Source: a virus. From it: a DNA stretch of 64,000 nucleotides. The DNA is taken from the IMG/VR virus record IMGVR_UViG_3300037245_003267, positions 1 to 64,000 of that record; one strand, 5' to 3'. Every line of letters starts with the position of its first letter. Position 1 is the stretch's first letter. The position numbers and the translations under genes are program-made. Shown here piece after piece: positions 1 through 64,000 of this stretch. Below the pieces are notes generated by a model. That model did no database searches, was not told where the DNA came from, and worked only from the letters and a program-made list of their open reading frames with translations.

Positions 1-296
<296 letters not shown>

Positions 297-1262
297 CTAC
301 CGGGCGGCCTTCCGGTTGTGGGCGTCCCGAGAGGCGCGGGCGGCGGTATCGGCGGCGGTGGCGTGTTCGGTAGCGGCCCCGGCGGCTTCGGCGGCGGCGC
401 GGGCTTCGGCCCCGGCTTCGGTCGCCATATCGGCGGCGTACCCTACGCTGTTCTCCGCTACCGCTTCGAAGGGCGCGGCGTCGGATCCGGCCCGGTAGGC
501 GCGGGCGCGGGCCTTCAAAGCGCTGCGGGCGGCGCGGCGGGCGCGGGTAGCGTAGGCGTCGGCTTCGGCGGCGGCGGCCGCGGCGGCGTCGGGGTCGTCG
601 TCGTAGGCGGCGTCGGCCGCTATTTCGGCGGCGGAGGCGAAGGCCTCGGCGTAGGCGCGGTGGTAGGCGGCGCGGCCGAGGGCGGCTTCGGCGCGGCCCG
701 CGGCGTCCCGGGCGGCGTATTCGACGGGCGCCAAGCCGCCCCCGGCGGGCGGGGGGTAGGCGGCGGCGTCGGGCAGGCTACCGTCTCCGCCTTCCGCTAC
801 CGCGCGGGCGTGGCTACCGGCGGGGCTACCGGGGTCGTTGTCGGGGTTCGGGTCGGCGGCGGGGTCGGTAGCGGCGGCGGCGCGGCGGTCGGCGCGGCCC
901 GCGGCTTCGCCCGCGGCGGCGGGGTTCGGGTCGGCGGGGGGGGCGCCTACCGCCAGGCGGGCGTAGTCGGCGGCGCCCGCGGCGTCGGCGGCGGCGGCGG
1001 TAGCCCACCGTTCGGCGGTCCGGGCGGGCTCGGCGTCGGCGGCCCCGGCGGCCGCGGTCTTCAAAGCCCAGGCCTTCGCGTTCTCGGCGGTCCGGGCCGC
1101 GGCGCGGGCGGCGCATTCGGCGTCGGCGGGGCGTTCTTCCAGGTAGGCGGCGCGGGCGTCGTCGTAGGCCCGGACCGTGCGTCCGTAGGCGCGGTAGGCG
1201 CGGGTCTCTGCGGCGTAGGCGGCGGTGGCGGCGGCGGCGGCGTCGGTGGCGGTGGTCGGCAT
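297..1262 (-). CDS. Alanine-rich array protein 1 (321 aa)
   Basis: Unknown function; the last and longest member of the leftward array. Of the first 60 residues 24 are Ala, with regularly spaced Tyr, Arg, Glu and Asp (for example AYRAYGRTVRAYDD), so it should be almost wholly helical. A Pro, Asp and Asn-rich linker sits near residues 155-175. No signal peptide, membrane segment or catalytic motif is visible. The ATG is fixed by GGAGAAAGCC directly upstream and by its own bipartite element 60 bases further up. Its G+C is extreme and the plus-strand complement is nearly free of A. The conserved start architecture shared with the other array genes argues that it is real; the sequence alone does not show what it does. 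Confidence 0.7.
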   Translation of the reverse strand: MPTTATDAAAAATAAYAAETRAYRAYGRTVRAYDDARAAYLEERPADAECAARAAARTAENAKAWALKTAAAGAADAEPARTAERWATAAAADAAGAADYARLAVGAPPADPNPAAAGEAAGRADRRAAAATDPAADPNPDNDPGSPAGSHARAVAEGGDGSLPDAAAYPPPAGGGLAPVEYAARDAAGRAEAALGRAAYHRAYAEAFASAAEIAADAAYDDDPDAAAAAAAEADAYATRARRAARSALKARARAYRAGSDAAPFEAVAENSVGYAADMATEAGAEARAAAEAAGAATEHATAADTAARASRDAHNRKAAR

Positions 1263-1322
1263 GGCTTTCTCCGTTCGGGTTCCGGGCTTCCCCCGGCGGC
1301 GGCGCCCCGGGGCTACCTACAG

Positions 1323-1350
1323 CTTCGGACGGCGGGCGCCCGAACCGGAG
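1323..1350 (-). promoter_or_regulatory. Bipartite upstream element 1 (CTCCGG-N16-CCGAAG)
   Basis: First of 17 elements with a CTCAAG-like hexamer, exactly 16 bp, then CCGAAG, usually followed by GGTAGGCC. Here the left hexamer is CTCCGG, the right CCGAAG followed by CTGTAGGTAG, and 60 bases separate it from the ATG of the gene at 1262. The fixed spacing fits a promoter with -35-like and -10-like boxes, though neither box matches TTGACA or TATAAT. A repressor or activator site with two half-sites is the alternative. Confidence 0.75.
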
Positions 1351-1492
1351 GGTATTCCGGGGTTTTTGTTTCTTCCTCTTTTGGGACGGTGGCGGCGGGC
1401 GCGGGGGCGGCGGCCCGGGCTCCACTACCGCGGCCCCGGGGCGGCCCGGGGCGGTGGGGGTCGGCGGCCCCGGGGGTCCGGGGCGGGGGCGC

Positions 1493-1909
1493 CTACCAGC
1501 CGTGGCGGCCCGCGGTCGCGCGGGCGGCGGTTTCGCGGGCGGCCTCGGCGGCGGTGGCGGCGCGGCGGGCGTCGTAGCGGGCGTCGTCGGCGTGGCGGGC
1601 GGCTTCGTCGGCGGCCTGCTCGGCGAGGCGTATGGCTTCGGGGTTCGGGGCGCCCGGGGCGCGGCGGGCGGCGTTCTCGTCGAAGCGGGCGTCGGTAGCG
1701 TAGCGGGCGGCGTCGGCGGCGTGGCGGCCCGCGGCCTTGGCGTGGAAGCCTGCCGAGCCCGAGGCCTTGCGGGCGGCGGTGGCGGTGGCTACGTCGGCGT
1801 CGGCCAGGCGGTAGGCGGCGGTGAGGGCGGCCCCGGCGGCGGAGCGGGCGTTGGCGGCGGCGGTGGCGTAGGTGCGGGCGTTCGCGGCGTAGTTTTCGGC
1901 GGTGGGCAT
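1493..1909 (-). CDS. Alanine-rich array protein 2 (138 aa)
   Basis: Unknown function. By my count 55 of 138 residues are Ala (about 40%); the rest are mainly Arg, Asp, Glu, Thr and Tyr, with no Cys and one Trp at the C terminus. Repeats of the AARYATDARFDENAARR type suggest long amphipathic helices packed through alanine faces. The start is supported by GGAGCGAAAAAG before the ATG, a variant of the array's usual GGAGAAAGCC. It ends with TAG followed by about 230 bases of GC-rich spacer carrying the next gene's element. Confidence 0.7.
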   Translation of the reverse strand: MPTAENYAANARTYATAAANARSAAGAALTAAYRLADADVATATAARKASGSAGFHAKAAGRHAADAARYATDARFDENAARRAPGAPNPEAIRLAEQAADEAARHADDARYDARRAATAAEAARETAARATAGRHGW

Positions 1910-1972
1910 CTTTTTCGCTCCGTTTGGGTTTCCGGCTCCGGCCCGGGCTTCCTTGCCCCGGCCTACCTTCCT

Positions 1973-2000
1973 TTTCGGCAGGGTGGGGCCGTGGCTGGAG
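1973..2000 (-). promoter_or_regulatory. Bipartite upstream element 2 (CTCCAG-N16-CCGAAA)
   Basis: The right box is CCGAAA, one of only two copies on the minus strand departing from CCGAAG. It is followed by AGGAAGGTAGGCC. The ATG at 1909 lies 63 bases downstream, the longest leader of the set. Upstream it reads CCGAATACC, part of a weaker GGAATA-like extension shared by many copies. Confidence 0.75.
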
Positions 2001-2051
2001 GGTATTCGGCTTTTCTTTTCGGCCGCCCCGGGCGGGGGGCGGGGGGGGCGC

Positions 2052-2396
2052 CTACCCCCGGCGGGCCGCCTCGGCGTAGCGGCGGGCGTCGGCCGCGGCG
2101 TGGGCCGCCAGGGTCGCGTTGTTGGCCGCGGCGCAGGTCCTACGCCAGCCTGCGTCGGTGGGGTCGGCGTCGAAGAGGGTATGGGCCGCGGCGGCCGCGG
2201 CGCGGGCCGCGGCGGCCTGGAGGCGGGCGCGGTTGGCCAGGCTACCGGCCTGGCGGGCGGCCGCCCGGCGGAGGTCGGTGGTGGCCGCGGCGCGGGCCGC
2301 CTCGAGGGCCCGGTAGGCCTCGGTCTTGAGGGTGGTGGCCGCGGTGGCGGCGGCGGCGGTTTTTTTGGTCTGGCTGTCGAGGGTGGTGGGGCTCAA
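2052..2396 (-). CDS. Alanine-rich array protein 3 (114 aa, TTG start)
   Basis: Unknown function. Forty-four of 114 residues are Ala, including a run of AAAARAAAAAA near residues 61-71. It begins TTG-AGC-CCC-ACC; the TTG is chosen because GGAGAAAACC sits in exactly the place where the other array genes have GGAGAAAGCC before ATG. The N terminus (SPTTLDSQTKKT) is polar, then the sequence becomes alanine-rich helix with scattered Arg. One Cys and one Trp occur (WRRTC). It is the only array gene with a non-ATG start. Confidence 0.7.
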   Translation of the reverse strand: MSPTTLDSQTKKTAAAATAATTLKTEAYRALEAARAAATTDLRRAAARQAGSLANRARLQAAAARAAAAAAHTLFDADPTDAGWRRTCAAANNATLAAHAAADARRYAEAARRG

Positions 2397-2438
2397 GGTT
2401 TTCTCCGTTGGTGGTTGTTGCTTCCGGCCTACCCCCAG

Positions 2439-2466
2439 CTTCGGCAGACCCGGGGCCGGCCTGGAG
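2439..2466 (-). promoter_or_regulatory. Bipartite upstream element 3 (CTCCAG-N16-CCGAAG)
   Basis: The right box is followed by CTGGGGGTAGGCCGG; 42 bases to the TTG start at 2396. The left box is preceded by CTGGAATACC, forming with it the perfect palindromic pair CTGGA...TCCAG, a feature also seen in elements 1 and 2. Confidence 0.75.
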
Positions 2467-2475
2467 GGTATTCCA

Positions 2476-2508
2476 GAAAAAAGCCCGGGCGGCCCCGGGG
2501 CGGCGGGC
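2476..2508 (-). terminator. Candidate intrinsic terminator upstream of element 3
   Basis: Read on the minus strand, GCCCG and CGGGC arms enclose a GC-rich loop and are followed by six T. It lies between the stop of the gene at 2566 and element 3, so one unit appears to end just before the next begins. Confidence 0.55.
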
Positions 2509-2565
2509 TTCCACTACCGCGGCCCCCGGCGGCGGGGGCGGGGGCGGGGGCGGTAGGGTAGCGGC

Positions 2566-2880
2566 CTACCCTTCGCGGGCGGCGTAGGCGGTAGCGGCGC
2601 GGTCGGCGTAGCGGGCCGACCCCCGGGCCTGGGTAGCGGCGGAGCGGGCGGAGCGGGCGGAAGCCGCGGCGCGGGGCGTGGCGGCCGCGGCGGCGGCGTC
2701 CCGGGCGCGGCCCGCGGCGGTAGCGGCGGCCGCGGCGTGCTGCTCGGCGTAGCGGGCGGCGTCCCGGGCGGCCCCGGGGTAGGTGGCCAGGTCGGCGCGG
2801 CGTTCCCCGAAGGCGGCGTGGTCTGCATGGTAGGCGGCGGCTTCGTAGGCGCGGGCGGCGGCGGCGGTCTGGGTCGGCAT
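2566..2880 (-). CDS. Alanine-rich array protein 4 (104 aa)
   Basis: Unknown function. Forty-seven of 104 residues are Ala, the highest fraction I counted in the array. The pattern is Ala with Arg, Tyr, Asp and Thr (for example ARAYEAAAYHADHAAFGERR), predicted all-helical, with no membrane segment of useful hydrophobicity. The ATG follows GGAGAAAAAT. The 411-base gap upstream is the longest in the array and holds two kinds of repeat as well as this gene's element. Confidence 0.7.
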   Translation of the reverse strand: MPTQTAAAARAYEAAAYHADHAAFGERRADLATYPGAARDAARYAEQHAAAAATAAGRARDAAAAAATPRAAASARSARSAATQARGSARYADRAATAYAAREG

Positions 2881-2932
2881 ATTTTTCTCCGTAGGGGGTA
2901 GGGGGGCGGCGTCGCCCCGGGGCTACCGACAG

Positions 2933-2960
2933 CTTCGGCGGTTCCGGCCCCGGACTTGAG
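2933..2960 (-). promoter_or_regulatory. Bipartite upstream element 4 (CTCAAG-N16-CCGAAG)
   Basis: Consensus left box; the right box is followed by CTGTCGGTAGCCCC. The start at 2880 is 52 bases downstream. The left box is preceded by CCGGAATCC, directly after a copy of the CCTTCGCACC repeat. Confidence 0.75.
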
Positions 2961-3170
2961 GGATTCCGGTGCGAAGGCTTTTCCCGGTCCGCCGGCCCCG
3001 GGGGGGGGCGGGGGGGGTGCGAAGGGATTTCCGGGGGTGCGAAGGATTTTCCCGGATGGCGGAATATCCTTCCCGGTCGCCAGATCCTGGTGAGTGGCGA
3101 AATCCGGGAAAGGCCTTCCCACCCCTGCTGCCCCGCTCCTGCCCCGCTCCTGCCCCAGCGTGAGCGCATG

Positions 3171-3280
3171 CGTTGATCAAACCGTGCGCGCCCGGGCATG
3201 CCCTCGCGCGTTGATCAGACCGCGAATCCGGGCGCGTCCTCGCGCGTTGATCAGACCGCGTGCGCTCGGGCGTTGATGAG
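3171..3280 (+). repeat. GCGTTGATCAGA repeat cluster
   Basis: TTGATCA begins at 3173, 3211 and 3247, each within GCGTTGATCARACCG, and a degenerate TTGATGAG begins at 3273. Spacings are 38, 36 and 26 bp. The core TGATCA is palindromic. The same 12-mer recurs twice in tandem at 7436-7465 and once inside the gene at 5845, so it is a dispersed element rather than a local duplication. An operator or protein-binding site is the simplest reading. Confidence 0.6.
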
Positions 3281-3291
3281 GTTGGGCCTCC

Positions 3292-3561
3292 CTACCCCTG
3301 GTCGTCGGGCTCGGGGTCGGCCCCGGGCTCGCCGGCCTCGCGCAACTCGCGGATGGTGTCGGCGAGCGTGCAAGAGCCAGAGCCGAGGTATTCGTGGTCG
3401 TCGTCGAGGGCCATGACCAGTTGGGCGAGCCAGTATGCTTTTGCGCGGGCGGCGAGGCGGTCGGGCAGGCCGTCGACGGTGTCGCGGGCCTCGCCTACGA
3501 GGGCCTTGATGTCTTCGTGGAGGGTTTCGAGGTGCTCGAGGGCGTCTTCGCGTTCGCTCAT
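3292..3561 (-). CDS. Array protein 5, acidic (89 aa)
   Basis: Unknown function. Unlike its neighbours this protein has an ordinary composition: an acidic helical N-terminal half (SEREDALEHLETLHEDIKAL), a central hydrophobic stretch (AYWLAQLVMAL, about residues 42-52) too short for a membrane segment, and an acidic tail ending EPDDQG. GGAGAAGCC precedes the ATG. It shows that the shared upstream architecture, not alanine content, defines membership of the array. Confidence 0.75.
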   Translation of the reverse strand: MSEREDALEHLETLHEDIKALVGEARDTVDGLPDRLAARAKAYWLAQLVMALDDDHEYLGSGSCTLADTIRELREAGEPGADPEPDDQG

Positions 3562-3605
3562 CTGGCTTCTCCGTTTGGGGTTTTCGGTTCCGGGCCTACG
3601 TTCAG

Positions 3606-3633
3606 CTTCGGCAGGGGTGGGGCCGGCCTTGAG
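3606..3633 (-). promoter_or_regulatory. Bipartite upstream element 5 (CTCAAG-N16-CCGAAG)
   Basis: Full consensus. The right box continues CTGAACGTAGGCCCGG, identical to element 6 over this stretch. The ATG at 3561 is 44 bases downstream. Confidence 0.8.
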
Positions 3634-3642
3634 GGGTTTCCA

Positions 3643-3664
3643 GAAAAACCCCGGGCCGGCGGGG
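3643..3664 (-). terminator. Candidate intrinsic terminator before element 5
   Basis: On the minus strand CCCCG and CGGGG flank a six-base loop and are followed by TTTTT. It lies between the TAG of the gene at 3670 and element 5. Confidence 0.6.
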
Positions 3665-3669
3665 GGCGC

Positions 3670-3981
3670 CTACCCGTAGGAAATCCTGGAGGCGTAGAGG
3701 TCCGCTCGCTCGGCCGCGGCGCGGGCGCGGGCGGCGTGGGCTTCGGCGCGGGCCGCCTGCTTGCTACCCGTGCGCTCGGCCTGCCGCCAGGCGCGTTCGG
3801 CGCGCGAGGCGGCGCGATTGGCGAGGCCGGCCTGGCGGGCGGCGTCGGGGTAGCGGCCTGCGTCGGCCAGGCGGGCGGCCTCGAAGGAGGCGTCGAGGGC
3901 GGCCTGGTTGGCTTCGCCGGCCGCGATGGTCTCGGCGCTGTCGTCGGGTCGGCTGGTGGGGTAGGGCTTGTAGGTCGGCAT
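3670..3981 (-). CDS. Alanine-rich array protein 6 (103 aa)
   Basis: Unknown function. It opens with a non-alanine, proline-containing segment (PTYKPYPTSRPDD), then about 80 residues rich in Ala, Arg and Glu (EAARLADAGRYPDAARQAG). Predicted helical after residue 15. GGAGAAAGCC precedes the ATG and it ends TAG. It has its own element and a candidate terminator just after its stop. Confidence 0.72.
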   Translation of the reverse strand: MPTYKPYPTSRPDDSAETIAAGEANQAALDASFEAARLADAGRYPDAARQAGLANRAASRAERAWRQAERTGSKQAARAEAHAARARAAAERADLYASRISYG

Positions 3982-4033
3982 GGCTTTCTCCGTTTGGGGC
4001 TCCGGCCCGGGGTCGTCCCGGGCCTACGTTCAG

Positions 4034-4061
4034 CTTCGGCTCGATCGGACCGGGCCTTGAG
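4034..4061 (-). promoter_or_regulatory. Bipartite upstream element 6 (CTCAAG-N16-CCGAAG)
   Basis: Full consensus with CTGAACGTAGGCCCGG after the right box; 52 bases to the ATG at 3981. The left box is preceded by CCGGATTCCC. Confidence 0.8.
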
Positions 4062-4087
4062 GGGAATCCGGAAATTCCCCGGGGCGC

Positions 4088-4462
4088 CTACCCCGTGGTG
4101 CGCTCGGCGGCGGGCCGGCCTGCGCGGTAGGCGTGGTCGCGGGCGTCGGCGGAGAAGGCGGAAGCGAGGCGGGCCAGGCCCCGGGCCTTGGTGACCAGGC
4201 GCGCGGGGGCGGAGGGGTCGGGGGCGTCGGGCTCGGCCCGGTCGGCTGCGAAGGAGGCCTCGCGGGCGGCGTCGAGGGCGTGGCCCCATTCGAGGCTGGC
4301 CCAGGCGCGAAACCCCTTCGCGGCGTAGACCTTCGCGGCCTCGGCGGCCTCCTCGGCGCGGCAGCAGGCGCGGCCCGCGGCCCGGGCGTTCGCGTCGTCG
4401 GTCGTCAGGTATTGCCGGTAGGGGCGTTCGGTGGTCGGTTCGAATCCGTCGCTGGCTGGCAT
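4088..4462 (-). CDS. Alanine-rich array protein 7 (124 aa)
   Basis: Unknown function. A polar leader of about 25 residues (PASDGFEPTTERPYRQY) is followed by helices rich in Ala, Glu, Arg and Asp, including a CC pair (AGRACCRAEEAAEAAK). A longer frame begins upstream at 4537, but the start at 4462 is preferred: GGAGAAAGCC precedes it, and the longer form would translate through element 7. Confidence 0.72.
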   Translation of the reverse strand: MPASDGFEPTTERPYRQYLTTDDANARAAGRACCRAEEAAEAAKVYAAKGFRAWASLEWGHALDAAREASFAADRAEPDAPDPSAPARLVTKARGLARLASAFSADARDHAYRAGRPAAERTTG

Positions 4463-4504
4463 GGCTTTCTCCGTTTGCTGTTTCCGGTCCGTTGCTACCC
4501 TTCT

Positions 4505-4532
4505 CTTCGGCTCGGGGGCCGGCGGTCTTGAG
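4505..4532 (-). promoter_or_regulatory. Bipartite upstream element 7 (CTCAAG-N16-CCGAAG)
   Basis: Consensus boxes; the sequence after the right box (AGAAGGGTAGCAAC) departs from the usual CTG...GTAGGCC. The start at 4462 is 42 bases away. Confidence 0.75.
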
Positions 4533-4533
4533 T

Positions 4534-4561
4534 TCATTTCCGGTTTTCCGCCCGGAAATGA
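4534..4561 (-). repeat. Ten-base inverted repeat abutting element 7
   Basis: TCATTTCCGG and CCGGAAATGA are perfect 10-base arms around an eight-base loop. It sits between the stop of the gene at 4590 and the left box of element 7. It may act as a terminator or as part of the control site; no T tract follows. Confidence 0.6.
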
Positions 4562-4589
4562 GGGGGGCGGCGGGCGCCCCCCGGGCGGC

Positions 4590-5078
4590 CTACCCCGCGG
4601 CCTTCGCGGCGGCGTCGGCCTGGGCCAGCGCTCGGTCGGTGTCGGCCTGCTTGGCCCAGGTGTCGTGGGTGCGTTCGCGGGCGCCGAGGGCGTCCTGGGC
4701 CTCGGCGTGGGCGGCGTCGCGGGCGTCGGTCGAGCGGTGGGTCGCGCGGAGGGCGCGGCGCAGGAAAGGGGTCATCTCGTCCTGGGCCTCGCGCAGGGGT
4801 AGGCGGTGGAGCAGGCGGTTGCATTCCTTGTGGGCGGCCATCGCGGTCTCGTGGGCGGCCTTGGCCTGGTTCGATTCCGATACCGCGCCGGCGGCGGCCC
4901 GGGCTATCGTCCCGGCGGCCTCGACCCCGTTGTCGCGGGCGAAGCCGCAGGCGTTTCCGCGGTGGTGCTTCGCGCCCCGGGCGCGGGCCTCGGCGTCGTC
5001 GGCCGCGGCTTCCGCTACGAGGGCGGCGTCGAGAATCTGGAGGGCTTCGCGGTTCGGGGTGCTTTCGAAGGTCGTCAT
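4590..5078 (-). CDS. Alanine-rich array protein 8 (162 aa)
   Basis: Unknown function. The alanine fraction is lower than at the far left, with normal hydrophobic residues (REALQILDAALVAEAAADD at the start) and long charged helices. It contains two His-Cys-containing patches (KHHRGNACGF near 45 and HKECNRLLHRLP near 90) that could bind metal but match no known motif. ATG follows GGAGAAAGCC and it ends TAG. It could be helical coiled-coil along most of its length. Confidence 0.72.
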   Translation of the reverse strand: MTTFESTPNREALQILDAALVAEAAADDAEARARGAKHHRGNACGFARDNGVEAAGTIARAAAGAVSESNQAKAAHETAMAAHKECNRLLHRLPLREAQDEMTPFLRRALRATHRSTDARDAAHAEAQDALGARERTHDTWAKQADTDRALAQADAAAKAAG

Positions 5079-5120
5079 GGCTTTCTCCGTTGGTGGTTGG
5101 TTCTTCGGGCCTGCCCCTAT

Positions 5121-5148
5121 CTTCGGCAGAAGGGGGCGGGGCCTTGAG
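5121..5148 (-). promoter_or_regulatory. Bipartite upstream element 8 (CTCAAG-N16-CCGAAG)
   Basis: Consensus boxes, with ATAGGGGCAGGCCCG after the right box; 42 bases to the ATG at 5078. Confidence 0.78.
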
Positions 5149-5169
5149 GGCTTTCGGTTTTTCTTCTCC

Positions 5170-5385
5170 CTACCCCGCGGCCCGGGCGAGGTCGTAGCGG
5201 AAGCGGTCTCCGAGGCGGCGGTCTTCGGTCCCGTTGAGGAAGGCGTCGGTCTGCTCGGTGGTCAGGCGGGGGCAGCGCTGCTGCGCCATCCTTGGCGACC
5301 AGGCCTCGCCCCCGCGGCGGGCGGCGGCCCACCCGAGGAGGAAGGCGCGGGCGGCGTCGGTCTTGCGTTCGTGGGTCGTGGGCAT
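5170..5385 (-). CDS. Small array protein 9 (71 aa)
   Basis: Unknown function. Basic N-terminal helix (PTTHERKTDAARAFLLGWA) followed by an Arg, Gln, Thr-rich segment and the C terminus RFRYDLARAAG. Composition is ordinary compared with the Ala-rich members. The ATG is preceded by GGAGAACAGCG, the same variant ribosome site used at 6633 and by the divergent plus-strand gene at 9648. Confidence 0.72.
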   Translation of the reverse strand: MPTTHERKTDAARAFLLGWAAARRGGEAWSPRMAQQRCPRLTTEQTDAFLNGTEDRRLGDRFRYDLARAAG

Positions 5386-5424
5386 CGCTGTTCTCCGTTG
5401 GTGGTTGTTCCGGCCTACCCCTAC

Positions 5425-5452
5425 CTTCGGCAGGGGGGCGGTAGGTCTTTAG
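5425..5452 (-). promoter_or_regulatory. Bipartite upstream element 9 (CTAAAG-N16-CCGAAG)
   Basis: The left box is CTAAAG, and its TAA is also the stop codon of the upstream gene (5449). The right box is followed by GTAGGGGTAGGCCGG; 39 bases to the ATG at 5385. Confidence 0.72.
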
Positions 5453-5703
5453 GCCTTTCTGGAAAAGCGAATCGCTACGAGCAGGCTGTTCCCCCCGTAG
5501 GAGAGCGTGTCGTGGCGGCGCCCGGTCCGGACCCGAAGGTCGCCCGCGGAGTCGAGGCTGAACCAGTCTGCGTGCTTCGCGCGGTAGTCGGTCAGGCGGT
5601 AGGCGGTCCCGACCCGGACGATTCCGCCGGCCCGGAGGTGGGCCTGAATCTTGGCCAGGAGGTCGTGGAGGTCGTGCTTGTGGGCTTCGAGGTCGGTGGG
5701 CAT
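5449..5703 (-). CDS. Small array protein 10 (84 aa)
   Basis: Unknown function. An N-terminal helix with a His-rich start (PTDLEAHKHDLHDLLAKIQAH) precedes a likely beta-rich C-terminal half with alternating hydrophobic residues (GIVRVGTAYRLTDY, then LVAIRFSRKA). It is one of the few array proteins expected to have a mixed fold. The ATG follows GGAGAAAGCC. Its stop codon overlaps the left box of the next gene's element, showing how tightly the units are packed. Confidence 0.74.
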   Translation of the reverse strand: MPTDLEAHKHDLHDLLAKIQAHLRAGGIVRVGTAYRLTDYRAKHADWFSLDSAGDLRVRTGRRHDTLSYGGNSLLVAIRFSRKA

Positions 5704-5752
5704 GGCTTTCTCCGTTCGGGTTCGCCCGGGGCGTTTCCCCTGGCACCACCAC

Positions 5753-5780
5753 CTTCGGCGGTCTGGCGTCAGAACTGAAG
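5753..5780 (-). promoter_or_regulatory. Bipartite upstream element 10 (CTTCAG-N16-CCGAAG)
   Basis: The left box is CTTCAG; the right box is followed by GTGGTGGTGCCAGG, a GTGCCA ending shared with elements 12 and 15 in place of GTAGGCC. The ATG at 5703 is 49 bases downstream. Confidence 0.72.
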
Positions 5781-5811
5781 AGTATTCCAGGGTTTATCTC
5801 TGCGGGCCTCC

Positions 5812-5845
5812 GGCCGGCCCCGGGCGGGGGCCGGCGGGGCCGGCC
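5812..5845 (-). terminator. Strong GC hairpin after the gene at 5845
   Basis: GGCCGGCCCC and GGGGCCGGCC form perfect 10-base arms around a 14-base loop, beginning at the stop codon. No T tract follows, so it may block transcription or protect a 3' end rather than act as a classic intrinsic terminator. Confidence 0.55.
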
Positions 5846-6633
5846 TACTCCTGGGCCTTCTCGGCCTCGGCCATCTGGCAGTCGGGGCAGAGGCCCGTCT
5901 CGGTGTTCGCGGCCCCGGTCAGGGTCCGGTCTTCGCAGGCGGGGCAGGCGTGGGTCTCGAAATCCTCGCCGGCGGCCTCGCGGAGGGCGGTCAGGAGGAG
6001 GGCGGCCGATGCGGCGCGGCGGCCGAAGGCGGGGCGGTCGGTGGCGATGGGGTGCGAGACGGCCAGGTAGCTGAAGGCGGCCCGGGCCTGCCCGAGCGTG
6101 TTGATCAGGTCGTCGGCGAGGGCCTCGATCGGGGGGGCGGGCGCGCGTTGATCAGAGCGGGCGGCGGCCTCGGCGTCCGCGGCCTTCTCGGCTTCGAGCC
6201 GGGCCTCGTAGGCGCCGCGGCGGGCGAGGCGGGCGCAGACCGTGGCACCCTCGGCGGCCTGGCGGGCCGAGCCGGCGGCGTCGGGGTCGGCGTGGGCTAT
6301 CGAGCCGGCGTCGTCCGCGGCCTCGTAGGCGCGCTGCCAGGCGTCCCTCGCGCGGTCCGCGGCGCGGCGGCAGGCGGTCGCGGCGTAGCGGGCGGCGCTG
6401 ACCGGGCCGTTGTAGGCGGCGTGGTTCGCGGCCACCCCGTAGGTGCGTGCTTCGGAGAGGGCGGTCTGGGCGTCCTTCCACCCCTTGGTCGCGCGGTCGA
6501 GGGCGGCCCCGATGGCGATTTCGGCGTCGGAATCGGGGTCGTGGTCGGCGGCGTAATCCATGAGGGCCTCGGCGGCCTCGGGGTCGTGTTCGGGGTCGGG
6601 CAGGCTGTCGTAGGTTTCGGGTTCGAAGGTCAT
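5845..6633 (-). CDS. Array protein 11 with C-terminal zinc ribbon (262 aa)
   Basis: Unknown function. An acidic N terminus (EPETYDSLPDPEHDPEAAEA) leads into about 170 residues of Ala, Arg, Asp and Glu-rich helix, then a more ordinary hydrophobic helix (residues about 165-215) and a C-terminal four-cysteine ribbon, CPACED followed about 15 residues later by CPDCQM. The ribbon suggests nucleic-acid or protein binding. GGAGAACAGCG precedes the ATG. A copy of GCGTTGATCAGA falls inside the gene near 6148. Confidence 0.75.
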   Translation of the reverse strand: MTFEPETYDSLPDPEHDPEAAEALMDYAADHDPDSDAEIAIGAALDRATKGWKDAQTALSEARTYGVAANHAAYNGPVSAARYAATACRRAADRARDAWQRAYEAADDAGSIAHADPDAAGSARQAAEGATVCARLARRGAYEARLEAEKAADAEAAARSDQRAPAPPIEALADDLINTLGQARAAFSYLAVSHPIATDRPAFGRRAASAALLLTALREAAGEDFETHACPACEDRTLTGAANTETGLCPDCQMAEAEKAQE

Positions 6634-6676
6634 CGCTGTTCTCCGTTTGGGGTTGTTGCTTCGGGCCTACCGTCAG

Positions 6677-6704
6677 CTTCGGCAGGAAGGCCCCCGGGCT
6701 TGAG
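6677..6704 (-). promoter_or_regulatory. Bipartite upstream element 11 (CTCAAG-N16-CCGAAG)
   Basis: Full consensus with CTGACGGTAGGCCC after the right box; 43 bases to the ATG at 6633. Confidence 0.8.
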
Positions 6705-6719
6705 GGCCTTCCGGAATTT

Positions 6720-7031
6720 CTACTCGCGGGCCGCGGCCTCGGCCTCCAGGCGGCTGGCCAAACCGCGGAGGCGGTAGGCGCTGTCGAGCCGGTTCCGAAC
6801 CGCGTCAATCCGGTCGGCGGCGGCGTGGGCGTCTTTCTGGGCGAGGGCGAGGTCGGACCAGAGGCCGGCTCGGCGCTGCGCGTCTTCGGGGTCGGCGATG
6901 GCCTTCTCGATGGCGTCGGCCAGCATCGGCCATTTCGTTCCTGGGTGTCCCTGGGATACCAGGGCGAGGGCGGCCTCGAAGTCGGCGGAGGCGGCGGCCT
7001 GAAAGGTCAGGGAGTCGGTCTGGTCGGTCAT
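6720..7031 (-). CDS. Array protein 12 (103 aa)
   Basis: Unknown function. Helical, with moderate Ala and normal hydrophobics (SADFEAALALVSQGHPGTKW, then MLADAIEKAIADPEDAQRRAGLW) and a charged C-terminal helix ending LEAEAAARE. The start at 7031 is chosen over one 57 bases upstream because GGAGAAAAGCC precedes it and the longer form would run into the leader. It ends TAG. Confidence 0.74.
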   Translation of the reverse strand: MTDQTDSLTFQAAASADFEAALALVSQGHPGTKWPMLADAIEKAIADPEDAQRRAGLWSDLALAQKDAHAAADRIDAVRNRLDSAYRLRGLASRLEAEAAARE

Positions 7032-7079
7032 GGCTTTTCTCCGTTTCGGGGTTTCGGGTGCTTTCCTTGGCACCCCTAC

Positions 7080-7107
7080 CTTCGGCACGATAGCTCTGCG
7101 GCTTGAG
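7080..7107 (-). promoter_or_regulatory. Bipartite upstream element 12 (CTCAAG-N16-CCGAAG)
   Basis: Consensus boxes. The sequence after the right box, GTAGGGGTGCCAAGG, is identical to that of element 15. The ATG at 7031 is 48 bases downstream. Confidence 0.78.
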
Positions 7108-7135
7108 GGAAAGCCAGAGAATTTCCCTCTTCGCT

Positions 7136-7411
7136 TCAGGCGGCCCGCGTCACCTTCGGGCGGGGGCCGGCCGGCGGGGCCTGGCGCAGGCGTATCTCCT
7201 CGTGGAGGGCGTCGACGGCCCGCTCGATGGCCGGCTCGGCCTCGCCCAGGCGGTGGGCGGCGGCCCAGGCGCGGAGGTCTTCGAGGGCCTCCACGACGGC
7301 CTCGGCCTGGCAGGCGGCGTCGTTGCCCGGGCGGGCCTGGGTGGCGAGCAGGTAGCTGGCGGCGGAATCGAGGCGGAGGCGGGCGCGGTCGTAGTAGGGC
7401 AGGCGTGGCAT
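7136..7411 (-). CDS. Array protein 13 (91 aa), second gene of a pair
   Basis: Unknown function; helical, with moderate Ala and a Pro and Lys-rich C terminus (APPAGPRPKVTRAA). It is the exception in the array: no bipartite element lies upstream, and its start (AAGGAGACCGACCG before ATG) is only 50 bases from the stop of the gene at 7462. The two are therefore probably one transcript made from element 13. The short gap between them is filled by two tandem GCGCGTTGATCAGAG copies. Confidence 0.72.
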   Translation of the reverse strand: MPRLPYYDRARLRLDSAASYLLATQARPGNDAACQAEAVVEALEDLRAWAAAHRLGEAEPAIERAVDALHEEIRLRQAPPAGPRPKVTRAA

Positions 7412-7431
7412 CGGTCGGTCTCCTTGGTGGG

Positions 7432-7471
7432 TGCGCGTTGATCAGAGCGGGCGCGCGTTGATCAGAGCCGG
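7432..7471 (+). repeat. Tandem 20-bp repeat with TTGATCAG core
   Basis: Two 20-base units, GCGCGTTGATCAGAGCGGGC and GCGCGTTGATCAGAGCCGGC, differ at one position. TTGATCA begins at 7438 and 7458. The second copy contains the stop codon of the gene at 7462. They match the cluster near 3.2 kb. Confidence 0.7.
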
Positions 7472-7998
7472 CGGCCCTTGCGGCCCCGGACCGTGACGGT
7501 CAGGGAGTCGTCGTGGCAGTTCGGCGGGGCCTTATCGTAGTGGCGGGCTTCGGTCCGCACCCGGTCGGCCTCGGCCTGGGCTTCGTCGGCCTCCTCCTTC
7601 GCGTCGTCGGCGTCCTGCTGGGCGTCGCCCCAGGCCTGGCAGCGTTTGATGTACGGGCCAAGGGAATCCCCCCGCTTCGCCTTCTCGGCGAACAGGTAGG
7701 CGGCCTCGGCCTTCTCCTGGAGGTCGTCGGCCTCCATCTCCATGTCCGTCGCGTGCTCTTCGGCCTCCGCGGCCCGGACTTCCAGAAGCTCCCAATCGAG
7801 GAGGTCTTTGCATTCGGAGCAGAGGCGGCCCCGGGCGCGGGCGATGGCTCGGCTCCGCTTGTTGTAGACGGTCACCGTGGCGTTGAAGCCGGTCGGCGTG
7901 CCGTTCTCGAGTTCGGTCCCGTGCAGGCGGCAGAGAGGGCAGGCGATTTTCGGCTTGCGTCTCTTCGGGCGTTCGATGCTGGGCGTCTCGCTGGTCAT
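7462..7998 (-). CDS. Array protein 14, zinc-finger plus coiled coil (178 aa)
   Basis: Unknown function. A basic N terminus (ERPKRRKPK) leads into CPLC near residue 20 and CSEC near residue 62, a likely four-cysteine zinc site with a beta-rich loop between (GFNATVTVYNKRSR). From about residue 72 to 155 the protein is a strongly charged heptad-like coiled coil (ADDLQEKAEAAYLFAEKAK). The C terminus is basic (TVRGRKGRRL). This layout suits a DNA- or RNA-binding dimer. GGAGAAAGCC precedes the ATG; it likely shares a transcript with the gene at 7136. Confidence 0.78.
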   Translation of the reverse strand: MTSETPSIERPKRRKPKIACPLCRLHGTELENGTPTGFNATVTVYNKRSRAIARARGRLCSECKDLLDWELLEVRAAEAEEHATDMEMEADDLQEKAEAAYLFAEKAKRGDSLGPYIKRCQAWGDAQQDADDAKEEADEAQAEADRVRTEARHYDKAPPNCHDDSLTVTVRGRKGRRL

Positions 7999-8037
7999 GG
8001 CTTTCTCCGTGGGTGGTCCGTTCCGGTCTACAGGTAG

Positions 8038-8065
8038 TTTCGGCAGGGGGTCGGGGGGCCTTGAG
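8038..8065 (-). promoter_or_regulatory. Bipartite upstream element 13 (CTCAAG-N16-CCGAAA)
   Basis: The right box is CCGAAA, then CTACCTGTAGACCGG. It lies 39 bases before the ATG at 7998 and directly abuts the stop codon of the 51-residue gene at 8067. Confidence 0.75.
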
Positions 8066-8066
8066 T

Positions 8067-8222
8067 TTATTCGGGCAATTTCCTCCTGGGCTTCTGGGCG
8101 CGGACCCGGGCCATCGCTTTCCGGTAGCAGTCCACCGCATCCTGGAGGGCGCGGTAGGCGTCGAGGGCCTCGGCGTCGGCGGCCCGTCTCAAGGGGTGCG
8201 GTGGGGCGGTGGTGGTGGGCAT
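8067..8222 (-). CDS. Array protein 15, very small and basic (51 aa)
   Basis: Unknown function. Translation reads MPTTTAPPHPLRRAADAEAL, then a helix with one Cys and a basic tail ending QKPRRKLPE, stop TAA. It is accepted despite its size because it has the full architecture: element 14 upstream, GGAGAAAGCC before the ATG, and the same MPT opening as several neighbours. The basic, compact form would suit a small nucleic-acid or protein-binding inhibitor, but nothing specific is recognised. Confidence 0.7.
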   Translation of the reverse strand: MPTTTAPPHPLRRAADAEALDAYRALQDAVDCYRKAMARVRAQKPRRKLPE

Positions 8223-8260
8223 GGCTTTCTCCGTGTCGGGGTCGTCCGGTCTACCTTCAC

Positions 8261-8288
8261 CTTCGGCCGGCGCGGGGCCGGCCTTGAG
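8261..8288 (-). promoter_or_regulatory. Bipartite upstream element 14 (CTCAAG-N16-CCGAAG)
   Basis: Consensus boxes with GTGAAGGTAGACCGG after the right box; 38 bases to the ATG at 8222. The upstream CCGGAATAGC contains the TAG stop of the gene at 8290. Confidence 0.78.
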
Positions 8289-8289
8289 G

Positions 8290-8718
8290 CTATTCCGGGA
8301 GTTCTTTCTGCACCCGTTGTGCGAAGAGGCGGGCGGCGTCGTGGGCGACCTGCTCGGCCAGGTAGGCCTCGCGCGTGGCCTCGTCGCGGTGGGTTACCGC
8401 CTTCTCCGCGAGGGCGATGGCGTCCCGGTTCTCGTTGGTGATGGGCGGCCTGCCGTCCGAGTTTCCGCAGGCCGGTCCGATGCCCGCGAGGGCCTTGGCC
8501 TGGTCGGCCGTTCGGTGGGCCAGAATCCGGTAGGCCTCGGCCTCGGCGGCGTAGCGCACGACCATCCTGGTGTGCGAGGCGAGCGTGGCGAGGGTACCGT
8601 CGCGGCGGCATTTCTCGTAGCCTTCCTCCGCTATCGTGCGGACGTTGAGGGCGTCTTCGGCCGCGGCCTGGGCGAGGGTGGCGAGGTGGTTGAGGAGGGC
8701 TTCGGTGCTGGGCTTCAT
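8290..8718 (-). CDS. Array protein 16 (142 aa)
   Basis: Unknown function. Thirty-two of 142 residues are Ala (about 23%), well below the left-end members. It is helical, with two separated Cys (KCRR near 37 and PACGN near 93), a polar loop at about 92-107 (GNSDGRPPITNENRD) and a charged C-terminal helix ending FAQRVQKELPE. ATG follows GGAGAAAGCC. Its stop codon lies within the GGAATAG upstream extension of element 14. Confidence 0.75.
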   Translation of the reverse strand: MKPSTEALLNHLATLAQAAAEDALNVRTIAEEGYEKCRRDGTLATLASHTRMVVRYAAEAEAYRILAHRTADQAKALAGIGPACGNSDGRPPITNENRDAIALAEKAVTHRDEATREAYLAEQVAHDAARLFAQRVQKELPE

Positions 8719-8753
8719 GGCTTTCTCCGTTGGGGTTTCCTTGGCACCCCTAC

Positions 8754-8781
8754 CTTCGGCAGGGGCGCCCGGGGCCTTGAG
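8754..8781 (-). promoter_or_regulatory. Bipartite upstream element 15 (CTCAAG-N16-CCGAAG)
   Basis: Consensus boxes; GTAGGGGTGCCAAGG after the right box repeats element 12 exactly. Shortest leader of the set, 35 bases to the ATG at 8718. The upstream GGAATAG carries the stop of the gene at 8783. Confidence 0.78.
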
Positions 8782-8782
8782 T

Positions 8783-9409
8783 CTATTCCGTCAATTCCTG
8801 CACCCGCCGGTAGCAGGCCATCTCCCAGGAGTAGGCGAGGTCGGTTTTCTGCCTCGCTCCCAGGAAGGCGGCGTGGGCCTCGGCCTTGGTCGTGAAGTCG
8901 GCGGCGTCGCAGGTCGCGGCCGCGGCCTCCGCTACGGTCGGCGCCGCGGCGTCGCAGGCGTTCGCGGCCCCAAGGACGGCGTCGAGGGCGGCCTGGTCGG
9001 CGGGCGGTAGCGCGGGCGGGGGGTCGTCGTAGCCTGCGCGGTCGAGGTCGTCGTGGGCGGCCTCCTCGGCCTGCTGCAACTCGCCCACCAGGTCGGAGAT
9101 TACCGCGCGGAAGGCGGAGGGCGAGAAGTCTCCGGAGAGGGCGCGGACACCGAAGTCCCAGGCCCGGGCGGCGATGGGAAAGAGCCCGGGAATCGGGTGC
9201 TTGCCGACCCGGTAGGAGGGGGTCGCCCGCATCTGGTCGACCAGGCAGGCGCGGGCGGCGTCCAGCAGCCGGAAGAGGCCTCGGTTCACCGTGAGGTCCC
9301 CATCCTGCGGCTCTCCGTCGTGGACGTTCGCGGCCTCGGAGAGCCCTTCGAGCATCTTCGTGCAGTCGGCGAGGGCGTCTCTTGCGTAGGTTTTCGTGTC
9401 GTCATCCAT
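8783..9409 (-). CDS. Array protein 17, first gene of the leftward array (208 aa)
   Basis: Unknown function. Composition is nearly ordinary: helical N terminus (DDDTKTYARDALADCTKMLE), a central hydrophobic and aromatic region (GLFPIAARAWDFGVRALS at about 97-114), and an Ala-rich C-terminal third. The start at 9409 is preferred over the frame opening at 9487 because GGAGACGAGCC precedes it, and the longer form would translate across element 16. It is the entry point of the array, facing the divergent plus-strand unit. Confidence 0.78.
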   Translation of the reverse strand: MDDDTKTYARDALADCTKMLEGLSEAANVHDGEPQDGDLTVNRGLFRLLDAARACLVDQMRATPSYRVGKHPIPGLFPIAARAWDFGVRALSGDFSPSAFRAVISDLVGELQQAEEAAHDDLDRAGYDDPPPALPPADQAALDAVLGAANACDAAAPTVAEAAAATCDAADFTTKAEAHAAFLGARQKTDLAYSWEMACYRRVQELTE

Positions 9410-9468
9410 GGCTCGTCTCCGTTCGGGGTTTTCGGCGTCGCCCGGGTCGCCCCCGGGCCTACTACCAC

Positions 9469-9496
9469 CTTCGGCTCGCTCCGTCATAACATGAAG
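9469..9496 (-). promoter_or_regulatory. Bipartite upstream element 16 (CTTCAT-N16-CCGAAG)
   Basis: The left box is CTTCAT, preceded by CTGAATTGA; the right box is followed by GTGGTAGTAGGCCCG. Its spacer is AT-richer than in other copies (contains GTTATGA). The ATG at 9409 is 59 bases away. It faces element 17 across about 65 bases. Confidence 0.72.
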
Positions 9497-9559
9497 TCAA
9501 TTCAGAGATTGCAGCGAAAGTAGTCGTCGCTCTTCGGGACTTGGAATTCGGAGAATTGT

Positions 9560-9587
9560 CTTCAGGTCGTGGGCCGGTCGTCCGAAA
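9560..9587 (+). promoter_or_regulatory. Bipartite upstream element 17, plus strand (CTTCAG-N16-CCGAAA)
   Basis: The only copy pointing rightward. CTTCAG, 16 bp, CCGAAA, then GTAGGGGTGCG; the upstream GAGAATTGT mirrors element 16 (GAATTGA). It lies 60 bases before the ATG at 9648. Its presence on the other strand, still with a 16-bp spacer, shows that the motif travels with transcription direction rather than with the strand. Confidence 0.72.
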
Positions 9588-9647
9588 GTAGGGGTGCGAA
9601 CGAGAGCCGGCTCGGGGCCGGCGAGACCCCTGCTACGGAGAACAGCG

Positions 9648-9839
9648 ATGACCGACGAGAAGAAGCACGCCAGGAGCCTGGCCGACTTCGACCCCGCCGA
9701 CTACGACGAGGGCGAGGCGCCTACCGACGACGACCTGGCTTGGTATTGCCCGAGCTGCAAAAGCCAGGGTGTCCTACCGGACCCGGGCAACTGCGGAGTC
9801 TGCGGAAAACCGCTGGCCTGCTACGACATCCGCGAGTGA
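9648..9839 (+). CDS. Small zinc-ribbon protein (63 aa)
   Basis: Acidic N-terminal half (EGEAPTDDD) followed by a rubredoxin-like or zinc-ribbon knuckle pair: CPSC near residue 38 and CGVC near residue 50. The start follows GGAGAACAGCG, the same ribosome-site variant as two leftward array genes. It is the first gene rightward of the divergent elements and probably shares a transcript with the gene at 9885. The function is unknown; the ribbon suggests binding to nucleic acid or an RNA polymerase-type partner. Confidence 0.78.
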   Translation: MTDEKKHARSLADFDPADYDEGEAPTDDDLAWYCPSCKSQGVLPDPGNCGVCGKPLACYDIRE

Positions 9840-9884
9840 CAAGACCGGCGCCCCCCGGGGCGCCTGACCCCAACGGAGAAAGCC

Positions 9885-10247
9885 ATGACCACCAGGACGA
9901 TCCTGGATTCCGCCACGGAATCCGCCACCACCCTCGCCAGCCTCCTCGGCCGGCGCGACCAGGTCGAGCACACCAGAGCGATCGCGCTCGAGAAGCTCGC
10001 CACCCTCGAATCTCACTGCGAGACGCTCACGCTTGATCAGGCGGGCGACGACAGCGACCTGATCTGGCAGGCGGCCTGGCAACTCGGGCGGTCCGCGAAG
10101 CACGCGCAGGCGGTCTTCAGCCGGGCCGGCGCCATCGGCCTCTACGGGCCGGGGCAGGAGCGAGAGGTGCAGAGGGCGCTGCGCGACCTGCGGGCGCGGG
10201 GCGAGAGCCTGCTGCGGATCCAACGGCACCTGATGGCGGCGCTGTAG
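9885..10247 (+). CDS. Helical protein of unknown function (120 aa)
   Basis: No recognisable domain. Predicted all-helical with a Thr and Ser-rich start (TTRTILDSATESATTLASLL) and a basic C terminus. The ATG is preceded by GGAGAAAGCC, identical to the leftward array. It lies 45 bases after the preceding stop, with no element of its own, so it is probably co-transcribed from element 17. A CTTGATCAG copy lies inside the gene near 10032. Confidence 0.75.
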   Translation: MTTRTILDSATESATTLASLLGRRDQVEHTRAIALEKLATLESHCETLTLDQAGDDSDLIWQAAWQLGRSAKHAQAVFSRAGAIGLYGPGQEREVQRALRDLRARGESLLRIQRHLMAAL

Positions 10248-10301
10248 CGCCCCCTTGATCGGATTGAACTGAACCAGTTTCTTTTTTCGCAAGGAGTTCC
10301 G

Positions 10302-10751
10302 ATGAATCTTCAATCTCTTTTCCTCCTGCTGTTCGTCGCTGCGGCGATGCCATCGTGTGCAACGATCGTGAGCGGCTCAAGCGACCAGGTTGGGTTCCAT
10401 TCGCCAGCCGACACGGAGGTCTACGCCGATGCTCAACTCATCGGCACCGGGGTTTGCTCCGGCCTCGTAGGACGGTCCTGGGGCGCCGGCGATATCTATT
10501 TTCGATCCGACACCTGGCTGTGTAAGCACCAAGTGCCCCGCGTCTTCAACGGCTGGTATGTGGGGAACCTGGTCTTCGGCGGCTTGATCGGACTGGTGCT
10601 TGTCGACCTGCCCACCGGGAATCTCCGCAAGACCCCGGACGGCACGATAGTCGCCTGCACGATGAATGAGAGTTGCACCGGAGAGTTTGGCGGGACGATT
10701 CTCGAAGGACCCGTCACGATGAGCCCGAAGACGACGGACCCGTCACAATGA
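10302..10751 (+). CDS. Putative lipoprotein, CATIVSG type (149 aa)
   Basis: N-terminal hydrophobic stretch (LFLLLFVAAAMPSC) with a lipobox-like SC at residues 18-19, then CATIVSGSSDQVGFHSP, an opening typical of small bacterial lipoproteins with a PEGA-like segment (TEVYADAQLIGTG). A second hydrophobic stretch (GNLVFGGLIGLVLVDLP, about 88-104) could be a membrane helix. Probably anchored in the cell envelope; a role such as surface change or exclusion is conjecture. Ribosome site AAGGAG. The last codons lie in a 26-bp duplication. Confidence 0.75.
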   Translation: MNLQSLFLLLFVAAAMPSCATIVSGSSDQVGFHSPADTEVYADAQLIGTGVCSGLVGRSWGAGDIYFRSDTWLCKHQVPRVFNGWYVGNLVFGGLIGLVLVDLPTGNLRKTPDGTIVACTMNESCTGEFGGTILEGPVTMSPKTTDPSQ

Positions 10752-10762
10752 GCCCGAAGACG
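10708..10762 (+). repeat. Direct duplication of 26 bp at a gene junction
   Basis: Copies at 10708-10733 and 10737-10762 differ at one base, offset by 29 bp. Each includes ATGAGCCCGAAGACG. The first is read as the C terminus of the lipoprotein; the second supplies the start of the next gene. It looks like a recent tandem duplication that extended the upstream protein. Confidence 0.75.
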
Positions 10763-11068
10763 CCGGCCGAAGACGGGCCGCGCTGCCCGACCTGCGGAGA
10801 CTGGATCTCCGAGACGACGGCGGGGGATCCGGTTGACCAGGACTACCGCGGGATCCACTGGATGGCCGCGGCCGAGCCCGGGACGATCGCCACCTGGACG
10901 ACGAGCGTTCTCGGGATCGGGGTCGCGGTGACGCAGCGGGCCTGCTGCCAGTACGAAGTGTGGGTCGCCGGCGAGTTCGTCACGGTCGTCGATGACTGGG
11001 AGCACGCCTTCGACGAGGCGATCCTGACCGCCGGCGAGAGGGCCGGCTGGAACGAGGGCAAGCGATGA
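10748..11068 (+). CDS. Protein with CPTCGDW knuckle (106 aa)
   Basis: Unknown function. CPTCGDW at residues 13-19 and a CC pair near residue 67 give four cysteines that could bind one metal ion. The middle is hydrophobic and beta-prone (TSVLGIGVAVTQRACCQYEVWVAGEF), ending in a helix (EHAFDEAILTAGERAGW). ATG overlaps the TGA of the lipoprotein gene. A longer frame upstream is rejected because it would read through the lipoprotein in another frame. Confidence 0.75.
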   Translation: MSPKTPAEDGPRCPTCGDWISETTAGDPVDQDYRGIHWMAAAEPGTIATWTTSVLGIGVAVTQRACCQYEVWVAGEFVTVVDDWEHAFDEAILTAGERAGWNEGKR

Positions 11069-11658
11069 CGGACCCGAAGACGAAACCCATCCCTGATCAG
11101 ACGGGGGGGGAAGAGGTGGTCGCGGAGGTCGCGATCACGGACGGAGACGAGCAGCCGGTAGCGACCGACTGCCCTGTGGGAGAACCGAAAGGAGGCCCCA
11201 AGGTGGCCACGAAGAAGAAGGCAGCGACGAAGAAGGTGGCGAAGAAGACCCCGGTGAAGAAGAAGCCGGCCGGCAAGGTGCGCTCCCTGACGGGGGCGGC
11301 CGCGAAGAAGGCCTCGCCGGACCCCGAGCGCTCGGCAGCCGCGAAGAAGGCAGCGGCCACGCGGGCGGAGAAGAAGGCTGGCAACCCGGCCGAGGCGAAG
11401 GCGGTCAAGGCCCGCGCGACCCGGGAGCGGCGCGAGCTACCGAAGGTCGGCACCAAGCTCTACGCACGCTACAAGGGCAAGGATTACGAGGCCGTGATCG
11501 GACAGGGAGACGATGGGAAGGCGGTCGCGCACGCCGGCAAGACCTACCCGACCCTGAGCGCCGCCGGCAAGGCGGTCACCGGCAAGCCGACCTGCAACGG
11601 GTGGGTCTTCTGGAGCACGACGAAGCCGGGCGCGCGGAAGCCGCGGGGGAAGAAGTGA
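11065..11658 (+). CDS. Lysine-rich protein with RAMA-like C-terminal domain (197 aa)
   Basis: An acidic N terminus of about 45 residues leads into an H1-like Lys and Ala tract (residues about 49-125, with repeats such as KKAATKKVAKKTPVKKK). The C-terminal 65 residues, starting near GTKLYARYKGKDYEAVI and ending LSAAGKAVTG then NGWVFW, match the pattern of RAMA or DUF4357-like domains associated with DNA modification and restriction systems. The whole looks like a nucleoid-type DNA-binding protein. ATG overlaps the upstream TGA. Confidence 0.8.
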   Translation: MTDPKTKPIPDQTGGEEVVAEVAITDGDEQPVATDCPVGEPKGGPKVATKKKAATKKVAKKTPVKKKPAGKVRSLTGAAAKKASPDPERSAAAKKAAATRAEKKAGNPAEAKAVKARATRERRELPKVGTKLYARYKGKDYEAVIGQGDDGKAVAHAGKTYPTLSAAGKAVTGKPTCNGWVFWSTTKPGARKPRGKK

Positions 11659-11819
11659 GCCGCCACCGAAGATTGAAGCAGCGGGAGCCCGGAAGCCCGA
11701 GCCTCTTCGCCGAGGGATACGCTTTCGGCATCGGGTTCTGGATCGCCTCCTTGGTGGTGAACGTCGTCGCCGGCGCGGTCGGCGTCGGGATCGCCCTCGC
11801 CCTCGGGGTGAAGCTATGA
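11655..11819 (+). CDS. Small single-pass membrane protein (54 aa, GTG start)
   Basis: A basic N terminus (SRHRRLKQREP) precedes one strongly hydrophobic segment from about residue 23 to 50 (GIGFWIASLVVNVVAGAVGV and beyond). GTG at 11655 overlaps the TGA of the upstream gene and follows a purine-rich site. The function is unknown; it could be an inner-membrane anchor. It is co-transcribed with its neighbours, and its own TGA overlaps the next ATG. Confidence 0.7.
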   Translation: MSRHRRLKQREPGSPSLFAEGYAFGIGFWIASLVVNVVAGAVGVGIALALGVKL

Positions 11820-12124
11820 GCCGGCCGATCCCCTTCACGCAATACCTCCGCCCTTCGGGGCGGGCGGCCCACTACTCGATCACGCGAGCGCACGAGATCG
11901 GAACGAAGGCCCACGCGCTCCTTGATCAGGGCGTCGTATTCGAGTCCGAGCTTTTGCAGACGGGCGAGGTCAGTTTGACCGCCGAGATCGATGAAAACGT
12001 TCTCGCAATCGTGGTGGTCCCGAACGGCCCGGAAGTGGGCAAGGCCGTTGATCAGCTGATCGAAGAAGCACACAAATGGATGGCCCGGCACACCGGCCGG
12101 GCGTCCCCAGATGGAGAGACCTGA
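11816..12124 (+). CDS. Conserved-looking small protein (102 aa)
   Basis: No domain recognised. Mixed alpha/beta character, with the strand-like stretch VSLTAEIDENVLAIVVVPNG in the middle and a C-terminal helix (KAVDQLIEEAHKWMARH). That last helix resembles one in the gene at 12762 (QALDQFATDAHALKM), suggesting distant relationship. ATG and TGA overlaps place it inside the 9.6-13.1 kb operon. Confidence 0.72.
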   Translation: MSRPIPFTQYLRPSGRAAHYSITRAHEIGTKAHALLDQGVVFESELLQTGEVSLTAEIDENVLAIVVVPNGPEVGKAVDQLIEEAHKWMARHTGRASPDGET

Positions 12125-12762
12125 TGCGACGAGCAGTTCACCGACCGGGCTTCCTGCTTTTCCTCGACGTCGAGACGAGCGGGCTGGACCCGGAACGCCA
12201 CGAGATCATCCAGGTTGCTGCGGTGGTCGTTGATCGGGCCTTCAAGGAGCACGCGTGGCTCGAATACAAGCTCCCGTTTGACGAGGTGGCCGCCGAGCAG
12301 GAGGCGCTCGACATGAACCACTACGACCCCGAGGTCTGGGCGAAGAAGGCCGTCGACCCACTGAAGTTCATGGGCCACCTGGAAGGGATCTGCCGGACGT
12401 TTGCCTCGGTCCGGATGGTTGCGAAGCGAACCGGGAAGCCGTTCTTCGTGGCGCAGATGGCTGGACACAACGCGGAGCGCTTCGACTTCGAGTTCCTGAA
12501 GGCGATGTACAAACGCCTTGATCGGTTCCTTCCGATCGCCTTCCGGGTGCTCGACACGGCGCAGCTGGCCACGCTCTACCTGCACGAGACGGGGGCGGTG
12601 GAGGACACGAAGCTCCAAACGCTCGCCAAGCACTTCGGGATCAACCCGGGGGACGAGCACGACGCGCTCTCGGACCTTTGCACCAACGTCGAGGTCTACC
12701 GCCGGCTGCGGGAAGAACTCAGGAAGCCGGCTGTGACGGCCTCGCCGGAGGACATTTTCTGA
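12124..12762 (+). CDS. DnaQ-like 3'-5' exonuclease (212 aa)
   Basis: DEDDh exonuclease: motif I LDVETSG with D15 and E17, motif II HNAERFDFEFL with D121, motif III DEHDALSD with H179 and D184. This family removes 3' nucleotides from DNA or RNA using two metal ions; oligoribonuclease, RNase T and polymerase proofreading subunits belong to it. No phage polymerase is visible in the window, so it may act alone or with a host enzyme. The start at 12124 overlaps the upstream TGA. Full length for a stand-alone domain. Confidence 0.88.
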   Translation: MRRAVHRPGFLLFLDVETSGLDPERHEIIQVAAVVVDRAFKEHAWLEYKLPFDEVAAEQEALDMNHYDPEVWAKKAVDPLKFMGHLEGICRTFASVRMVAKRTGKPFFVAQMAGHNAERFDFEFLKAMYKRLDRFLPIAFRVLDTAQLATLYLHETGAVEDTKLQTLAKHFGINPGDEHDALSDLCTNVEVYRRLREELRKPAVTASPEDIF

Positions 12763-13136
12763 TGGAGCCACAAGAGCGCTATCTGCTTGATCTGATGGTA
12801 GGGATCGGGTCCTTCCGCACCGACGTGGACAGGGAGCGAAACCGGGTCTCGGTCTCGGTCGATGGCGGGCCCGACGTCCACCAGGCCCTTGACCAGTTCG
12901 CCACGGATGCCCACGCGCTGAAGATGGCGCTCAGGATGGCGGCGAGGCTGTCCGCCGCGCTCCTCCTGGCGGTCGCCTTGATCGCACCGGGCTGCAGCGT
13001 GTTCAAGGGCCGGCCCACCACCCCCGAGGCCTCCCGGGCCCGGACCGCGAAGTGGGTGAACGTGGGCCGCTACGGATCCTCTGGACCACGCTTTGGGGGC
13101 CCCCGCTACCCTGCTGGAAAGCCGAGGGGGCGCTGA
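12762..13136 (+). CDS. Protein with internal lipoprotein-like signal (124 aa)
   Basis: Residues 1-54 form a soluble acidic segment; residues about 56-74 then read like a lipoprotein signal (ALRMAARLSAALLLAVALIAPGC) with lipobox APGC, and the rest is basic and Gly/Pro-rich. Either the gene encodes one protein with an internal membrane segment, or a second product starts at an internal ATG just before the hydrophobic stretch. Both options are open. ATG overlaps the exonuclease stop; it is the last gene of this operon. Confidence 0.6.
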   Translation: MEPQERYLLDLMVGIGSFRTDVDRERNRVSVSVDGGPDVHQALDQFATDAHALKMALRMAARLSAALLLAVALIAPGCSVFKGRPTTPEASRARTAKWVNVGRYGSSGPRFGGPRYPAGKPRGR

Positions 13137-13227
13137 TCGCGGGGGTCGGGGAGCGCCTTGGGGGTGCCGGGCGGCGGAAGCAGGGCCTGGCGGCGCGCTC
13201 CGGCCCGCGGTGGACGCGGGGGGCCTG

Positions 13228-13665
13228 TTACTTCGAGGACGGCTTTAAGGGCCGTTTCCGGGCGACTGTGGGGGTGTCGCCCTCCGGCTCCTTCCGGTCG
13301 GCGTATTCCACGATCGACCAGCCCCCGCCGTCCTTCTTGCGCTTGGGCATGGCCAGGAACCACCGCATCCAAGGGATCCCGCTCGCCATCCCCTTGATCT
13401 TGACGATCTGACGCTCGTTGCCCTGCATCGTCCGGTAGTCGATCGCCTTCACGTCGTAGGCGCTGATCGTGTTGTCCCGGTTGATCACGATGAAGTCCGG
13501 GGTATACCAGTTCTGCATGCCGGAGACGCGGAACTTCGCGGGCTCGAACCGCCACCACTTGATGTCGCCGACGATCATCAGGCCGTCCAGCTTCTTGGCG
13601 AAGGCCTGCTCCTGCCTGTTCATGTGGTTCGCGTTCTCGATCGGGCCGGCCTTGGCGAGTTCCAT
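13228..13665 (-). CDS. Phage endonuclease-like protein, PD-(D/E)XK type (145 aa)
   Basis: Contains a YTPDFIVINRD strand followed 10 residues later by AYDVKAID, the PD...(D/E)XK arrangement of restriction-endonuclease-fold nucleases; the family resembles DUF1064-like phage proteins. It likely cuts or resolves DNA during recombination or packaging. The ATG follows GGAGAGAGCC. It is the last gene of the leftward recombination operon, next to the RecT-like gene and separated from it by a strong hairpin. The 91 bases downstream are a convergent boundary. Confidence 0.75.
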   Translation of the reverse strand: MELAKAGPIENANHMNRQEQAFAKKLDGLMIVGDIKWWRFEPAKFRVSGMQNWYTPDFIVINRDNTISAYDVKAIDYRTMQGNERQIVKIKGMASGIPWMRWFLAMPKRKKDGGGWSIVEYADRKEPEGDTPTVARKRPLKPSSK

Positions 13666-13685
13666 GGCTCTCTCCGGTTGCAGGC

Positions 13686-13712
13686 GGGGCCCGGCCGCCA
13701 TGACCGGGCCCC
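13686..13712 (-). terminator. Nine-base GC hairpin between recT-like and endonuclease genes
   Basis: GGGGCCCGG and CCGGGCCCC arms around a nine-base loop. No T tract follows on either strand, so attenuation or RNA-end protection is more likely than full termination. A CTTGATCAG copy adjoins it. Confidence 0.5.
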
Positions 13713-13724
13713 TTGATCAGATTG

Positions 13725-15212
13725 CTACGTGGGGTCCATCCAGGACCCATCGTTGTCGCCGTCCATCGTCTCGCCCATGAGCCGGTCAAGCTCCTGGATC
13801 TGCGCGTCGCTCAGGGTGGCCAGGTCGTCGCTGTCGTAGCGGCGCTTGATCACGTCCTTGGCAACTCCGGGGGTCAGCCCGAGTGATTCGAACCCCTCGG
13901 CAATCTGCGTCTCGAGTCCTTCCCTGGCCGCCTTGGCCATGGTCGGCGCCGGCGTGGCCGGCTTCCCGTCCGGCGGCGCTGCTTCCTCGGGACTGTCGTC
14001 GGTCGCGCCTCCTTGATCGGTCGTGGCGTCGACCTCCTCGTCGGGCAACGTCATCGCGGCGGCGTTGTAGCCCGTCAGCCAATAGAACCTCATCTGCGAT
14101 CCGGCGGGGTGCGGGCACTCCTTGATCGCGACCTTCTCTTCGAGGCATGCGCTGGCGCCGGCCCGGGCCATGACGGTCGCGGAGTTGACGCCATCGATCG
14201 GCTTCAGGCGCTTCACGATCGCGTCCGAGGAGAGCTTGTCGGCCGCGGTCCATCCCTCCTTCCACCACTTCACGGCGCGCTCGCCGAGCTCTCGAGGGAA
14301 GTCCTCGAGCGACGTCCCGGTGACGAACGCTCGCCACCCCTCGATGCGACGGGCGTCGGCAATGCCGCGGTGCTTCCCGCCCTCCTCGAAGCTCTCCGGC
14401 GCCGGGCGCCAGTCCGAAAGATCCTCTGCGTCAGACCCTCCCGCTCCCGCCCTCTCGTCGGCGCCCGCCTCGGCGTCGACCTCGGGTTCCGTCGTCGTCT
14501 TCGTGCCGGGTCCTCGCACCCGGCTGTCACCCGTGCTCTTGCGGCTCGAAGCCGTGACCTCGGGCGCCGCGATGCGCTGCGGGGTCTCCTCCGGCGGGGG
14601 GCCGCTCGGCGTCGCACCAGCCGGCAGATCCGACAGGCCGTCGCGGAAGGCCTCGAGCTCGTCGGCCAGCATGCATCCGTGGGTCACGTCCGGCGCGAAG
14701 AACCGCAGGCACCTGGTGGTGGCGCGGGCGCGAAGCATGTCCCTGCGGTAGCTCTTCCAATTGAACTTGTTGTGGAGGCCCGCGATGCGCGCCTCGGTGT
14801 AGGTGAACTGGTCGGTGTGAGTCTCGACCTGCCCGTCCTGGCCGACCCGGCTCGCCTCGACAATGCAGATCTCGTCGTCCTGCTTGACGATCCGGAGCTT
14901 GATCCCGGCGCGGCGCACGAGGCTCAGCTGAAGCTCGGCGCTGATGCCTGCCTTGCCCTCCACGATGTAGATGTGCTGCAGCGCGAGCATCGGTGGGATG
15001 CCCATCTCCTTGCCCTTGAGCCAGGCTCCGAGCACCTTCTGCGGCGTGTCGAGGGCCCGCGGCGTGATGCCGCTGTCGGCGAGGAAGCCGGCCACGCGGA
15101 GCCAGTGGTCGACCGTCGACTTCTGTGGAAGGTATGCCTCCTCGAAAGTTGTCGTCTGCTGGATCGGGACAGCCTCCAGGGCCTGCCCGGCCCCGTCTTG
15201 CGGGTCGTTCAT
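13725..15212 (-). CDS. RecT-like single-strand annealing protein (495 aa)
   Basis: The N-terminal 230 residues match the RecT family: TPQKVLGAWLKGKEMGIPPM, then LQHIYIVEGKAGISAELQ, TYTEARIAGL and a MLRARATTRCLRFFAPD motif near the end of the core. A long acidic, Ser/Thr and Pro-rich linker (about 235-320) and a C-terminal extension follow, which is much longer than E. coli RecT (about 270 aa). It should anneal complementary single strands and pair with the exonuclease encoded next upstream. The ATG follows GGAGAAAGCG, echoing the array's ribosome site. Confidence 0.87.
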   Translation of the reverse strand: MNDPQDGAGQALEAVPIQQTTTFEEAYLPQKSTVDHWLRVAGFLADSGITPRALDTPQKVLGAWLKGKEMGIPPMLALQHIYIVEGKAGISAELQLSLVRRAGIKLRIVKQDDEICIVEASRVGQDGQVETHTDQFTYTEARIAGLHNKFNWKSYRRDMLRARATTRCLRFFAPDVTHGCMLADELEAFRDGLSDLPAGATPSGPPPEETPQRIAAPEVTASSRKSTGDSRVRGPGTKTTTEPEVDAEAGADERAGAGGSDAEDLSDWRPAPESFEEGGKHRGIADARRIEGWRAFVTGTSLEDFPRELGERAVKWWKEGWTAADKLSSDAIVKRLKPIDGVNSATVMARAGASACLEEKVAIKECPHPAGSQMRFYWLTGYNAAAMTLPDEEVDATTDQGGATDDSPEEAAPPDGKPATPAPTMAKAAREGLETQIAEGFESLGLTPGVAKDVIKRRYDSDDLATLSDAQIQELDRLMGETMDGDNDGSWMDPT

Positions 15213-15221
15213 CGCTTTCTC

Positions 15222-15998
15222 CTATTGAGGGATCGGCAGGCCCCAACGGGCCTGACACTCGCGCCAGTAACCGCACTGGCGTTGGGAACACATGAAACCG
15301 CCGAAGCCTGTCGGGAGAGAAAGCCCGGGGTCCTCGGGGTCGTTGATCACCTTCTGCATTTCGTGGGCCGCGAAGTGGGTGTAACTACGCGCGCCGGCCT
15401 TGGCCGACTCGTCTACCTCGAGGGTCACCAGGTGGACCTCGGGAAACGTCTTCCGCACTCCGATGTGGAATCGGAAGGTCGAGACGCCTGGCTCGTCCAT
15501 CGTGTAGATCAGAGGGTCGAGCATCGTCTGGGCCTGCCGGGCCGACCACTTCTTGGCGGTCGACTTGAGGTCGATCGAGCCGATCTCGTCCACCACGTCG
15601 ATGTAGCCTGTGACCTCCACGTCCTTGCCCAGGGTGATCTTAAGCTGGCGCTCGACGCCGCCCTTGATCGGGTTCGTCTCCCGGGCCAGGCCTCGAGCGT
15701 ATTCGCGCTGGAGCTCCGACAGCTGGTCGACGCAATCACCGAACTTCTCGTCGCCCCAGAGGGTTTCATCCTTGCGGGCCCGGAGAGACTCGACGGCATG
15801 CTCGACCGTGTCCTCTACGGGGAGGTGCTCCCCGGTCTCGGATTTGTGGTGGTAGTCGACCCCGGCGCCGTCGTGCCAGGCCGAGCCGAACGTCATCGGT
15901 GCAGTCGGTGGGCGGATCAGGTGCTTGCCATACCGAAGAGCAAACTGCATCCGGCACCGAGCGAACATATTCAGGCGGGACTTGCTCGCTCGAATCAT
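15222..15998 (-). CDS. RecB/Cas4-like exonuclease with four cysteines (258 aa)
   Basis: PD-(D/E)XK nuclease: VERQ with E116, GYIDVVDE with D134, and IDLKS with D143 and K145. Cysteines at 15, 237, 242 and 248 (CSQRQCGYWREC) match the iron-sulphur cluster arrangement of Cas4 and AddB-type nucleases. It probably resects double-stranded ends to give single strands for the RecT-like partner. The start at 15998 is preferred over a longer frame at 16187 because AGGAGGCGCG lies just upstream and the residues before it are not protein-like. Confidence 0.85.
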   Translation of the reverse strand: MIRASKSRLNMFARCRMQFALRYGKHLIRPPTAPMTFGSAWHDGAGVDYHHKSETGEHLPVEDTVEHAVESLRARKDETLWGDEKFGDCVDQLSELQREYARGLARETNPIKGGVERQLKITLGKDVEVTGYIDVVDEIGSIDLKSTAKKWSARQAQTMLDPLIYTMDEPGVSTFRFHIGVRKTFPEVHLVTLEVDESAKAGARSYTHFAAHEMQKVINDPEDPGLSLPTGFGGFMCSQRQCGYWRECQARWGLPIPQ

Positions 15999-16077
15999 CG
16001 CGCCTCCTGTGTCAATTCCCAACCGCGGGGGCATCACTGTAGGAAACCGCCCGCGGATTGGAAGCGAGATCCCTGGA

Positions 16078-17469
16078 CTATTCCGGCGGCTTTTTGTGCC
16101 GCCTTTTCTTGACCGAAGCGAAGGTCGCGCCCTTCGCATTGGAGAGCCTCGCCGGCGTCCCGGTGAACGCCTGGAAGCGCTCCACAATCACGTCGCAGTA
16201 GAGGGCGTCGAGCTCCATCACGTAGGCGTTCCGGCCCGTCTCCTCGGCCCCGATCAGTGTCGAGCCGGAGCCGCCGAACAGGTCCAGGACGTTGTCGCCG
16301 CCAAGCGTCGAATTGGTGATCGCGCGCCGCGCGAGCTCCACCGGCTTCTCGGTCAGGTGGACCCGGTCGGACGTGGAGACCTTCTTGATCGTCCACACGT
16401 CGTTCACGCTGTTGCCCCCATACCAGCGGTGCTTCGCGCCCTTCTTCCAACCGTAGAAGCACCACTCGTGGTCGCCCATGTAGTCCTTGCGCGTCATCAC
16501 CGGGTGCTGTTTGTGCCAGATGATGCACTGAGCGAAGTGAAGGTCGACGATCTTCAGGGCCGGAGGGTAGACGGCGATGTTGGCATACCCACCCCAGATG
16601 TAGAACGGGCCGCCCTCCACCAGGTGGCGCACGGCGTTCCGGAACCACTGCTCGAGGATCACCTGGAATTCGTCGTCCGGCAGGCAGTCGTTCTCGATCG
16701 CGCGGTCGCGCGGCCGCAGCTTGCGCTTGGTCCCCTTCTTCGCGTCGGCCGTCGTCGGGTAGCTCGAGGCCCCGGCCGCCATCGCCATGTTGGAGCGGGG
16801 GGAGACGGCCACGTTGTAGGGCGGATCCATGTTGATGAGGTGCACCGGGGCGCCGTTCAGCAGCTTGCCCAGCGCCTCCTCGGAACCGCTGTCGCCGCAG
16901 AGCAGCCGGTGCCGGCCGAGCACCCACACGTCGCCCATGCGAGTGACCGCGTTGTCGGGCATCTCGGGGATGTCGTCCTCGCCGACCTCGCCGCTCGATC
17001 CGAACATCGTCTCGAGCTCTCGGTCGGTAAAGCCCACCGTCTCGAGATCCCAATCGTCACCCTCGAGCTCCTTCAAGATCTCCTGCAGCTGGACCTTGTC
17101 CCAATCTGAGAGCTCGGCCGTTCGGTTGTCCGCGATCGCGTAGGCTTCGGCGTTCCGGTCCGTCTCCTTCACGAACACGGCCGCGATCTCCTTCCACCCG
17201 AGTTGCGTGGCCGCGATGAGGCGGGCGTTACCGGCCACCACCCGCTTCGAGCCGTCGTCGCGCTGCTGGACGACGATCGGGACGCGCTGCCCGAACTGCT
17301 GCAGGGACGTCTTGATCGACTCGATACTGCGCGTGGGGTGCGCGCGAGCGTTGCGGGGGTCGAGGTGGAGCGACCGTATGTCCACGGCAAGGGGCCGGAG
17401 CCCCTCTATGATTTGTTCGGCTTCTTGAGCATGCGCGCCACCACCGTTCTCAGTGCGGTCTCCGCCCAT
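16078..17469 (-). CDS. ParB-like plus beta-class DNA N6-adenine methyltransferase (463 aa)
   Basis: The N-terminal ParB/Srx-like domain (about residues 29-125; VVAGNARLIAATQLG) is followed by a methyltransferase with DPPY at 215-218 and FGGSGS at about 398-403. Having DPPY before the S-adenosylmethionine motif makes it beta class, like CcrM. TEKPVELARRAI is the usual lead-in to the FGGSGS motif. Such ParB-methyltransferase fusions are common in phages and often act without a restriction partner, protecting phage DNA or altering expression. The start overlaps the upstream gene by 64 bases; a GTG near residue 29 is an alternative. Confidence 0.88.
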   Translation of the reverse strand: MGGDRTENGGGAHAQEAEQIIEGLRPLAVDIRSLHLDPRNARAHPTRSIESIKTSLQQFGQRVPIVVQQRDDGSKRVVAGNARLIAATQLGWKEIAAVFVKETDRNAEAYAIADNRTAELSDWDKVQLQEILKELEGDDWDLETVGFTDRELETMFGSSGEVGEDDIPEMPDNAVTRMGDVWVLGRHRLLCGDSGSEEALGKLLNGAPVHLINMDPPYNVAVSPRSNMAMAAGASSYPTTADAKKGTKRKLRPRDRAIENDCLPDDEFQVILEQWFRNAVRHLVEGGPFYIWGGYANIAVYPPALKIVDLHFAQCIIWHKQHPVMTRKDYMGDHEWCFYGWKKGAKHRWYGGNSVNDVWTIKKVSTSDRVHLTEKPVELARRAITNSTLGGDNVLDLFGGSGSTLIGAEETGRNAYVMELDALYCDVIVERFQAFTGTPARLSNAKGATFASVKKRRHKKPPE

Positions 17470-17954
17470 TCTGTCAAGCTCCCATCCGGAAGGATCAGTT
17501 GAGCATCCCGCAGCTGCCGGAACCGCGAGATGGTCGTGGCGAGGGGAAGCCCGGCCGACGTGGCCAGGGCGTCAATGTCGATGCGCGTGCCCTTCCAGGC
17601 CCAGAAGAGGGCCCGCTTCGGGCGGTCGTGCCAGTCCAGGTGCGGCTCGTTGTTGATGCCGTGGTCCGGCTTCGTCCAGTCGGTGAAGGCGTTACTCCAG
17701 GCGATTGCAACCTTCGCGCACTGCTCGTCCTTCAGCATGAAGTAGGTGTTCTTTGCGAACGCCTCTTTGAACTTCTTCTGGTGGTCGTTGACCAGCTCAA
17801 CCACTTCCGCGAGCTCTGGGCGGGCCTTCTCCATTTTTCCGATCCTGGTTCGGGTCTTGAGTCGCGTGACGTTCCGGGCTACTCTGCTCCCGGCAAATGT
17901 CATCGCTGCCAACCGAAGGGCGGCCTGGGAATCAACCCCTGGGCCGCCCTTCAC
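17406..17954 (-). CDS. Helix-turn-helix protein upstream of the methyltransferase (182 aa)
   Basis: The C-terminal half looks like a winged-helix DNA-binding domain: IDIDALATSAGLPLATTISR, then FRQLRDAQLILPDG. The N-terminal third is basic. GTG at 17954 lies two bases after the upstream stop with a G-rich ribosome site; an ATG at 17834 (before EKARPELAEVV) is an equally possible start, as the first 40 residues are low in secondary structure. A role in directing or regulating the methyltransferase is plausible but inferred from position only. Confidence 0.65.
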   Translation of the reverse strand: MKGGPGVDSQAALRLAAMTFAGSRVARNVTRLKTRTRIGKMEKARPELAEVVELVNDHQKKFKEAFAKNTYFMLKDEQCAKVAIAWSNAFTDWTKPDHGINNEPHLDWHDRPKRALFWAWKGTRIDIDALATSAGLPLATTISRFRQLRDAQLILPDGSLTEWAETALRTVVARMLKKPNKS

Positions 17955-17956
17955 CT

Positions 17957-18361
17957 TTACCCCCCACTGAGTCCGAAGACCTCGAACTGATTCAAGCCCG
18001 CCACGTGTTCGGCGTTCATCACGAGAAGATGCTTCATCGCCTTCATGTCGTGCTCAAGCGTCTCGCGGTAGCGCTTGAAGTTGTGCGCGGCGTCCTGCTG
18101 CGCCTCCTCGATTGTCTCGCGGAGAGCCTCGATGGAGACTGGCAAGGTTGACCCCTTGCCCTCCGGGATCTGCTGCAGCCCCCTGGGGGTCTTGGTGACC
18201 TTCATGATGGCCGCATTCTTGGAGATCTTCCCGCCGTTCATGGTCATCAGCTGGATGCTCTGGACCTGACCGACGAGCACCGTGGCGAACTTGAATCCGG
18301 GATCGGCCTCGCTCGGGTAGAGCCCCGAGAAGAAGGCCTGCATGCCAGGTTTCCACTTCAC
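17957..18361 (-). CDS. Conserved phage protein, unknown (134 aa, GTG start)
   Basis: Begins (M)KWKPGMQAFFSGLYPSEADP. A beta-rich N-terminal half (FKFATVLVGQVQSIQLMTMN) is followed by a long charged helix (ALRETIEEAQQDAAHNFKRY). No family is recognised. The GTG at 18361 has AAGGAAGCGAAAC just upstream; the longer frame at 18475 would read through the small membrane gene at 18378 in another frame. Its place among recombination genes suggests a DNA-related role. Confidence 0.7.
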   Translation of the reverse strand: MKWKPGMQAFFSGLYPSEADPGFKFATVLVGQVQSIQLMTMNGGKISKNAAIMKVTKTPRGLQQIPEGKGSTLPVSIEALRETIEEAQQDAAHNFKRYRETLEHDMKAMKHLLVMNAEHVAGLNQFEVFGLSGG

Positions 18362-18377
18362 GTTTCGCTTCCTTCTC

Positions 18378-18527
18378 TCATTGGGCTCGGCGCACGGCCT
18401 TGTCGGTGTGGCCGTTGGCATATCCCGTCCGGTAGGCGAGAGCCCACCCGACGAGAGCGCCGACGACCCAAGCACCGACCATGCCTGAAAGCGCCCACCC
18501 GACCGAGATCTGCTGAATCAACGCCAT
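18378..18527 (-). CDS. Small single-pass membrane protein (49 aa)
   Basis: Translation reads MALIQQISVGWALSGMVGAW, then VVGALVGWALAYR and a basic tail ending RRAQ, stop TGA. One hydrophobic segment spans about residues 8-32. AAGGAGCAGGCC precedes the ATG, a strong site. It is unusual inside a DNA-metabolism operon and could anchor a complex to the membrane; function unknown. Confidence 0.68.
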   Translation of the reverse strand: MALIQQISVGWALSGMVGAWVVGALVGWALAYRTGYANGHTDKAVRRAQ

Positions 18528-18627
18528 GGCCTGCTCCTTTCGAAGTGCGGCGTGACCGCAAAGGCGCGAAACTGAAACGTTCGATCAGTCGCAACCCACA
18601 GGCCCTGGGCGTCGTCACCGGACCGAC

Positions 18628-18651
18628 CGGCCCACATCGATGGGTGGGCCG
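18628..18651 (-). terminator. Eight-base hairpin downstream of the SMC-like gene
   Basis: CGGCCCAC and GTGGGCCG arms around an eight-base loop, in the 133-base gap after the ATPase gene. No T tract, so its strength is uncertain. Confidence 0.5.
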
Positions 18652-18660
18652 TGGGTCGGA

Positions 18661-19902
18661 CTACGCTTCCCCCTTCACCATCCCGTCTTCGATGATAACT
18701 GCGTTCTCCGCGTCCGGGTCTACCCGCTCGATCCAGACCTCGCCATCGGCTTCCTCGGCCATCTTCTGGACCTCGGCGAGGCTGTCGTCGTCCAGCAGCG
18801 ACCCGCCGCGGATGAGAACGATCGGGAGGTCCTTCGACATGGCCAACGCCATCCCCACGGCCACCCGCAGCTGCTCGGCGCTCGACGCCTGCTCCAGCGC
18901 GATGTCCTCGTAGGTGACGCACCCGTCGCCGAACCCCAGGCCAGGCACCGGGATATCGCACGCGGCCACCCGGTCGGTGCGTTCCTTGTCGACCTCTTCG
19001 ATCGTCGCGGTGAGGGCGCTGACCTCCGCCTCGACCGCCTCGGTCTCCTTTTCGATCGCCAGCGCCAGGCGGCACTGCTCGAAGGCGGCGTTGATCTCGC
19101 CGACCTTGGAGATCTTCTCGCGGATCTCTTCCTCGTCCGCAGCCTCCTTGCCGCGCCAGGCTTCGGCGGCCTCCTTGGCGTCGGCCTTCATGTCCTCCTG
19201 ACGTGCCTCCTCGTCCTCGAGCTCCTTCTTCAGCTTGTCGATGGTCGCCTTGTTCGAGACGATGGCTTCCCGGGTCTCCCTCTCGGTCGTCTTGTGATCC
19301 TCGAGGATGCGGTTGGCCTTCTGGCGACTCTCGAGCTCGGCGACCAGGTCGGCCACGTCAACGAGTTTGGTGGGAGCGTCGGGGTGGATCTCGATCGAGT
19401 CGAGGCGGCTCTGCAGGCCCTTGAGGTCGCGGTTCTTCAACCGCCTGGTGTCGTAGGCCTCCTGGCGCTTCTCTTCCAGGTCGGAGAAGTCCAGCCCGAG
19501 CAGCTTCCGAAGCTCCTCGACCTGCTTCGCCGGCGTGGCATCGATGAACGCGAGCGGGTCGAAGGAGATGCCGGTGCCGATCAGGGCCTCCAACAGCTTC
19601 TGCGGCGCCTTCTGGACCGCGCCGTCCTTCGAGGTGACCTCCAGGGTCGAGCCCTTCGAGGTGTAGCGCCGGCGCACCGTGATGTCGCCCAGGTCGATCT
19701 TGGTCTCGGCGTTCCTCGCGCCGCGGCGGATCGGCTCAGGGGGGAGCGTCCGGCCGCCGGCCAGGGCATACATGATCGAGTCGAGCACCGAGCTCTTGCC
19801 CTCGCCGTTCTTGCCCGCCACTACCGTCGTGTGGCCTGTGGGAGTGATGTCCACCACCCGGATCCGCTTCACGTCCCGAGTGTAAAGCCGTCGAATTCTC
19901 AT
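18661..19902 (-). CDS. SMC/RecF-like ATPase with coiled coil (413 aa)
   Basis: Walker A GKNGEGKS at 30-37, a central coiled coil from about 155 to 280 (KKELEDEEARQEDMKADAKE), an ABC-type signature-like SSAEQLRVAVGMALAMS near 345 and a Walker B-like LPIVLIRGGSLLDDDSL. Overall an AAA_23-type, SbcC or RecF-like ATPase of short length. Such proteins work with nucleases in end processing, and this one lies upstream of the exonuclease and RecT-like genes. AGAAGG precedes the ATG. Confidence 0.85.
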   Translation of the reverse strand: MRIRRLYTRDVKRIRVVDITPTGHTTVVAGKNGEGKSSVLDSIMYALAGGRTLPPEPIRRGARNAETKIDLGDITVRRRYTSKGSTLEVTSKDGAVQKAPQKLLEALIGTGISFDPLAFIDATPAKQVEELRKLLGLDFSDLEEKRQEAYDTRRLKNRDLKGLQSRLDSIEIHPDAPTKLVDVADLVAELESRQKANRILEDHKTTERETREAIVSNKATIDKLKKELEDEEARQEDMKADAKEAAEAWRGKEAADEEEIREKISKVGEINAAFEQCRLALAIEKETEAVEAEVSALTATIEEVDKERTDRVAACDIPVPGLGFGDGCVTYEDIALEQASSAEQLRVAVGMALAMSKDLPIVLIRGGSLLDDDSLAEVQKMAEEADGEVWIERVDPDAENAVIIEDGMVKGEA

Positions 19903-19927
19903 TGCGCCTTCTGCCTTTCATCGCTGC

Positions 19928-19965
19928 CAGAAAAAAGCCCCTGAGCGCGGCTGGCCCCAGGGTCG
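19928..19965 (-). terminator. Possible terminator between 20086 and 19902 genes
   Basis: On the minus strand CCCTG and CAGGG arms enclose a GC-rich loop and are followed by GGC and six T. It lies 27 bases before the SMC-like start, so read-through or partial termination must be assumed if the operon is one transcript. Confidence 0.45.
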
Positions 19966-20085
19966 GAGAAAGCCACTTCATGACCCAACCGACCGGCCCA
20001 GGGGTGAAAGATGCCGGGAGCGCGGTTGCGCTTTCCAAATCAGAGCTTTGGCTTGCCCACAAAGGGCCCACGCCCCGGCCCGTTG

Positions 20086-20394
20086 TTATTCCGTCATCGG
20101 GAGTTCCGGCGTCGGATCCCCGTTCCAAATCTTCTGGACCTTCTCGAGCTTCTTCTCGATCAGCTGCAGCAGGTGGATCCGCTTGTGGCGAGCCGCCGTC
20201 TGCCGCATCGTGATCCCCTTGGGGAGCGTCTCGTCCTCCCGCTCGGCAAGCTCCTGCTTCACCTTCACCAGGTAGAGTGAGCTCGCGTTGAAGAAGAAGT
20301 AATCCGGTGTGCCCTTCGCCGGGGCCGAAGCCTCATCCACGCTGTCTTGAAACCGCTTTTCCTCTGCGGCGTTTCCCCGAGGTGTCCGTGCCAT
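20086..20394 (-). CDS. Protein of unknown function (102 aa)
   Basis: An acidic and basic mixed N terminus, an aromatic patch (GTPDYFFFNASSLYLVKVKQ, about 28-47) and a basic coiled-coil-like helix (LLQLIEKKLEKVQKIW). PDYFFF...YLVKVK has the spacing of a degenerate PD-(D/E)XK core, but the acidic residue before VK is missing, so nuclease function is not claimed. AGGAGGCGCAG precedes the ATG. Confidence 0.68.
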   Translation of the reverse strand: MARTPRGNAAEEKRFQDSVDEASAPAKGTPDYFFFNASSLYLVKVKQELAEREDETLPKGITMRQTAARHKRIHLLQLIEKKLEKVQKIWNGDPTPELPMTE

Positions 20395-20489
20395 CTGCGC
20401 CTCCTGTGGTTGGTGGGTGGGTGCCGCCCCGAGGCGGCCGCGCCATCATGGGTCCACGCCGGACCCGAAGCAAGCATCTCAATGCGGGA

Positions 20490-20876
20490 TCAGAACACAA
20501 CATCATCCTTCGGTGCCTCGGCTTCCATCGGGCGGCCAAGGGAGAAGTCCCACGGGCGGGCCTCCTTCTTGGATCGTAAGAGGTCGCGCTGAAGACGGAT
20601 GCGCTCGGCGCGCATCTCGTCGCAGAGGTGTTCGGGGTAGATCCCCGTCGCAAGCAGCTGCTCGAGTCGAACAATCCTCCGCGCCGACTTCGTTTGCCAC
20701 AGGCTCTTTGCGACCGAAATCCCCTGCAGGCGCTGCCGGATCTCCTTGAGGTTCGCCAGGGCCCTCCGGATGCCCTCCTGGCTGTCCGCGCGCACCCCGT
20801 CCGAGAACACCGGGATCTCCTCCTCGGGCTTCTGAGGCGTCTTGATGGGGTCACCGAAAAGGTCCTCGTTCGTCAT
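20490..20876 (-). CDS. Helical protein downstream of the helicase loader (128 aa)
   Basis: Unknown function. Starts MTNEDLFGDPIKTPQKPEEE, then helices rich in Arg, Leu and Gln (EGIRRALANLKEIRQRLQGI) and a C terminus ending KDDVVF. Its ATG overlaps the stop of the DnaC-like gene, which suggests a shared function such as a helicase-loading or primosome accessory role; this is inference from position only. Confidence 0.7.
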   Translation of the reverse strand: MTNEDLFGDPIKTPQKPEEEIPVFSDGVRADSQEGIRRALANLKEIRQRLQGISVAKSLWQTKSARRIVRLEQLLATGIYPEHLCDEMRAERIRLQRDLLRSKKEARPWDFSLGRPMEAEAPKDDVVF

Positions 20877-21430
20877 CGTCGTCTCGACATGCCGCCCAGC
20901 AGGATGGGGCGGAGGTAGCGGAGCCGGTCTGCGACTCGTGGATTCATCTCGGAAAGCTGGATGGCGGTCATGTTCGTGCTGACGACCAGGCAGAGGCGGT
21001 TCGCCGTCCGGTGGTCGATCAGCTGGTAGAGCTGCTCCTCGGCGAAGTCGGTCGCCCGGTGCGCCCCGACGTCATCGATGACCACCATCGGCGCGTCCAT
21101 GGCGCGCTCCATCACGGTCGGCGGCAGGGGCGGCGGGATGTAGACCGCCGGGTTGTAGCTTGGCTTGACCTCGGGGCGGCCGAAATGCCGCGGGACCCTC
21201 CCAGCCGCCTCCGACCGGAAGTCGTTGATCCACTCCACGGCCGTCGCCATCATCGTCCCGGGGCGGGTCTTCGCCACCGCGGCGCAGAGGTGCGTCTTGC
21301 CGGTGCCGACGTTGCCGACGAGGATCGCGCCGTGCACGTCCCTCCCCGGGTCGGTCGCCTCCTTGATCACCTGGCGAACCTTCTCGGGGAAGTCCTCGAG
21401 GGTCGCGTCCTTGTAGATCCTGGGAATCAT
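20873..21430 (-). CDS. DnaC-like AAA+ helicase loader (185 aa)
   Basis: Walker A GNVGTGKT at 39-46, Walker B MVVIDDVGAHR at 115-125, a sensor-like VVSTNMTA and arginine-containing ADRLRYLR near the end. This is the size and layout of DnaC or IstB-type loaders, which place the replicative helicase on DNA. No phage helicase is visible, so it may recruit the host DnaB. The start at 21430 is chosen over 21463; AAGGCGAGCAGCG precedes it. It overlaps the initiator-like gene by four bases. Confidence 0.85.
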   Translation of the reverse strand: MIPRIYKDATLEDFPEKVRQVIKEATDPGRDVHGAILVGNVGTGKTHLCAAVAKTRPGTMMATAVEWINDFRSEAAGRVPRHFGRPEVKPSYNPAVYIPPPLPPTVMERAMDAPMVVIDDVGAHRATDFAEEQLYQLIDHRTANRLCLVVSTNMTAIQLSEMNPRVADRLRYLRPILLGGMSRRR

Positions 21431-22314
21431 CGCTGCTCGCCTTCTTCGCCTTTGTTGAGCCACCCGTCGTAGGCGGAATCGTCGTGGTCAAGCTGGTGCC
21501 GGCGGTGGGTCGGATTGCCCGCGGCATCCCGCTCGGCGTATTTGCCCTCGAGGACCTTCGCCCAGTTCTCGTCGTTCTTCACGAGCCAGTCGAAGCTGAA
21601 GGCCCGGAACCCGGTGACCCACTTCGTGGATGACGCCAGCTGCCGGAGCACCCCATGCCAGTCCCATGCCTCCCCGTTCTTCTCCCTGGACCGGAGGTGC
21701 CCCTTCCGTGACGGGGTGAGCGCCTTGATGACCGGGACCCGGATCTTCTTGGCGAGGGCGTTCCATTCCGAGACGTAGTCGTGGCGGGGCTTCCAGGGGG
21801 GTGCCTTGGGTGGTGATCCGTTCCCAACTTCCAGGCCGGGCAGCAGCGGCTCACCCCCCCCCGCTTTGGGGGGGTAGGGGGGGCTCTTATCTGACTTCTG
21901 ACTTCTGACTTCTGACTTCTGTCCCGTTACAGGTGCGTTACACGCCTTCTTGGCCCGATGAGCCCGCACCCGTAACCTTGTTTGCACGCGCCCTTTAAGC
22001 TCCCTCGCCCGCCTCCGCGATTTGAGCGTTACAATTCCGTCCGAAAGCGTTACATGCGTTACATCTGGCGTTACATCACATGTGCCTGCCCGGGCCAATT
22101 CGACCACAACCGAGCGGGCCTCATCGGTGGTGCAGCCAAGCATCCTGGCGAGCTCGGTGGGGGTGCCCTGGACCCGGTCGGTGCCCTCGAGATACATCAG
22201 GTCGATGAGGTCGCACCAGGCCCCGCGGGCTGCGAGAGAGAGCCGCCGAACGGCCGGCTCGTTGAGCCAGTCACCGGGGAATCGCTTATACCAAGGCATG
22301 CCTGAGCGAGCCAT
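21427..22314 (-). CDS. Replication initiator-like protein (295 aa)
   Basis: The N-terminal 100 residues (MPWYKRFPGDWLNEPAVRRL, then TPTELARMLGCTTDEARSVV) match the winged-helix opening of phage O-like or DnaD-like replication proteins that start by describing a small wHTH domain. A Lys/Ser-rich and Pro-rich linker holds a heptanucleotide tandem repeat, and the C-terminal part (KPRHDYVSEWNALAKKIRVP onward) resembles a primosome-interaction domain. GGGAGGGTTG precedes the ATG. It leads the leftward operon and pairs with the DnaC-like loader. Confidence 0.75.
   Translation of the reverse strand: MARSGMPWYKRFPGDWLNEPAVRRLSLAARGAWCDLIDLMYLEGTDRVQGTPTELARMLGCTTDEARSVVVELARAGTCDVTPDVTHVTLSDGIVTLKSRRRARELKGRVQTRLRVRAHRAKKACNAPVTGQKSEVRSQKSDKSPPYPPKAGGGEPLLPGLEVGNGSPPKAPPWKPRHDYVSEWNALAKKIRVPVIKALTPSRKGHLRSREKNGEAWDWHGVLRQLASSTKWVTGFRAFSFDWLVKNDENWAKVLEGKYAERDAAGNPTHRRHQLDHDDSAYDGWLNKGEEGEQR
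21892..21921 (-). repeat. Four tandem copies of TGACTTC inside the initiator-like gene
   Basis: TGACTTC is repeated four times head to tail. Because the unit is seven bases, each repeat shifts frame, so the encoded peptide (QKSEVRSQKSDK) does not repeat exactly. Iterated sequences within initiator genes are classic positions for replication origins (as in lambda O), so this or its surroundings is a candidate origin. Confidence 0.6.
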
Positions 22315-22428
22315 CAACCCTCCCGAGTGATGCGGGCGCTGGCTCGGTGGTGTGGCGCCGGAGGGCGCCGCCCACAAAGCAGGGCCGGGCCGGCGGGATC
22401 TGTGGTCAGGCTTTCGCCTGTGCGCCCT

Positions 22429-22461
22429 TTGATCACCGCCGGCCCGAGCGCTGGTGATCAA
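22429..22461. promoter_or_regulatory. Operator-like inverted repeat TTGATCACC-N15-GGTGATCAA
   Basis: Two perfect nine-base arms separated by 15 bp, placed centrally between divergent operons. The centre-to-centre distance of 24 bp is just over two helical turns, which suits a dimeric regulator contacting two major grooves. The arms contain the TTGATC hexamer that is enriched through the left 22 kb. Confidence 0.6.
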
Positions 22462-22620
22462 GCCAGCTGCCCGTGGACCGGGCAACCTACAGACCCGGCG
22501 ATCGGTTGTCCAGTCGGCGCCAGGGAATTTCCATGGTTGACCTTCCTGCGCCGTGTTGGTAGGACGGCTGGACGCGAAAAATTCAGGGGATTGACCATGC
22601 CTTACCGACGCAAAACACCA

Positions 22621-22642
22621 GGTCCGGAGTCTGCTCCGGGCC
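22621..22642 (+). repeat. Hairpin GGTCCGGAG-tctg-CTCCGGGCC
   Basis: Six perfect pairs (CCGGAG/CTCCGG), extended to nine with one G-T pair. It lies in the control region upstream of the rightward operon and may belong to the 5' untranslated region or act as an early terminator. Confidence 0.5.
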
Positions 22643-22748
22643 TGTCCATTCAGGCGCCGACCGCGCACCCAACCCCATCGACCCGTTTAACTTACCTCTA
22701 TCCCCATGCGTGGTCGGCGTCGTTTTTCCGCATTCGAGAAGAGGACCC

Positions 22749-23189
22749 ATGGACATCAACGTGAGCTTCTCGGCCCGACTCGGCCGCCGCGAAGAGCTCA
22801 GGGCCTACAGAGCGCAGCTGGCAAGCCATGGCTACCAGGTGGTGAGCTCCTGGCTCGACAGCGAAGTGGACGACGCGGACGTGGACGAGGAGACGCTCGG
22901 GGACAGGCAGCAGCGCAACCTCGAGGACATCGACACGTCGACGCTGCACGTCGCGTTCAGCGAGCCGCCAGGGCGCGAGGTGAAGGGGGCAACGCGAGGC
23001 GCCCGACACTTCGATGCGGGATACGCCTACAGCATCGCCCGAGTCGCGGTGGTGGGTCCGCGCGAGAACGGGGCGCATTGCGAAGCCCTCTGCGACCGCT
23101 ACGAGACATGGGAGGCCTTCTTCGAAGATCTCACCGGGCTTGATCCGAAGGTGGACGATGATCTTGGCCTTGATCGGAGCGAGCCATGA
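22749..23189 (+). CDS. Nucleoside 2-deoxyribosyltransferase-like protein (146 aa)
   Basis: Rossmann-like opening MDINVSFSARLGRREELRAY with a long helix, a D-rich loop and ARHFDAGYAYSIARVAVVGP, the pattern of the deoxyribosyltransferase-like superfamily found in many phages. The GPRENGAHC segment and TWEAFF close to the end fit that family. Members transfer deoxyribose between bases or hydrolyse nucleotides, so nucleotide-pool or base-modification work is plausible. GAGGACCC precedes the ATG. First gene of the rightward operon. Confidence 0.75.
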   Translation: MDINVSFSARLGRREELRAYRAQLASHGYQVVSSWLDSEVDDADVDEETLGDRQQRNLEDIDTSTLHVAFSEPPGREVKGATRGARHFDAGYAYSIARVAVVGPRENGAHCEALCDRYETWEAFFEDLTGLDPKVDDDLGLDRSEP

Positions 23190-23437
23190 CGGCCTGGACG
23201 TTCGTCTATCGCTGCCGCCTGTGCGGCGAGAAGTTCAACGGCCTGACCGGCGGGATGCCTGTGTGCGAAGCGATCCTGATGCAGCTGACGTGCAACCCGC
23301 ACAAACCCGCCACCGAGAAATTCGGTCCGCCGGTGTCCATCATCGAGGTGCACAACAACTGCGATGGCGGCATTGGCCTTGGGGACCTGCTGGGGGCGAG
23401 GGCGAAGCCACCTGTGCGACCTGACGGGGGGGGGTGA
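23186..23437 (+). CDS. Small cysteine-containing protein (83 aa)
   Basis: Unknown function. CRLCGEKF near residue 10, followed by further Cys at about 27 and 36 and HNNC near 59, gives a possible zinc knuckle in the N-terminal half. The C terminus is Gly/Pro-rich and encoded partly by a run of nine or ten G. ATG overlaps the upstream TGA. Confidence 0.7.
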   Translation: MTAWTFVYRCRLCGEKFNGLTGGMPVCEAILMQLTCNPHKPATEKFGPPVSIIEVHNNCDGGIGLGDLLGARAKPPVRPDGGG

Positions 23438-23442
23438 CGACG

Positions 23443-23658
23443 ATGAAGAAGCGCCACCTGGTCTTTGCGCCGGCGGACCGCGACGTGCTCCGTAGCGCAT
23501 GCGGCCGCCGAGTTCTCGAGCTCGGTGACAACACCACCCGGGACCCCGCGGCGTGCGATTGCCTGCTCTGCAAGAAGGCATCGGCCCCGTTCGGGGAGAA
23601 CCACGCCTGGGCCATCCCAGGCTACCACTACCATGTTGAGGCCCGGGTCGAAGACTGA
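23443..23658 (+). CDS. Small protein with CDCLLC motif (71 aa)
   Basis: Unknown function. Starts MKKRHLVFAPADRDVLRSAC and contains CDCLLCKK near residue 40; with the earlier Cys this could form a zinc site. The same layout (short strand, ACG then CxxC) is seen in small phage and actinobacterial zinc-ribbon proteins. ATG is preceded by a G-run; a GTG nine bases upstream overlapping the previous stop is the alternative start. Confidence 0.68.
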   Translation: MKKRHLVFAPADRDVLRSACGRRVLELGDNTTRDPAACDCLLCKKASAPFGENHAWAIPGYHYHVEARVED

Positions 23659-23750
23659 CATCCGGGTGTTTTCTGTAGCCACGAATAACCCAAAAACGAA
23701 TCGGTGGGTGCGGCTCGGCAACGGGCCGCTCGCTGCCCCCTGGAGGAGCC

Positions 23751-24176
23751 ATGCAGATCATCTCTTTCGCCTACGTTGCGCCGGCGGTCACCGCAATCCG
23801 GAAGACCGTCACGAGACGTGGGTGGGACGATGCCTATGCACAGCGCTTCCGGGAGGGCCAGCACGCCCAGGCGTGGGACAAGAGCCCGAGGTTCGGCGGT
23901 AAGAAGATCGCCATCATCAGGCTCACCGCGAACCCCACGTGGGAGCCGCTCTCTGACATGCCGGACGAGGACTACGAGGGGGAAGGCTTCGCCTACCTGC
24001 ACGAGGCTGGCCATGTGCCGCCGAAGAGCAGTGGGCTTGGCGACTTCTCCTTCGAGTCGTTCGATCGCTGGCGTTCAGGAGGTGGTTTCATCTGGGTGAT
24101 CCGGTTCGAGAACGTGGAGGTAATTGATGGCGCGGATTCGGATATGGGGTCACCACCCCATCGAACGCGTCGCTGA
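23751..24176 (+). CDS. ASCH-domain protein (141 aa)
   Basis: SFAYVAPAVTAIRKTVTRRG and FGGKKIAIIRLT, then DMPDEDYEGEGFAYL, match the ASCH fold common in phages: K-TRR near the start, a strand with IAIIRL and an acidic EGF-type turn. ASCH proteins bind RNA or act on modified nucleosides; a few are amidohydrolases. GGAGGAGCC precedes the ATG. It lies beside the deoxyribosyltransferase-like and DUF5131 genes, suggesting a nucleotide or RNA-related group. Confidence 0.8.
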   Translation: MQIISFAYVAPAVTAIRKTVTRRGWDDAYAQRFREGQHAQAWDKSPRFGGKKIAIIRLTANPTWEPLSDMPDEDYEGEGFAYLHEAGHVPPKSSGLGDFSFESFDRWRSGGGFIWVIRFENVEVIDGADSDMGSPPHRTRR

Positions 24177-24555
24177 CATGGATCTGGTCCGGCCGGGGAA
24201 GCGCAAGTCGTGCGACCCGGGCCGGGCCGATCGCATCCAGCAGATCAAGGACCGGATCAGGTCGGACCCGCGTTGGAAGCGTGACCCGATCACCCAGGTC
24301 CCCACCAACGCACCGAAGCGCCGGCGGGACCTCGGCCTCCCACCCATCAAGCGCATCCATCTCACAGAAGACGAGCGCGTCGAGATTGGCCGGTGGGCCG
24401 AGGCATACAAGCTGTGCCGCAAGAAGGACCGGCTTCAATTCGCTCAGTGTCTTGGAGCACTCTACCGCGGCGCGTCGACGGTTTCGGTTCGGAAGCTACT
24501 CCGCGTGGCGAACATGCGGAGCAACGGGAGCGATGACAATGGGCGAGAGCAGTAA
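24127..24555 (+). CDS. Basic protein of unknown function (142 aa)
   Basis: No domain recognised. Strongly basic (PGKRKSCDPGRADRIQQIKD, then TNAPKRRRDLGLPPIKR), followed by a helical C-terminal half with ERVEIGRWAEAYKLCRKKDR and VRKLLRVANM. Nucleic-acid binding is likely from charge alone. GGAGGTAATTG precedes the ATG. It overlaps both neighbours, so translation is probably coupled. Confidence 0.7.
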   Translation: MARIRIWGHHPIERVADMDLVRPGKRKSCDPGRADRIQQIKDRIRSDPRWKRDPITQVPTNAPKRRRDLGLPPIKRIHLTEDERVEIGRWAEAYKLCRKKDRLQFAQCLGALYRGASTVSVRKLLRVANMRSNGSDDNGREQ

Positions 24556-25297
24556 CATTGCCTGGTGCGATCACACTTTTAACCCATGGGTTGGATGCCG
24601 CGAGATCAGCGCCGGCTGCAAGCACTGCTACGCAAGGGGCCTGGCGGCGCGCTACGGATGGGACGTTTGGGGATTACCCAAGCGCAGAAGGGTCACGGCC
24701 GACTCGACATGGAAGGGCCCCCGCAAGTGGGATCGCGCGGCGAAGCTGGCCAGGCATTCGCCACGGGTCTTCTGCGGGTCCCTCTGCGACGTCTTCGAAG
24801 ACAACGCGGAGCTCGAGGGGCCGCGGGCCCGGCTGTGGAACCTGATCTGGGAGACGCCGCACCTGGACTGGCTCCTGCTCACCAAGCGGGCCGACCGGAT
24901 CCAGGCGTGCCTACCTCCGGACTGGCTCGAGATGGGCTGCGAAGGCTACCCGAACGTGTGGCTCGGGGTGTCGATCGAGGATGCGTCGGTCGCGGACCGG
25001 GCCGTTCAGCTGGCGGCCGTGCCGGCGACGGTGCGGTTCGTCTCCTACGAGCCCGCCCTGGGCCCCCTGGCCGACGAGGTGAACCTGCTGGGCATCGATT
25101 GGGTGATCTACGGGGGCGAGAGCGGCCCGCACCACAGGCCCAACGACCGCCAATGGGCGCGCGACATGCTGGACGTTTGCCGGCGTAGGCAGGTCGCCTT
25201 CTTCTACAAGCAATCGGGCGGTGTGCGGCCTGGTGAGGGCGTGGAGCTCGACGGCGAGTTGATCCAGGAATTCCCGCGGGTTTCTCTGCTGGATTAA
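24539..25297 (+). CDS. DUF5131 phage protein, Gp37/Gp68 family (252 aa)
   Basis: Clear DUF5131 signature: IAWCDHTFNPWVGCREISAG followed by CKHCYA (C10, C20, C27, C30), VFCGSLCDVFED, LLLTKRADR, NVWLGVSIED, RFVSYEPALGPL and YGGESGP. The cysteine pattern resembles a radical-SAM-like iron-sulphur site, but the family's reaction is not known to me. Common in phages and prophages. The start at 24539 leaves eight bases to GGGAG; an ATG two codons upstream is too close to it. Confidence 0.9.
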   Translation: MGESSNIAWCDHTFNPWVGCREISAGCKHCYARGLAARYGWDVWGLPKRRRVTADSTWKGPRKWDRAAKLARHSPRVFCGSLCDVFEDNAELEGPRARLWNLIWETPHLDWLLLTKRADRIQACLPPDWLEMGCEGYPNVWLGVSIEDASVADRAVQLAAVPATVRFVSYEPALGPLADEVNLLGIDWVIYGGESGPHHRPNDRQWARDMLDVCRRRQVAFFYKQSGGVRPGEGVELDGELIQEFPRVSLLD

Positions 25298-25508
25298 TTC
25301 GCAGAGGACACTGGCTTCTTCTGCCCGGCTTTTGCATGGTTGGTCCGGCGATAGGGCCACACTCGGGAGCAGCGATGACAGCTACATCCCCACCTAACTG
25401 ACGAAACGTTCCGACCGGGATCACCAATCCCAAAGCAATCACGAATGCCCCCATGGACATCTGTGGAGAGCGTTTGGTGAGCTCCTGCAAAGACCCGGTC
25501 GGTTAAAC

Positions 25509-25562
25509 GGCGCCCCCGGTCTCGATTCATTCGTGATGCATTGAGGTGCAGCCGGGGGCGCC
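25509..25562 (+). repeat. Eleven-base inverted repeat ahead of the small-gene run
   Basis: GGCGCCCCCGG and CCGGGGGCGCC are perfect arms separated by 32 bases, ending 25 bases before the next start codon. This lies in a 290-base gap between the DUF5131 gene and the following small-gene operon and may be a terminator-like RNA structure or a leader hairpin. Confidence 0.6.
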
Positions 25563-25587
25563 ACCCTTACTCGAGGAGACATCCGCA

Positions 25588-25857
25588 ATGCCGAATCCAA
25601 CAACGATCTGGAAGTTCCTGCTGTCCGTCACGGACGTGACGCGCGTCCAGATGCCGGTGGGAGCCCACGTGCTCACCGTTGGCGTTCAAGTCGGCGAGCT
25701 CATTGCCTGGGCAACCGTGGATCCAGAGGCCCCGAGGGAAGAGCGCGAGTTCTTGGTCCGAGGCACAGGGCACCCGCTAAGCGGCCGGGAGGGTCGCTAC
25801 ATCGGGACCGTGTTCCCGGGCTCGCTCGTCTTCCACGTCTTCGAAGCCAAGGCCTGA
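25588..25857 (+). CDS. DUF7352-like phage protein (89 aa)
   Basis: TIWKFLLSVTDVTRVQMPVG then AHVLTVGVQVGELIAWATVD, and GTGHPL and LVFHVFEA at the end, match a small beta-rich protein family frequent in phage genomes (DUF7352-like from memory). The function is unknown. CGAGGAGACATCCGCA precedes the ATG. It opens the long operon that runs to 36.6 kb. Confidence 0.75.
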   Translation: MPNPTTIWKFLLSVTDVTRVQMPVGAHVLTVGVQVGELIAWATVDPEAPREEREFLVRGTGHPLSGREGRYIGTVFPGSLVFHVFEAKA

Positions 25858-25859
25858 CC

Positions 25860-26129
25860 GTGGCACGGAAACCCTACACGAGCCACGTGGAGACTCTGAT
25901 CCTCCGAACCCTCGCCGACGCCTGGAACCGCTTCTGCCGGCTGGAGACGCAGCACCCGCAGGAGAAGGCCGAGTTCCTGTCGGCGATCAACGCGGCGCAG
26001 AACGTGCTCGCGGTGCGTGTCGCCCGCCGGGCGGACCCCGAGGTGTGGCTCGTCAACCCGGCTGACGCAGGCGCCATCGACACGAGCATGACCCGCCTCT
26101 CGCGCAAACCCCAGAAGGAGAAGCCATGA
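25860..26129 (+). CDS. Conserved small phage protein (89 aa, GTG start)
   Basis: ETLILRTLADAWNRFCRLET, then HPQEKAEFLSAINAAQNVLA and VARRADPEVW, is a helical pattern seen in many phage genomes without known function. GTG two bases after the previous stop. Soluble, one Cys. Its overlap with the next gene places it in the operon. Confidence 0.72.
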   Translation: MARKPYTSHVETLILRTLADAWNRFCRLETQHPQEKAEFLSAINAAQNVLAVRVARRADPEVWLVNPADAGAIDTSMTRLSRKPQKEKP

Positions 26130-26356
26130 CGACGGGCGGCGACGCGAATGAGCGGGGCGCGCACCAGATGCGGCAGGTGGCGATCGTGCTGGCGAACATC
26201 GCCGGCGCCAACGCTGAGGTCGAAGCGATGAAGGCGGCGAACCATGAGCGCCGCAGCCATGGCTACTCGGACGCCTACGGTGACGAGCAGTTCCGCGAGG
26301 TCATCAACACCTGGCAGATTCACTCGAACGCCGTCATCACCACGCTGAACCAGTAA
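26126..26356 (+). CDS. Small helical protein (76 aa)
   Basis: Unknown. Polar start (TTGGDANERGAHQMRQ), a hydrophobic helix (VAIVLANIAGANAEVEAMKA) and a His/Tyr-rich turn (NHERRSHGYSDAYGDEQF). The size resembles small phage inhibitors, but no family motif supports a specific call. ATG overlaps the previous stop. Confidence 0.68.
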   Translation: MTTGGDANERGAHQMRQVAIVLANIAGANAEVEAMKAANHERRSHGYSDAYGDEQFREVINTWQIHSNAVITTLNQ

Positions 26357-26367
26357 GGGGGCAGAGC

Positions 26368-27468
26368 ATGGAGCGGGAAGCAAAGACACGAAACAAGGGG
26401 TGCGCCAAGAAGGCCGTGGCCAGGGTGTTCGACGGCCAGGGGTTCGCGCCTAAAACGAGCGTGCTGAAGCAGGCCGTCCAGCACCTTGCGCTTGAAACAG
26501 ACGCGAACCTCGCGGAGTTCCGCGCGGAGATCAGGGCGCTGAACGAGGTGATGGTCGAGAAGGACGCAGGTCTCGCCGCGAAGATCGAGAAGGCTGGCCG
26601 TGGGATCGACTCCGACAGGGTGATCGGTGCGCTGCTCAAGGGGCAGGCCGCGGAGGATGCCGCCCTCCGAAACGAGATCAGGGAGACGACGGCCACGGCC
26701 GACGACCTCTACCATCGCCTGCTGCACGAGGGCGCTGCCAAGGAGGGCGCCATCGAGCAGGCCCGGTCCTGGAAGCAGGAGGCCAGGACGCAGCAGGGGA
26801 TCGTCCGCGACATCTTCGACGCGCTCGGGCTCGCGGACGTCAACCCCGGGTTCGAGGTGTCGACCGTCCTGGGAAGGCTCAAGTGGAAGCAGCGGGACGC
26901 GGATGCTGATGCCGAGCTCGCCACGCTCCACCCCGTTGATGCCGAGGTCTCCAGGCAGATCACCAGTGGCATCCGCGAGAGCCAAGAGGACCCGCCTGCC
27001 TACACGGCGCAGGTGCCGCCTCTCGGGTGGTTCAAGGGGATCGGCAAGCACATCCTCGATGAGACCGCGGCGGTCGAGATAAACCGGACCGCGCTGATCG
27101 CGCAAACGGTCGTGGAGGTTCGGGAGCGGCTTCTGAAGCTCAAGCCGGCCGACGCGTGCCAATTCGCGGTCGTGACGCAGGTGTCCGACGCGGCCGCCGG
27201 CGACGCGGGGAACCTGGCGGTCGGCGAGGCCTACCACGTCAACCCCCAGATGCCGATGAAGTGCACCCCGATCGCAGCGCACCTGGCGCTGGCCTTCCGG
27301 GTGCCGGTCTTCGTCAAGGGCGAGATCCTGGTGCTGGACGCCGCCGGCCGCGAGGTCGCCGGCGCGCTACGGATGCCGGGCAAGTGGGACGTGAGCGTGG
27401 CCCTGTTCGACACGGTCGCGGGTGCGATCGAACGGGCGGAGAAGGATAGGGAAGGGGCGGGGTCTTGA
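26368..27468 (+). CDS. Large helical protein of unknown function (366 aa)
   Basis: The first 190 residues are charged helix with coiled-coil character (ANLAEFRAEIRALNEVMVEK; EQARSWKQEARTQQ), then an ordered C-terminal domain with strands (AFRVPVFVKGEILVLDAAGR) and a cysteine in a PMKCTPI turn. Longest gene of this operon apart from the zinc-rich one at 33858. No family recognised; a structural or scaffolding role is only a guess. Confidence 0.72.
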   Translation: MEREAKTRNKGCAKKAVARVFDGQGFAPKTSVLKQAVQHLALETDANLAEFRAEIRALNEVMVEKDAGLAAKIEKAGRGIDSDRVIGALLKGQAAEDAALRNEIRETTATADDLYHRLLHEGAAKEGAIEQARSWKQEARTQQGIVRDIFDALGLADVNPGFEVSTVLGRLKWKQRDADADAELATLHPVDAEVSRQITSGIRESQEDPPAYTAQVPPLGWFKGIGKHILDETAAVEINRTALIAQTVVEVRERLLKLKPADACQFAVVTQVSDAAAGDAGNLAVGEAYHVNPQMPMKCTPIAAHLALAFRVPVFVKGEILVLDAAGREVAGALRMPGKWDVSVALFDTVAGAIERAEKDREGAGS

Positions 27469-27848
27469 GCTACTACGACTCGCTGCTGAAGGCCCGCTCG
27501 CTCTGCGCGGACATGGGCCAGGACCCGAAGTCGATGTTCCTGCTGACCGCCAAGAACGCGCTGACGGAGGCGTTCGCGGCCGGCGCGGCGTCCAGGGACC
27601 ACACGATCGCTGGCGCGGTCCTTCGCCGCGAGCTTGAGATGCTCGCGGCCATCGAGGAGGTCGCGCATGGAGGCTCGCTTGAGCTTGGCCTCATGGCGTT
27701 TGTGGGCGGAAAACGGGTGGCGATCTCTCCAGACCGGATCGAGCGCCTCATCCCGAACCTGCGCCTGAAGATGCACGAGCTCGCGCCGTTCGCTCTCGAG
27801 GTTCTGAACACCTACCAGCGGGTGAAGGACAAGGAGGCCCTGGGATGA
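27465..27848 (+). CDS. Helical protein, TTG start (127 aa)
   Basis: Unknown. TTG overlaps the upstream TGA (TTGA). Sequence SYYDSLLKARSLCADMGQDP, later FVGGKRVAISPDRIERLIPN, indicates helices with one short beta hairpin. Coupled translation with neighbours is likely because both ends overlap. Confidence 0.68.
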   Translation: MSYYDSLLKARSLCADMGQDPKSMFLLTAKNALTEAFAAGAASRDHTIAGAVLRRELEMLAAIEEVAHGGSLELGLMAFVGGKRVAISPDRIERLIPNLRLKMHELAPFALEVLNTYQRVKDKEALG

Positions 27849-28351
27849 TCGAGCCCCGGTTCTCTACCCTCTACCGAATCGTCCTCCGATACATGGAGAA
27901 CTTCCGGAACTGCCGAAGCGTGCAGTACGCCGCGCGGAACGTCGAGATCGACCACTACATCTCGCTTCCCGATCCGCCGCGGAGCCCCACGGACCACTTC
28001 CAGCAGGCGCTCGACATCACGTCGTTCGACATGAAGGAGGCGGAGCGCGAGACGATTCGAGTCTTCAAGTTCGAGCACCATGGCCTGGTCTACTCGGCCC
28101 AGACCGAGGTGGTCGTTGTTGACATTGAGAGCTACCGCCCGACCTATCGGTGGGACCTGACGCCTTCGGACAGCCGGCGCTGCCAGGACTGCAAAGACCG
28201 AGAGTTCGTCCGTGGACCGCGTGAACCAACGGGGCATCTGTGCTCCATGCTGGACCATCGGATACTCGACCCGAAGAAGTCCGTCTGCGGCGGGTGGGCA
28301 AGCGTGACTGGAGAGGAGGTAGAGGCATGCAACTCCGGCGCCTCCGGGTGA
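27845..28351 (+). CDS. Protein with four-cysteine C-terminal region (168 aa)
   Basis: Unknown. N-terminal part mixed (EPRFSTLYRIVLRYMENFRN); middle strand-rich (LVYSAQTEVVVVDIESYRP). C-terminal CQDCKDREF, then HLCSMLDH and SVCGGW, provide four cysteines in a pattern like a degenerate zinc finger. It overlaps both neighbours by a few bases. Confidence 0.7.
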   Translation: MIEPRFSTLYRIVLRYMENFRNCRSVQYAARNVEIDHYISLPDPPRSPTDHFQQALDITSFDMKEAERETIRVFKFEHHGLVYSAQTEVVVVDIESYRPTYRWDLTPSDSRRCQDCKDREFVRGPREPTGHLCSMLDHRILDPKKSVCGGWASVTGEEVEACNSGASG

Positions 28352-28584
28352 TGCAGCAGAAGCTGCGGGCCGCGCTGCGCGAGCGAGACGAGTTGAAGCG
28401 ACAGGTGGTCTCGCTGACCTCCTACCACGAACAGCGCGACGATTGGGCGGACACCCGTTCGGCAGAGCACCAGGATGCGGTTCTGCGGTTGGAGTCTTCG
28501 CGGGCCGAGGCTGACCGATATCACGAGGAGGCATCGGAGATGCATGAACGCCTCCGCGACATTGAGGACAGAGCACGATGCTGA
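28327..28584 (+). CDS. Coiled-coil protein (85 aa)
   Basis: Almost entirely a charged heptad helix: LRVMQQKLRAALRERDELKR, then AVLRLESSRAEADRYHEEAS and ERLRDIEDRARC. GGAGGTAGAGGC precedes the ATG. Probably a dimeric adaptor; the function is unknown. It overlaps 25 bases with the preceding gene. Confidence 0.7.
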   Translation: MQLRRLRVMQQKLRAALRERDELKRQVVSLTSYHEQRDDWADTRSAEHQDAVLRLESSRAEADRYHEEASEMHERLRDIEDRARC

Positions 28585-29072
28585 TCGACCCGATGCGCAA
28601 GCTGGCGGAACTCTGGTACAGGTTTACGCAGCAGGACCCACCTGGCGACCCACCGATCTCTCAGACGGTCGAGATCCTCGACGTGGCGATGCGGCCGGAG
28701 TCGCACGAGGTCTACAACCCCGCGCAGCTTGACGTGGAGGGCGCGCTCGAGCGGCTGTTCGAGATGCACGACGAGGTGGCGAAGTTCCTGGCAACGTACC
28801 AGGAGCGCGACCGAAACGGGTTCATGGCCGACGAGGAGGAGACTCTCGAGAAGGCGCTGGAGCACTGCCCTTCGAAGCCGAACCGCAAGCGCGTGGTGTC
28901 GAACCTCCGGTCGATCCCGCAGGCCCCGCGGCGGATGGCGATGTTCTCGACGCTCACGTCGATCGCCACCGAATATCCGATCTGCCTGACCGACGTGATG
29001 GCGATCGCCAAGCGGCTCGGGGTGGAGGTCTGCCCCTGGATGCCGACGAGCAAAGACGAGGTGGTCGGATGA
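28578..29072 (+). CDS. Protein of unknown function (164 aa)
   Basis: An acidic helical protein: LERLFEMHDEVAKFLATYQE and EEETLEKALEHCPSKPNRK. The second half contains FSTLTSIATEYPICLTDVMA, a possible helix-turn-helix-like segment without clear family match. ATG overlaps the upstream stop. Soluble. Confidence 0.7.
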   Translation: MLIDPMRKLAELWYRFTQQDPPGDPPISQTVEILDVAMRPESHEVYNPAQLDVEGALERLFEMHDEVAKFLATYQERDRNGFMADEEETLEKALEHCPSKPNRKRVVSNLRSIPQAPRRMAMFSTLTSIATEYPICLTDVMAIAKRLGVEVCPWMPTSKDEVVG

Positions 29073-29275
29073 CACCAGACGAGAAAGCAGCGCTCCGCGA
29101 GTTGGTCGCCGAGGCGAGGACCTGGGCCGGCGAAATGGAGCGCAGCGCCTACGAGCTACGTGGCCTGGGCGACGAGTGCGAGGATGTCGCCGCCGGCAAC
29201 AGGAAGGTGGCCAAGACGCTGAGAGGCCTGGCCGATGTGGTCGAGGCGCAGGTGATCGAGGACGGGGCCACATAA
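29069..29275 (+). CDS. Small helical protein paralogous to the alpha-CTD-like protein tail (68 aa)
   Basis: Residues 11-68 align with the C-terminal half of the next gene's product: VAEARTWAGEMERSAYELRG against IADARDMADELTRSADEMKN, and AAGNRKVAKTLRGLADVVEA against VAQNRKTSMMLVRLAALVEA, both ending VI-D-G. The two therefore share an ancestral helical module; this one lacks the N-terminal domain. Function unknown, possibly hetero-oligomerisation with its neighbour. ATG overlaps the previous stop. Confidence 0.75.
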   Translation: MTPDEKAALRELVAEARTWAGEMERSAYELRGLGDECEDVAAGNRKVAKTLRGLADVVEAQVIEDGAT

Positions 29276-29291
29276 AGACGGAGGGTTGCCC

Positions 29292-29744
29292 ATGGGAGAC
29301 GAACTCGAATTTGTGACGCTCGATACTTTGATCGGGCACCTTGAGCTCTCCGAACGCGCCACACGCTCCCTTTACCACGAGGGCGTCAAGAGCGTGGGAG
29401 ATCTGTTGCGTTTCCCCACGCTAAAGATCGGGGACATCCGCAACGTCGGCGAGAAGACGAAGAAAGAGATCTTCACGTTGGTTCGGAGGCTCGCGAGGCG
29501 GATCTCGGAACGGCACATGGAGATCTTCGAAGCAAGCCGCAGGCTTATCGCAGACGCCCGCGACATGGCGGACGAGTTGACACGCTCTGCGGATGAGATG
29601 AAGAACTTCGGGTCAGTTTCCGGTCCGGTTGTCGCGCAAAACAGAAAGACATCCATGATGCTCGTGCGCCTGGCCGCGTTGGTCGAGGCGCATGTGATAG
29701 ATGGGCCGGCGTCGAGCGCCGCGGTCCGGCTCGAACCGAAGTAG
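29292..29744 (+). CDS. RNA polymerase alpha-CTD-like protein with helical tail (150 aa)
   Basis: Residues 9-66 resemble the C-terminal domain of bacterial RNA polymerase alpha: LIGHLELSERATRSLYHEGV, GDLLRF, then IRNVGEKTKKEI. R22 corresponds to E. coli R265 and K55 to K298, both DNA contacts in UP-element recognition; N268 is replaced by R25. Residues about 85-145 are the helical module shared with the gene at 29069. A phage protein with this domain could bind promoter upstream DNA, sigma or activators and so redirect host RNA polymerase; this role is inferred. A TTG two codons upstream is a less likely start. Confidence 0.75.
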   Translation: MGDELEFVTLDTLIGHLELSERATRSLYHEGVKSVGDLLRFPTLKIGDIRNVGEKTKKEIFTLVRRLARRISERHMEIFEASRRLIADARDMADELTRSADEMKNFGSVSGPVVAQNRKTSMMLVRLAALVEAHVIDGPASSAAVRLEPK

Positions 29745-29763
29745 GCGCGAGGAGTAGTGATCG

Positions 29764-30141
29764 ATGAGACGAGCGAGTTTGGTTCTTCTGCTGGCCGTTC
29801 TGGTCGGCGGGATGGCGATGGCGTGCGAGGCCCAGACCCCCAAGACCACCGGCAAATACACCGGCAGTGGTGGGATCTCTGTGAGCTTCACCAAGGATGC
29901 TGACGGCAACATGACCATGGTGATGACGGCCATCGATCGCAAGACCGGGGACTCGATCTTTCTGGGTGCCACCTACTGCGACGCCGATGAATGGACCGGC
30001 GGGGTGGGCGGGACCTTCTACGAATACTGGCTCTATTTCTATTGGGCCCGCTACAAGATCGAATACGTCAGCCCGACACAGATCAAGCTGGTTGACCTGG
30101 ATGGGACCTTCACACCCATGACCATGACCTGGCGCGGGTAG
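29764..30141 (+). CDS. Secreted or periplasmic protein (125 aa)
   Basis: Basic start and hydrophobic core (RRASLVLLLAVLVGGMAMAC) form a signal peptide; the MAC could be a lipobox-like site or a signal-peptidase I cut after AMA. The mature part is beta-rich and low in Lys (TGKYTGSGGISVSFTKDADG; TFTPMTMTWRG). No family recognised. GAGGAGTAGTGATCG lies upstream of the ATG. A tetraloop hairpin follows its stop. Confidence 0.75.
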   Translation: MRRASLVLLLAVLVGGMAMACEAQTPKTTGKYTGSGGISVSFTKDADGNMTMVMTAIDRKTGDSIFLGATYCDADEWTGGVGGTFYEYWLYFYWARYKIEYVSPTQIKLVDLDGTFTPMTMTWRG

Positions 30142-30148
30142 AGATGGA

Positions 30149-30170
30149 GGCGCCCGCTTCGGCGGGCGCC
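30149..30170 (+). terminator. UUCG-tetraloop hairpin after the secreted protein gene
   Basis: GGCGCCCGC-TTCG-GCGGGCGCC: nine perfect pairs closed by a UUCG loop, one of the most stable RNA hairpins possible. No T tract follows. It lies between the stop at 30141 and the ribosome site of the next gene; an intrinsic attenuator or mRNA-stabilising hairpin is likely. Confidence 0.6.
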
Positions 30171-30188
30171 GCTTCAAAGGAGATGGCG

Positions 30189-30539
30189 ATGGCGAACACG
30201 CTCGAAGACAGGGAACGGATGCTGGCGGCGATCCCGCGCGGACGCGAGAACAGGATGATCGCTGACAAGATAGCGAAGGCCGCAGCGATCGTGGACCCGG
30301 ACTGGAGGACGCAGTCCAGCACCAGAAGCATCATCACGGAGCTAATCATGGAGGGGCACCCGATCTGCTCGTCCAGCCGCGGTTACTGGATCACCGACAA
30401 GCGGGAAGAAGTTGAGACCTACATCGAGGAAATGAAGTCTCGGCTGCTGGGCTTCCAGCTTCGGATCGATGCGCTCGAAGCGACGGCCGCGAAGATGGGC
30501 CCGGCGCCTCGGCTCTTCGACGAGAAGGAGAAGCCGTGA
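30189..30539 (+). CDS. Putative winged-helix protein (116 aa)
   Basis: ERMLAAIPRGRENRMIADKI, then SSTRSIITELIMEGHPICSS and YWITDKREEVETYIEEMKSR, fits a small winged-helix domain plus a dimerising helix, a common phage layout. The second of two in-frame ATGs is chosen because AAAGGAG lies six bases before it; the first has no spacing. The upstream hairpin supports a separate gene start here. Confidence 0.72.
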   Translation: MANTLEDRERMLAAIPRGRENRMIADKIAKAAAIVDPDWRTQSSTRSIITELIMEGHPICSSSRGYWITDKREEVETYIEEMKSRLLGFQLRIDALEATAAKMGPAPRLFDEKEKP

Positions 30540-30817
30540 TCCTCCTGGCTTGGAAACGGCGGGTCCACAAGCTGCGCCGCTGGTTCTGTGACCGCGAGGC
30601 GCTGCTGTTCGAGATCAAGAGTCTCGAGCGGCGGCTGATGTTCCGTGGGTATGGCGTGAAGATGTCGATGCGGTCGATCGCGTCGATGACGGACCGGCCT
30701 GTTGAGGCGGTGATCGATGACAGCTACCCGCTCGACAAGCGGGACCCGAGCATGTTCTGGGCGCAGGTCCGGGTCGAGCTCCACAAGTGCCTCGAGGAAA
30801 GGAGTCTCCTGCGATGA
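30536..30817 (+). CDS. Small basic protein, GTG start (93 aa)
   Basis: Unknown. Starts ILLAWKRRVHKLRRWFCDRE, a basic helix; later MSMRSIASMTDRPVEAVIDD suggests a helix-turn-helix-like element. GTG overlaps the previous TGA. DNA binding is possible but unsupported by a family. Confidence 0.66.
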   Translation: MILLAWKRRVHKLRRWFCDREALLFEIKSLERRLMFRGYGVKMSMRSIASMTDRPVEAVIDDSYPLDKRDPSMFWAQVRVELHKCLEERSLLR

Positions 30818-31374
30818 CAGAACCTTCGGCACCGACGTTCCATCAGGCGGAAGCGTTCTGCATCATGAATTACGGGGCGAGGACCGGGGGCGCGACCGAG
30901 TTGATCTGGAACAGCCGAGATGGCGTCACGCCGTTCGGCATCGGCTCCAAGGCGCCCGGCAAGTCGATGCTGGAACACGTCGCCTGGAAGGAAGACAAGT
31001 GCAACCCACTGCACGTCCCGGAGGTTGGAGAGCGAGTGTTCGTGGACCTGACGCTCGAACGAGCGATGGAGCTCCGCAATCTCTACGTCCAGGCGATGTG
31101 GGACCACCCGGATTACCCCATGCACGTGCGGTGGCGGTCGATGGAGGAGGCGGTCAGCGACCTTGCGTGGGGCGACTACATGAGCTTCTGGCCGCACTCG
31201 CCGGACGTGGTCGTGGTGGATCGGGACCTTCACTACTTCTTCAAGGAGCGCGCGAAGCACCTGAAGAAGATCCCGTGGATCATCGAAGCCGCTCTCGCCC
31301 GCGCTGGCGTTACGATCTCCGTCGCGGTCGAGAGCCGGCCGCGGTTCACGAGGAAGACGGAGGGGCCCCTATGA
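30814..31374 (+). CDS. Phage protein of unknown function (186 aa)
   Basis: Mixed alpha/beta: AFCIMNYGARTGGATELIWN at the start, EVGERVFVDLTLERAMELRN in the middle and DVVVVDRDLHYFFKERAKHL late. Aromatic-rich (several Trp). No match recognised. The ATG follows AGGAGTCTCCTGCG. It is followed directly by the next gene through an ATGA overlap. Confidence 0.7.
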   Translation: MTEPSAPTFHQAEAFCIMNYGARTGGATELIWNSRDGVTPFGIGSKAPGKSMLEHVAWKEDKCNPLHVPEVGERVFVDLTLERAMELRNLYVQAMWDHPDYPMHVRWRSMEEAVSDLAWGDYMSFWPHSPDVVVVDRDLHYFFKERAKHLKKIPWIIEAALARAGVTISVAVESRPRFTRKTEGPL

Positions 31375-31682
31375 TGATCCAGACGGTCTGCATCGGTGGC
31401 CAATGCCACGGCCGCGCGATCATGGTGGACTCGGACAGGGAGCACATCCCTGTCGAAGTGCGCAGCCTCGAGCCAGTCACGCCCATACCGATCGGGGCCG
31501 AGCTCCCCGGGCTTGTCTGCGAGATGTATCGGCGGTTCGAGTTCACCGTGGACGGCTATTGCAAATTCGTCTACGTGCACCCCGACTGGATCACCACGCG
31601 TCCGAAGCCGAGCCTATCGCCCATCTTCGATGTGCTGCTCGACCTGGCGATGCACCCACAGATACCAGAGAGGATCTCATGA
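31371..31682 (+). CDS. Small protein of unknown function (103 aa)
   Basis: Starts MMIQTVCIGGQCHGRAIMVD; a beta-rich fold is likely, with Cys near residues 7 and 12. It reads EFTVDGYCKFVYVHPDWITT in the middle. ATGATG overlaps the upstream stop. This frame also extends upstream without a start, but the overlap fixes 31371. Confidence 0.68.
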   Translation: MMIQTVCIGGQCHGRAIMVDSDREHIPVEVRSLEPVTPIPIGAELPGLVCEMYRRFEFTVDGYCKFVYVHPDWITTRPKPSLSPIFDVLLDLAMHPQIPERIS

Positions 31683-31903
31683 GCACGGAAATCACAATCG
31701 AGGGCGCGATCAACGGGTGGGTAGTGAAGGTCGCTGGAAAACTCCACGAGCCCGGAGCGGACCCGGTCAACAGGGGCACGCACGTCTTCCACGACGCGAT
31801 CGATGTTCTGGGCTGCGTCGCCGACGCGACGGGCGTCAGCAACTACCCAGAGCTCAAGGAGCTGATGGACGAGGTCCGGCGGCGCAGGATGGAGGCGCGG
31901 TGA
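31679..31903 (+). CDS. Small protein of unknown function (74 aa)
   Basis: Begins MSTEITIEGAINGWVVKVAG, a beta hairpin, then GTHVFHDAIDVLGCVADATG and a charged C-terminal helix. Seems soluble. ATG overlaps the upstream TGA, so it is translated by coupling. Confidence 0.68.
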   Translation: MSTEITIEGAINGWVVKVAGKLHEPGADPVNRGTHVFHDAIDVLGCVADATGVSNYPELKELMDEVRRRRMEAR

Positions 31904-32325
31904 TGGGAAGCGTGATCGACCAGATCAAGGGATTCCTCTCGGCGGCCGTTGACGGCCCGTTCTATCCCATCGTCACCAGGGAGCCAGACGACTGGGCGCT
32001 TTGCATCCGGCGCGAGGACAGTCATGGCGACGACGACTATCACGACATGGTCTACGGGCAGAGGGAGGAAGCCGGGCCGGTGGTTCAGGTAGCAGCTGCA
32101 ACGCTCACTGCTCTCCCCCAGACCCTCCGGGTGCTGGACATCGTCCACGAGTTCCTCGAGGCCAGGAGACGGCTGCGCCAGGCCTGCTGCGGATCGAGCC
32201 TGGCCAGCCGGATGATGCGGGAGATGGATGCGTGTGAGGTGCGCCTGCACGACGCCTACCAGGAGCTCCTCTACCCACAGACCCCCTACACCCCCTACGA
32301 GGAGGCCAAGGCCGATGGCAGCTGA
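31903..32325 (+). CDS. Protein of unknown function (140 aa)
   Basis: GSVIDQIKGFLSAAVDGPFY start, an acidic patch (EDSHGDDDYHDMV) and a helix (LDIVHEFLEARRRLRQACCG) with two adjacent Cys. The C terminus is Tyr/Pro-rich (YPQTPYTPYEEAKADGS). ATG shares a TGATG overlap with the previous gene. Confidence 0.68.
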   Translation: MGSVIDQIKGFLSAAVDGPFYPIVTREPDDWALCIRREDSHGDDDYHDMVYGQREEAGPVVQVAAATLTALPQTLRVLDIVHEFLEARRRLRQACCGSSLASRMMREMDACEVRLHDAYQELLYPQTPYTPYEEAKADGS

Positions 32326-32599
32326 TCAGGAGATCCACGTGGACGGGCAGCTGAGCGAGGCGGAGCGGAAGCGCCTGAGCCTGCTGGACTGCACGGCCAG
32401 GCAGTTCGTCCGCCTGGTTCTCGACCTTCCAGACTCCTGGAAATTCGAGAAAGCGCTGGGCCCCAAGGGCGCGGCGGCTTTCCGGGCGATGGCCGAGCAT
32501 GCGATCGACAGGCGGTTCCGGCGCGTCGGGAGCCTCGAATCGCTCCTGAACGAGTTGTTCGGGGCGGCAACCCCACAGAAGCCCATAGAGGCCCCTTAA
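32315..32599 (+). CDS. Small helical protein (94 aa)
   Basis: LSEAERKRLSLLDCTARQFV, then DLPDSWKFEKALGPKGAAAF and SLESLLNELFGA. Helical, soluble, function unknown. GGAGGCCAAGGCCG precedes the ATG. It is followed by a 103-base gap without a supported gene. Confidence 0.68.
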   Translation: MAADQEIHVDGQLSEAERKRLSLLDCTARQFVRLVLDLPDSWKFEKALGPKGAAAFRAMAEHAIDRRFRRVGSLESLLNELFGAATPQKPIEAP

Positions 32600-32702
32600 G
32601 CGGCTTTGCCGGCTTTGCGTCCGGTGACGCGCTCGGAGGGCCCCGCGGCCAGCCAGCGCGGCCTGGGCGCCTGATCCGGCCAGAATCGAAAGGCGGTGAC
32701 CC

Positions 32703-33107
32703 GTGGACTACCTTCGGAGGGCCTCCTACCGGCCGGGGAGGCTGCGGACGGCCCGGGAGCGCCTGGGGCGCCCGAGCATCGACTGGCCGGGCCGGAAGGT
32801 CGCCAGGGAGTGCCTGGAGCCCGGGATGACGATGGCCGAGTATCTCCAGACCATGGAGGCGCTCCGGGTGCTGCTCGGCGGCTTCCAGAAGATCCTCCGT
32901 GGGCACAAGACCATTCTCGGCAAGCTCGGTCACCGGATGGCCGACGTGATCGACCACACCGCCGACCGGGTCGAGCGGGCGCCCTGGATGGCCTTCGACT
33001 ACAAGCTGCCGCCGGAAGACGTCCCGACAGCGCGCGAGTGCGCGCAGCGGATCCGGCTGAACGCGGACAAGATGATGCTGCCGGACGGCGTTCCGGAGGA
33101 GGTATGA
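32703..33107 (+). CDS. Helical protein, GTG start (134 aa)
   Basis: A basic N terminus (DYLRRASYRPGRLRTARERL) then amphipathic helices (AEYLQTMEALRVLLGGFQKI; GHRMADVIDHTADRVERAPW). No domain recognised. AAAGGCGGTGACCC lies before the GTG. A longer track in another frame is not protein-like. Confidence 0.66.
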   Translation: MDYLRRASYRPGRLRTARERLGRPSIDWPGRKVARECLEPGMTMAEYLQTMEALRVLLGGFQKILRGHKTILGKLGHRMADVIDHTADRVERAPWMAFDYKLPPEDVPTARECAQRIRLNADKMMLPDGVPEEV

Positions 33108-33111
33108 AGCG

Positions 33112-33861
33112 ATGACGGATCCGAAAGTGATGCGCGTCCTCGTCAGGATGGCGAAGCTCTGCACCATGCTCGTGGCCCACGCCCATCACACGGCCAGCGG
33201 GGCCGAGGGGCATCTGCAGGGCGAACAGATGGCCGAGGTCGCCGAGGCAATTGATGACCTGGCGCGACCTGACTTTCTTCCCCCGCACGGGATCGTGCCG
33301 GTGCCGCCGGCGAGCGAGGCCGAGAAGCAGGCCGACGCACATGTGAGCGAGACCGAGGCGCGCATCGCGGAGTCGCTGCGGATCCCGCCAGGCGTCTGCG
33401 AAACGTGCGGGGCGAGAAAGCCCTCGGCGGGCACCCTCGCCGACCTGGTGGCCCCGACAACGTTCATCGCAAATCAGGTCTTCCCGCCGAGACCAGTGGG
33501 CGCCACGCCGTGGGCGTATCTCCCCGGCGACGTCCGCCTCTACACGATCGCCGCGGAGGCCATCCGGAAGGCGACCACGAACCACTTCGTGGAATGGGCG
33601 CTGCAGCCGCACCCGCGGAATCCGTCCACCCCGCCTGTGGACACGATCACGATCGACGGGAACAAGGCCGGCCGCCTCATCCGCGAAGCGCTCGAGAATC
33701 ACAAGCCCAGCGACCAGACTGATTGGAAGACCCTCTATCACGACGCCGACAAGGACAAGGACCGCTACCGCGAGACGCTCGCCAAGGCCGAGTCCGAAGG
33801 GTTGATCCCGCCGAACTATCATCAGGAATACCATGGGTGGAAAAAGGGAGAACCGACGTGA
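33112..33861 (+). CDS. Protein with CETCGARK knuckle (249 aa)
   Basis: The N-terminal third is helical and His-rich (TMLVAHAHHTASGAEGHLQG); CETCGARK near residue 99 is a single Cys pair. The C-terminal part (TITIDGNKAGRLIREALENH; DADKDKDRYRETLAKAESEG) is helical. Function unknown; the module resembles phage proteins carrying an EAL-type, DUF551-like zinc motif, but the match is too weak to name. GGAGGTATGAAGCG is the ribosome site. Confidence 0.68.
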   Translation: MTDPKVMRVLVRMAKLCTMLVAHAHHTASGAEGHLQGEQMAEVAEAIDDLARPDFLPPHGIVPVPPASEAEKQADAHVSETEARIAESLRIPPGVCETCGARKPSAGTLADLVAPTTFIANQVFPPRPVGATPWAYLPGDVRLYTIAAEAIRKATTNHFVEWALQPHPRNPSTPPVDTITIDGNKAGRLIREALENHKPSDQTDWKTLYHDADKDKDRYRETLAKAESEGLIPPNYHQEYHGWKKGEPT

Positions 33862-34937
33862 ACTATCAGGTCTTCTGCGGGGGGAACGTGGGGAAGAACA
33901 GCCTGTGCGACAGGTGCGGCGAGAAGATCCACCCGGCCGATCAGCGGTGCAGCCGGATGATCGACATGGAGATCGCCGTGGACGCCGCGAACCCCGCCCC
34001 CGCGGGTCATCTCAACGAGGGATGGTGCCAGGCGTGGCTCAAGCGGTACGGATACCACACCCCGAACGAGGGCGGGAAGCGGCTCCACCGGGACCTCCTC
34101 GCCGCGCTGCCCGCCCGCAAGCAGCATTGCCCGAAGTGCAAAAGCGAAGAATGGTTTCCGGGGGCCGCGTGCTGGCACTGCGGATGGGAAGCCCCCACCC
34201 CGCCCTCGCCGACGAGCAGGGAGGCGGTGGTCGAGGCGCTGGATAGGAACGTCGGCACCCTGCTGCATGACATCGTGACGAGGATCCCACGCGCGGCGCT
34301 CGATCACAACTTCGTCGGGTGGCTCGAAGAGTCAAAGCGCGCCGTAGACCACGGGCTGCACTACGCGGCGAACGCCATCCTCGCCGCGCCGCCCGCCCGC
34401 GAGCCGGTGGTCGCGGCGCTGAGAGCAATGCGATTCGCCTACGGACAGCTGGAACCCGTCGAGGGCGATATGCACCGCCTGACTGACGGCATGGCTGTGA
34501 TGATCGAACGCGACCTTGGGCCCGCCCTCTGGCCGGTGGGGCAGAGGGTGCCCGCAACAGAAGACGAGATGGCGCGCGTCGAGGCGTTCAATGCTGGGAC
34601 GGGCCCTGCGCCCGAGACGAGGGGGGCGGCCGCAACACTCCTGGACGCCGCGATCGAAGTCTGCAAGATCTCAACCAGCGGCGACGAGAACGATCACTTC
34701 GCGGAGAGCTTCGAAGCGCCGTTCGAGCGGCTTCGGGCCGCTGCGGAGCAGGCGCGCAAGGAGACGGCCGCCGGCCAGACGCCGGCGTGGATCCCGTGCC
34801 CATGCTGCGAAGACTTCTGGTGCACCCTCCACAACATGCACGCCTACGAGTGCAAGTGCCCGCCGGTGGAGGAATGGAAAGGCAGCCCTTACAAGAGCGG
34901 TGGCTCCGCAGATCGAAAAGAGGCGGCAGGCACATGA
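33858..34937 (+). CDS. Zinc-rich protein with three cysteine clusters (359 aa, GTG start)
   Basis: CDRCGEKI near 17, CPKCKSEEWFPGAACWHCGW near 95-115, and CPCCEDFWC...HAYECKCPP near 325-345: three likely zinc sites separated by helices. The middle (residues about 125-310) is Ala and Glu-rich helix resembling several phage proteins of unknown role. GTG overlaps the upstream TGA. A multi-zinc adaptor or nucleic-acid binder is likely from the cysteines. Confidence 0.72.
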   Translation: MNYQVFCGGNVGKNSLCDRCGEKIHPADQRCSRMIDMEIAVDAANPAPAGHLNEGWCQAWLKRYGYHTPNEGGKRLHRDLLAALPARKQHCPKCKSEEWFPGAACWHCGWEAPTPPSPTSREAVVEALDRNVGTLLHDIVTRIPRAALDHNFVGWLEESKRAVDHGLHYAANAILAAPPAREPVVAALRAMRFAYGQLEPVEGDMHRLTDGMAVMIERDLGPALWPVGQRVPATEDEMARVEAFNAGTGPAPETRGAAATLLDAAIEVCKISTSGDENDHFAESFEAPFERLRAAAEQARKETAAGQTPAWIPCPCCEDFWCTLHNMHAYECKCPPVEEWKGSPYKSGGSADRKEAAGT

Positions 34938-35368
34938 CCATCTTCGGCTTCGGGCCCGATTCGCCCTGGTTCTACATCTTGTGCGCGGTGGCAACCGGCG
35001 GCGCCGGCATCGCCGCATCAGTCGTGATCGGCGTGGCCCGGGTCCTGACCATGGACCACCGCAACGCGAAGAAGGCCCCGCCCCCATCCGGGCGCGGCGT
35101 GGGGCCGTGCCGGCACGAACTCAAGGAGCGCGACTGCCAGTATCGGATCACCTACCCATTCGGGACTGACGGCCCCGAGGCGATCGTGCCGAGCAGCCTC
35201 ATGTTCGCGCAAGAGAACGACCTTGGCGACCCGGATGTTGACGAGGACAAGTGCTCTGAGGGCGGCCCGGGATGGACGCCGATGGACATGAAGAAGTTCC
35301 GCGAGGCCGAGCTCAAGCTGCATCAGGAGCAGCTGCCAGATGCCTGGCCGCCGGAGGACGAAGCATGA
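34934..35368 (+). CDS. Single-pass membrane protein (144 aa)
   Basis: A hydrophobic helix from about residue 12 to 38 (FYILCAVATGGAGIAASVVI and onward) is followed by a cytosolic or periplasmic part with Cys at 59, 68 and 107 and an acidic C terminus. Unknown function. ATG overlaps the preceding stop. Confidence 0.7.
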   Translation: MTIFGFGPDSPWFYILCAVATGGAGIAASVVIGVARVLTMDHRNAKKAPPPSGRGVGPCRHELKERDCQYRITYPFGTDGPEAIVPSSLMFAQENDLGDPDVDEDKCSEGGPGWTPMDMKKFREAELKLHQEQLPDAWPPEDEA

Positions 35369-35679
35369 GAGAGGGATCGCTTTTCCCCGACGACCCGAGT
35401 AACCCACTCGTTGCGGCGTTCGAGAAGTTCCACGCAGAGAACCCGAAGGTCTACGAGCTCTTCAGCAAGTTCGCCCTACAGGCGATCGCAGCCGGCCGCA
35501 CACGATTCGGGGCGCGCATGATCTGGAATCGGATCCGCTGGTATACCGCCGTCGAAACGTCCGACCCTGACTTCAAACTGAACGACCACCACAGCCCCTA
35601 CTACGCTCGGATGTTCATGCGCGACCACCCTCGATACGAGGGGTTCTTCGAGACGCGCCGCACACAGGATGAGTCATGA
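35365..35679 (+). CDS. Conserved phage protein (104 aa)
   Basis: FHAENPKVYELFSKFALQAI, then RIRWYTAVETSDPDFKLNDH and HSPYYARMFMRDHPRYEGFF is a pattern I associate with a small protein widespread in phages and prophages with no known function. Aromatic-rich, soluble, basic middle. ATG overlaps the previous TGA. Confidence 0.75.
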   Translation: MREGSLFPDDPSNPLVAAFEKFHAENPKVYELFSKFALQAIAAGRTRFGARMIWNRIRWYTAVETSDPDFKLNDHHSPYYARMFMRDHPRYEGFFETRRTQDES

Positions 35680-35921
35680 GCTGGGACGACGAGACCCACG
35701 ACGTGCTCGCGGACATCCGCGCGGCGCGCAAGCTGATAGAAAACGACCTGACCTGCACTGCGGGCGAGCCGCTCCACCTGTCGCGGCAAGCCGGCGCCCT
35801 GGTGTTGGGGCTTGAACAGCCCAAGGACGAGGACGAGGAGCGGCTCAAGAGGGACTACCGAGGGTTCATCGAGGCGTGGTTCGGCCCGCAGCGGTGGTTC
35901 GACGACGAGGTGACAGAATGA
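35676..35921 (+). CDS. Small acidic protein (81 aa)
   Basis: Helical, acidic: DDETHDVLADIRAARKLIEN and EQPKDEDEERLKRDYRGFIE. One Cys. Both ends overlap neighbours. Unknown function. Confidence 0.66.
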   Translation: MSWDDETHDVLADIRAARKLIENDLTCTAGEPLHLSRQAGALVLGLEQPKDEDEERLKRDYRGFIEAWFGPQRWFDDEVTE

Positions 35922-36112
35922 CGTGGCACATCGTGGAATCAGCGGTCGGCTCAGCGATCGGCATCACCGTCGCAATGTGGGCATGGGAGAAGTTCTTCGC
36001 AAAGCCGCCGATCAGTCGCCTCGAGATCACGCTCAAGCCGCCGGAAGTCGAAGGCGATGAATGGAAGCGCGGGCAGGCGCCCGACGAATGGAAGCCGGAG
36101 AAGGAAGCATGA
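35918..36112 (+). CDS. Small membrane protein (64 aa)
   Basis: A hydrophobic segment of about 20 residues near the N terminus (VESAVGSAIGITVAMWAWEK) is followed by a charged, Glu/Lys-rich tail. Likely an inner-membrane anchor with a cytosolic tail. ATG overlaps the previous stop. Confidence 0.66.
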   Translation: MTWHIVESAVGSAIGITVAMWAWEKFFAKPPISRLEITLKPPEVEGDEWKRGQAPDEWKPEKEA

Positions 36113-36369
36113 TTGACCGAGTACGACGCCCGATCCCCTTCGAGCGCATCTTCCGAGACATGATCGAAGATCCGCACGGCCTGATTGCCGACCTTGGCCG
36201 CCACTACGCAGAGGCAAGGGACGCGATCGTGCGGGCGCGAGACGGCATCCTGCAGCGGCATCGGGACTGGGGCATCAGCCACCGCATCGTGTCTGTGACA
36301 AGTTGCCCAACGGTCGAGGATGGGCGGTGGGTCATCGGGTGGCAGGAGCCGGAGGCCGACTACAGGTAG
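36109..36369 (+). CDS. Small protein of unknown function (86 aa)
   Basis: VRRPIPFERIFRDMIEDPHG, then RHYAEARDAIVRARDGILQR and a beta-like C terminus (RIVSVTSCPTVEDGRWVIGW). Soluble and basic. ATG overlaps the preceding stop. Confidence 0.66.
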   Translation: MIDRVRRPIPFERIFRDMIEDPHGLIADLGRHYAEARDAIVRARDGILQRHRDWGISHRIVSVTSCPTVEDGRWVIGWQEPEADYR

Positions 36370-36379
36370 GGAGCGAGGC

Positions 36380-36634
36380 ATGATTCAGAAGATCGAGACG
36401 CCGAGAGAGAGGGACGCCATGCTCAGGAAGGCTGCGATCGAGCGTGCCCTCCGTGCGATGCAAAAACAGCAGCACCGCTGCAGCTGGGTAATCGAGTGTC
36501 AGCTGGCTGCCATCAGCGACCGCAACATCCACCAAAGCGTCGCGCACGTGTGGAAGGTGCGTCGAAGGATCCCGACCGCTCGCGACGGGAGGATCCTCCA
36601 CGTCTGGGTGGAGCCGGCCTCGGCGTTCGCCTGA
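36380..36634 (+). CDS. Small basic protein, possibly helix-turn-helix (84 aa)
   Basis: ERDAMLRKAAIERALRAMQK, then CSWVIECQLAAISDRNIHQS and VAHVWKVRRRIPTARDGRIL. The middle could be a helix-turn-helix, with a wing-like beta end (HVWVEPASAF). Last gene of the rightward operon; it converges on the leftward gene ending at 36644, leaving nine bases between stops. Confidence 0.66.
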   Translation: MIQKIETPRERDAMLRKAAIERALRAMQKQQHRCSWVIECQLAAISDRNIHQSVAHVWKVRRRIPTARDGRILHVWVEPASAFA

Positions 36635-36643
36635 ATCAAAATC

Positions 36644-36937
36644 CTATTGCGGCACGGGGCGGGCCTGCTCGTCCACCGTCTCGGGCGTATCGACATCGAC
36701 CTGGCCCACGATCACCTCCAGCCTCCGCTTCTCGCGGAACGTATTCCACGCCGCAGCCCATTCGACATCCTTGTCACCGTCGAGCGGGCACGCCTCCCTC
36801 TCTTCCTCGGTGGCACTGATGAACGGCGTGGCGTCGTCCAGAATGTGGTGAGCGAGCTGACGGATGGCCTCTTCCTGAGTCGGGTAACCTTCGACGCGAA
36901 ACCACCCCGTGAACCGCAGAACGCGCATGCAAGGCAT
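36644..36937 (-). CDS. Small acidic protein of unknown function (97 aa)
   Basis: MRVLRFTGWFRVEGYPTQEE, then HHILDDATPFISATEEEREA, with several Trp and an acidic C terminus. GGAGAGAGATCACC precedes the ATG. It lies alone downstream of the strong terminator at 36953, so it needs its own promoter, which I cannot place with confidence. Confidence 0.7.
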   Translation of the reverse strand: MPCMRVLRFTGWFRVEGYPTQEEAIRQLAHHILDDATPFISATEEEREACPLDGDKDVEWAAAWNTFREKRRLEVIVGQVDVDTPETVDEQARPVPQ

Positions 36938-36952
36938 GGTGATCTCTCTCCA

Positions 36953-36989
36953 TAAAAAAGGGGCTCCCGGAAGGCATTCGGGAGCCCCG
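36953..36989 (-). terminator. Strong intrinsic terminator, leftward
   Basis: On the minus strand GGGGCTCCCG and CGGGAGCCCC arms (10 perfect pairs) are followed by six T. It closes the leftward virion and membrane-protein transcript just upstream of the gene at 36644. Confidence 0.88.
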
Positions 36990-37048
36990 AGGCGAGGGTC
37001 GGCTGGTTTACTGGCCGACCTTTTTCTGTGCGACTTGAAGGCCGAGGC

Positions 37049-37435
37049 TCAAGGCGACCCCCCTTCACCCGGCGGGATCGCCGACTCCGGGAAGATCTTC
37101 TCAACGAGCACGTCGGCCAGGAGCGGAAGGAAGTAGCTCGCGGCGTCCAGCAGAGCGGCGCCGATGACTTCCAGCACCACCTTGCCCCCGCCCTCGAGCT
37201 CGAGCTTCATCTCCTGGGCCTCGCTCGCGGCCTGGCTGACGATCGAGTCGACACCCAGCTTGTTCCCGTCCGCGGCGAAGACCGCCATCTTCTCGATGAG
37301 AACCGCCATGGTCTCCGCCCGCTCCGCGGACGAGGCCCCGGCGGCGAACAGGATGTTCTGGAAGTGCGCCATCATCTGGCGCCCGTAGGCTTTCAGAGCG
37401 GTGACCGCTGCCTCTTCAAACGTCGGTGGGCTCAC
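37049..37435 (-). CDS. Helical protein, GTG start (128 aa)
   Basis: SPPTFEEAAVTALKAYGRQM, then MAHFQNILFAAGASSAERAE, and a C-terminal VVLEVIGAALLDAASYFLPL that is amphipathic to hydrophobic and may associate with membranes. GTG overlaps the upstream TGA. Pairs with the lipoprotein gene; function unknown. Confidence 0.7.
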   Translation of the reverse strand: MSPPTFEEAAVTALKAYGRQMMAHFQNILFAAGASSAERAETMAVLIEKMAVFAADGNKLGVDSIVSQAASEAQEMKLELEGGGKVVLEVIGAALLDAASYFLPLLADVLVEKIFPESAIPPGEGGSP

Positions 37436-37782
37436 TTGTCACCGCCCTTGCGAATGGTCTCCATGCACCGCTTCGCCGCTGTCCTGAGCTCGTCCAGGGC
37501 GTAGGGCTTGCCGGGCTTCTTGGGAAGCGCGAACAGCGCCCTGACCTTGGCGATCGAAGCGTCGAACCCCACGCGGTCTTCGGGCAGGAGCGTGTTCGCG
37601 TGAAACACGGCCGCCATGATCGTCTCCTCGACGCTCGGGACCGCGTTCGCGGCGTCGGTCGAGAAGTTGGCCAGCGGCTTGACCTGGAGCTCCATCAGGG
37701 TCGGGTCCAGCCCGGTCGCGCATCCCGGCAACACGAGGGCCAGGAAGAGGGCCGCGACAAGGGCACAGGGGATTCGGTTCAT
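37432..37782 (-). CDS. Putative lipoprotein (116 aa)
   Basis: Signal NRIPCALVAALFLALVLPGC with lipobox LPGC at residues 18-21, then a helical, Pro-poor mature part (NAVPSVEETIMAAVFHANTL). GGAGGTGCGCC precedes the ATG. It lies beside a possibly membrane-associated protein and downstream of other small membrane genes, so an envelope or lysis role is possible, but it lacks the proline-rich signature of Rz1-like spanins. Confidence 0.78.
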   Translation of the reverse strand: MNRIPCALVAALFLALVLPGCATGLDPTLMELQVKPLANFSTDAANAVPSVEETIMAAVFHANTLLPEDRVGFDASIAKVRALFALPKKPGKPYALDELRTAAKRCMETIRKGGDK

Positions 37783-37871
37783 GGCGCACCTCCGTTCCAA
37801 ATGGGTGATGGGAGTTCCGAGGGCCGTAGTCTGTAGCGGATCCGGAGACTGGTCAAGAAGCCTGGCGGGGA

Positions 37872-37905
37872 GAAAAATGGCCGGGTCCCGCGAAAGACCC
37901 GGCCC
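37872..37905 (-). terminator. Intrinsic terminator, leftward (1 of 2)
   Basis: GCCGGGTC and GACCCGGC arms followed by CATTTTT. It lies in the 270-base gap between the membrane-protein cluster and the lipoprotein gene. Confidence 0.75.
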
Positions 37906-37971
37906 GAAACGGAAGGGAACTGACGGCACCATTGAAAAAGCCGCGGGGCCTGCGCGCAAGGGGTCCCCACG

Positions 37972-38012
37972 AAAAAAGGACCAGCCAGGCCCTCGGGAAG
38001 CCCAGCTGGTCC
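37972..38012 (-). terminator. Intrinsic terminator, leftward (2 of 2)
   Basis: GGACCAGC and GCTGGTCC arms around a 19-base loop, followed by six T. It is directly downstream of the gene at 38053 and is the first terminator met by the virion transcript. Confidence 0.78.
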
Positions 38013-38052
38013 AGGAGGCGCACGCCGGAGGCCGGAGCCCCCGACGATACGA

Positions 38053-38289
38053 TCAGGTGCCGTCGTCCGCCGTTGTTTCGCGCGTGGCGACCGACCGGAC
38101 GTTGTCGGTCACCGGGATCCACCAGGTGCTCATCGGGCCCAGCTTGCCGTCCGCGTCCCGCTTGCGCCCCTTGAAGGTGAGATGCGCGCCATCGTTATTG
38201 AACTCCGAGACCTCGCGGAACTCGTCAACGGTTCCGTGCTTGTATGTGACGTCGACCTCGGTCGCCGCCGTCGTGTTGATTTCAGACAA
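38053..38289 (-). CDS. Small protein, TTG start (78 aa)
   Basis: SEINTTAATEVDVTYKHGTV, then VSEFNNDGAHLTFKGRKRDA: beta-rich, polar, acidic end. TTG at 38289 is chosen because it overlaps the end of the small membrane gene and follows a G-run; the frame extends 17 codons further upstream but without a good site. Function unknown; last gene before the tandem terminators. Confidence 0.6.
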   Translation of the reverse strand: MSEINTTAATEVDVTYKHGTVDEFREVSEFNNDGAHLTFKGRKRDADGKLGPMSTWWIPVTDNVRSVATRETTADDGT

Positions 38290-38398
38290 GAAATTCGAAC
38301 CCCCCGTGCATTGACGCCATGAACGCCGATGCGGAGACAACTCCGAAGAGTGCCGCCGAGATCAGGTCCCGTCGAATCCTTCGCCACAGAATCGTCAT
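38282..38398 (-). CDS. Very small membrane protein (38 aa)
   Basis: Translation reads MTILWRRIRRDLISAALFGV, then VSASAFMASMHGGFEFLV, stop TGA: a basic N terminus and one hydrophobic helix. GGGAGGGACATCGAC precedes the ATG, which overlaps the upstream TGA. The arrangement next to another single-pass protein resembles holin or antiholin pairs, but size alone cannot prove this. Confidence 0.62.
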   Translation of the reverse strand: MTILWRRIRRDLISAALFGVVSASAFMASMHGGFEFLV

Positions 38399-38751
38399 GT
38401 CGATGTCCCTCCCTTGCGGACCGCGCTGAGCGTCTTGGCCGCAGTTTCTTCGATTCGTTTGGTTCGCTCAGCAATCGTTTCGACGTGAGCCTCGAGCCGA
38501 TCGGCACGTTGGACAAATGCCTTCAACTCTCCTGCATCGGTCGCGATCGATGCCAGGCTCTTTTTGATCTCGGGAACGGCGTCGCTCACCATGTGGGACT
38601 GCGCCGTTGTAGCCTTGAACCAGGTGATCACGTGAGGCACCAGCTTCCAGGCCACGAGCCCGAAGAAGACGAGAATCGAGACCGGAACGCCCACATTGTT
38701 CACTACCTGGATCCATGTCTTCGGTGAGGTCTGCGCCAGCTGGATCAGCAT
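38395..38751 (-). CDS. Membrane-anchored coiled-coil protein, holin-like candidate (118 aa)
   Basis: One membrane segment (about residues 20-42, VGVPVSILVFFGLVAWKLVP) and then a long soluble helix (SLASIATDAGELKAFVQRAD; HVETIAERTKRIEETAAKTL). This is the layout of small phage membrane proteins next to tail-tip genes, such as BhlA or XhlA-like holin-associated proteins and i-spanins. No endolysin lies nearby, so a lysis role remains unproven. AAGGAGCAAACG precedes the ATG. Confidence 0.65.
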   Translation of the reverse strand: MLIQLAQTSPKTWIQVVNNVGVPVSILVFFGLVAWKLVPHVITWFKATTAQSHMVSDAVPEIKKSLASIATDAGELKAFVQRADRLEAHVETIAERTKRIEETAAKTLSAVRKGGTST

Positions 38752-38763
38752 CGTTTGCTCCTT

Positions 38764-41622
38764 TTACCCGTAGAGGACGGCGTAGCCATCCTGGCCGGCG
38801 CCCGGCGCGGTCATTGCGATGAACCGGCGGAACGATGAGGTCGGGTCGTCGTGGCGGATTTCGATCGTGTCGTTGATGCTAACTGAAGGGATCGTGCCGT
38901 TCGGATCGCCGGGGTTGATCACCGTCAGCCAAGACCCTCCGTTGATTCTGTACTCGACAAGAGCAGAACCTCCTGGAAGGGCGGTCACAAGGTCGAGGTC
39001 GTAGTCGCCAGCAGCCGTCGCCGTGTAGACGTTCGAGATGGCGGCCGAGACCAGGGCCCCAAAGTTGAAGTCCCCGGTGAGCGCCGTCGTGACTGCAGGG
39101 TCGTATACAAGCTCCTGCAGGGCTTCCAAGCTGTCTCCCGCATCGTCATGGCGGGCAAGGGCTTTGAAGCGGAGCTCGCTCGGGATGACCCCGCTCTTGG
39201 CGATCAGGATGTCATTCCGAAGGACCGACCGGGTCGGCTGCACGTCGGTCTCGTCCTGCACCTGGTCGTCGGACCCGGCTGGATCTGCCCGAACCTCGAC
39301 GTCGTAGGTCGTGTCGTTGACGGCGGGGAAGTCCGGGAAGAGCGTCGCGGCGTCCGTCGTGAGCGCTTCGATCTCCTGCTCGGTCCGGTAGTCGCGGCGC
39401 GTGAAGTCGATGAGGACCCCGTAATCGTCCGCGTCTCCGCCGATGCCCTCGAGCGAGACCGAGGCCGGGTAGGCCACCGTGTTGAGGATGAACCTGCTCG
39501 GCGGGTAGGGCCGCCGGAGCCGCTGCTGAAGCGTGAGCGCGATCTGCGTCGCGCCGAGCTCCGAGAGAGTGTCGGTGCGGGACTTCGGCAGCAGCTTCAC
39601 GTGGACGTTGTTGCCATCGGGGAAGATCGCATCGGTGAGGTTGCCGCCGACGAACACCAGGTAGACCGGCGTGGCTGCGGCGTGGTCGGCCTGCGCTGTG
39701 TCCATCACCCCCCGGTAGACGTCGTTCAGCTGCACGTTGGCGCCCACGTCCTCGGCGCTTGTGGCAAGCATGAACTCGTCTCCGACGAGGATCAGGTTGT
39801 TGAGGTCGAAGCCGAGATTCTCGGCCGTGTAGGCGATGGCGCCAGGGCTGAACGCCGCCACCAAGGCCGCCTGGGCGTCCGGGTCCGGATCCAGGATCAA
39901 CGTCGACAACGGGATCGCTGAGCCGGCGTCGAGCGACGAGAGGAGCTCACCAATCAGCATGAAGCCCCAGGCCTCGCCGGCGGGGTAGAACACCCCGGAC
40001 GGCGTCCCGGAGGAGTGCCGCTCCATGATGTCGAACCCGACCGCCCGGTCTTGCTGCCGGCCGCCGCACCAGACGCGCGCTGTGAGCCCGTCGCCGCTCA
40101 CCGCCAGGACCTTGCGCGGGGCCTCGAACGCCAGCTGCTCGTCCGAGGGGAATGCGCCCAGCGAATCCGAGGGCGGCTCCCAGGCCGTGGGGTCAGGGAC
40201 GCCTCCGGAGGCCACGACGAAGCGGAACACATCCTCGGCGCACTCGAGGGTGATCGCGCCCTCCGTCAGCGAGCCGTAGTCCACCCGCATGACCCGCATC
40301 GCCATCTTGGTGATGCTCTTCTGCTCGTCGGTCCAAGCGATCACGTCGCCGCGGTTCACGGCGTAGAACTCCCGGTTGACCTTCAGGCGCACCCGGGCGC
40401 GCGGGTAGCTCAGCGTTCGAAGGTCACGCCAGGCGATGTTGTTGCCGAGGGCCGCGTCCTTGATCCCGGGATACTCGATCCGGATCGGGACCACCCGGCC
40501 CTGGATCTGCATGTTGGCCGGGTCCTGGGCCAGCGCCGGCTTCGGCTTAAAGTCGTTCGCCCGGTCGGTGTAGATGATCCGGACCTCGTTCGACGTGTCT
40601 TCCCAGGTGGAGCGCGTGTAATCCTCGACCTCCAGCACGTCAGCATCGGTCACCTGCGGGATCAGGTCCACGTCGTAGTCGGCCCGGGCGAGCTTGATCT
40701 CCCACTTGCCCGTCTGGCGGTTCACGCGAATGAACCCATCCATCTGGCGCTCGAGCTCTTCGAGGAGTGCCTCGCCATCGATCTCAGTCTCGATCTGCAT
40801 CGAGAAGCCGTTGTTTTCGCTCGCCAGGACGGCGCCCACCGAGACCATCCCGGCCATGTCGATCAGCGCATCCGGGTAACCGAAGCCCCACTCCGTGTTC
40901 GTCAGGACCTCATAGGCGACGTTTGCTATGTTCGCGTCCGCGCCGTTGATGACGTCGTTGCCGCTGCCCAGCCCGAGGCCGTTGGGGATCCGGCGGGCCT
41001 TGATCTTCCATGGGGCGATCGTCGTGGACGTGCCGAGGTAGATCTGCCGCGTCACAATGTGTGCCGTCCCGCCGGCCCGCGGGGCCGCCGGCGTGGTGGC
41101 GGCCGCGATCGTCTGGAAGTCCGCCAGGTAGGCCGAAGGGGCCTGCGTCGGGGTCCCGACGTGGACCTCGAGCGTGCCTTCGATGCCGCCGTGCCCCATG
41201 CTCGTCCCACCAAAGAACTTCGGCTCGTCGATGAGGATCGTGCCGGCGCCCTGCGTGCCGGCCCAAAGCTCCTTCTCGCCGACCTGGATCTGCTCGATCT
41301 GGTCGATCTCTCCGCGGCACAGCATCAACTGCATGCCTGCGAAGTATTTGTAACCCGTGATGTAGCTCGTCTTCGAGAACATCCCCGTCTTGACCGTCTT
41401 CTTGATGGCCTTCTGCAAGAAGTCGCCCCACCAGAGGACGTTCGGCCCGGCGAGCATCACCGTGCCCCAGATGATCGGGACCGGGCGGTCCTCGTCGGCC
41501 GTGGGGAAGTTGAAGTCCCCCTTCCCCTTCGGGCGCGCATCTTCGAACTTCGGCTTCGATCGAAGGAACTCTGAAGCCAGGAAGATCGCTGCGAGGATCG
41601 CGGCCGTCAGGATGAGGCTCAT
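38764..41622 (-). CDS. Tail tip protein, J-like (952 aa)
   Basis: An N-terminal hydrophobic stretch (SLILTAAILAAIFLASEFLR), then the conserved opening of tip attachment proteins (RPVPIIWGTVMLAGPNVLWW; KYFAGMQLMLCRGEIDQIEQ). The middle has GEALLEELERQMDGFIRVNR, FKPKPALAQDPANMQIQGR and RDLRTLSYPRARVRLKVNRE, typical of GTA gp15/lambda J-related hub proteins; the C-terminal third is beta-rich. It should form the tip and contact the receptor. It overlaps the BR0599-like gene, as expected for the tip module. Confidence 0.85.
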   Translation of the reverse strand: MSLILTAAILAAIFLASEFLRSKPKFEDARPKGKGDFNFPTADEDRPVPIIWGTVMLAGPNVLWWGDFLQKAIKKTVKTGMFSKTSYITGYKYFAGMQLMLCRGEIDQIEQIQVGEKELWAGTQGAGTILIDEPKFFGGTSMGHGGIEGTLEVHVGTPTQAPSAYLADFQTIAAATTPAAPRAGGTAHIVTRQIYLGTSTTIAPWKIKARRIPNGLGLGSGNDVINGADANIANVAYEVLTNTEWGFGYPDALIDMAGMVSVGAVLASENNGFSMQIETEIDGEALLEELERQMDGFIRVNRQTGKWEIKLARADYDVDLIPQVTDADVLEVEDYTRSTWEDTSNEVRIIYTDRANDFKPKPALAQDPANMQIQGRVVPIRIEYPGIKDAALGNNIAWRDLRTLSYPRARVRLKVNREFYAVNRGDVIAWTDEQKSITKMAMRVMRVDYGSLTEGAITLECAEDVFRFVVASGGVPDPTAWEPPSDSLGAFPSDEQLAFEAPRKVLAVSGDGLTARVWCGGRQQDRAVGFDIMERHSSGTPSGVFYPAGEAWGFMLIGELLSSLDAGSAIPLSTLILDPDPDAQAALVAAFSPGAIAYTAENLGFDLNNLILVGDEFMLATSAEDVGANVQLNDVYRGVMDTAQADHAAATPVYLVFVGGNLTDAIFPDGNNVHVKLLPKSRTDTLSELGATQIALTLQQRLRRPYPPSRFILNTVAYPASVSLEGIGGDADDYGVLIDFTRRDYRTEQEIEALTTDAATLFPDFPAVNDTTYDVEVRADPAGSDDQVQDETDVQPTRSVLRNDILIAKSGVIPSELRFKALARHDDAGDSLEALQELVYDPAVTTALTGDFNFGALVSAAISNVYTATAAGDYDLDLVTALPGGSALVEYRINGGSWLTVINPGDPNGTIPSVSINDTIEIRHDDPTSSFRRFIAMTAPGAGQDGYAVLYG

Positions 41623-42458
41623 GGATCGATTCCAGTCTCAAACGGGTTCTTCGGGGGCACCCATGGATACCCACCGAACTCGATCACGTTGTCAAACTTC
41701 GTCGCACAGTCGCCCGCGCCTGTCGCGCCGGATCGGTGGTCGCAGCCGGCCTGGACCTCCACGAGCACCCCGGTCACATCCTCGTGGAACGGCAGCAGGA
41801 GCGTCAGGTCGTTCCCGGCGTGGCTCAGGATCAGCCGGTAGTCTCCCAGGGTTGGGATGGACACCATCCCGCCATTGAACCACCCGTTCGCATAGGTGCC
41901 GGACAGTCCAGGGACCGTGATGATGTTCGCGTTCACGGCCGAGACGGACCCGGTGAACTCGAAGTCCGCCACGTCGAGGTTGACCTTGCAGGTGTCCGAA
42001 GCCCCGAGGCGGTAATTGCATTGTGCTCCGCTGCGGAAGCGCGGGATCGGCCGGCCGGTCTTGGCCGTGTTCCAGTAACAGGCCAGGGCGCAATTCTGGA
42101 AGTCGTTGGTGAACTTCAGGGACTGAACGATCCCCAGGAACTCCGTCTTGAGCTCCTCGTCCGTGTCCTCCCTTTGGTAGCGCTGGATCTCGATCGATGC
42201 GACCACGCCCGGGGGGACGCCGATATACATCGCGGCAAACTCGTTGAGCGCCGGGACGGTCACCTCGACCGCGTCGCTGCGCTCGACCGAGACCATGATC
42301 GACGTCCGCTCGATCGAGATCGGCTCGTAGGTCTCGCCATCGATCGAGACCTCGTCCTCGGCGCTGGTGTAGCGCCACGTCTTCGAACCGATCCCGAGCG
42401 TGTAAAGCTCAACCGGCCGCGAGGCCTCTTCGCTGATTTCGTAGGGGTCGTAGGTCAT
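41619..42458 (-). CDS. DUF2163/BR0599-like tail tip protein (279 aa)
   Basis: The N-terminal half (DAVEVTVPALNEFAAMYIGV) and the cysteine-bearing core CALACYWNTAKTGRPIPRFR, GAQCNYRLGASDTCKVNLD and CDHRSGATGAGDCATKFDN, ending FGGYPWVPPKNPFE, match the BR0599 family, related to the lambda tail-tip protein L and to GTA tip proteins. The four conserved cysteines in L hold an iron-sulphur cluster. Its position between a minor tail protein and the tip protein is standard. Confidence 0.87.
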   Translation of the reverse strand: MTYDPYEISEEASRPVELYTLGIGSKTWRYTSAEDEVSIDGETYEPISIERTSIMVSVERSDAVEVTVPALNEFAAMYIGVPPGVVASIEIQRYQREDTDEELKTEFLGIVQSLKFTNDFQNCALACYWNTAKTGRPIPRFRSGAQCNYRLGASDTCKVNLDVADFEFTGSVSAVNANIITVPGLSGTYANGWFNGGMVSIPTLGDYRLILSHAGNDLTLLLPFHEDVTGVLVEVQAGCDHRSGATGAGDCATKFDNVIEFGGYPWVPPKNPFETGIDP

Positions 42459-44173
42459 GACTGGTCAATCAGTGAGACGACCGGAATCGCCGACCGCGCA
42501 GAGTCGGGCCGCTCGTGCGTGATCTGGATCTGATCCGAGTCCAGGCGAACGAGCTCCACGAATTCGACGCGCGAGATCTCGGAGGGGAGCTTCGTGCTCG
42601 GCCAGGCGCTATCCACCGTCAGGCGCTCCGTGTCCGCGTCCACAATCACCGAAGACAGGATCTCACGGAGCAGCACCGAGCCGTCCGTGAAGGTCAGACG
42701 GATATGCCGCATCGGGTTCTGCTCCTCCGCGTATCGAGAGAAACCGATGTTCTCGATGTCCATCAGGGCGGAGGTCGCCGTCAGCGTCCCCGTGACCAGC
42801 AGGTCGTCCGACCATGTCAGGGTGTAGAAACTCACCTGGCGCCCGCGGAGCGCATAGAGCAGCTGTCGGATCTCCCAGACGGCTTGCCGGGTCCTCCCGA
42901 CGAACGTCTGCACGTGGCCTCGGGTCATATTGGGCCAGAGGGAGGTCCGGGTCCGGTTGCCGGTCTTGTTGTCCAGGATGTAGACCCGGGTATTGAACCG
43001 CTCCTTCACGGCCCGCATGACGGGGTTGCAGTTGTCGAGCAGCACCTTGCCGTCGTAGCTCGAGAAGGCCGAGACGTCGGCGAGGTCCACGTCCGTGTCC
43101 TGCACGTCCCAGACCACCGTGAAGTCCTCGAGGTTCACCGGGTGCTGGTCCCCCCCAACGATTCCTTCGATCTCGCCCTGGCGAACCGGCATCACCCGGG
43201 TTCCAACGGGGTAATCGTTCTGCATCGGCGTGGCGAAGGTGATGCTCGAGGCCGTCTTGGAGACTATCACCGGGACGTCGAACAGGTCTCGGCTGGTGAA
43301 GACCACAGCCTGGCCGCCCACCCGGAAGTCGCTGTGACTGTTCGTGCTCGTGTTGATCGTGAAGGCCCCGATAAGGGCCTCGGCCGAAAGCTGGACCTGC
43401 TCGTTATGAATCGGCAGGCCGAACAGCTTATTCTGCCACCCCATCAGATACATGCGCGCTTGGCGCCGGTCCTGGCCGTCAAGACGATACTTACACCGGA
43501 ACCTCTGCGTGGGCGCCTTCCGAAGCGAGGGGCGCTTCTCCGGGCCGCCACGGCCGCGCTGGACGTCCGTCACGAAGCCAAGCGTCTCGCCGATGGGGGC
43601 TTCAGGATCGAAATACCACAGGACCAGCCGCACGCCCTCGATGTAGAGGGGCACGTCCCCCACGTCGAACCCGAATATCAGATCCCCCGCGAAATTCGGA
43701 TCCGACGTCAGCTTGGTCTCGGCCGTCAGCACGATCCCGTTCTGGCCCCCGATGGTGTGCGGGAGCGACGGAAGGTCGATCACGTCTGTGCCGGCGTCCA
43801 CCGTGTTGGTGAAGCTCGTCAGCGAGACGTTCTGATGCCGATAGGCGCAATACAACTCGAACGTCTTCTGGATCGTGGACAGGATGTTGCCGAAGTCGAT
43901 CGCGCGGGGAACCACATGCATCTTCTCGAACCAGTCGCGGCCCGCCGTGAATTCGATCCCCTCATGGCCTGGATACCCCGAGGGCGACACGGCGGGCCGG
44001 TGGGGCACGCTGACGGGGTCGTCCGCCAGGACGGGGTCCTCGAGCGCGAGCGTGGCGAAAGACTCCTGACTGGCCACCGGAGCCCGCGTATAGGCGGCAT
44101 CGGCCCGCCCGGGGATTCCGAAGTGGGTCCCGTAGAACGCGTCGTCGTCCAGGTAGCCTGGATAGGCTGTCAC
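42455..44173 (-). CDS. Minor tail protein (572 aa)
   Basis: Occupies the place of the lambda M or DUF2460-like protein between the tape measure side and the BR0599-like protein. The C-terminal 230 residues contain RQLLYALRGRQVSFYTLTWS and VDSAWPSTKLPSEISRVEF, typical of tail-tip baseplate proteins. The N-terminal half is unfamiliar (SPSGYPGHEGIEFTAGRDWF; FDVGDVPLYIEGVRLVLWY). ATG and stop overlap neighbours. Confidence 0.75.
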   Translation of the reverse strand: MTAYPGYLDDDAFYGTHFGIPGRADAAYTRAPVASQESFATLALEDPVLADDPVSVPHRPAVSPSGYPGHEGIEFTAGRDWFEKMHVVPRAIDFGNILSTIQKTFELYCAYRHQNVSLTSFTNTVDAGTDVIDLPSLPHTIGGQNGIVLTAETKLTSDPNFAGDLIFGFDVGDVPLYIEGVRLVLWYFDPEAPIGETLGFVTDVQRGRGGPEKRPSLRKAPTQRFRCKYRLDGQDRRQARMYLMGWQNKLFGLPIHNEQVQLSAEALIGAFTINTSTNSHSDFRVGGQAVVFTSRDLFDVPVIVSKTASSITFATPMQNDYPVGTRVMPVRQGEIEGIVGGDQHPVNLEDFTVVWDVQDTDVDLADVSAFSSYDGKVLLDNCNPVMRAVKERFNTRVYILDNKTGNRTRTSLWPNMTRGHVQTFVGRTRQAVWEIRQLLYALRGRQVSFYTLTWSDDLLVTGTLTATSALMDIENIGFSRYAEEQNPMRHIRLTFTDGSVLLREILSSVIVDADTERLTVDSAWPSTKLPSEISRVEFVELVRLDSDQIQITHERPDSARSAIPVVSLIDQS

Positions 44174-45135
44174 GTGGTCACCTTCTTGTAGGCGATCCCC
44201 TGGTTCTTCGTGCCGCCCACGCTGTCCGCGTTGCTCTTGATGTGCGCCGGGAACATGACCCAGGTGTCGCCGCCGATCACGACCTCTTGCGCGTCAGCCA
44301 GGTATTTGACGTTCACCCCGCGAACGTCCGGCTGGGTCCCGAGGAAGAAGACTTCGGAACCGACGCGGTAGAAGCTGGTGATCTGATACATCGGGATCAG
44401 GCCCGACTCGGATCCGGCGCTGAAGTGACCCATGCTCTGTGCGACCGGGCCGCCCCGGAACCCGCCCTGCACGTAAATCCTGGGGTTTGATCCGCGGTCG
44501 TCTCCGGTCGTTGTGTTGTCGCCCCAGACGATCCCCCACTTGGTGCTTCCCGGCTCGCTCGGGAGACCCTCACAGTGCATCGAGGCAACTTGGGGGCGAT
44601 AGGTAAACGACTTCGTGAGGCCGTCCAGAAGAACGGACGTGGAGGTCTTCACGGCGCTGGCGTTGCCGGCGTCCAGATGGTTGTGCCCATAGCAATACTC
44701 GCCGCCCGTCCAGTTGTCGCCGACCTTCTCGATCACGCCGAACCCGAAGTGCTTGAACTTGCCGCTCGCCACCTCGACCACGATGTGAATGTAGGTGTCC
44801 GACTCGAAGAAGAAGTAGCTCGAGAATGCACCCGTCCCGAGAGGCACGTGGCGCCCGTTGTCCAGGGTGCCGCTCACGTCCGAGATCATGCCCTGGCCGC
44901 TGTCGTCGGGGTGGTTGCCCGGGTCGGTAGATACGGACCACCCGAGGGCATGGTAGAGCCCGACGACGGATGGCGTGGCCACGTTCCACCTGAAGGACAC
45001 GTAGACGTTGCTGCGATGCATGGCCAGGCGTCCGGCGCTCGACTCGTCCGAGATCCACCCGTTGGCGACGGCGAACGTCTCCAGCTTGTTCAGGAGATCG
45101 ACGACGCCGGTGGAGGTTCCTGTCTGGTAGCTCAC
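44170..45135 (-). CDS. Virion-associated protein of unknown role (321 aa)
   Basis: Beta-rich: NVYVSFRWNVATPSVVGLYH, DTYIHIVVEVASGKFKHFGF, IYVQGGFRGGPVAQSMGHF. It starts TGTSTGVVDLLNKLETFAVA, close to the opening of the next upstream gene product (TATDYQDALAQLVEIATAEH), suggesting both contact the same partner. Likely distal tail or host-contact component by position. Confidence 0.72.
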   Translation of the reverse strand: MSYQTGTSTGVVDLLNKLETFAVANGWISDESSAGRLAMHRSNVYVSFRWNVATPSVVGLYHALGWSVSTDPGNHPDDSGQGMISDVSGTLDNGRHVPLGTGAFSSYFFFESDTYIHIVVEVASGKFKHFGFGVIEKVGDNWTGGEYCYGHNHLDAGNASAVKTSTSVLLDGLTKSFTYRPQVASMHCEGLPSEPGSTKWGIVWGDNTTTGDDRGSNPRIYVQGGFRGGPVAQSMGHFSAGSESGLIPMYQITSFYRVGSEVFFLGTQPDVRGVNVKYLADAQEVVIGGDTWVMFPAHIKSNADSVGGTKNQGIAYKKVTT

Positions 45136-45139
45136 TCGT

Positions 45140-46444
45140 CTACTCCATTTTCATCGCAAGGTAACTGCATGGCTGCGTCCGCTGGCCGCCGGCGAACACG
45201 GTGTATTCGTCGCCCCCCTGCGAGATCGTATCCTCCGAGCTAAGCGTCGCGGCTTGCCCGACCGCGTAGAGGCCGGCAAGGTGCCCGACCACCTGGCGAT
45301 TCACGGCATCAGCGCTCGTCCACACAAGGGTCGCGGGGATCAGGAGGAACAGGTCGCCGGCGGCTTCCGGGGTTCTCTCAAGCGTGAAACTCGGGGCGCC
45401 GGGGACGCCGACGTTCGGGAAGATGTCGGTGAAGTCGAGGTATGCCGCGGCGACGATTTGGTCGTCACCACTCACGGGCATTCGGTTTGTCCCCGCAGGG
45501 TAGATGGTGTAGTCCAGCGTCAGGGAGCGTTGCACGGTCCCGCTGTAGGCCGTCTTCGAGTTTGCCACGCCCTGCCACGCACCGCTCGCCAGGCGGGTGT
45601 AGCCCGGGCCGGACCGGCTCGAAATGCCGATCTGCTCTGTGAGCCCACCGATGTCCGGGATGGTCGTATTCCAGAGCGCGTCACGCCGCGCCGAGCAGCC
45701 GGACACGTAGATGGGATAGGGATACTCTGTGCTGGTTTGGAACGCATCCAGGAGCCCGATGTAGAAGGTCTGATAGTGGGTCGTGGTGACGTCGTCGGTC
45801 TTCACAACCCCCATGATCCGCCGGCCGGTGATGAAGAACCAGAAGTCCAGGCTGGCATTCATCAGCGGGACGTAGCAGCCGCCGCCGGTGGATGGCTCCG
45901 TGGCAGGTGAAATGCCAGGCTGCGACGCATAGTCCAGGCCGGAGTTGAAGCCGGTCATGGCGTTTACGTGCCAGTTGTAGGCCCGCGTGATCCCCTGGAT
46001 GATCGAGTAGCTCTTGATGCCAACGAAGATCTCGTCCGCGGCCGCCAGGCCCTCGCCCTCGAGGATGACCTCCTTCTCGGTGATCGAATCGTAGATGTAG
46101 GTCGTGTCGCGCCGGGCCGTCCACCCGGTGGCCGCACTCGTGGAGATGGTGATCGTGCAGCCCGTGCCAGTGCCCCCGGTGGTGCTCGCCGGCGACGATG
46201 GGACGACCGAGTAGGCCCCCCCGTCTCGCAGCTTGATCCCGTCCACGATAGTGCCCGACACGCTGGTGACCTCGACAGTCGCCACGTGGGTGCCCGTGCC
46301 GCCCGCAATGGTGAGCACGTCGCCCAGGAGGTATCCAGTCCCTCCGGCCGCGACGGCCACGGTGGCGATGTGCTCCGCGGTGGCGATCTCAACAAGCTGC
46401 GCGAGCGCGTCCTGGTAGTCGGTGGCGGTGCCTCTCTGATACAT
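45140..46444 (-). CDS. Virion-associated protein (434 aa)
   Basis: After a helical start (YQDALAQLVEIATAEH), Gly-rich repeats (AVAAGGTGYLLGDVLTIAGG, then GTGTGCTITIS) resemble the small beta-repeat units common in phage tail proteins. The remainder is beta-rich (EIFVGIKSYSIIQGITRAYN; YVPLMNASLDFWFFITGRR). The start at 46444 shares TGATG with the tape measure gene; a longer frame to 47152 is a shadow of that gene. Confidence 0.75.
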   Translation of the reverse strand: MYQRGTATDYQDALAQLVEIATAEHIATVAVAAGGTGYLLGDVLTIAGGTGTHVATVEVTSVSGTIVDGIKLRDGGAYSVVPSSPASTTGGTGTGCTITISTSAATGWTARRDTTYIYDSITEKEVILEGEGLAAADEIFVGIKSYSIIQGITRAYNWHVNAMTGFNSGLDYASQPGISPATEPSTGGGCYVPLMNASLDFWFFITGRRIMGVVKTDDVTTTHYQTFYIGLLDAFQTSTEYPYPIYVSGCSARRDALWNTTIPDIGGLTEQIGISSRSGPGYTRLASGAWQGVANSKTAYSGTVQRSLTLDYTIYPAGTNRMPVSGDDQIVAAAYLDFTDIFPNVGVPGAPSFTLERTPEAAGDLFLLIPATLVWTSADAVNRQVVGHLAGLYAVGQAATLSSEDTISQGGDEYTVFAGGQRTQPCSYLAMKME

Positions 46445-49416
46445 CAGCCGATCGCCCTTCTGATGGTTTTCCGGTTCCGCTGGATGATGTTCAAGACGAC
46501 GCGATCGCCGGCCGGGCTGTTCATGGCGTTGGGGATCTCGTTCGGGTCTTCCACGTTCACCACCGTCACGTTCCCGGTCTCGCCGTTGGCCGGCTCCACC
46601 CGACCCTCGGCGCCGAATCGCACCCGCTCCGGGCCGCGCTCGCCGACGATGTATTCCCGCCCTGGATGGACCGAGCCACCGCTCGCGCGCCCCGCGGCCG
46701 CGCTGCCCGCAGCCACGCCCGCGCCGGCCAGCGAGGCCGCCCCGCCGGTCGCCACGTTCAGCGCCTGAATGATAAGCAACCGGGCGAAGATGCGCGCCAG
46801 GTCGTCGAGGATCGCGTTCGCAAAGTCCTTGAAGGCCAGCTGGCCATTCCGGACGAACGACGCCAGAGCGTCCGCGCTGCGGTCCACGAAGACGTTGACC
46901 GAAGCCTCGGCGATCGACGCGAAGTCCTCCGCCTCCTGGGCCAGCCGGATGAAGGCCCGCGTGAATCCGTCTCCGATGGCCGTGGAGGCGTCCAGGCTCT
47001 TGAGGCGGAGTTGGATCATTGACTCGGTGACGGCCTGGATGCGCTGGTCGTAGAGGTCCATGGCATCCAAGAGAAGCACCCACGCGGTCTCGCGCTGGGC
47101 CTCGAGCTCTTCCGACGATGCAATCGCCGCGCGATCTTCGAGTCGGGCCCACGCTTCGGTCTGCTCGTTGATCTGCTTCGTTTCGAAGTCGTAGATCTCC
47201 TGCAGGTTTTTGTGCTCCTGCGCCAGCTGCGCCACGAGGTCGATCTGCACCAGGAGGGCTTTCGCATCATCCGAGAGCGTCTTCGCGGCTTCGCCGACCG
47301 TTTTCCCCTGCGCCTTCCTGGCTTCCTTGGCGGCCGCCGCGTTGCGCTCCTTCTCCTTCTTCACGCGCTCCTTCTCGCGCGCCTCGCCGATATCTCGCGC
47401 ACGCTTCAGAATCTCGCGGACCTTGTTTTCGAAGAAGGAGAACTCCAGGCCCTCGGTGTTCGCCTTGCGGAGGATGGCCGCGAGGTCATTGAGCGTCTCC
47501 GATGAGCCGGCGATGATCGCGGCCTTGGTCTCGATTATGTAGGCGTCGCGCGCCGTCTCGAGCGCCGCGATATCTTCCTCGGCCTTCTTGACCGCTGCAC
47601 TCTTGCCGCCGGTGCCCTTGATCAGCAACTCGATGCCAGTGACAGCATCATCGATCGCAACTCGCGTTTTCTCCTTGATGAGGCCGAGCGACCGAAGAAC
47701 CGCTGCGATGCCGGCAAACGCCCCAATGAGTCTCTTGAACTGCTGCGCGATGGTTTTGATCGGGTCTTGGAATAGGTTCTGCAGGAACAGGCCGAGCTTC
47801 TTGAACGTGATCTGGATCTGGAACGCGGTCGACTTGAAGATCAGCTGGAGGGAGAGCCCGATCTTCCTAAATGCATTCGTCTCGAACAGGCGTCCGATGC
47901 CGGTCACGAACCCGATCACCACCCCGATCATCGTGTCGAAGGTCTTGGCGAAGTTGACCGCGAACTCGGTGAAGTCACCCCCGATATCCTTGCCGAACAC
48001 CTTCTTCACGATCGCCCGAAGCCCGATGAAGAACGCGCTGGCGAAGATCCCCACCTCGCGGAATCCCTGCTTGATCACCTCAAACGCCGCCACGAACACG
48101 TCCTGCAGGCTGACGATGCCGTCGTTTGAGATGAAGATCTGATCCGAGAATGCTACGAGCGCGATGGTGGCGGTCGCCAGGATCGTTGCGATCAGCGTTA
48201 TCGGGTTGGTTAGGAGCGCGATCTTGAGCGCGAGAAGCGCTTTCAGAACCGCCCCGATCCCGGCCCGCGCGACCTTCACCACGAGAACGAGGGCCAGGAA
48301 CTCCAGTGCGTTGGCGAATAGGATCACATCCCTCGAGAGCGCCCGCATCCCCGTGGCGAGGCCCCGGAGGAACCCCTCGAGGTTCGTGTCCGCTATATCG
48401 CCGATCGACAGGACGACCGCCTCGAATGCGGACTTCACCGCCAGGAGGGCGCCGTTCACGTTGTCATCCATGACCCGGGCCATCTCTTTCGCAAACCCGG
48501 TCGAATTTCTGAGCTCCTTCGTGAACTTCTCGATCTGCGGGATGAACCCCTGAAGGACCGTGAAGGCCGGGCCGCCGCGCTGTTTGAAGATCGCCAGCGC
48601 CGCCTCGCCGCCGATGCCTGACTCCCGGAGCGTCCGGAGGATATCGGTCAGCTTGTTGAAGCGCGGGTTGATGTCTTCGACGGTCTTCCCGGCCGCCGCC
48701 AGCGCGATTCGCAGTTGCTTCCCGGGGTTGATGAGCTCGCCCAGGACTCGCCGCAGGCCGGTGCCAGCAAGGCTGCCCTGCAGGCCGGCGTTGCTCAGGA
48801 CCATGATCGCCGAGGTAGTCGTCTCCAAGTCGATGCTGAGGCTCTTGGCAATCGGCGAGACGAACTTGGCCGCCTCCCCGATCCCGGCAACCGTGGTGTT
48901 GGCCGACGCCGCCGCCTTCGCCAGGACGTCCACGACGTGGCCGGTCTGGCTCACCTCCAGCTGGAAGCCCTTCAGGATGGTGGTCGTGATGCTCGCGGCC
49001 CGGGCCAGCGCGAGCTCGCCCGCCTGAGCGAGCCGCAGGGTGCCGTCCAGGGTAGCCAGGACCTGGTTCGCGTCGAACCCGGCCCGGGCCAGGAGCTCGG
49101 CGCCCTCCGCGGCCTGTGTGGCCGTAAAGCGCGTGCTGGCGCCGAGCCGCCTGGTTTCTTCAATGAGGAGCGTAAGCTCCCCCGCCGTTGCACGCGACAC
49201 CGCGGCGACTGATGCGATGCGCTGCTCGAACTTGGCATACGTCGCAATGGTCCGGGTGATGACGAGGCCGCCGCCCGCCAGGGCGAACAGGCGGCCGAGA
49301 GTCGTCCGGAGACGGTTCGCATGCGCCTCGGTCCTCCGCAGCCGCCGTTCGACTGCATTGGTGCCGGGGCGAATGCCAGAGGGGTCAGCTACGATGCGGA
49401 TCCGATAGTCGGGCAT
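46444..49416 (-). CDS. Tail tape measure protein (990 aa)
   Basis: Starts DYRIRIVADPSGIRPGTNAV; the TP901-type core follows (ASTRFTATQAAEGAELLARA, then FVSPIAKSLSIDLETTTSAI), a hydrophobic multi-helix region (ALKIALLTNPITLIATILAT) and a charged coiled coil (REKERVKKEKERNAAAAKEA). The C terminus has FVDRSADALASFVRNGQLAF and ILDDLARIFARLLI, conserved in this family. Length 990 aa predicts a tail of about 150 nm by the usual 1.5 angstrom per residue rule. Preceded by frameshifted chaperones. Confidence 0.92.
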   Translation of the reverse strand: MPDYRIRIVADPSGIRPGTNAVERRLRRTEAHANRLRTTLGRLFALAGGGLVITRTIATYAKFEQRIASVAAVSRATAGELTLLIEETRRLGASTRFTATQAAEGAELLARAGFDANQVLATLDGTLRLAQAGELALARAASITTTILKGFQLEVSQTGHVVDVLAKAAASANTTVAGIGEAAKFVSPIAKSLSIDLETTTSAIMVLSNAGLQGSLAGTGLRRVLGELINPGKQLRIALAAAGKTVEDINPRFNKLTDILRTLRESGIGGEAALAIFKQRGGPAFTVLQGFIPQIEKFTKELRNSTGFAKEMARVMDDNVNGALLAVKSAFEAVVLSIGDIADTNLEGFLRGLATGMRALSRDVILFANALEFLALVLVVKVARAGIGAVLKALLALKIALLTNPITLIATILATATIALVAFSDQIFISNDGIVSLQDVFVAAFEVIKQGFREVGIFASAFFIGLRAIVKKVFGKDIGGDFTEFAVNFAKTFDTMIGVVIGFVTGIGRLFETNAFRKIGLSLQLIFKSTAFQIQITFKKLGLFLQNLFQDPIKTIAQQFKRLIGAFAGIAAVLRSLGLIKEKTRVAIDDAVTGIELLIKGTGGKSAAVKKAEEDIAALETARDAYIIETKAAIIAGSSETLNDLAAILRKANTEGLEFSFFENKVREILKRARDIGEAREKERVKKEKERNAAAAKEARKAQGKTVGEAAKTLSDDAKALLVQIDLVAQLAQEHKNLQEIYDFETKQINEQTEAWARLEDRAAIASSEELEAQRETAWVLLLDAMDLYDQRIQAVTESMIQLRLKSLDASTAIGDGFTRAFIRLAQEAEDFASIAEASVNVFVDRSADALASFVRNGQLAFKDFANAILDDLARIFARLLIIQALNVATGGAASLAGAGVAAGSAAAGRASGGSVHPGREYIVGERGPERVRFGAEGRVEPANGETGNVTVVNVEDPNEIPNAMNSPAGDRVVLNIIQRNRKTIRRAIG

Positions 49417-49419
49417 CCT

Positions 49420-49775
49420 TTACCGTCCCTTGTTGTCGCGCCCGGCTTCCCAGCGCGCCGTCTCGTCCTTCAGATACTCGCCATCCAGCATCCGGATCAT
49501 ATCAGCGAAGAGCGTGCGGATGTCCGGATCGAGCCCCTCCCGGTCGGCATATTCCTGGATGAAGTTCCATGGGAGGGGGCCCGGCCCCATCCCATACTGC
49601 CGGCAGCTGCTGAGCTCGAAGAACGCGCGCATGATGAAGCGTTCGCCACGGCTCACCTCCGGCTCGTCCAGATACCACTGGGGAGGCTCTTTACCTGCCC
49701 GCTCGTACTGCCCGCTCGTGATCGCCCACCCGTCTCGAGAGAACCTTAGCTCCCACTCGAGACGGCTTCGGAGTT
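49420..49775 (-). CDS. GT-type extension of the tail assembly chaperone, by -1 frameshift
   Basis: This frame is open from 49875 to its stop at 49420 but has no start until a weak GTG at 49656. It is -1 relative to the gene ending at 49746, whose stop it spans, which is the lambda G/GT arrangement. The encoded part (LEWELRFSRDGWAITSGQYE; PLPWNFIQEYADREGLDPDI) looks like the second half of tail assembly chaperones. The likely shift region is around 49773-49781, reading GCGGAAAAC on the coding strand; this is not a canonical slippery heptamer. A separate GTG-started 78-residue protein is the alternative. Confidence 0.68.
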
Positions 49776-50243
49776 TTCCGCGAGCTCCTCGACCTCCGGC
49801 TCGTCACCGGGACCGATCGGCGTGTCCTCAACCTCCGAACCCTTCATGTAGAACGACTCGGGATCGCCCGCGAACTCACGCAGCGGGTCGAAGATCTGCC
49901 AGGGGCAAACCCGGCAGAACTCCTCGGCGGCCTCGCGGGAGTACGGGATGAAGGTCCCGGGTTTCGCGTCGTCGGGGATGTTGCGGAACCCCACGATGAC
50001 GTGCATCGGGAACAGCTTCCTGTCCTCCTCGCGAGCCTGCTTCAGATCGCCCGCGTCCGTCGTGCCGCGGTTGAGACGACGCGCCCGCTTCACGGTCGAG
50101 CGGACGGTCGAGTTGTGATACGGCTTGTTCACCTCGTTCGCAGAGCGAACTTCGACCGCGGCGTCCGGGTGACCGGCCTCCGGGACGGGGAACCACGCGG
50201 TGGATTCCGAGGACACCGCGTGCTGCTTCAGGGCCTTGAACAT
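49746..50243 (-). CDS. Tail assembly chaperone, G-like (165 aa)
   Basis: FKALKQHAVSSESTAWFPVP start, then RNIPDDAKPGTFIPYSREAA, CRVCPWQIFDPLREF and a strongly acidic end (EDTPIGPGDEPEVEELAENS). Lies between the tail tube and tape measure genes, the invariant place of this chaperone, which coats the tape measure during assembly. GGAGGCGCATTCA precedes the ATG. The C-terminal acidic tail is replaced in the frameshift product. Confidence 0.8.
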   Translation of the reverse strand: MFKALKQHAVSSESTAWFPVPEAGHPDAAVEVRSANEVNKPYHNSTVRSTVKRARRLNRGTTDAGDLKQAREEDRKLFPMHVIVGFRNIPDDAKPGTFIPYSREAAEEFCRVCPWQIFDPLREFAGDPESFYMKGSEVEDTPIGPGDEPEVEELAENSEAVSSGS

Positions 50244-50269
50244 TGAATGCGCCTCCTTGCAAATGCTGA

Positions 50270-51859
50270 TCAGGAACGATCGGTCGGAACGCTCGGGAAA
50301 AAGGACATCCCGAGCGAGACGTTGGGAATCACATCGACTGAGTCGTTGAAGGCCTCTCCCGTGAGGTTCACCTTCACGGCCGCGTCCTGCTCGAACTCCT
50401 TGTTCCCGTCCCCGAGGGTCAGGGCCGGGATGTCGATGGCGCAGGCGCCGTCGTCGTTCTTCAGGACCGTGGCGAACGTCACCGTGGTGTTGTCTCGCAC
50501 CGCGTTGATGATCGCCTTGTTCGTGAAGAGCATGACGCCCTCCATGTTGACCTCGAACAGGCCGGTATTCAGCGCCAGCGCGGCGAGGCCCCCGAGGCAC
50601 TTCTCCGGGCTGATGTTGTTGCGGAGGGTGATGTCGAGGTTCTTGAAGCAGACCTCGGAGACCGCGGAGACCACGTCCGTGGTGATCGACGCGATGTCGC
50701 TCGCCGTGCCCAGGCCCACCGTCCGCAGCGCAGCGACCGAGTCCGAGGGACCCGTCTTCCGCGCGCTCACGATCGGCTCGGTGTCCGTGCCGATCATGCC
50801 CCACGTGCCGGTGGCCTTCGCGGAGAGCGGCAGCGACAGCTTGAGCTCGTTCGCCTGGAGGCCGACAGAATACTCGTACTCGGGCGTGCCGACGCCGCCC
50901 AGGTCCGGGTAGGAGCCCTCGAAGGAGTAGGAGCGGCTCAGGTAGCGGTTGTCGTCATCGTCCGCGTCGGAGGCCACGTTCCGCAGGAACCGACCGAACA
51001 TGATGTCGACCAGGGTCGCGTTGGAGGCGTCGGTGACGCTCAGCTTCGCGTCCAGCTTGTCCAGGTTCAGCGTGGGGCCGTCGATCGACGTGATCCGCGC
51101 GTAACCGTAGACGTCGCCGGCAGCGCCGTCATCGAACACGTTCTGGCGGCCGCCGGAGCCGTCGTCCGATCCGACGTGGATGTATTGGCCCACGAAGAGA
51201 CCGAGCACCGACCAGTCCGCGATGTGGGCCGCCGAGACGATCGTCCCGGTGGAGCCGGTCTTGGTAAAGGCCAGGTCCCCGATCGCGCATTGGATGCCGG
51301 CGACCTCGAGGCTGGCGTTCGTGCCCGGCGTCTCGTCCACCAGGGCGCTCTCCACCGGGATCGCCACATCCGTGGAACCCACGTCCGCGGAGAGCACGTG
51401 CAGGCCGTTGTTCGCGGCGTTGGTGTAGCCCTTGGCATACACCAAGGTGATGGCCTCGCCGGAGGCCCAGACCATCTTCGCTGCGAGCCCGAGCGAGACG
51501 GCGTCGACCGTGAAGTCGTCCGTGGCCGCAATCGCCGGCGGCGGAATCAGGCCGGCGCCCGACTTCAGGTCGAACTCGACGTTGGCGAACTCCGCGAAGA
51601 CGTAGCCCTCAGCGAAGTTGATGAGGGCCTCCATGGTGATGTCGGCCTCGTGGTCGACCGCGGAGTCCGAGTCCACCACCACGCCCTTGCGACGGCCGCG
51701 GATCGGAGAGATCGGGCGCCTGGGCTCGGTGGTGATCTGGTTTCCGAACCGGCCCACGTTGTTCGGCTCGAGATCGCGCCACCCGCTGGTGGGCGACACG
51801 CCGAGCGTCGCCTCGGGGGCGAACCGCAGAGCGAATCTGTTCGTGTCGACCTTTGCCAT
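50270..51859 (-). CDS. Major tail (tube) protein (529 aa)
   Basis: Opens AKVDTNRFALRFAPEATLGV, a typical tail tube beginning, with PRRPISPIRGRRKGVVVDSD soon after and a C-terminal EFEQDAAVKVNLTGEAFNDS ending in SLGMSFFP. Beta-rich, no Cys cluster. Larger than the usual 200-300 aa tube protein; the middle (about 110-290) is likely an inserted surface domain. Placed between the tail terminator and chaperones. Confidence 0.82.
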   Translation of the reverse strand: MAKVDTNRFALRFAPEATLGVSPTSGWRDLEPNNVGRFGNQITTEPRRPISPIRGRRKGVVVDSDSAVDHEADITMEALINFAEGYVFAEFANVEFDLKSGAGLIPPPAIAATDDFTVDAVSLGLAAKMVWASGEAITLVYAKGYTNAANNGLHVLSADVGSTDVAIPVESALVDETPGTNASLEVAGIQCAIGDLAFTKTGSTGTIVSAAHIADWSVLGLFVGQYIHVGSDDGSGGRQNVFDDGAAGDVYGYARITSIDGPTLNLDKLDAKLSVTDASNATLVDIMFGRFLRNVASDADDDDNRYLSRSYSFEGSYPDLGGVGTPEYEYSVGLQANELKLSLPLSAKATGTWGMIGTDTEPIVSARKTGPSDSVAALRTVGLGTASDIASITTDVVSAVSEVCFKNLDITLRNNISPEKCLGGLAALALNTGLFEVNMEGVMLFTNKAIINAVRDNTTVTFATVLKNDDGACAIDIPALTLGDGNKEFEQDAAVKVNLTGEAFNDSVDVIPNVSLGMSFFPSVPTDRS

Positions 51860-51873
51860 GTCAGGCTCCTGTC

Positions 51874-52299
51874 TTACTTCGTCTCGTCACTGAGGAACCG
51901 GACCTCAGTGGTAACGAGATACCAAGCTCCGTCGACGCCGATATGACGAACGGTCGCCCCCTGGAGCCAAATTGAATTTCCGCTGATCGAGACGCCCTCG
52001 AGGACGGCCCTCGCTGCTTTCGCAAGCTGGTCTGCTGAACTCGAGCCCTTATCTGTGGGCACGGCGACCTGAAAGAAGACCGACCCGGTGCGCTCGAACT
52101 TCCTGCCGCCGCTATCGCCGAGCGTTTGTTGCTGACCGAGGAACTCCAGGATGCTCAACCGTCCCCACGCCAGGCCCGCATTCGGATCCGGCGGCGCGAA
52201 CGTCTCGTTTGGCATCTCGATACGAGCGGCCGGGATCGCCGTGTAATTGGCCAGGAAATAGGCCGCGATCGCGTCCCTGTATTCGACAAGGTCGGTCAT
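51874..52299 (-). CDS. Tail terminator protein, DUF4128-like (141 aa)
   Basis: LVEYRDAIAAYFLANYTAIP, then AWGRLSILEFLGQQQTLGDS and ERTGSVFFQVAVPTDKGSS with a late RHIGVDGAWYLVTTEVRFLS matches the tail terminator family. It should cap the tail tube at the head-proximal end. Overlaps the HK97 gp10-like gene by four bases. Confidence 0.82.
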   Translation of the reverse strand: MTDLVEYRDAIAAYFLANYTAIPAARIEMPNETFAPPDPNAGLAWGRLSILEFLGQQQTLGDSGGRKFERTGSVFFQVAVPTDKGSSSADQLAKAARAVLEGVSISGNSIWLQGATVRHIGVDGAWYLVTTEVRFLSDETK

Positions 52300-52721
52300 C
52301 TAAAGAGGCCCCTCTCGAGCGACACCAGGGCGCGTTCGATCGCCGACTGAACGAAGCCGGCCGGCGCCTGGGCGGAGCTCCCCTCGTTGAGGAGGACGAT
52401 GTAGTGAACGTTATTCGTGATGTAAATCCGGCCCCTGATGAGCTTGTAGCTCAGCAGGCTCCCGAGGCCCTTCTTGTGCATCGATGTGTCCAGGGTTCCC
52501 GCCTCTGCCTCCTCGCGCGTGCCTGCCGTCCCTTCGTGCGACTTGCCGACCTCGGGGATCCAGTTGGCCCGCGCGAAGCCGGTGTCTACCGGCGTGCCGC
52601 CCTCGCTCGCCGCGCGGCGCAGGTTCGCCGTGATCTCGAGCATGAGACCCTTCATGCCTCGTTCGACATCCTTCTTGATGTCCTTCACGAGCAGCCGGAT
52701 TTCCCTGAACTCGCGCGGCAT
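52296..52721 (-). CDS. Neck protein, HK97 gp10-like (141 aa)
   Basis: IRLLVKDIKKDVERGMKGLM, then RAASEGGTPVDTGFARANWI and IYITNNVHYIVLLNEGSSAQ with a C-terminal FVQSAIERALVSLERGLF. TPVDTG and NNVHY are family hallmarks of the gp10-like neck proteins that join head and tail. Start shares TGATG with the gene upstream. Confidence 0.85.
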   Translation of the reverse strand: MPREFREIRLLVKDIKKDVERGMKGLMLEITANLRRAASEGGTPVDTGFARANWIPEVGKSHEGTAGTREEAEAGTLDTSMHKKGLGSLLSYKLIRGRIYITNNVHYIVLLNEGSSAQAPAGFVQSAIERALVSLERGLFR

Positions 52722-53500
52722 CAGTCGGATTCCTTCACCAGCACGATCTCGAACTCCGCAACGACCTGCGCCGAACTGGCCGACACGTATGTCACCCGTG
52801 CATCGATGTCCGTCTTCTCCGTGATCACGCCAGGGACCGCGGTGCTGACGAACTGCCCAGCTACCTGCTCGAGCCTCATGTTCCAGGCCGCATTGGCCAC
52901 GGCATTGTCCCGGATGAAAAACGCCATCGCGGCGACGATGGTCACCGATGGGCTGTCCCGAACGACCGAGCTCCGGATCTGAGTGATGTATCCCGTGTGA
53001 CCGGCCGGGATCGTATAGATCGCCATCGTGGTCTGGCCGAGGCCGGCATCGATCAGGGCAAGGTTCGTGCCGCCGCTGGCGACGCGGATCGTGATGATCC
53101 CGCTGTTCACGTGGACCGTTCCGGCCGTCACGATCCGAGCTCGGAAGACGCGGATCCAGCTTCCGGGGATCGCCACGACCAGCTGGCCATCGAGCGTGAC
53201 CGTGGCTCTCTGCATCTCCCAATTCGCGTCCAAGCCCTGAACCTCGATCGTCCACGCACCTTGGCCGGTCGCCGCATCGTCAGCCGTCGAAGCGCTGAGG
53301 ACCTCGAGCGCGACGGCCGCCGCCGGCCATGGATAGAGCCCACCGCCTGACCAGATCGATTCGGGCACGCTGCCAGTATCGACCGAGCGGTTGGCGCCGA
53401 ACTTCCGGATGAAGGAGACATCCGCAACCAGACCGAGCGCGATCGCCAAGCCTGGCACGCTTCCGAATTCAGCCGTCTTTCTGTTCCAGCTGCCGGTCAT
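52721..53500 (-). CDS. Virion structural protein (259 aa)
   Basis: Beta-rich: GAWTIEVQGLDANWEMQRAT, WIRVFRARIVTAGTVHVNSG, MAIYTIPAGHTGYITQIRSS. This sequence style (long strands, few charges, EVEIVLVK-like end) is typical of phage decoration or spike proteins. It is preceded in transcription by another beta-rich protein; both probably decorate the head or neck. Exact role unknown. Confidence 0.75.
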   Translation of the reverse strand: MTGSWNRKTAEFGSVPGLAIALGLVADVSFIRKFGANRSVDTGSVPESIWSGGGLYPWPAAAVALEVLSASTADDAATGQGAWTIEVQGLDANWEMQRATVTLDGQLVVAIPGSWIRVFRARIVTAGTVHVNSGIITIRVASGGTNLALIDAGLGQTTMAIYTIPAGHTGYITQIRSSVVRDSPSVTIVAAMAFFIRDNAVANAAWNMRLEQVAGQFVSTAVPGVITEKTDIDARVTYVSASSAQVVAEFEIVLVKESD

Positions 53501-53510
53501 CGGACTCTCC

Positions 53511-55181
53511 TCACGATGACGGTGCGACGATCGTCCGGTAGAACAACGCCAGGCGCACCGCGCCGGCCGTGAAGTCGCTGCCGTTGGCGATCAGGCGGAT
53601 CTTGGCCGCGGCCGCGAGCGGGACCGACTTCACGACAGCGGACCCGACCGTGTCGGCAGCGACCGCGACCGCGGCGACCAGGGTCTCCTCGACCTCCTCG
53701 ACCACCTCGAGTGCAAAGAAGCTGGTCTCATCCGCGACAATGCTTTTGGAGGACGTTTCCCTGTTCCAGGTCTCCACCTCAAAGTAATCGCCCGGAACAA
53801 CCTCCACTGGGGAGGATGAGAGGGCCCATCGGCCGTCACGAAGAGTGTCCCGAAGCTCCAAAGCCGGCGCGCCGGACACCACAGCGCCGTTCTTGTAGAT
53901 ATCGACACGCCCGGCTCCCATCCCAGACCCCGCCACGCCGACGATCAGCCGAACTTTGCTGATGTTGGATCCCGCCGGAATCGTGAGTCTGGAGTTGTTC
54001 GTGGCATTGTCATGAAACCCGTCCGTGTCCCAATCCTCTGCGGGATAGGGAATGATCTCATGTGCGTCCGCACCGACGACCAACGGGTCTGTCATGAGTG
54101 CGCGGCAACCTCGAAGCCTCGAAGGGGTCTTCGGCTCCTGCGAGAGGTAGTGAACATCGAAGGACGTGGCGCCCTCGATCAACGTGGTGACCCGCACGCC
54201 CACGCCGAGAAGCTCGCCACCGATCGGCACTTCTATGATGCTGTCCTCGCTCGCGCCGGACAGGGCGGTCATCTCCTCCTCCAGGCCGATCGATCGGAGT
54301 TGGGCGCCGTTCGCCGTGCGCTCCGGGATGCTCTCGATCGCCAGGCTGTCCACGAGGTTGTCGAGGCTCGTGCGGATATCTTCGGCCGAGATTTCGCCGG
54401 TGACGTTGTCGGCGAACAGGCTCGCGATCTCTGCCTGAAGCTGCGCCTTGGTCTTGACGGTCATGTCAGCGATCTCCCAATCTTCCAGGTAGTGGTCGTA
54501 AATGCGGACGTCCTGGATGTCGCCCGTCAGGTTGCGATCGATCGCCTTCGTGGTCGTGTTGACGCGGCCGCCGATGGACCAGAGGTCTTCAACGCCGGAT
54601 ACCGCGAGTTCATCGATGCTGTGGGCCTCGCCATCCTTGAGAACTCCATCAACCCACAACTCGGCCCACCCATCGGTCACGCCGGCGGCGGAGCTCGGCC
54701 TGAACCGGACGATCACCGTGTGCCACTCGTCGTCTCGATAGCCCGGCTGCGGGTTGTCGTCGCGCCATTCGAGTTCGAAGCTGTCCGAGTCTGCAGCGCG
54801 GATGTAGCAGCGAAGCCAGACGATCCATGGATTGACGTTCGCTTCCTCCCATCCGAAGAGGAGCCGTCCGCCGCCACGAGAGATGATCTCCTTCTGCGCG
54901 TCCGTGGTCGGTGCGCCTGGGAACGTCTGCGGGGTCTTGACCCGCGCGGCGAGTGAGATCTCCCCCGTGATCGTGGTGAAGACATCCTCGGGAAACTCGA
55001 TCACGCTGCCGCCCTCGACGCCATCGAAGTCCAACCAGTTGCCTGCTGTCGGGCTATAGGCGCCGGAGCGCCACTGCGGCGGCGTCGTGCCACGGAGGGT
55101 CCCTACGTGTGCCGGCTTGGCAGCGTTCACGGTTGTGGTGCCGCTGCCCTCCGGCATCGTCACGTGGAGCTTGAGAGCCAT
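53511..55181 (-). CDS. LamG-like virion protein (556 aa)
   Basis: Residues about 25-210 have a concanavalin/LamG-like pattern (NWLDFDGVEGGSVIEFPEDV; DDEWHTVIVRFRPSSAAGVT; GWAELWVDGVLKDGEAH; LTGDIQDVRIYDHYLEDWEI). A helical linker (AQLQAEIASLFADNVTGEIS) precedes a beta-rich C-terminal part. Such proteins bind carbohydrate or act as spikes or fibres. The start at 55181 is used rather than 55265 because the longer form would read through the small gene at 55186. Confidence 0.78.
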   Translation of the reverse strand: MALKLHVTMPEGSGTTTVNAAKPAHVGTLRGTTPPQWRSGAYSPTAGNWLDFDGVEGGSVIEFPEDVFTTITGEISLAARVKTPQTFPGAPTTDAQKEIISRGGGRLLFGWEEANVNPWIVWLRCYIRAADSDSFELEWRDDNPQPGYRDDEWHTVIVRFRPSSAAGVTDGWAELWVDGVLKDGEAHSIDELAVSGVEDLWSIGGRVNTTTKAIDRNLTGDIQDVRIYDHYLEDWEIADMTVKTKAQLQAEIASLFADNVTGEISAEDIRTSLDNLVDSLAIESIPERTANGAQLRSIGLEEEMTALSGASEDSIIEVPIGGELLGVGVRVTTLIEGATSFDVHYLSQEPKTPSRLRGCRALMTDPLVVGADAHEIIPYPAEDWDTDGFHDNATNNSRLTIPAGSNISKVRLIVGVAGSGMGAGRVDIYKNGAVVSGAPALELRDTLRDGRWALSSSPVEVVPGDYFEVETWNRETSSKSIVADETSFFALEVVEEVEETLVAAVAVAADTVGSAVVKSVPLAAAAKIRLIANGSDFTAGAVRLALFYRTIVAPSS

Positions 55182-55185
55182 GGGT

Positions 55186-55314
55186 CTACCCGCCTCCGTC
55201 GAACGCGCTCGAGAACGCACTTGAGAATGCACCGGGGGCAGGACCTGTCCCGCCCCCTCGAGCAACCAGCAAGCTGTTGATCGCTGACGAGAAGAAGCTC
55301 AGAACGCGTGCCAT
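55186..55314 (-). CDS. Very small phage protein with SSAFSSAF motif (42 aa)
   Basis: Translation reads MARVLSFFSSAINSLLVARG, then a Gly/Pro linker and GAFSSAFSSAFD, stop TAG. The ATG shares TGATG with the preceding gene. Small proteins of this kind ending in repeated AFSSAF occur beside head and fibre genes in several phages; function unknown. Confidence 0.6.
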   Translation of the reverse strand: MARVLSFFSSAINSLLVARGGGTGPAPGAFSSAFSSAFDGGG

Positions 55315-55577
55315 CAGATGACCGCCCAGATGTTCAGCGCCGTCCCGCCAGACTGGATGGACTTGAACGAACCCGGGTTGATCCCCACGACGACAGGAAG
55401 GGCCGTCCGGGCCACGCCGTTCGTCATCGTGACGTTCAGCGTCCCGGCATTCTCAACGAGCAGGGCGCGGGTGTGGCCCGGCAGCGTTTTCTCGCTGTCC
55501 GGCGCCCCGGTGAACTGCTGGATGAAGTCGTTCGGAAGCGCCACAGAACGGGCATTGCTCAGAGGTCTCTTGGGCAT
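55314..55577 (-). CDS. Small virion-associated protein (87 aa)
   Basis: DSEKTLPGHTRALLVENAGT, then LNVTMTNGVARTALPVVVGI and FKSIQSGGTALNIWAVI: short, beta-rich, like trimeric spike or decoration proteins that begin with a Pro-rich arm. Located between the capsid and LamG-like genes. Starts four bases from the previous stop. Confidence 0.72.
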   Translation of the reverse strand: MPKRPLSNARSVALPNDFIQQFTGAPDSEKTLPGHTRALLVENAGTLNVTMTNGVARTALPVVVGINPGSFKSIQSGGTALNIWAVI

Positions 55578-55580
55578 GGA

Positions 55581-55970
55581 TCACTCCTCGGGGGTCTCGC
55601 CGTCATCACCGGCGCCGGCGTCGGCTTCGGGCTGTGCCGCGGCCGCAGCCACAGTATCGGTTTCTTCCTCGGCCGGCTCCTCGGGATCCGTGGACTCCGG
55701 CTCCTCGGCGAGCGGCGGGGCCTGCCGACCGCGCGGGCCCTTCTTGGCGACCTTCTTCTTGACCACCTTCTTCTTGACCACCTTGGTCTTGGAGCCCTTG
55801 GGCCGGCCCGGGCCACGCTTCTCTTCTTCCTCGTCGTCCACGATGACCAGGAACCTGGCCTCGACCAGCTGCTGCAGCCGGCGAGGGTCCGCGCCGCCCG
55901 ACGCGAACTTGGCCCCACGCGTCTGATCGACACCGTAGAACTTGAAGGGACGGACGACCTGATATGACAT
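55581..55970 (-). CDS. Head-associated protein with AT-hook-like motif (129 aa)
   Basis: The N-terminal 45 residues (YQVVRPFKFYGVDQTRGAKF; LQQLVEARFLVIVDD) match a small head-associated family found next to capsid genes. Then comes KRGPGRPKGSK, an AT-hook-like DNA-binding motif, a Lys-rich tract and an acidic tail with Ala runs. It could contact packaged DNA. GGAGGCGTT precedes the ATG. Confidence 0.7.
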   Translation of the reverse strand: MSYQVVRPFKFYGVDQTRGAKFASGGADPRRLQQLVEARFLVIVDDEEEEKRGPGRPKGSKTKVVKKKVVKKKVAKKGPRGRQAPPLAEEPESTDPEEPAEEETDTVAAAAAQPEADAGAGDDGETPEE

Positions 55971-55986
55971 AACGCCTCCTGAGAGA

Positions 55987-56030
55987 AAGAAAGAAGCCCC
56001 GCCCGGGCGCCAGGCCCAGGCGGGGCGGCA
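55987..56030 (-). terminator. Terminator-like hairpin downstream of the capsid gene
   Basis: GCCCCGCC and GGCGGGGC arms followed on the minus strand by CTTCTTTCTTTCTC. A partial terminator here would make capsid mRNA more abundant than that of downstream tail genes. Confidence 0.65.
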
Positions 56031-56058
56031 ACCCTGCTCTGATTCCCGAGAGCGAGGC

Positions 56059-57048
56059 CTACGACACGATGGTGTAGAACAGCACGCCGCAGTCGGCCGC
56101 GACGACCTTGTGATCGAAGGACATCTCGATCTCGACGCGGTCCGCCTTCAGGTGGTCCATCCGGAACTTGGTGATCCGGCCACCCATGGCGCTCGAACCC
56201 ATCAGGCCGGTCCACGAGAACGTGTAGCCAGCGCTGGGGATCATGATGCCCGGGGTCGGTGCCACGTAGCACAGGAGGGCGTTCTTCCCGCCGATGAAGG
56301 AGTTGGACTCGGTGAGGCCTTCCTTCGCGGCGTTGTAGATGCCCTTCATCACCAGGATCCGATCGATCTCCATCAAGGCCGCGATGGCCTGGAGGGTCAC
56401 GATGGCGGGCGAACCCGGGGTCTGACCGTATTTGATCCGGTCGAGGATGTCCGGGTGGTGCTTCAGCGCCGACCAGACGTGGTACTGGAGGATGAGCGTG
56501 TTGGGCTCGAAGCCGGTGTCCTCGAGCATCGCCCCCTTCTGCGCCTCCACGTTCTCGATCGGGTTGGATGCGGCGTCGTCCCACTGCAGCACCTGGCTGC
56601 CGGTCGGGCCCGAAGCCACGCCCTCGATGTTCGTGTCCCAGATGCCCGTGGTGAAGTACTTCGTGGCCCAATTCGCCTCGCGGCGAATCATGGCCTTCAC
56701 GGAGCACAGCATGACCGCTTCGCGGTCCGGCTGCAGCGGCTCATCGGCGTTCGCACGCCTCTGATCCGGGACGTCGTGGTGGTGGTCCCACTGGTCGCAG
56801 TAGTAGCTCTCGGTCGACACCGTGTAACCGGAGCCGGAGCTCTCGGTCGCGGGCGCCCGCTTCTTCATGTCGTCCCGGTTCCACTCGGCGCGATCGTAGG
56901 TGTAATACAGATCGCTCTGCTTGGAGACCGGGACGTTCGGGAACGCGGCGTCGGCCACGAAACCCGCGGCCGCCTGCATGTAGGCGACCGACAGGGTGCT
57001 CAGCGGCCGATTGACATGAACGTCACTCGGGGTGGGCTGGGTGGGCAT
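56059..57048 (-). CDS. Major capsid protein (329 aa)
   Basis: NRPLSTLSVAYMQAAAGFVA opening, then ADAAFPNVPVSKQSDLYYTY, KKRAPATESSGSGYTVSTES, MIRREANWATKYFTTGIWDT, PNTLILQYHVWSALKHHPDI and RITKFRMDHLKADRVEIEMS. This pattern matches a major capsid family of siphophages related to E-protein or HK97-like folds; the late MIPSAGYTFSWTG is family-typical. It follows scaffold and decoration genes, and a hairpin follows its stop. Confidence 0.87.
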   Translation of the reverse strand: MPTQPTPSDVHVNRPLSTLSVAYMQAAAGFVADAAFPNVPVSKQSDLYYTYDRAEWNRDDMKKRAPATESSGSGYTVSTESYYCDQWDHHHDVPDQRRANADEPLQPDREAVMLCSVKAMIRREANWATKYFTTGIWDTNIEGVASGPTGSQVLQWDDAASNPIENVEAQKGAMLEDTGFEPNTLILQYHVWSALKHHPDILDRIKYGQTPGSPAIVTLQAIAALMEIDRILVMKGIYNAAKEGLTESNSFIGGKNALLCYVAPTPGIMIPSAGYTFSWTGLMGSSAMGGRITKFRMDHLKADRVEIEMSFDHKVVAADCGVLFYTIVS

Positions 57049-57108
57049 GATTCATTGTCCTCCGTGCTGGTTGTTGTCTCGTTGACCGAACTCGACAGAT
57101 GTCGTCGC

Positions 57109-57477
57109 CTACGGGGCGACGTACTGCGAGATCAGGACCAACTCGAAGATCTGCCCGTCCACGGCCGCCTCGTTGGCGGTGCCCCAGACTGCGTCCCCGG
57201 ATCCAGCCGTCACCAGACGGCCGGTGGTGGCCTCCGGGGTGACCTTGGCGTCGACGGCGATGATGTCGCCCGCCAGCGCCTTGGTCGACCCGGCGATGAC
57301 CACCCGGCCCGGGCGGCCGACCGCCGCGGGCTTGTCGGACAGAATGCCCACGCCAGACTCACCAGCACCCGCGAGGGCCAGCACGCCGCTCGACTTCTTG
57401 ACGGCGCAGAACTGGTAGCTGCTGAGATCGGCACCGGCGGGCAGGCTGATCGCCTGTTCTCCCTGAACTGTTGCCAT
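57109..57477 (-). CDS. Head decoration protein, DUF2190-like (122 aa)
   Basis: ISLPAGADLSSYQFCAVKKS, then SGVGILSDKPAAVGRPGRVV and ALAGDIIAVDAKVTPEATTG: the DUF2190-type beta-rich decoration family, which trimerises on the capsid surface. Position directly before the capsid gene agrees. AAGGAGCAGAGTC precedes the ATG. Confidence 0.8.
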   Translation of the reverse strand: MATVQGEQAISLPAGADLSSYQFCAVKKSSGVLALAGAGESGVGILSDKPAAVGRPGRVVIAGSTKALAGDIIAVDAKVTPEATTGRLVTAGSGDAVWGTANEAAVDGQIFELVLISQYVAP

Positions 57478-57549
57478 GACTCTGCTCCTTGAAGTGTTTC
57501 TCTCGGTCAGGCTGTCATCGCCGCCGCCACTGACGTCCCGCCGTCCGGT

Positions 57550-58272
57550 CTACCGCGTCGGGGCACCGACGTTGCGCGCCATGCGCTGCGTCTCGTGCTC
57601 CGCGTAGAGCTTCCTCCCGGCCTCGGTGTCGAGCACGTCGGAGAACGCCTTCTCGAAGCTGACGCCCTTCTTCTCGGCGAGCGCGGTCGCCATCTTGTTG
57701 AGCTCCTTCTCGGCGTCGCCCTCGGCCGCCACGGTGGTGCCGATGCGCGTGAGCGCCGTGGCCATCTCGGTGTTCTGGGCCTTGAGGATCGCCAGCACCG
57801 CGTCGCGGTCCTCGGCCTTCTCGATGGTGCTGACCACGCGGAGGAGACGCACCTTGGCGGTGGTCTCGCCCGGGAGGGCGGCGAACTCGGTCTCGGCGCG
57901 CTTCTCGAACTCGAGCCCCTCGCGGGTCTCGCGCTCGGCCTTGGCGATCTCGCGGTCGTGATCGCGGTCCCTGGCCATCTTCACCAGGCGGGGATCGTCC
58001 GACTTGCGGAACTCGGTCCCGTCCTTGTCGGTGAAGACCACCGGGTCCTTGGCCTTGGCGAGCTCCTCGGCCTGGTCGAGGTCGCGCTTGCGCGAGTCCG
58101 CGTCGGCCTTCAGGAACGCCTCCTGGCCGGTTTCGTCGAGGCTGGCCAGGTGGGCCTTCTCGATGTCGGTCATGGCCGCCAGCGCGGTCGCAGCGACCAG
58201 GCGCTTCTCGAGATCGGCGATCTTGGTGTCCGCGTCGCTCGGGGTGGCGCCCTTCGGGGTCGGGTTGGGCAT
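57550..58272 (-). CDS. Internal in-frame scaffold protein (240 aa)
   Basis: An ATG at 58272 has AAGGAGGGATCC directly upstream, as strong as any start in the window, and opens PNPTPKGATPSDADTKIADL. It lies exactly where the His-rich domain ends and the coiled-coil region begins. Nested scaffolds made from an internal start are known for lambda C/Nu3. I infer the same here: a long form and an excess of short scaffold. Confidence 0.7.
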   Translation of the reverse strand: MPNPTPKGATPSDADTKIADLEKRLVAATALAAMTDIEKAHLASLDETGQEAFLKADADSRKRDLDQAEELAKAKDPVVFTDKDGTEFRKSDDPRLVKMARDRDHDREIAKAERETREGLEFEKRAETEFAALPGETTAKVRLLRVVSTIEKAEDRDAVLAILKAQNTEMATALTRIGTTVAAEGDAEKELNKMATALAEKKGVSFEKAFSDVLDTEAGRKLYAEHETQRMARNVGAPTR

Positions 58273-58965
58273 GGATCCCTCCTTGGGGTCGGGGTCTGCG
58301 TCTTGGGCGACTTCCGCCCCTGACTTGGACAATGCGAGCTCCCCCTCGGCCGGAAGCATTGCTCCCAGCTCCAGGGCCACCGCCCGCGACGTGATGTGCT
58401 TGGCGACCTCGGCTCCCGCCTTGGTGTCACCGTGTTCCCTGATCGCGTCCCGAAGGTCGGCCTTCGTGACGATTGCGTAGCTGCCGTCCTTGCGGGCCAC
58501 GCCGGCTTCGGCCAGGCGCTTCCGCTCGTCGGGGTCGAAGGCGCGCTTCATGACGTCCTCGCGCATCAAGACCGTGAGGGTCTTCTCCTCGAGGATGCTG
58601 TGCGTGTGGCCCTCGTTCACGGCGATGGTGAGCGACCCGTCCGTGTTCCGGACCCAGGCGTGGGAGTGCCCGTATTCGCTGCCGGGGTCGCTCTCGTAGG
58701 ACGTGTGGCCACCGTCCGACTGGTAGGCGTCGTCGTCGATGATGTGCTGGTGGCCACCCTCCACGCTGGTGAGCTTGACCCGCTTCGCCACGTGCGTCTC
58801 TTCGTCCTCGTCGTCGTCCTTGTCGGCCTCCGCCTCGGCGGCTTTCATGGCCTTCATGATCACCGCGGCCGCAGGCTCCTGCACCGGCACGTCGCAGATG
58901 GTCACTTCCTCGAGCACCCACTTGTCGAAGGCCACAGGCTTCTTGGCGACTGATACTCGACCCAT
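57550..58965 (-). CDS. Head maturation/scaffold polyprotein (471 aa)
   Basis: The N-terminal 240 residues (VAFDKWVLEEVTICDVPVQE; VEGGHQHIIDDDAYQSDGGH; HSHAWVRNTDGSLTIAVNEG) have His-rich strands found in phage head proteins next to XkdF-like proteases. The C-terminal 240 residues are charged coiled-coil helix (IADLEKRLVAATALAAMTDI; KMARDRDHDREIAKAERETR), as in scaffolds. A strong internal start at 58272 would give the helical part alone. AAGGAGGCTGCGTA precedes the first ATG. Confidence 0.78.
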   Translation of the reverse strand: MGRVSVAKKPVAFDKWVLEEVTICDVPVQEPAAAVIMKAMKAAEAEADKDDDEDEETHVAKRVKLTSVEGGHQHIIDDDAYQSDGGHTSYESDPGSEYGHSHAWVRNTDGSLTIAVNEGHTHSILEEKTLTVLMREDVMKRAFDPDERKRLAEAGVARKDGSYAIVTKADLRDAIREHGDTKAGAEVAKHITSRAVALELGAMLPAEGELALSKSGAEVAQDADPDPKEGSMPNPTPKGATPSDADTKIADLEKRLVAATALAAMTDIEKAHLASLDETGQEAFLKADADSRKRDLDQAEELAKAKDPVVFTDKDGTEFRKSDDPRLVKMARDRDHDREIAKAERETREGLEFEKRAETEFAALPGETTAKVRLLRVVSTIEKAEDRDAVLAILKAQNTEMATALTRIGTTVAAEGDAEKELNKMATALAEKKGVSFEKAFSDVLDTEAGRKLYAEHETQRMARNVGAPTR

Positions 58966-59414
58966 TACGCAGCCTCCTTTGTCATCGGCTTGGTGCTGAA
59001 GAGCTTCCCGCCGATCGAGAAGGCGGCGTATTCTCCGCTCTCGACCTTGCTCAGGATCTCCTCGCGGCAGTCCTCGTCCGGCTTCCACCCGACCATCAGC
59101 CCGGTGATCCGACTCTGCACGCCCATCGCCTTGGCGATCTCGGTGGTGAGCGGGAAGGCGAAGATCACCGTTCCGCGCTTCACCACCTCTTTCGTCTCCG
59201 GGTCCTTGCGATGCATCTCACCGCCAGTCCGCAAGGTCTCCATGAAGACCGCCGAGCCGCTGAGCATCTCATCCTCGGGGATGTGGTGCTTCTGCAGATC
59301 GATGTAGGGCTCGCCGTTCACGTTGCAGGCGATCGCCCAACCGAAGACGATCCCGAGGCCGCGATGGGCCTTGGCCACCGGGATCGACTTGGTGAAGGTC
59401 ACTTCCTTGGGCAT
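58965..59414 (-). CDS. XkdF-like prohead protease (149 aa)
   Basis: GLGIVFGWAIACNVNGEPYI, then DLQKHHIPEDEMLSGSAVFM and GTVIFAFPLTTEIAKAMGVQ with ITGLMVGWKPDEDC and YAAFSIGGKLFSTKPM: the XkdF domain pattern, a putative serine protease of phage heads. FSIGG carries the candidate serine. It would process the head proteins, including the scaffold encoded next, whose ATG shares TAATG-type overlap at 58965. Confidence 0.82.
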   Translation of the reverse strand: MPKEVTFTKSIPVAKAHRGLGIVFGWAIACNVNGEPYIDLQKHHIPEDEMLSGSAVFMETLRTGGEMHRKDPETKEVVKRGTVIFAFPLTTEIAKAMGVQSRITGLMVGWKPDEDCREEILSKVESGEYAAFSIGGKLFSTKPMTKEAA

Positions 59415-59420
59415 GGTCGC

Positions 59421-60047
59421 TTAGGCGGCGACGCCGCGCTCCACGTAGAGGATCTCGACGGTGCCGGTGACGGTCGCGACGGCGGTTCCGGTGGTGACCG
59501 GGGACGAGCCGTTCAGATAGACCTTGTTGTCCGCTGCGGCGGTCTTCGCCACGACGCCGATGGCCGCGGCCACCGCGCCCTTGACCGTGCCGGTCGCGCC
59601 CGCGCCGACGCCGTCGATCTTCTGGCAGAGGTCGTCCTCGCTCGCGTTGGAGAAGTCGGTCGACGCGGTCGGGACCGTGCCAATGGCGATGTCCAGCGAT
59701 GTGAGCACGTCGGTGGCGAAGCCGGCCATGGTGACCGCCAGGTCCACGACCGCGCCCAGGATGAGGATGTTCGTGTTGGCGAAGGTGGCCAGGAGGAGAT
59801 CGCCGTAGTTCTCGGTCGAGATCATTTCGAGCTCGGCGGCCGTCAGCGTGAGGATGGCACGCTTGATCGGCTGCGCCTGCTCGGTGAGCGCGACCAGCCC
59901 GGCCGTGTTCGGGGTGACGGCCGCCGCCTCCTCGACCACCGAACCGAGGATCTTCGAGCCTGACGCCAGGTCCGCGCCGGCCGCCAGCGTGCTGCCCGCT
60001 CCGATCTCGTGGTTCTCGAGCAGGGACTTCGTCTTGGACTTGTGCAT
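59421..60047 (-). CDS. Head-associated protein, Ala/Thr-rich (208 aa)
   Basis: An N-terminal polar region (LLENHEIGAGSTLAAGADLA), then helices (AQPIKRAILTLTAAELEMIS) and Ala, Val and Thr-rich strands (GTVKGAVAAAIGVVAKTAAA). It lies between the MuF-like and protease genes. Low in aromatic residues. Perhaps a virion or decoration component; no family recognised. Confidence 0.72.
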   Translation of the reverse strand: MHKSKTKSLLENHEIGAGSTLAAGADLASGSKILGSVVEEAAAVTPNTAGLVALTEQAQPIKRAILTLTAAELEMISTENYGDLLLATFANTNILILGAVVDLAVTMAGFATDVLTSLDIAIGTVPTASTDFSNASEDDLCQKIDGVGAGATGTVKGAVAAAIGVVAKTAAADNKVYLNGSSPVTTGTAVATVTGTVEILYVERGVAA

Positions 60048-60074
60048 CAGGCGCTCCTCCGTTGGGGGGGTGTG

Positions 60075-61052
60075 TTACGCAACGAGGTCGGCGACGGCAG
60101 CCGAAGTGCGAACGCGGGTCCCAACGGCGCAGCGGCATTCGATCACGTCTGCGGCGGGTGCGAGCTCGTCCCCTGGGTAACGCAGGTCGTTCCCCAGGCC
60201 GCTCGTAAATGGGACCCCCCATGGACGCTTCTGACCATGCATTGCCTTGTGACTCCCGCGGACTCTTTCGTCCTTCGCCGTGTTCCATTCTCGGATCAGC
60301 TGGTCGAGCGAGATGTCACCGCTGTCGATCGCCTGCTGGAAGGCCGCCTCGTTTCCTGCGTTCACCGCGTGGAGCGCTTCGGTCCTTGCGATGACCTCTG
60401 AGCGCTGCTTCAGGAGGCCTTCCCGATAGCGCGCTACCATCATCTCAATCTGATTCTCGGTCAAGGGCCTCTTCGTTACGATCGCCTGCCGAAGCGTGCG
60501 GTCGAAACGCTTATCCCGGAGCCCGCGCGTGAGCGCTTGCGCGGAGTTCGTTTCGAGCATCCTCCTAAAGTTCTCTGCTGCAAGGACTTGCTTCCGCGTC
60601 AGGCCGATGGCCCCGCGGAAGTCTCGCGCGACCGCTCTCGGATTCCGCCCCTCGGAAATTCCCCGAATTAACGCCTCCCGCGAAGCCTGCCTCTGACGGT
60701 CGGTGAACTCCTGGATGAACCGGAGGCGGTTTTGGCGCATCCAAGCGACCGCCCGCGGGTTGCTCCCATCGAAATCAAAGGCAATTTCCACCAGGCCATC
60801 GATGAACTTCGAAACGTCCTTGGCCGACCCGATGTAGGCCGACGTGATCTCGTTGGCGAGGGTGGCCGCGGCGGCCTCCACGAGACGGATGGCCTCGTAG
60901 GGACGGCCCTCGGCGATCAGGCGCTCGATCAGCGCGATGGGGGCGGCTTCGGTGAGCTTGCGGACGATCGCGCGGAAGCGGTCGCGGACCTTTCCCTCGT
61001 AGCGATTGATGATCCGGTTGACGTCTTCTTCGCCGTATTCGACCCAGGGCAT
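60075..61052 (-). CDS. Head morphogenesis protein, MuF/SPP1 gp7-like (325 aa)
   Basis: The C-terminal third has the MuF signature: IARTEALHAVNAGNEAAFQQ, then REWNTAKDERVRGSHKAMHG, LRYPGDELAPAADVIECRC. The helical N-terminal part (RYEGKVRDRFRAIVRKLTEA) contacts portal. Such proteins enter the capsid with portal and are needed for DNA ejection or head size. GGAGGCCTCC precedes the ATG. Confidence 0.87.
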   Translation of the reverse strand: MPWVEYGEEDVNRIINRYEGKVRDRFRAIVRKLTEAAPIALIERLIAEGRPYEAIRLVEAAAATLANEITSAYIGSAKDVSKFIDGLVEIAFDFDGSNPRAVAWMRQNRLRFIQEFTDRQRQASREALIRGISEGRNPRAVARDFRGAIGLTRKQVLAAENFRRMLETNSAQALTRGLRDKRFDRTLRQAIVTKRPLTENQIEMMVARYREGLLKQRSEVIARTEALHAVNAGNEAAFQQAIDSGDISLDQLIREWNTAKDERVRGSHKAMHGQKRPWGVPFTSGLGNDLRYPGDELAPAADVIECRCAVGTRVRTSAAVADLVA

Positions 61053-61061
61053 GGAGGCCTC

Positions 61062-61433
61062 CTACGCGCGGATCTGGCAGGTGTAGGTGGCGATCGCGGG
61101 GTCGCGCTCGACCCGGACCACCCGGTAGGTCGTGCCCTCGGCCGTCAGGGAGTCGCCGGGCTTCGGGACCGTGTCGCCGAGCGGCTTGGCCAGGATCAGG
61201 GCCTTCTTGTCGCCGATCTCCGCCAGGCCGAACCCGACCTGGCGCTCGGTGTAGACGTCGATGATCCCCTCGCAGGGCACGTCCACGGTGGTTGGGTCCG
61301 TGCCAGCGAGGGGGTCGGACACGCTGCGGGTCCCCGGCGTGATGCTCTTGAGGGTCATGGAAACCAGCTGGCCAGCGAACGCGCTGCCGATCAGGTCCTG
61401 GAACTTGACGCCGAACAGGTCGTTGCTGGCCAT
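61062..61433 (-). CDS. Head-neck associated protein (123 aa)
   Basis: FQDLIGSAFAGQLVSMTLKS, then EGIIDVYTERQVGFGLAEIG and LTAEGTTYRVVRVERDPAIA resemble a small beta-barrel-type head-tail joining protein (GTA- and HK97-type connectors often contain KALILAK...PGD). Located between the adaptor and MuF-like genes. Role inferred from position. Confidence 0.7.
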   Translation of the reverse strand: MASNDLFGVKFQDLIGSAFAGQLVSMTLKSITPGTRSVSDPLAGTDPTTVDVPCEGIIDVYTERQVGFGLAEIGDKKALILAKPLGDTVPKPGDSLTAEGTTYRVVRVERDPAIATYTCQIRA

Positions 61434-61444
61434 GCTTGTTGTCC

Positions 61445-61603
61445 TCAGTCTTCCTCGGCGTCAAGGCTGGTGACGAGCACCCCCTTGTCATCAATCCGTG
61501 CCGGGCAGATTTCCTGGAACCACCTCTGGGCTTCAGAACGCTCCTTCTCGAGGCTTGGCCCAGGACAGAAGTGCGGGTCGTCGATGATGAATCTGTCTTC
61601 CAT
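61445..61603 (-). CDS. Very small acidic protein (52 aa)
   Basis: Translation reads MEDRFIIDDPHFCPGPSLEK, continuing to QRWFQEICPARIDDK and VLVTSLDAEED, stop TGA. ATG shares TGATG with the preceding gene, consistent with translational coupling. Two Cys and several aromatics; unknown function. Confidence 0.62.
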   Translation of the reverse strand: MEDRFIIDDPHFCPGPSLEKERSEAQRWFQEICPARIDDKGVLVTSLDAEED

Positions 61604-61827
61604 CACGCGCCCCCTTGTTCCGGCTGCTTCTCGCCCGCGGGCTCGATGGACAGGGAATGCACCTCCATCTCGATGCGAACCCTCGGAAATTCGTGGAGCC
61701 GCATCACGACTTCGGCCGAGTAGGCGACGAGCTCCACTTCGGAACCGTCCTCGAGAACAGCGAACACCGTCTGTTCTCCATGGATCGCCTTCCCGACAAT
61801 CTTCGCCGTCGTGGCAAGTGGTGGCAT
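61603..61827 (-). CDS. Small beta-rich protein (74 aa)
   Basis: TAKIVGKAIHGEQTVFAVLE, then DGSEVELVAYSAEVVMRLHE: a short strand-rich protein ending in an acidic, Gly-rich tail. GGGGGAGCG precedes the ATG at 61827; a longer frame opens further upstream but is not protein-like. Unknown function; lies between adaptor and connector genes. Confidence 0.64.
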   Translation of the reverse strand: MPPLATTAKIVGKAIHGEQTVFAVLEDGSEVELVAYSAEVVMRLHEFPRVRIEMEVHSLSIEPAGEKQPEQGGA

Positions 61828-61835
61828 CGCTCCCC

Positions 61836-62042
61836 CTATCCCCCGGTGTCCTCGGAGGTCTTCAGGTCCACGAAATCCACCAGGAGCTCCAGGAGCACCG
61901 TGGTGCGCTTCTCCGGGCGGAAGCGGATGTCGAGGCCCTTCGCCATCACCTCCACGGTCTTCCCGTCTTCGAAGACGAGCTCCACCTTGGTCTCGTGGGG
62001 CATTACCCCGCCCGTCATTCTGATCTTCGGAATCTCCGGCAT
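61836..62042 (-). CDS. Small protein of unknown function (68 aa)
   Basis: PEIPKIRMTGGVMPHETKVE, then LVFEDGKTVEVMAKGLDIRF and LLELLVDFVDLKTSED: strands with a basic middle. AGGAGGTGCTCA precedes the ATG at 62042. Translationally close to its neighbours. Similar in strand pattern to the next gene product, so the two may be distant duplicates. Confidence 0.66.
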   Translation of the reverse strand: MPEIPKIRMTGGVMPHETKVELVFEDGKTVEVMAKGLDIRFRPEKRTTVLLELLVDFVDLKTSEDTGG

Positions 62043-62052
62043 TGAGCACCTC

Positions 62053-62619
62053 CTATGCAAAGCCATCGGTCAACTGGTAAGAGTCGGCGTCGTAGCTCAT
62101 CACGCCATCCACGCCGCTCGCCAAGGGATAGGCGAGAGAACTCGGCGATCCGAGGAAGGGCTTGATGAGCTCGAGAACACGTTGTGGCCACCGCGAGGCG
62201 CTCCGGTCGGTCGGCCGGAACCGTTCGACCTCGACCGAGCCGGCCTTCAGGCGCTTCTCGTTGGTGCCGGTGGTGGGGTTGTCCTGGACCGAGTCGGGAT
62301 CGCCGGCGAGCTCCTCGCAGAGTTCCGCGAAGGCCTCCAGGATGTCCGGGGCGATGTCCGTGCTCGGGACGGGGTCCCCTTCCAGGTCGGTGAGCCCGGT
62401 GCGCGGGTGCGCGATCGCCTGGGATTCGGCCGTCTTGTCGCCTGCCCAGACTGTGCGATCGAACATGCGCGTGGCCGAGACCATGGCCTGGCGCTGTCCG
62501 GTGGCCACCTCGAGGGCGGCCCAATCGGATGCGCCGAGCGATGCGGCCAGGTAGGTGGCCACGTCCGTCTGCTCTTCGTAGACGTCGTAGTCGGTCCCAC
62601 CAATGTCCACTACAGGCAT
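62053..62619 (-). CDS. Head-tail adaptor, DnaT-like (188 aa)
   Basis: YEEQTDVATYLAASLGASDW, then AALEVATGQRQAMVSATRMF and QAIAHPRTGLTDLEGDPVP followed by ILEAFAELCEELAG match the phage head-tail connector family often labelled DnaT-like (W...A...ATR...D...QAL.WPRTG). This protein sits beneath portal. GAGAAGCCTG precedes the ATG. Confidence 0.78.
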   Translation of the reverse strand: MPVVDIGGTDYDVYEEQTDVATYLAASLGASDWAALEVATGQRQAMVSATRMFDRTVWAGDKTAESQAIAHPRTGLTDLEGDPVPSTDIAPDILEAFAELCEELAGDPDSVQDNPTTGTNEKRLKAGSVEVERFRPTDRSASRWPQRVLELIKPFLGSPSSLAYPLASGVDGVMSYDADSYQLTDGFA

Positions 62620-62634
62620 CAGGCTTCTCCTGGC

Positions 62635-63291
62635 TTATGGTCCAAGTTCAAATCGCCCATTCGCCGCCGACCACCGAACCGTATCACCGTCGTTCGGGGT
62701 CCCATGGTTCACATCGCTCAGTCCGACAAGCCTCGGAGCGGACAGAACACGCACGAAGAAAATGCCAGAATCCACATTCTGGAACAGACAGTATCCGATG
62801 ACTGTCGTGAAGGCCGGGGCATCGGGGGGTGTAGCCCGCAGGGTCCCCGGTGTCGTTTCGGACAGGAACCCGATGCCACCCGCCGCAATCGCCGACGTGT
62901 CCGTATCTCGCACGAGGCCGCCCACGTTGACATATCCGCTTTGATTGTCGTCGATCGGCTCGGTCGTCATACCGAGCGGCACGCTCCCGGCCCCGGTGCT
63001 CGCGTTCGCAAGAGCGATCGTGGGGCGGCTTCCCTGCGCCCCATTCACAAACACCGCCATGCCATTGTCGATATCAACGCCGGTCTTGTTCGTGCAGCGA
63101 ACGAGCTGCTCTTGCCCGACCTGAAGCACGACGCGCCCGCCTGGCAGCCCGTATTCCAGCGTGCCGTCCTCCGCGTTCCACTGAAGGCGGCCCTCCAAGA
63201 CCCCGTCCTCGAAATCTGTCCGAAGGTTGATGCTGTCGACGTGAGCACGCGGAGCGAGAATCGGTCTCGTGAACTTCTGGAACCCCATCAC
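62635..63291 (-). CDS. Virion protein between portal and adaptor (218 aa)
   Basis: The N-terminal helix-poor part (GLPGGRVVLQVGQEQLVRCT; NKTGVDIDNGMAVFVNGAQG) and GSVPLGMTTEPIDDNQSGYV resemble beta-rich spike or decoration proteins. The C-terminal DVNHGTPNDGDTVRWSAANG is a short repeat often seen at fibre ends. It overlaps the portal stop by four bases. Likely a head fibre or spike; family unproven. Confidence 0.7.
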   Translation of the reverse strand: MMGFQKFTRPILAPRAHVDSINLRTDFEDGVLEGRLQWNAEDGTLEYGLPGGRVVLQVGQEQLVRCTNKTGVDIDNGMAVFVNGAQGSRPTIALANASTGAGSVPLGMTTEPIDDNQSGYVNVGGLVRDTDTSAIAAGGIGFLSETTPGTLRATPPDAPAFTTVIGYCLFQNVDSGIFFVRVLSAPRLVGLSDVNHGTPNDGDTVRWSAANGRFELGP

Positions 63292-64000
63292 TCAGACTCC
63301 TGTCCCCCACTTGCGACGGCGGTGGGCTTGGGGATGTCCTTGCGGTCCGGCGGTAGCGGGGCCACAGGGGCCCCGTCGCCGTCTTTCTTGCCGCCCCCGC
63401 CGCTGAGCAGGGACAAGTCCTCGGGCGGCACGTAGGGCACGTGGGCCGGCAGGCCGAGAAGCTCGCGGATGGCGTCGAGCGCCGGGTCGTCCGGGGCGAT
63501 CATCGCGCCGGCCTGGGCCATGTCCACCAGCGAGCCCGTGATCTGCTCGATGTCGCGGTATTGGATCTGCGCGACCTTCATGGTCGGCATCGTCTCCTTG
63601 GGCCAGCCGTTCAGCTGCCAGATCGGCTTCAGGATGTCGCGCTGGACCTGCTGGCGGATCTCCTTCACCGCGCTGTCCACGATCAGCCCGAACTGCTGGG
63701 ACTTGTCCCGCGCGAGCGCGAGCGAGCCCTTGCCGTCCGTCCCGAGCAGCAGCCAGTCGACGCCGAGGATGCGCGCGATCTCGGCGGTGATCCGGGTGAT
63801 GGCCACGCTCGCGTCCGGCATCACCACGCTGCCGCCCTTCATGACGTCCAAGCTCCACTGCGCCACGGCGGTGGGCGTGTTCGCCTCGTCCTGCGATGCG
63901 TAGGTCATCGAGTCCAGGAGCAGCCCGTAGTCGCTCGTCCGGACGTGGTTCTCTACGACGTCCCGAAGCGGCTTCAGGAGGTCCTCGACCTGCGCCTCGG
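63288..64000 (-). CDS. Portal protein, C-terminal part (partial)
   Basis: The frame is open to the right edge of the window, so the N terminus is missing. The visible part has a ring-forming portal-like helical region (VARDKSQQFGLIVDSAVKE-like stretch reading LALARDKSQQFGLIVDSAVK; RDILKPIWQLNGWPKETMPT), then YRDIEQITGSLVDMAQAGAM and REL-LGLP typical of portal clip and crown regions. The Pro/Lys-rich tail ends GGQESE. Terminase should lie just outside the window. Confidence 0.82.
   Translation of the reverse strand, partial: EAQVEDLLKPLRDVVENHVRTSDYGLLLDSMTYASQDEANTPTAVAQWSLDVMKGGSVVMPDASVAITRITAEIARILGVDWLLLGTDGKGSLALARDKSQQFGLIVDSAVKEIRQQVQRDILKPIWQLNGWPKETMPTMKVAQIQYRDIEQITGSLVDMAQAGAMIAPDDPALDAIRELLGLPAHVPYVPPEDLSLLSGGGGKKDGDGAPVAPLPPDRKDIPKPTAVASGGQESE

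Follow-up and report, generated by a model that had tools for sequence, protein, structure and literature searches.

Phages usually alter the promoter choice of the host polymerase by binding to its parts or modifying them; in T4, the residue modified is alpha Arg265 itself (PMC2988021). Phage-encoded proteins that resemble the C-terminal domain of the RNA polymerase alpha subunit (alpha-CTD) are already known, and the protein described here, P0001, is a divergent case. Phage records with an alpha-CTD include an Akonivirus 'DNA binding protein', an 'RNA polymerase subunit alpha' of Bacillus phage Goe8, and a protein of Ruegeria phage V16_23, and UniProt holds alpha-CTD entries from Rhodococcus phage Finch, Mycobacterium phage Mithril, and uncultured phages. 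We also observed alpha-CTD proteins in ten IMG/VR loci; two of the ten join sigma-70 region 4 to the alpha-CTD in one small protein (viral contigs L015, 3581-4201, and L022, 3527-4195). Some matches in the phage collection were bacterial rpoA genes in mislabelled records. A possible alpha-CTD-like protein (L008, 2509-3237; tblastn E 0.02) lies in MT835483.1, which is labelled as a phage; this record is more likely a conjugative element because a gene for a TraG/VirD4-like coupling protein adjoins.

P0001 is a 150-residue fusion of an alpha-CTD-like domain and a predicted helical hairpin, with homologues for both halves. The Akonivirus proteins (Microbacterium phages Atraxi gp24 and Mazun gp26) are of similar size, and their alpha-CTD, too, is divergent (Atraxi gp24 scores 42.7 bits); however, it is C-terminal, keeps N268 and has lost K298, and no hairpin paralogue was seen. 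In Bacillus phage vB_BmeM-Goe8 (c00050) and Ruegeria phage V16_23, the alpha-CTD is joined to another domain, as in P0001, but the partner domains differ and the DNA-contact residues are nearer to those of RpoA. The L015 and L022 proteins likewise have an alpha-CTD outside RpoA in viral contigs, but they carry a sigma domain, which P0001 does not. A hairpin of the P0001 type was absent from all matched phage alpha-CTD proteins.

The P0001 gene and its genomic setting

The gene lies in a 64,000-nucleotide stretch (the window) of the IMG/VR virus record IMGVR_UViG_3300037245_003267, which has 69,730 bases in all. The open reading frame, as first noted, spans 29292..29744 on the plus strand, with an ATG at 29292 and a stop codon at 29742-29744, and a ribosome-binding site, GGAGGG (29280..29285, plus strand), precedes the ATG by 6 nt. 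It stands within a series of short, mostly overlapping plus-strand genes. The record carries terminase, tape-measure, and tail genes, together with RecT-like and helicase-loader genes, and the terminases closest to its own come from Shewanella, Rhizobium, and Erythrobacter phages; the source is a tailed phage. With terminase and tail genes on the same record, P0001 counts among the free phage alpha-CTDs, those encoded outside RpoA. Elsewhere in the window, 16078-17385 on the minus strand encodes a DNA methyltransferase with a fused ParB-like domain, and the first 44 positions (1-44), almost pure G, are a likely sequencing or assembly artefact.

The P0001 gene, with 59.4% GC where the median is 65.4%, is AT-richer than the genome, and its codon score is the third lowest among 102 genes; both are in keeping with recent acquisition, although no strong difference separates the two halves. 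A search for sigma-70-like promoters in the region of the gene found 0 where 1.5 were expected.

The alpha-CTD-like domain, its contact residues and its origin

Residues 9-62 of P0001 (29316..29477, plus strand) matched the Pfam family RNA_pol_A_CTD (PF03118) with 40.9 bits and an E-value of 1.7e-10, above the curated cut-off of 23.8 bits, and this was the sole PF03118 match of the 69,730-base record. A profile search of PDB sequences returned RpoA matches down to 2.9e-25. The AlphaFold model (pLDDT 86.5, from an input alignment of ten rows) was then compared with solved structures by Foldseek. The top PDB matches were solved RpoA alpha-CTDs, superposed with an rmsd of 0.9-1.5 Å over ~51 residues, and the Caulobacter alpha-CTD in complex with AT-rich DNA (9zum) was among them. 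Because half of the query consists of the long hairpin, the Foldseek E-values were modest (0.03 and above); the probabilities, however, were near 1, and the matches were consistent. Together, the Pfam, PDB profile, and fold searches all name the alpha-CTD and rule out a chance resemblance. The original prediction had named the same family for the N-terminal part, proposed the superposition that now fits, and considered that a profile might instead place it in an unrelated helix-hairpin-helix family; no other such family matched P0001 in Pfam at E<=1, which rules out that assignment.

We then aligned the domain to E. coli numbering. The alignment bore out the earlier statement that R265 and K298 are kept and N268 is changed to Arg. 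P0001 retains R265 (R22 in P0001), N294 (N51), G296 (G53), K298 (K55), and E302 (E59), and it carries the changes N268R (R25), C269S, S299T, K297E, and D259H. Five residues of the contact set R265/N268/C269/N294/G296/K298/S299/E302 are therefore kept; S299T is conservative, and the remaining two are C269S and N268R. Each of the 11 RpoA proteins compared has Asn at position 268, as do the RpoA matches of a further search and most other phage copies of the domain. In E. coli, changing N268 to A, W, T, or D impairs UP-element use or activated promoters, and the reported changes do not include Arg (PMC11434276); N268R could therefore weaken or redirect binding by P0001. The net charge of the alpha-CTD part is 0. 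DNA binding by P0001 is plausible.

One possibility is that the domain has degenerated into a scaffold for protein interactions only and does not bind DNA. N268, C269, S299, and K297 are all changed and the charge is neutral, and the gene, AT-richer than the genome and with a codon score among the lowest of the 102, has the composition of one recently acquired or weakly constrained. However, drift would not favour the retention of R265, N294, G296, K298, and E302, and we regard this explanation as improbable.

A transcription take-over, in which the free domain acts as a competitor of host alpha-CTD at UP elements, sigma, or activators, or brings polymerase to phage promoters, would agree with the alpha-CTD fold and with several DNA- and sigma-surface residues in P0001, such as E261 and R265. 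The viral contigs with sigma-70 region 4/alpha-CTD fusions also favour it, as does the absence from the record of any match to sigma-70 region 2, sigma-70 region 4, or the RpoA N-terminal domain (PF01000); the search of the record for a single-subunit polymerase ran without a positive control. Against it, N268R and D259H fall on residues that bind DNA or face sigma (PMC11434276 for N268), and descent of P0001 from RpoA lacks support in HMM scores and trees. Competition for UP elements, as first proposed, is doubtful given the impairment caused by the E. coli N268 changes (PMC11434276).

The original prediction had also suggested that P0001 guides polymerase to unusual promoters in an array. 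The array it meant is probably the set of repeated upstream regions at 1-9.9 kb (window 1300-9900), where an element common to about 17 genes reads TCAAG, ~16 nt, CCGAA, 5-9 nt, GTAG (GGTAG), then AACGGAGAAAGCC before the start codon, in approximate register, and is preceded by A/T-rich blocks at intervals of roughly one helical turn. This looks like a repeated promoter or leader with a spacing loosely of the sigma-28 type. When 0-1 mismatches were allowed, all matches to the element fell within 1.3-8.3 kb, none of them near the P0001 gene, and the suggestion thus found no support. Weighing both sides, a take-over of this kind is unlikely, with some chance of being right.

The origin of the domain was less clear than its fold. 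P0001 shares with RpoA (PF03118) the fold, the helix-hairpin-helix core, and R265/N294/G296/K298/E302, but it differs by N268R, C269S, and S299T, and it has no alpha N-terminal domain or fused polymerase part, carrying a C-terminal helical hairpin instead. Among NCBIfam models, the best match was PglW, a BREX kinase that has an alpha-CTD-like domain (1.1e-8, versus 6.9e-8 for rpoA); at 33.3 bits against a cut-off of 990, the PglW model (NF033442) matches the domain only and not a full-length kinase protein. PADLOC likewise matched PglW to residues 6-81 (1.2e-10). In HMM comparisons, P0001 scored 48.3 bits with PglW domains (n=4), 45.6 with other phage copies, and 36.5 with RpoA, a ranking that is only suggestive because the sequence sets differ in diversity. 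The full set of alpha-CTDs, once aligned, proved too diverse for a pattern search; smaller alignments were usable. A 248-residue genome match (G078) was without the RNxG core and was discarded.

These results raise the possibility that the domain is a PglW-type helix-hairpin-helix module rather than an RNA polymerase one, with generic DNA or protein binding and, speculatively, a role as a BREX type 2 kinase decoy. The profile scores agree with this, as do the Pro at 285, the Thr at 299, and the loss of Asn at 268 that P0001 has in common with PglW. One tree joined P0001 to PglW, apart from RpoA and from the other phage copies, with 97/84 support on long branches. However, support was 75/83 and 41/70 after the long branches were changed, and placement with the Akonivirus proteins was not rejected (p-AU 0.41 and 0.46). 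PglW has ~1,400 residues with a kinase, whereas P0001 is a 150-residue phage protein, and its RNVGEK loop (RNxGxK) is more RpoA-like than the loop in all but one of the four PglW proteins. We consider a PglW-type module unlikely. Since the trees do not fix its placement, the domain is best called alpha-CTD-like: the fold and family first assigned to it stand, but it is not clearly derived from RpoA, as PglW models score at least as high on it.

The helical hairpin and its upstream neighbour

In the AlphaFold model, the last helix of the alpha-CTD-like domain runs on into the hairpin as one continuous predicted helix (residues 54-106; 29451..29609, plus strand), and the hairpin extends to residue 136. 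In a BLASTP search of all 102 proteins predicted in the window, residues 81-141 (29532..29714, plus strand) matched a 68-residue protein with 44% identity over 61 residues (E 2e-10), the only convincing paralogue of P0001 within the window. This protein (29069..29275, plus strand), a candidate partner, has no alpha-CTD and is predicted as a helical hairpin with helices at 3-30 and 35-63 (pLDDT 92.6). Its gene ends 16 nt upstream of the P0001 gene and is probably co-transcribed with it. With a hairpin paralogue directly upstream, the P0001 gene reads as a fusion that has its alpha-CTD-less partner beside it; the simplest history is that the hairpin gene was duplicated and an alpha-CTD-like segment joined to one copy. 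The predicted helix 1 of the hairpin is strongly amphipathic; helix 2, by the same measure, is not.

No reliable match for the hairpin as a known domain came from Pfam, PHROG, or PADLOC, and a fold search returned many small unnamed phage hairpins. The designed maquettes found by phmmer in the PDB matched through coiled-coil composition only and were rejected as relatives. A search for the same fusion in other phages, proposed earlier, found no relative with the whole P0001 architecture in IMG/VR, the phage and plasmid collections, or bacterial genomes, and none with the hairpin pair. The one distant relative of the phage itself (64.5 kb, possibly a fragment; tail protein 39% identical) has no PF03118 match. 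The window also encodes a DUF5131 (phage Gp37/Gp68-type) protein at 24539-25297 (plus strand; 1.5e-69 to phrog_2045), which is common among IMG/VR phages; none of 28 phage contigs with this gene, which may be fragments, has PF03118.

A putative DNA-binding adaptor

We propose, with moderate confidence and from sequence and predicted structure, that P0001 is a two-domain, probably oligomeric adaptor of the phage that binds the DNA minor groove and likely modulates transcription. In the model, the last helix of the alpha-CTD-like helix-hairpin-helix domain continues into an antiparallel helical hairpin, and the hairpin may oligomerise with itself and/or with the 68-residue partner. Such an oligomer would bring at least two alpha-CTD-like domains next to each other, and the paired domains could bind the minor groove via the R265-type arginine and the NxGxK loop, with a DNA preference altered by the Arg at position 268. 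The 68-residue neighbour might set the stoichiometry or serve as a built-in competitor. The likely outcome would be modulated transcription from promoters of the phage or the host, whether or not P0001 touches RNA polymerase directly; both this contact and control by the partner are speculative.

The adaptor reading is supported by the Pfam, PDB profile, and fold searches, the kept contact residues, the adjoining paralogue, and the amphipathic helix 1, and a transcriptional context is supported by the two IMG/VR proteins that join sigma-70 region 4 to an alpha-CTD. It is weakened by N268R, the net charge of 0 of the alpha-CTD part, the lack of amphipathicity in helix 2, and the lack of a relative with the full architecture. 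A bolder form, which we think has a small chance of being correct, is that an alpha-CTD mimic with a dedicated 68-residue partner tuning the number of domains at DNA or polymerase would form a two-gene switch of promoter choice.

The literature searched contained no experimental paper on phage-encoded alpha-CTDs, and phage alpha-CTD-like proteins, several of them so annotated, have apparently had no experimental study there. P0001 is a compact case: Arg, an unusual residue there, occupies a key position for DNA contact, and the neighbouring gene encodes a copy of the hairpin that has no alpha-CTD-like domain. Two small proteins, P0001 and its 68-residue neighbour, would suffice to probe both activity and regulation.
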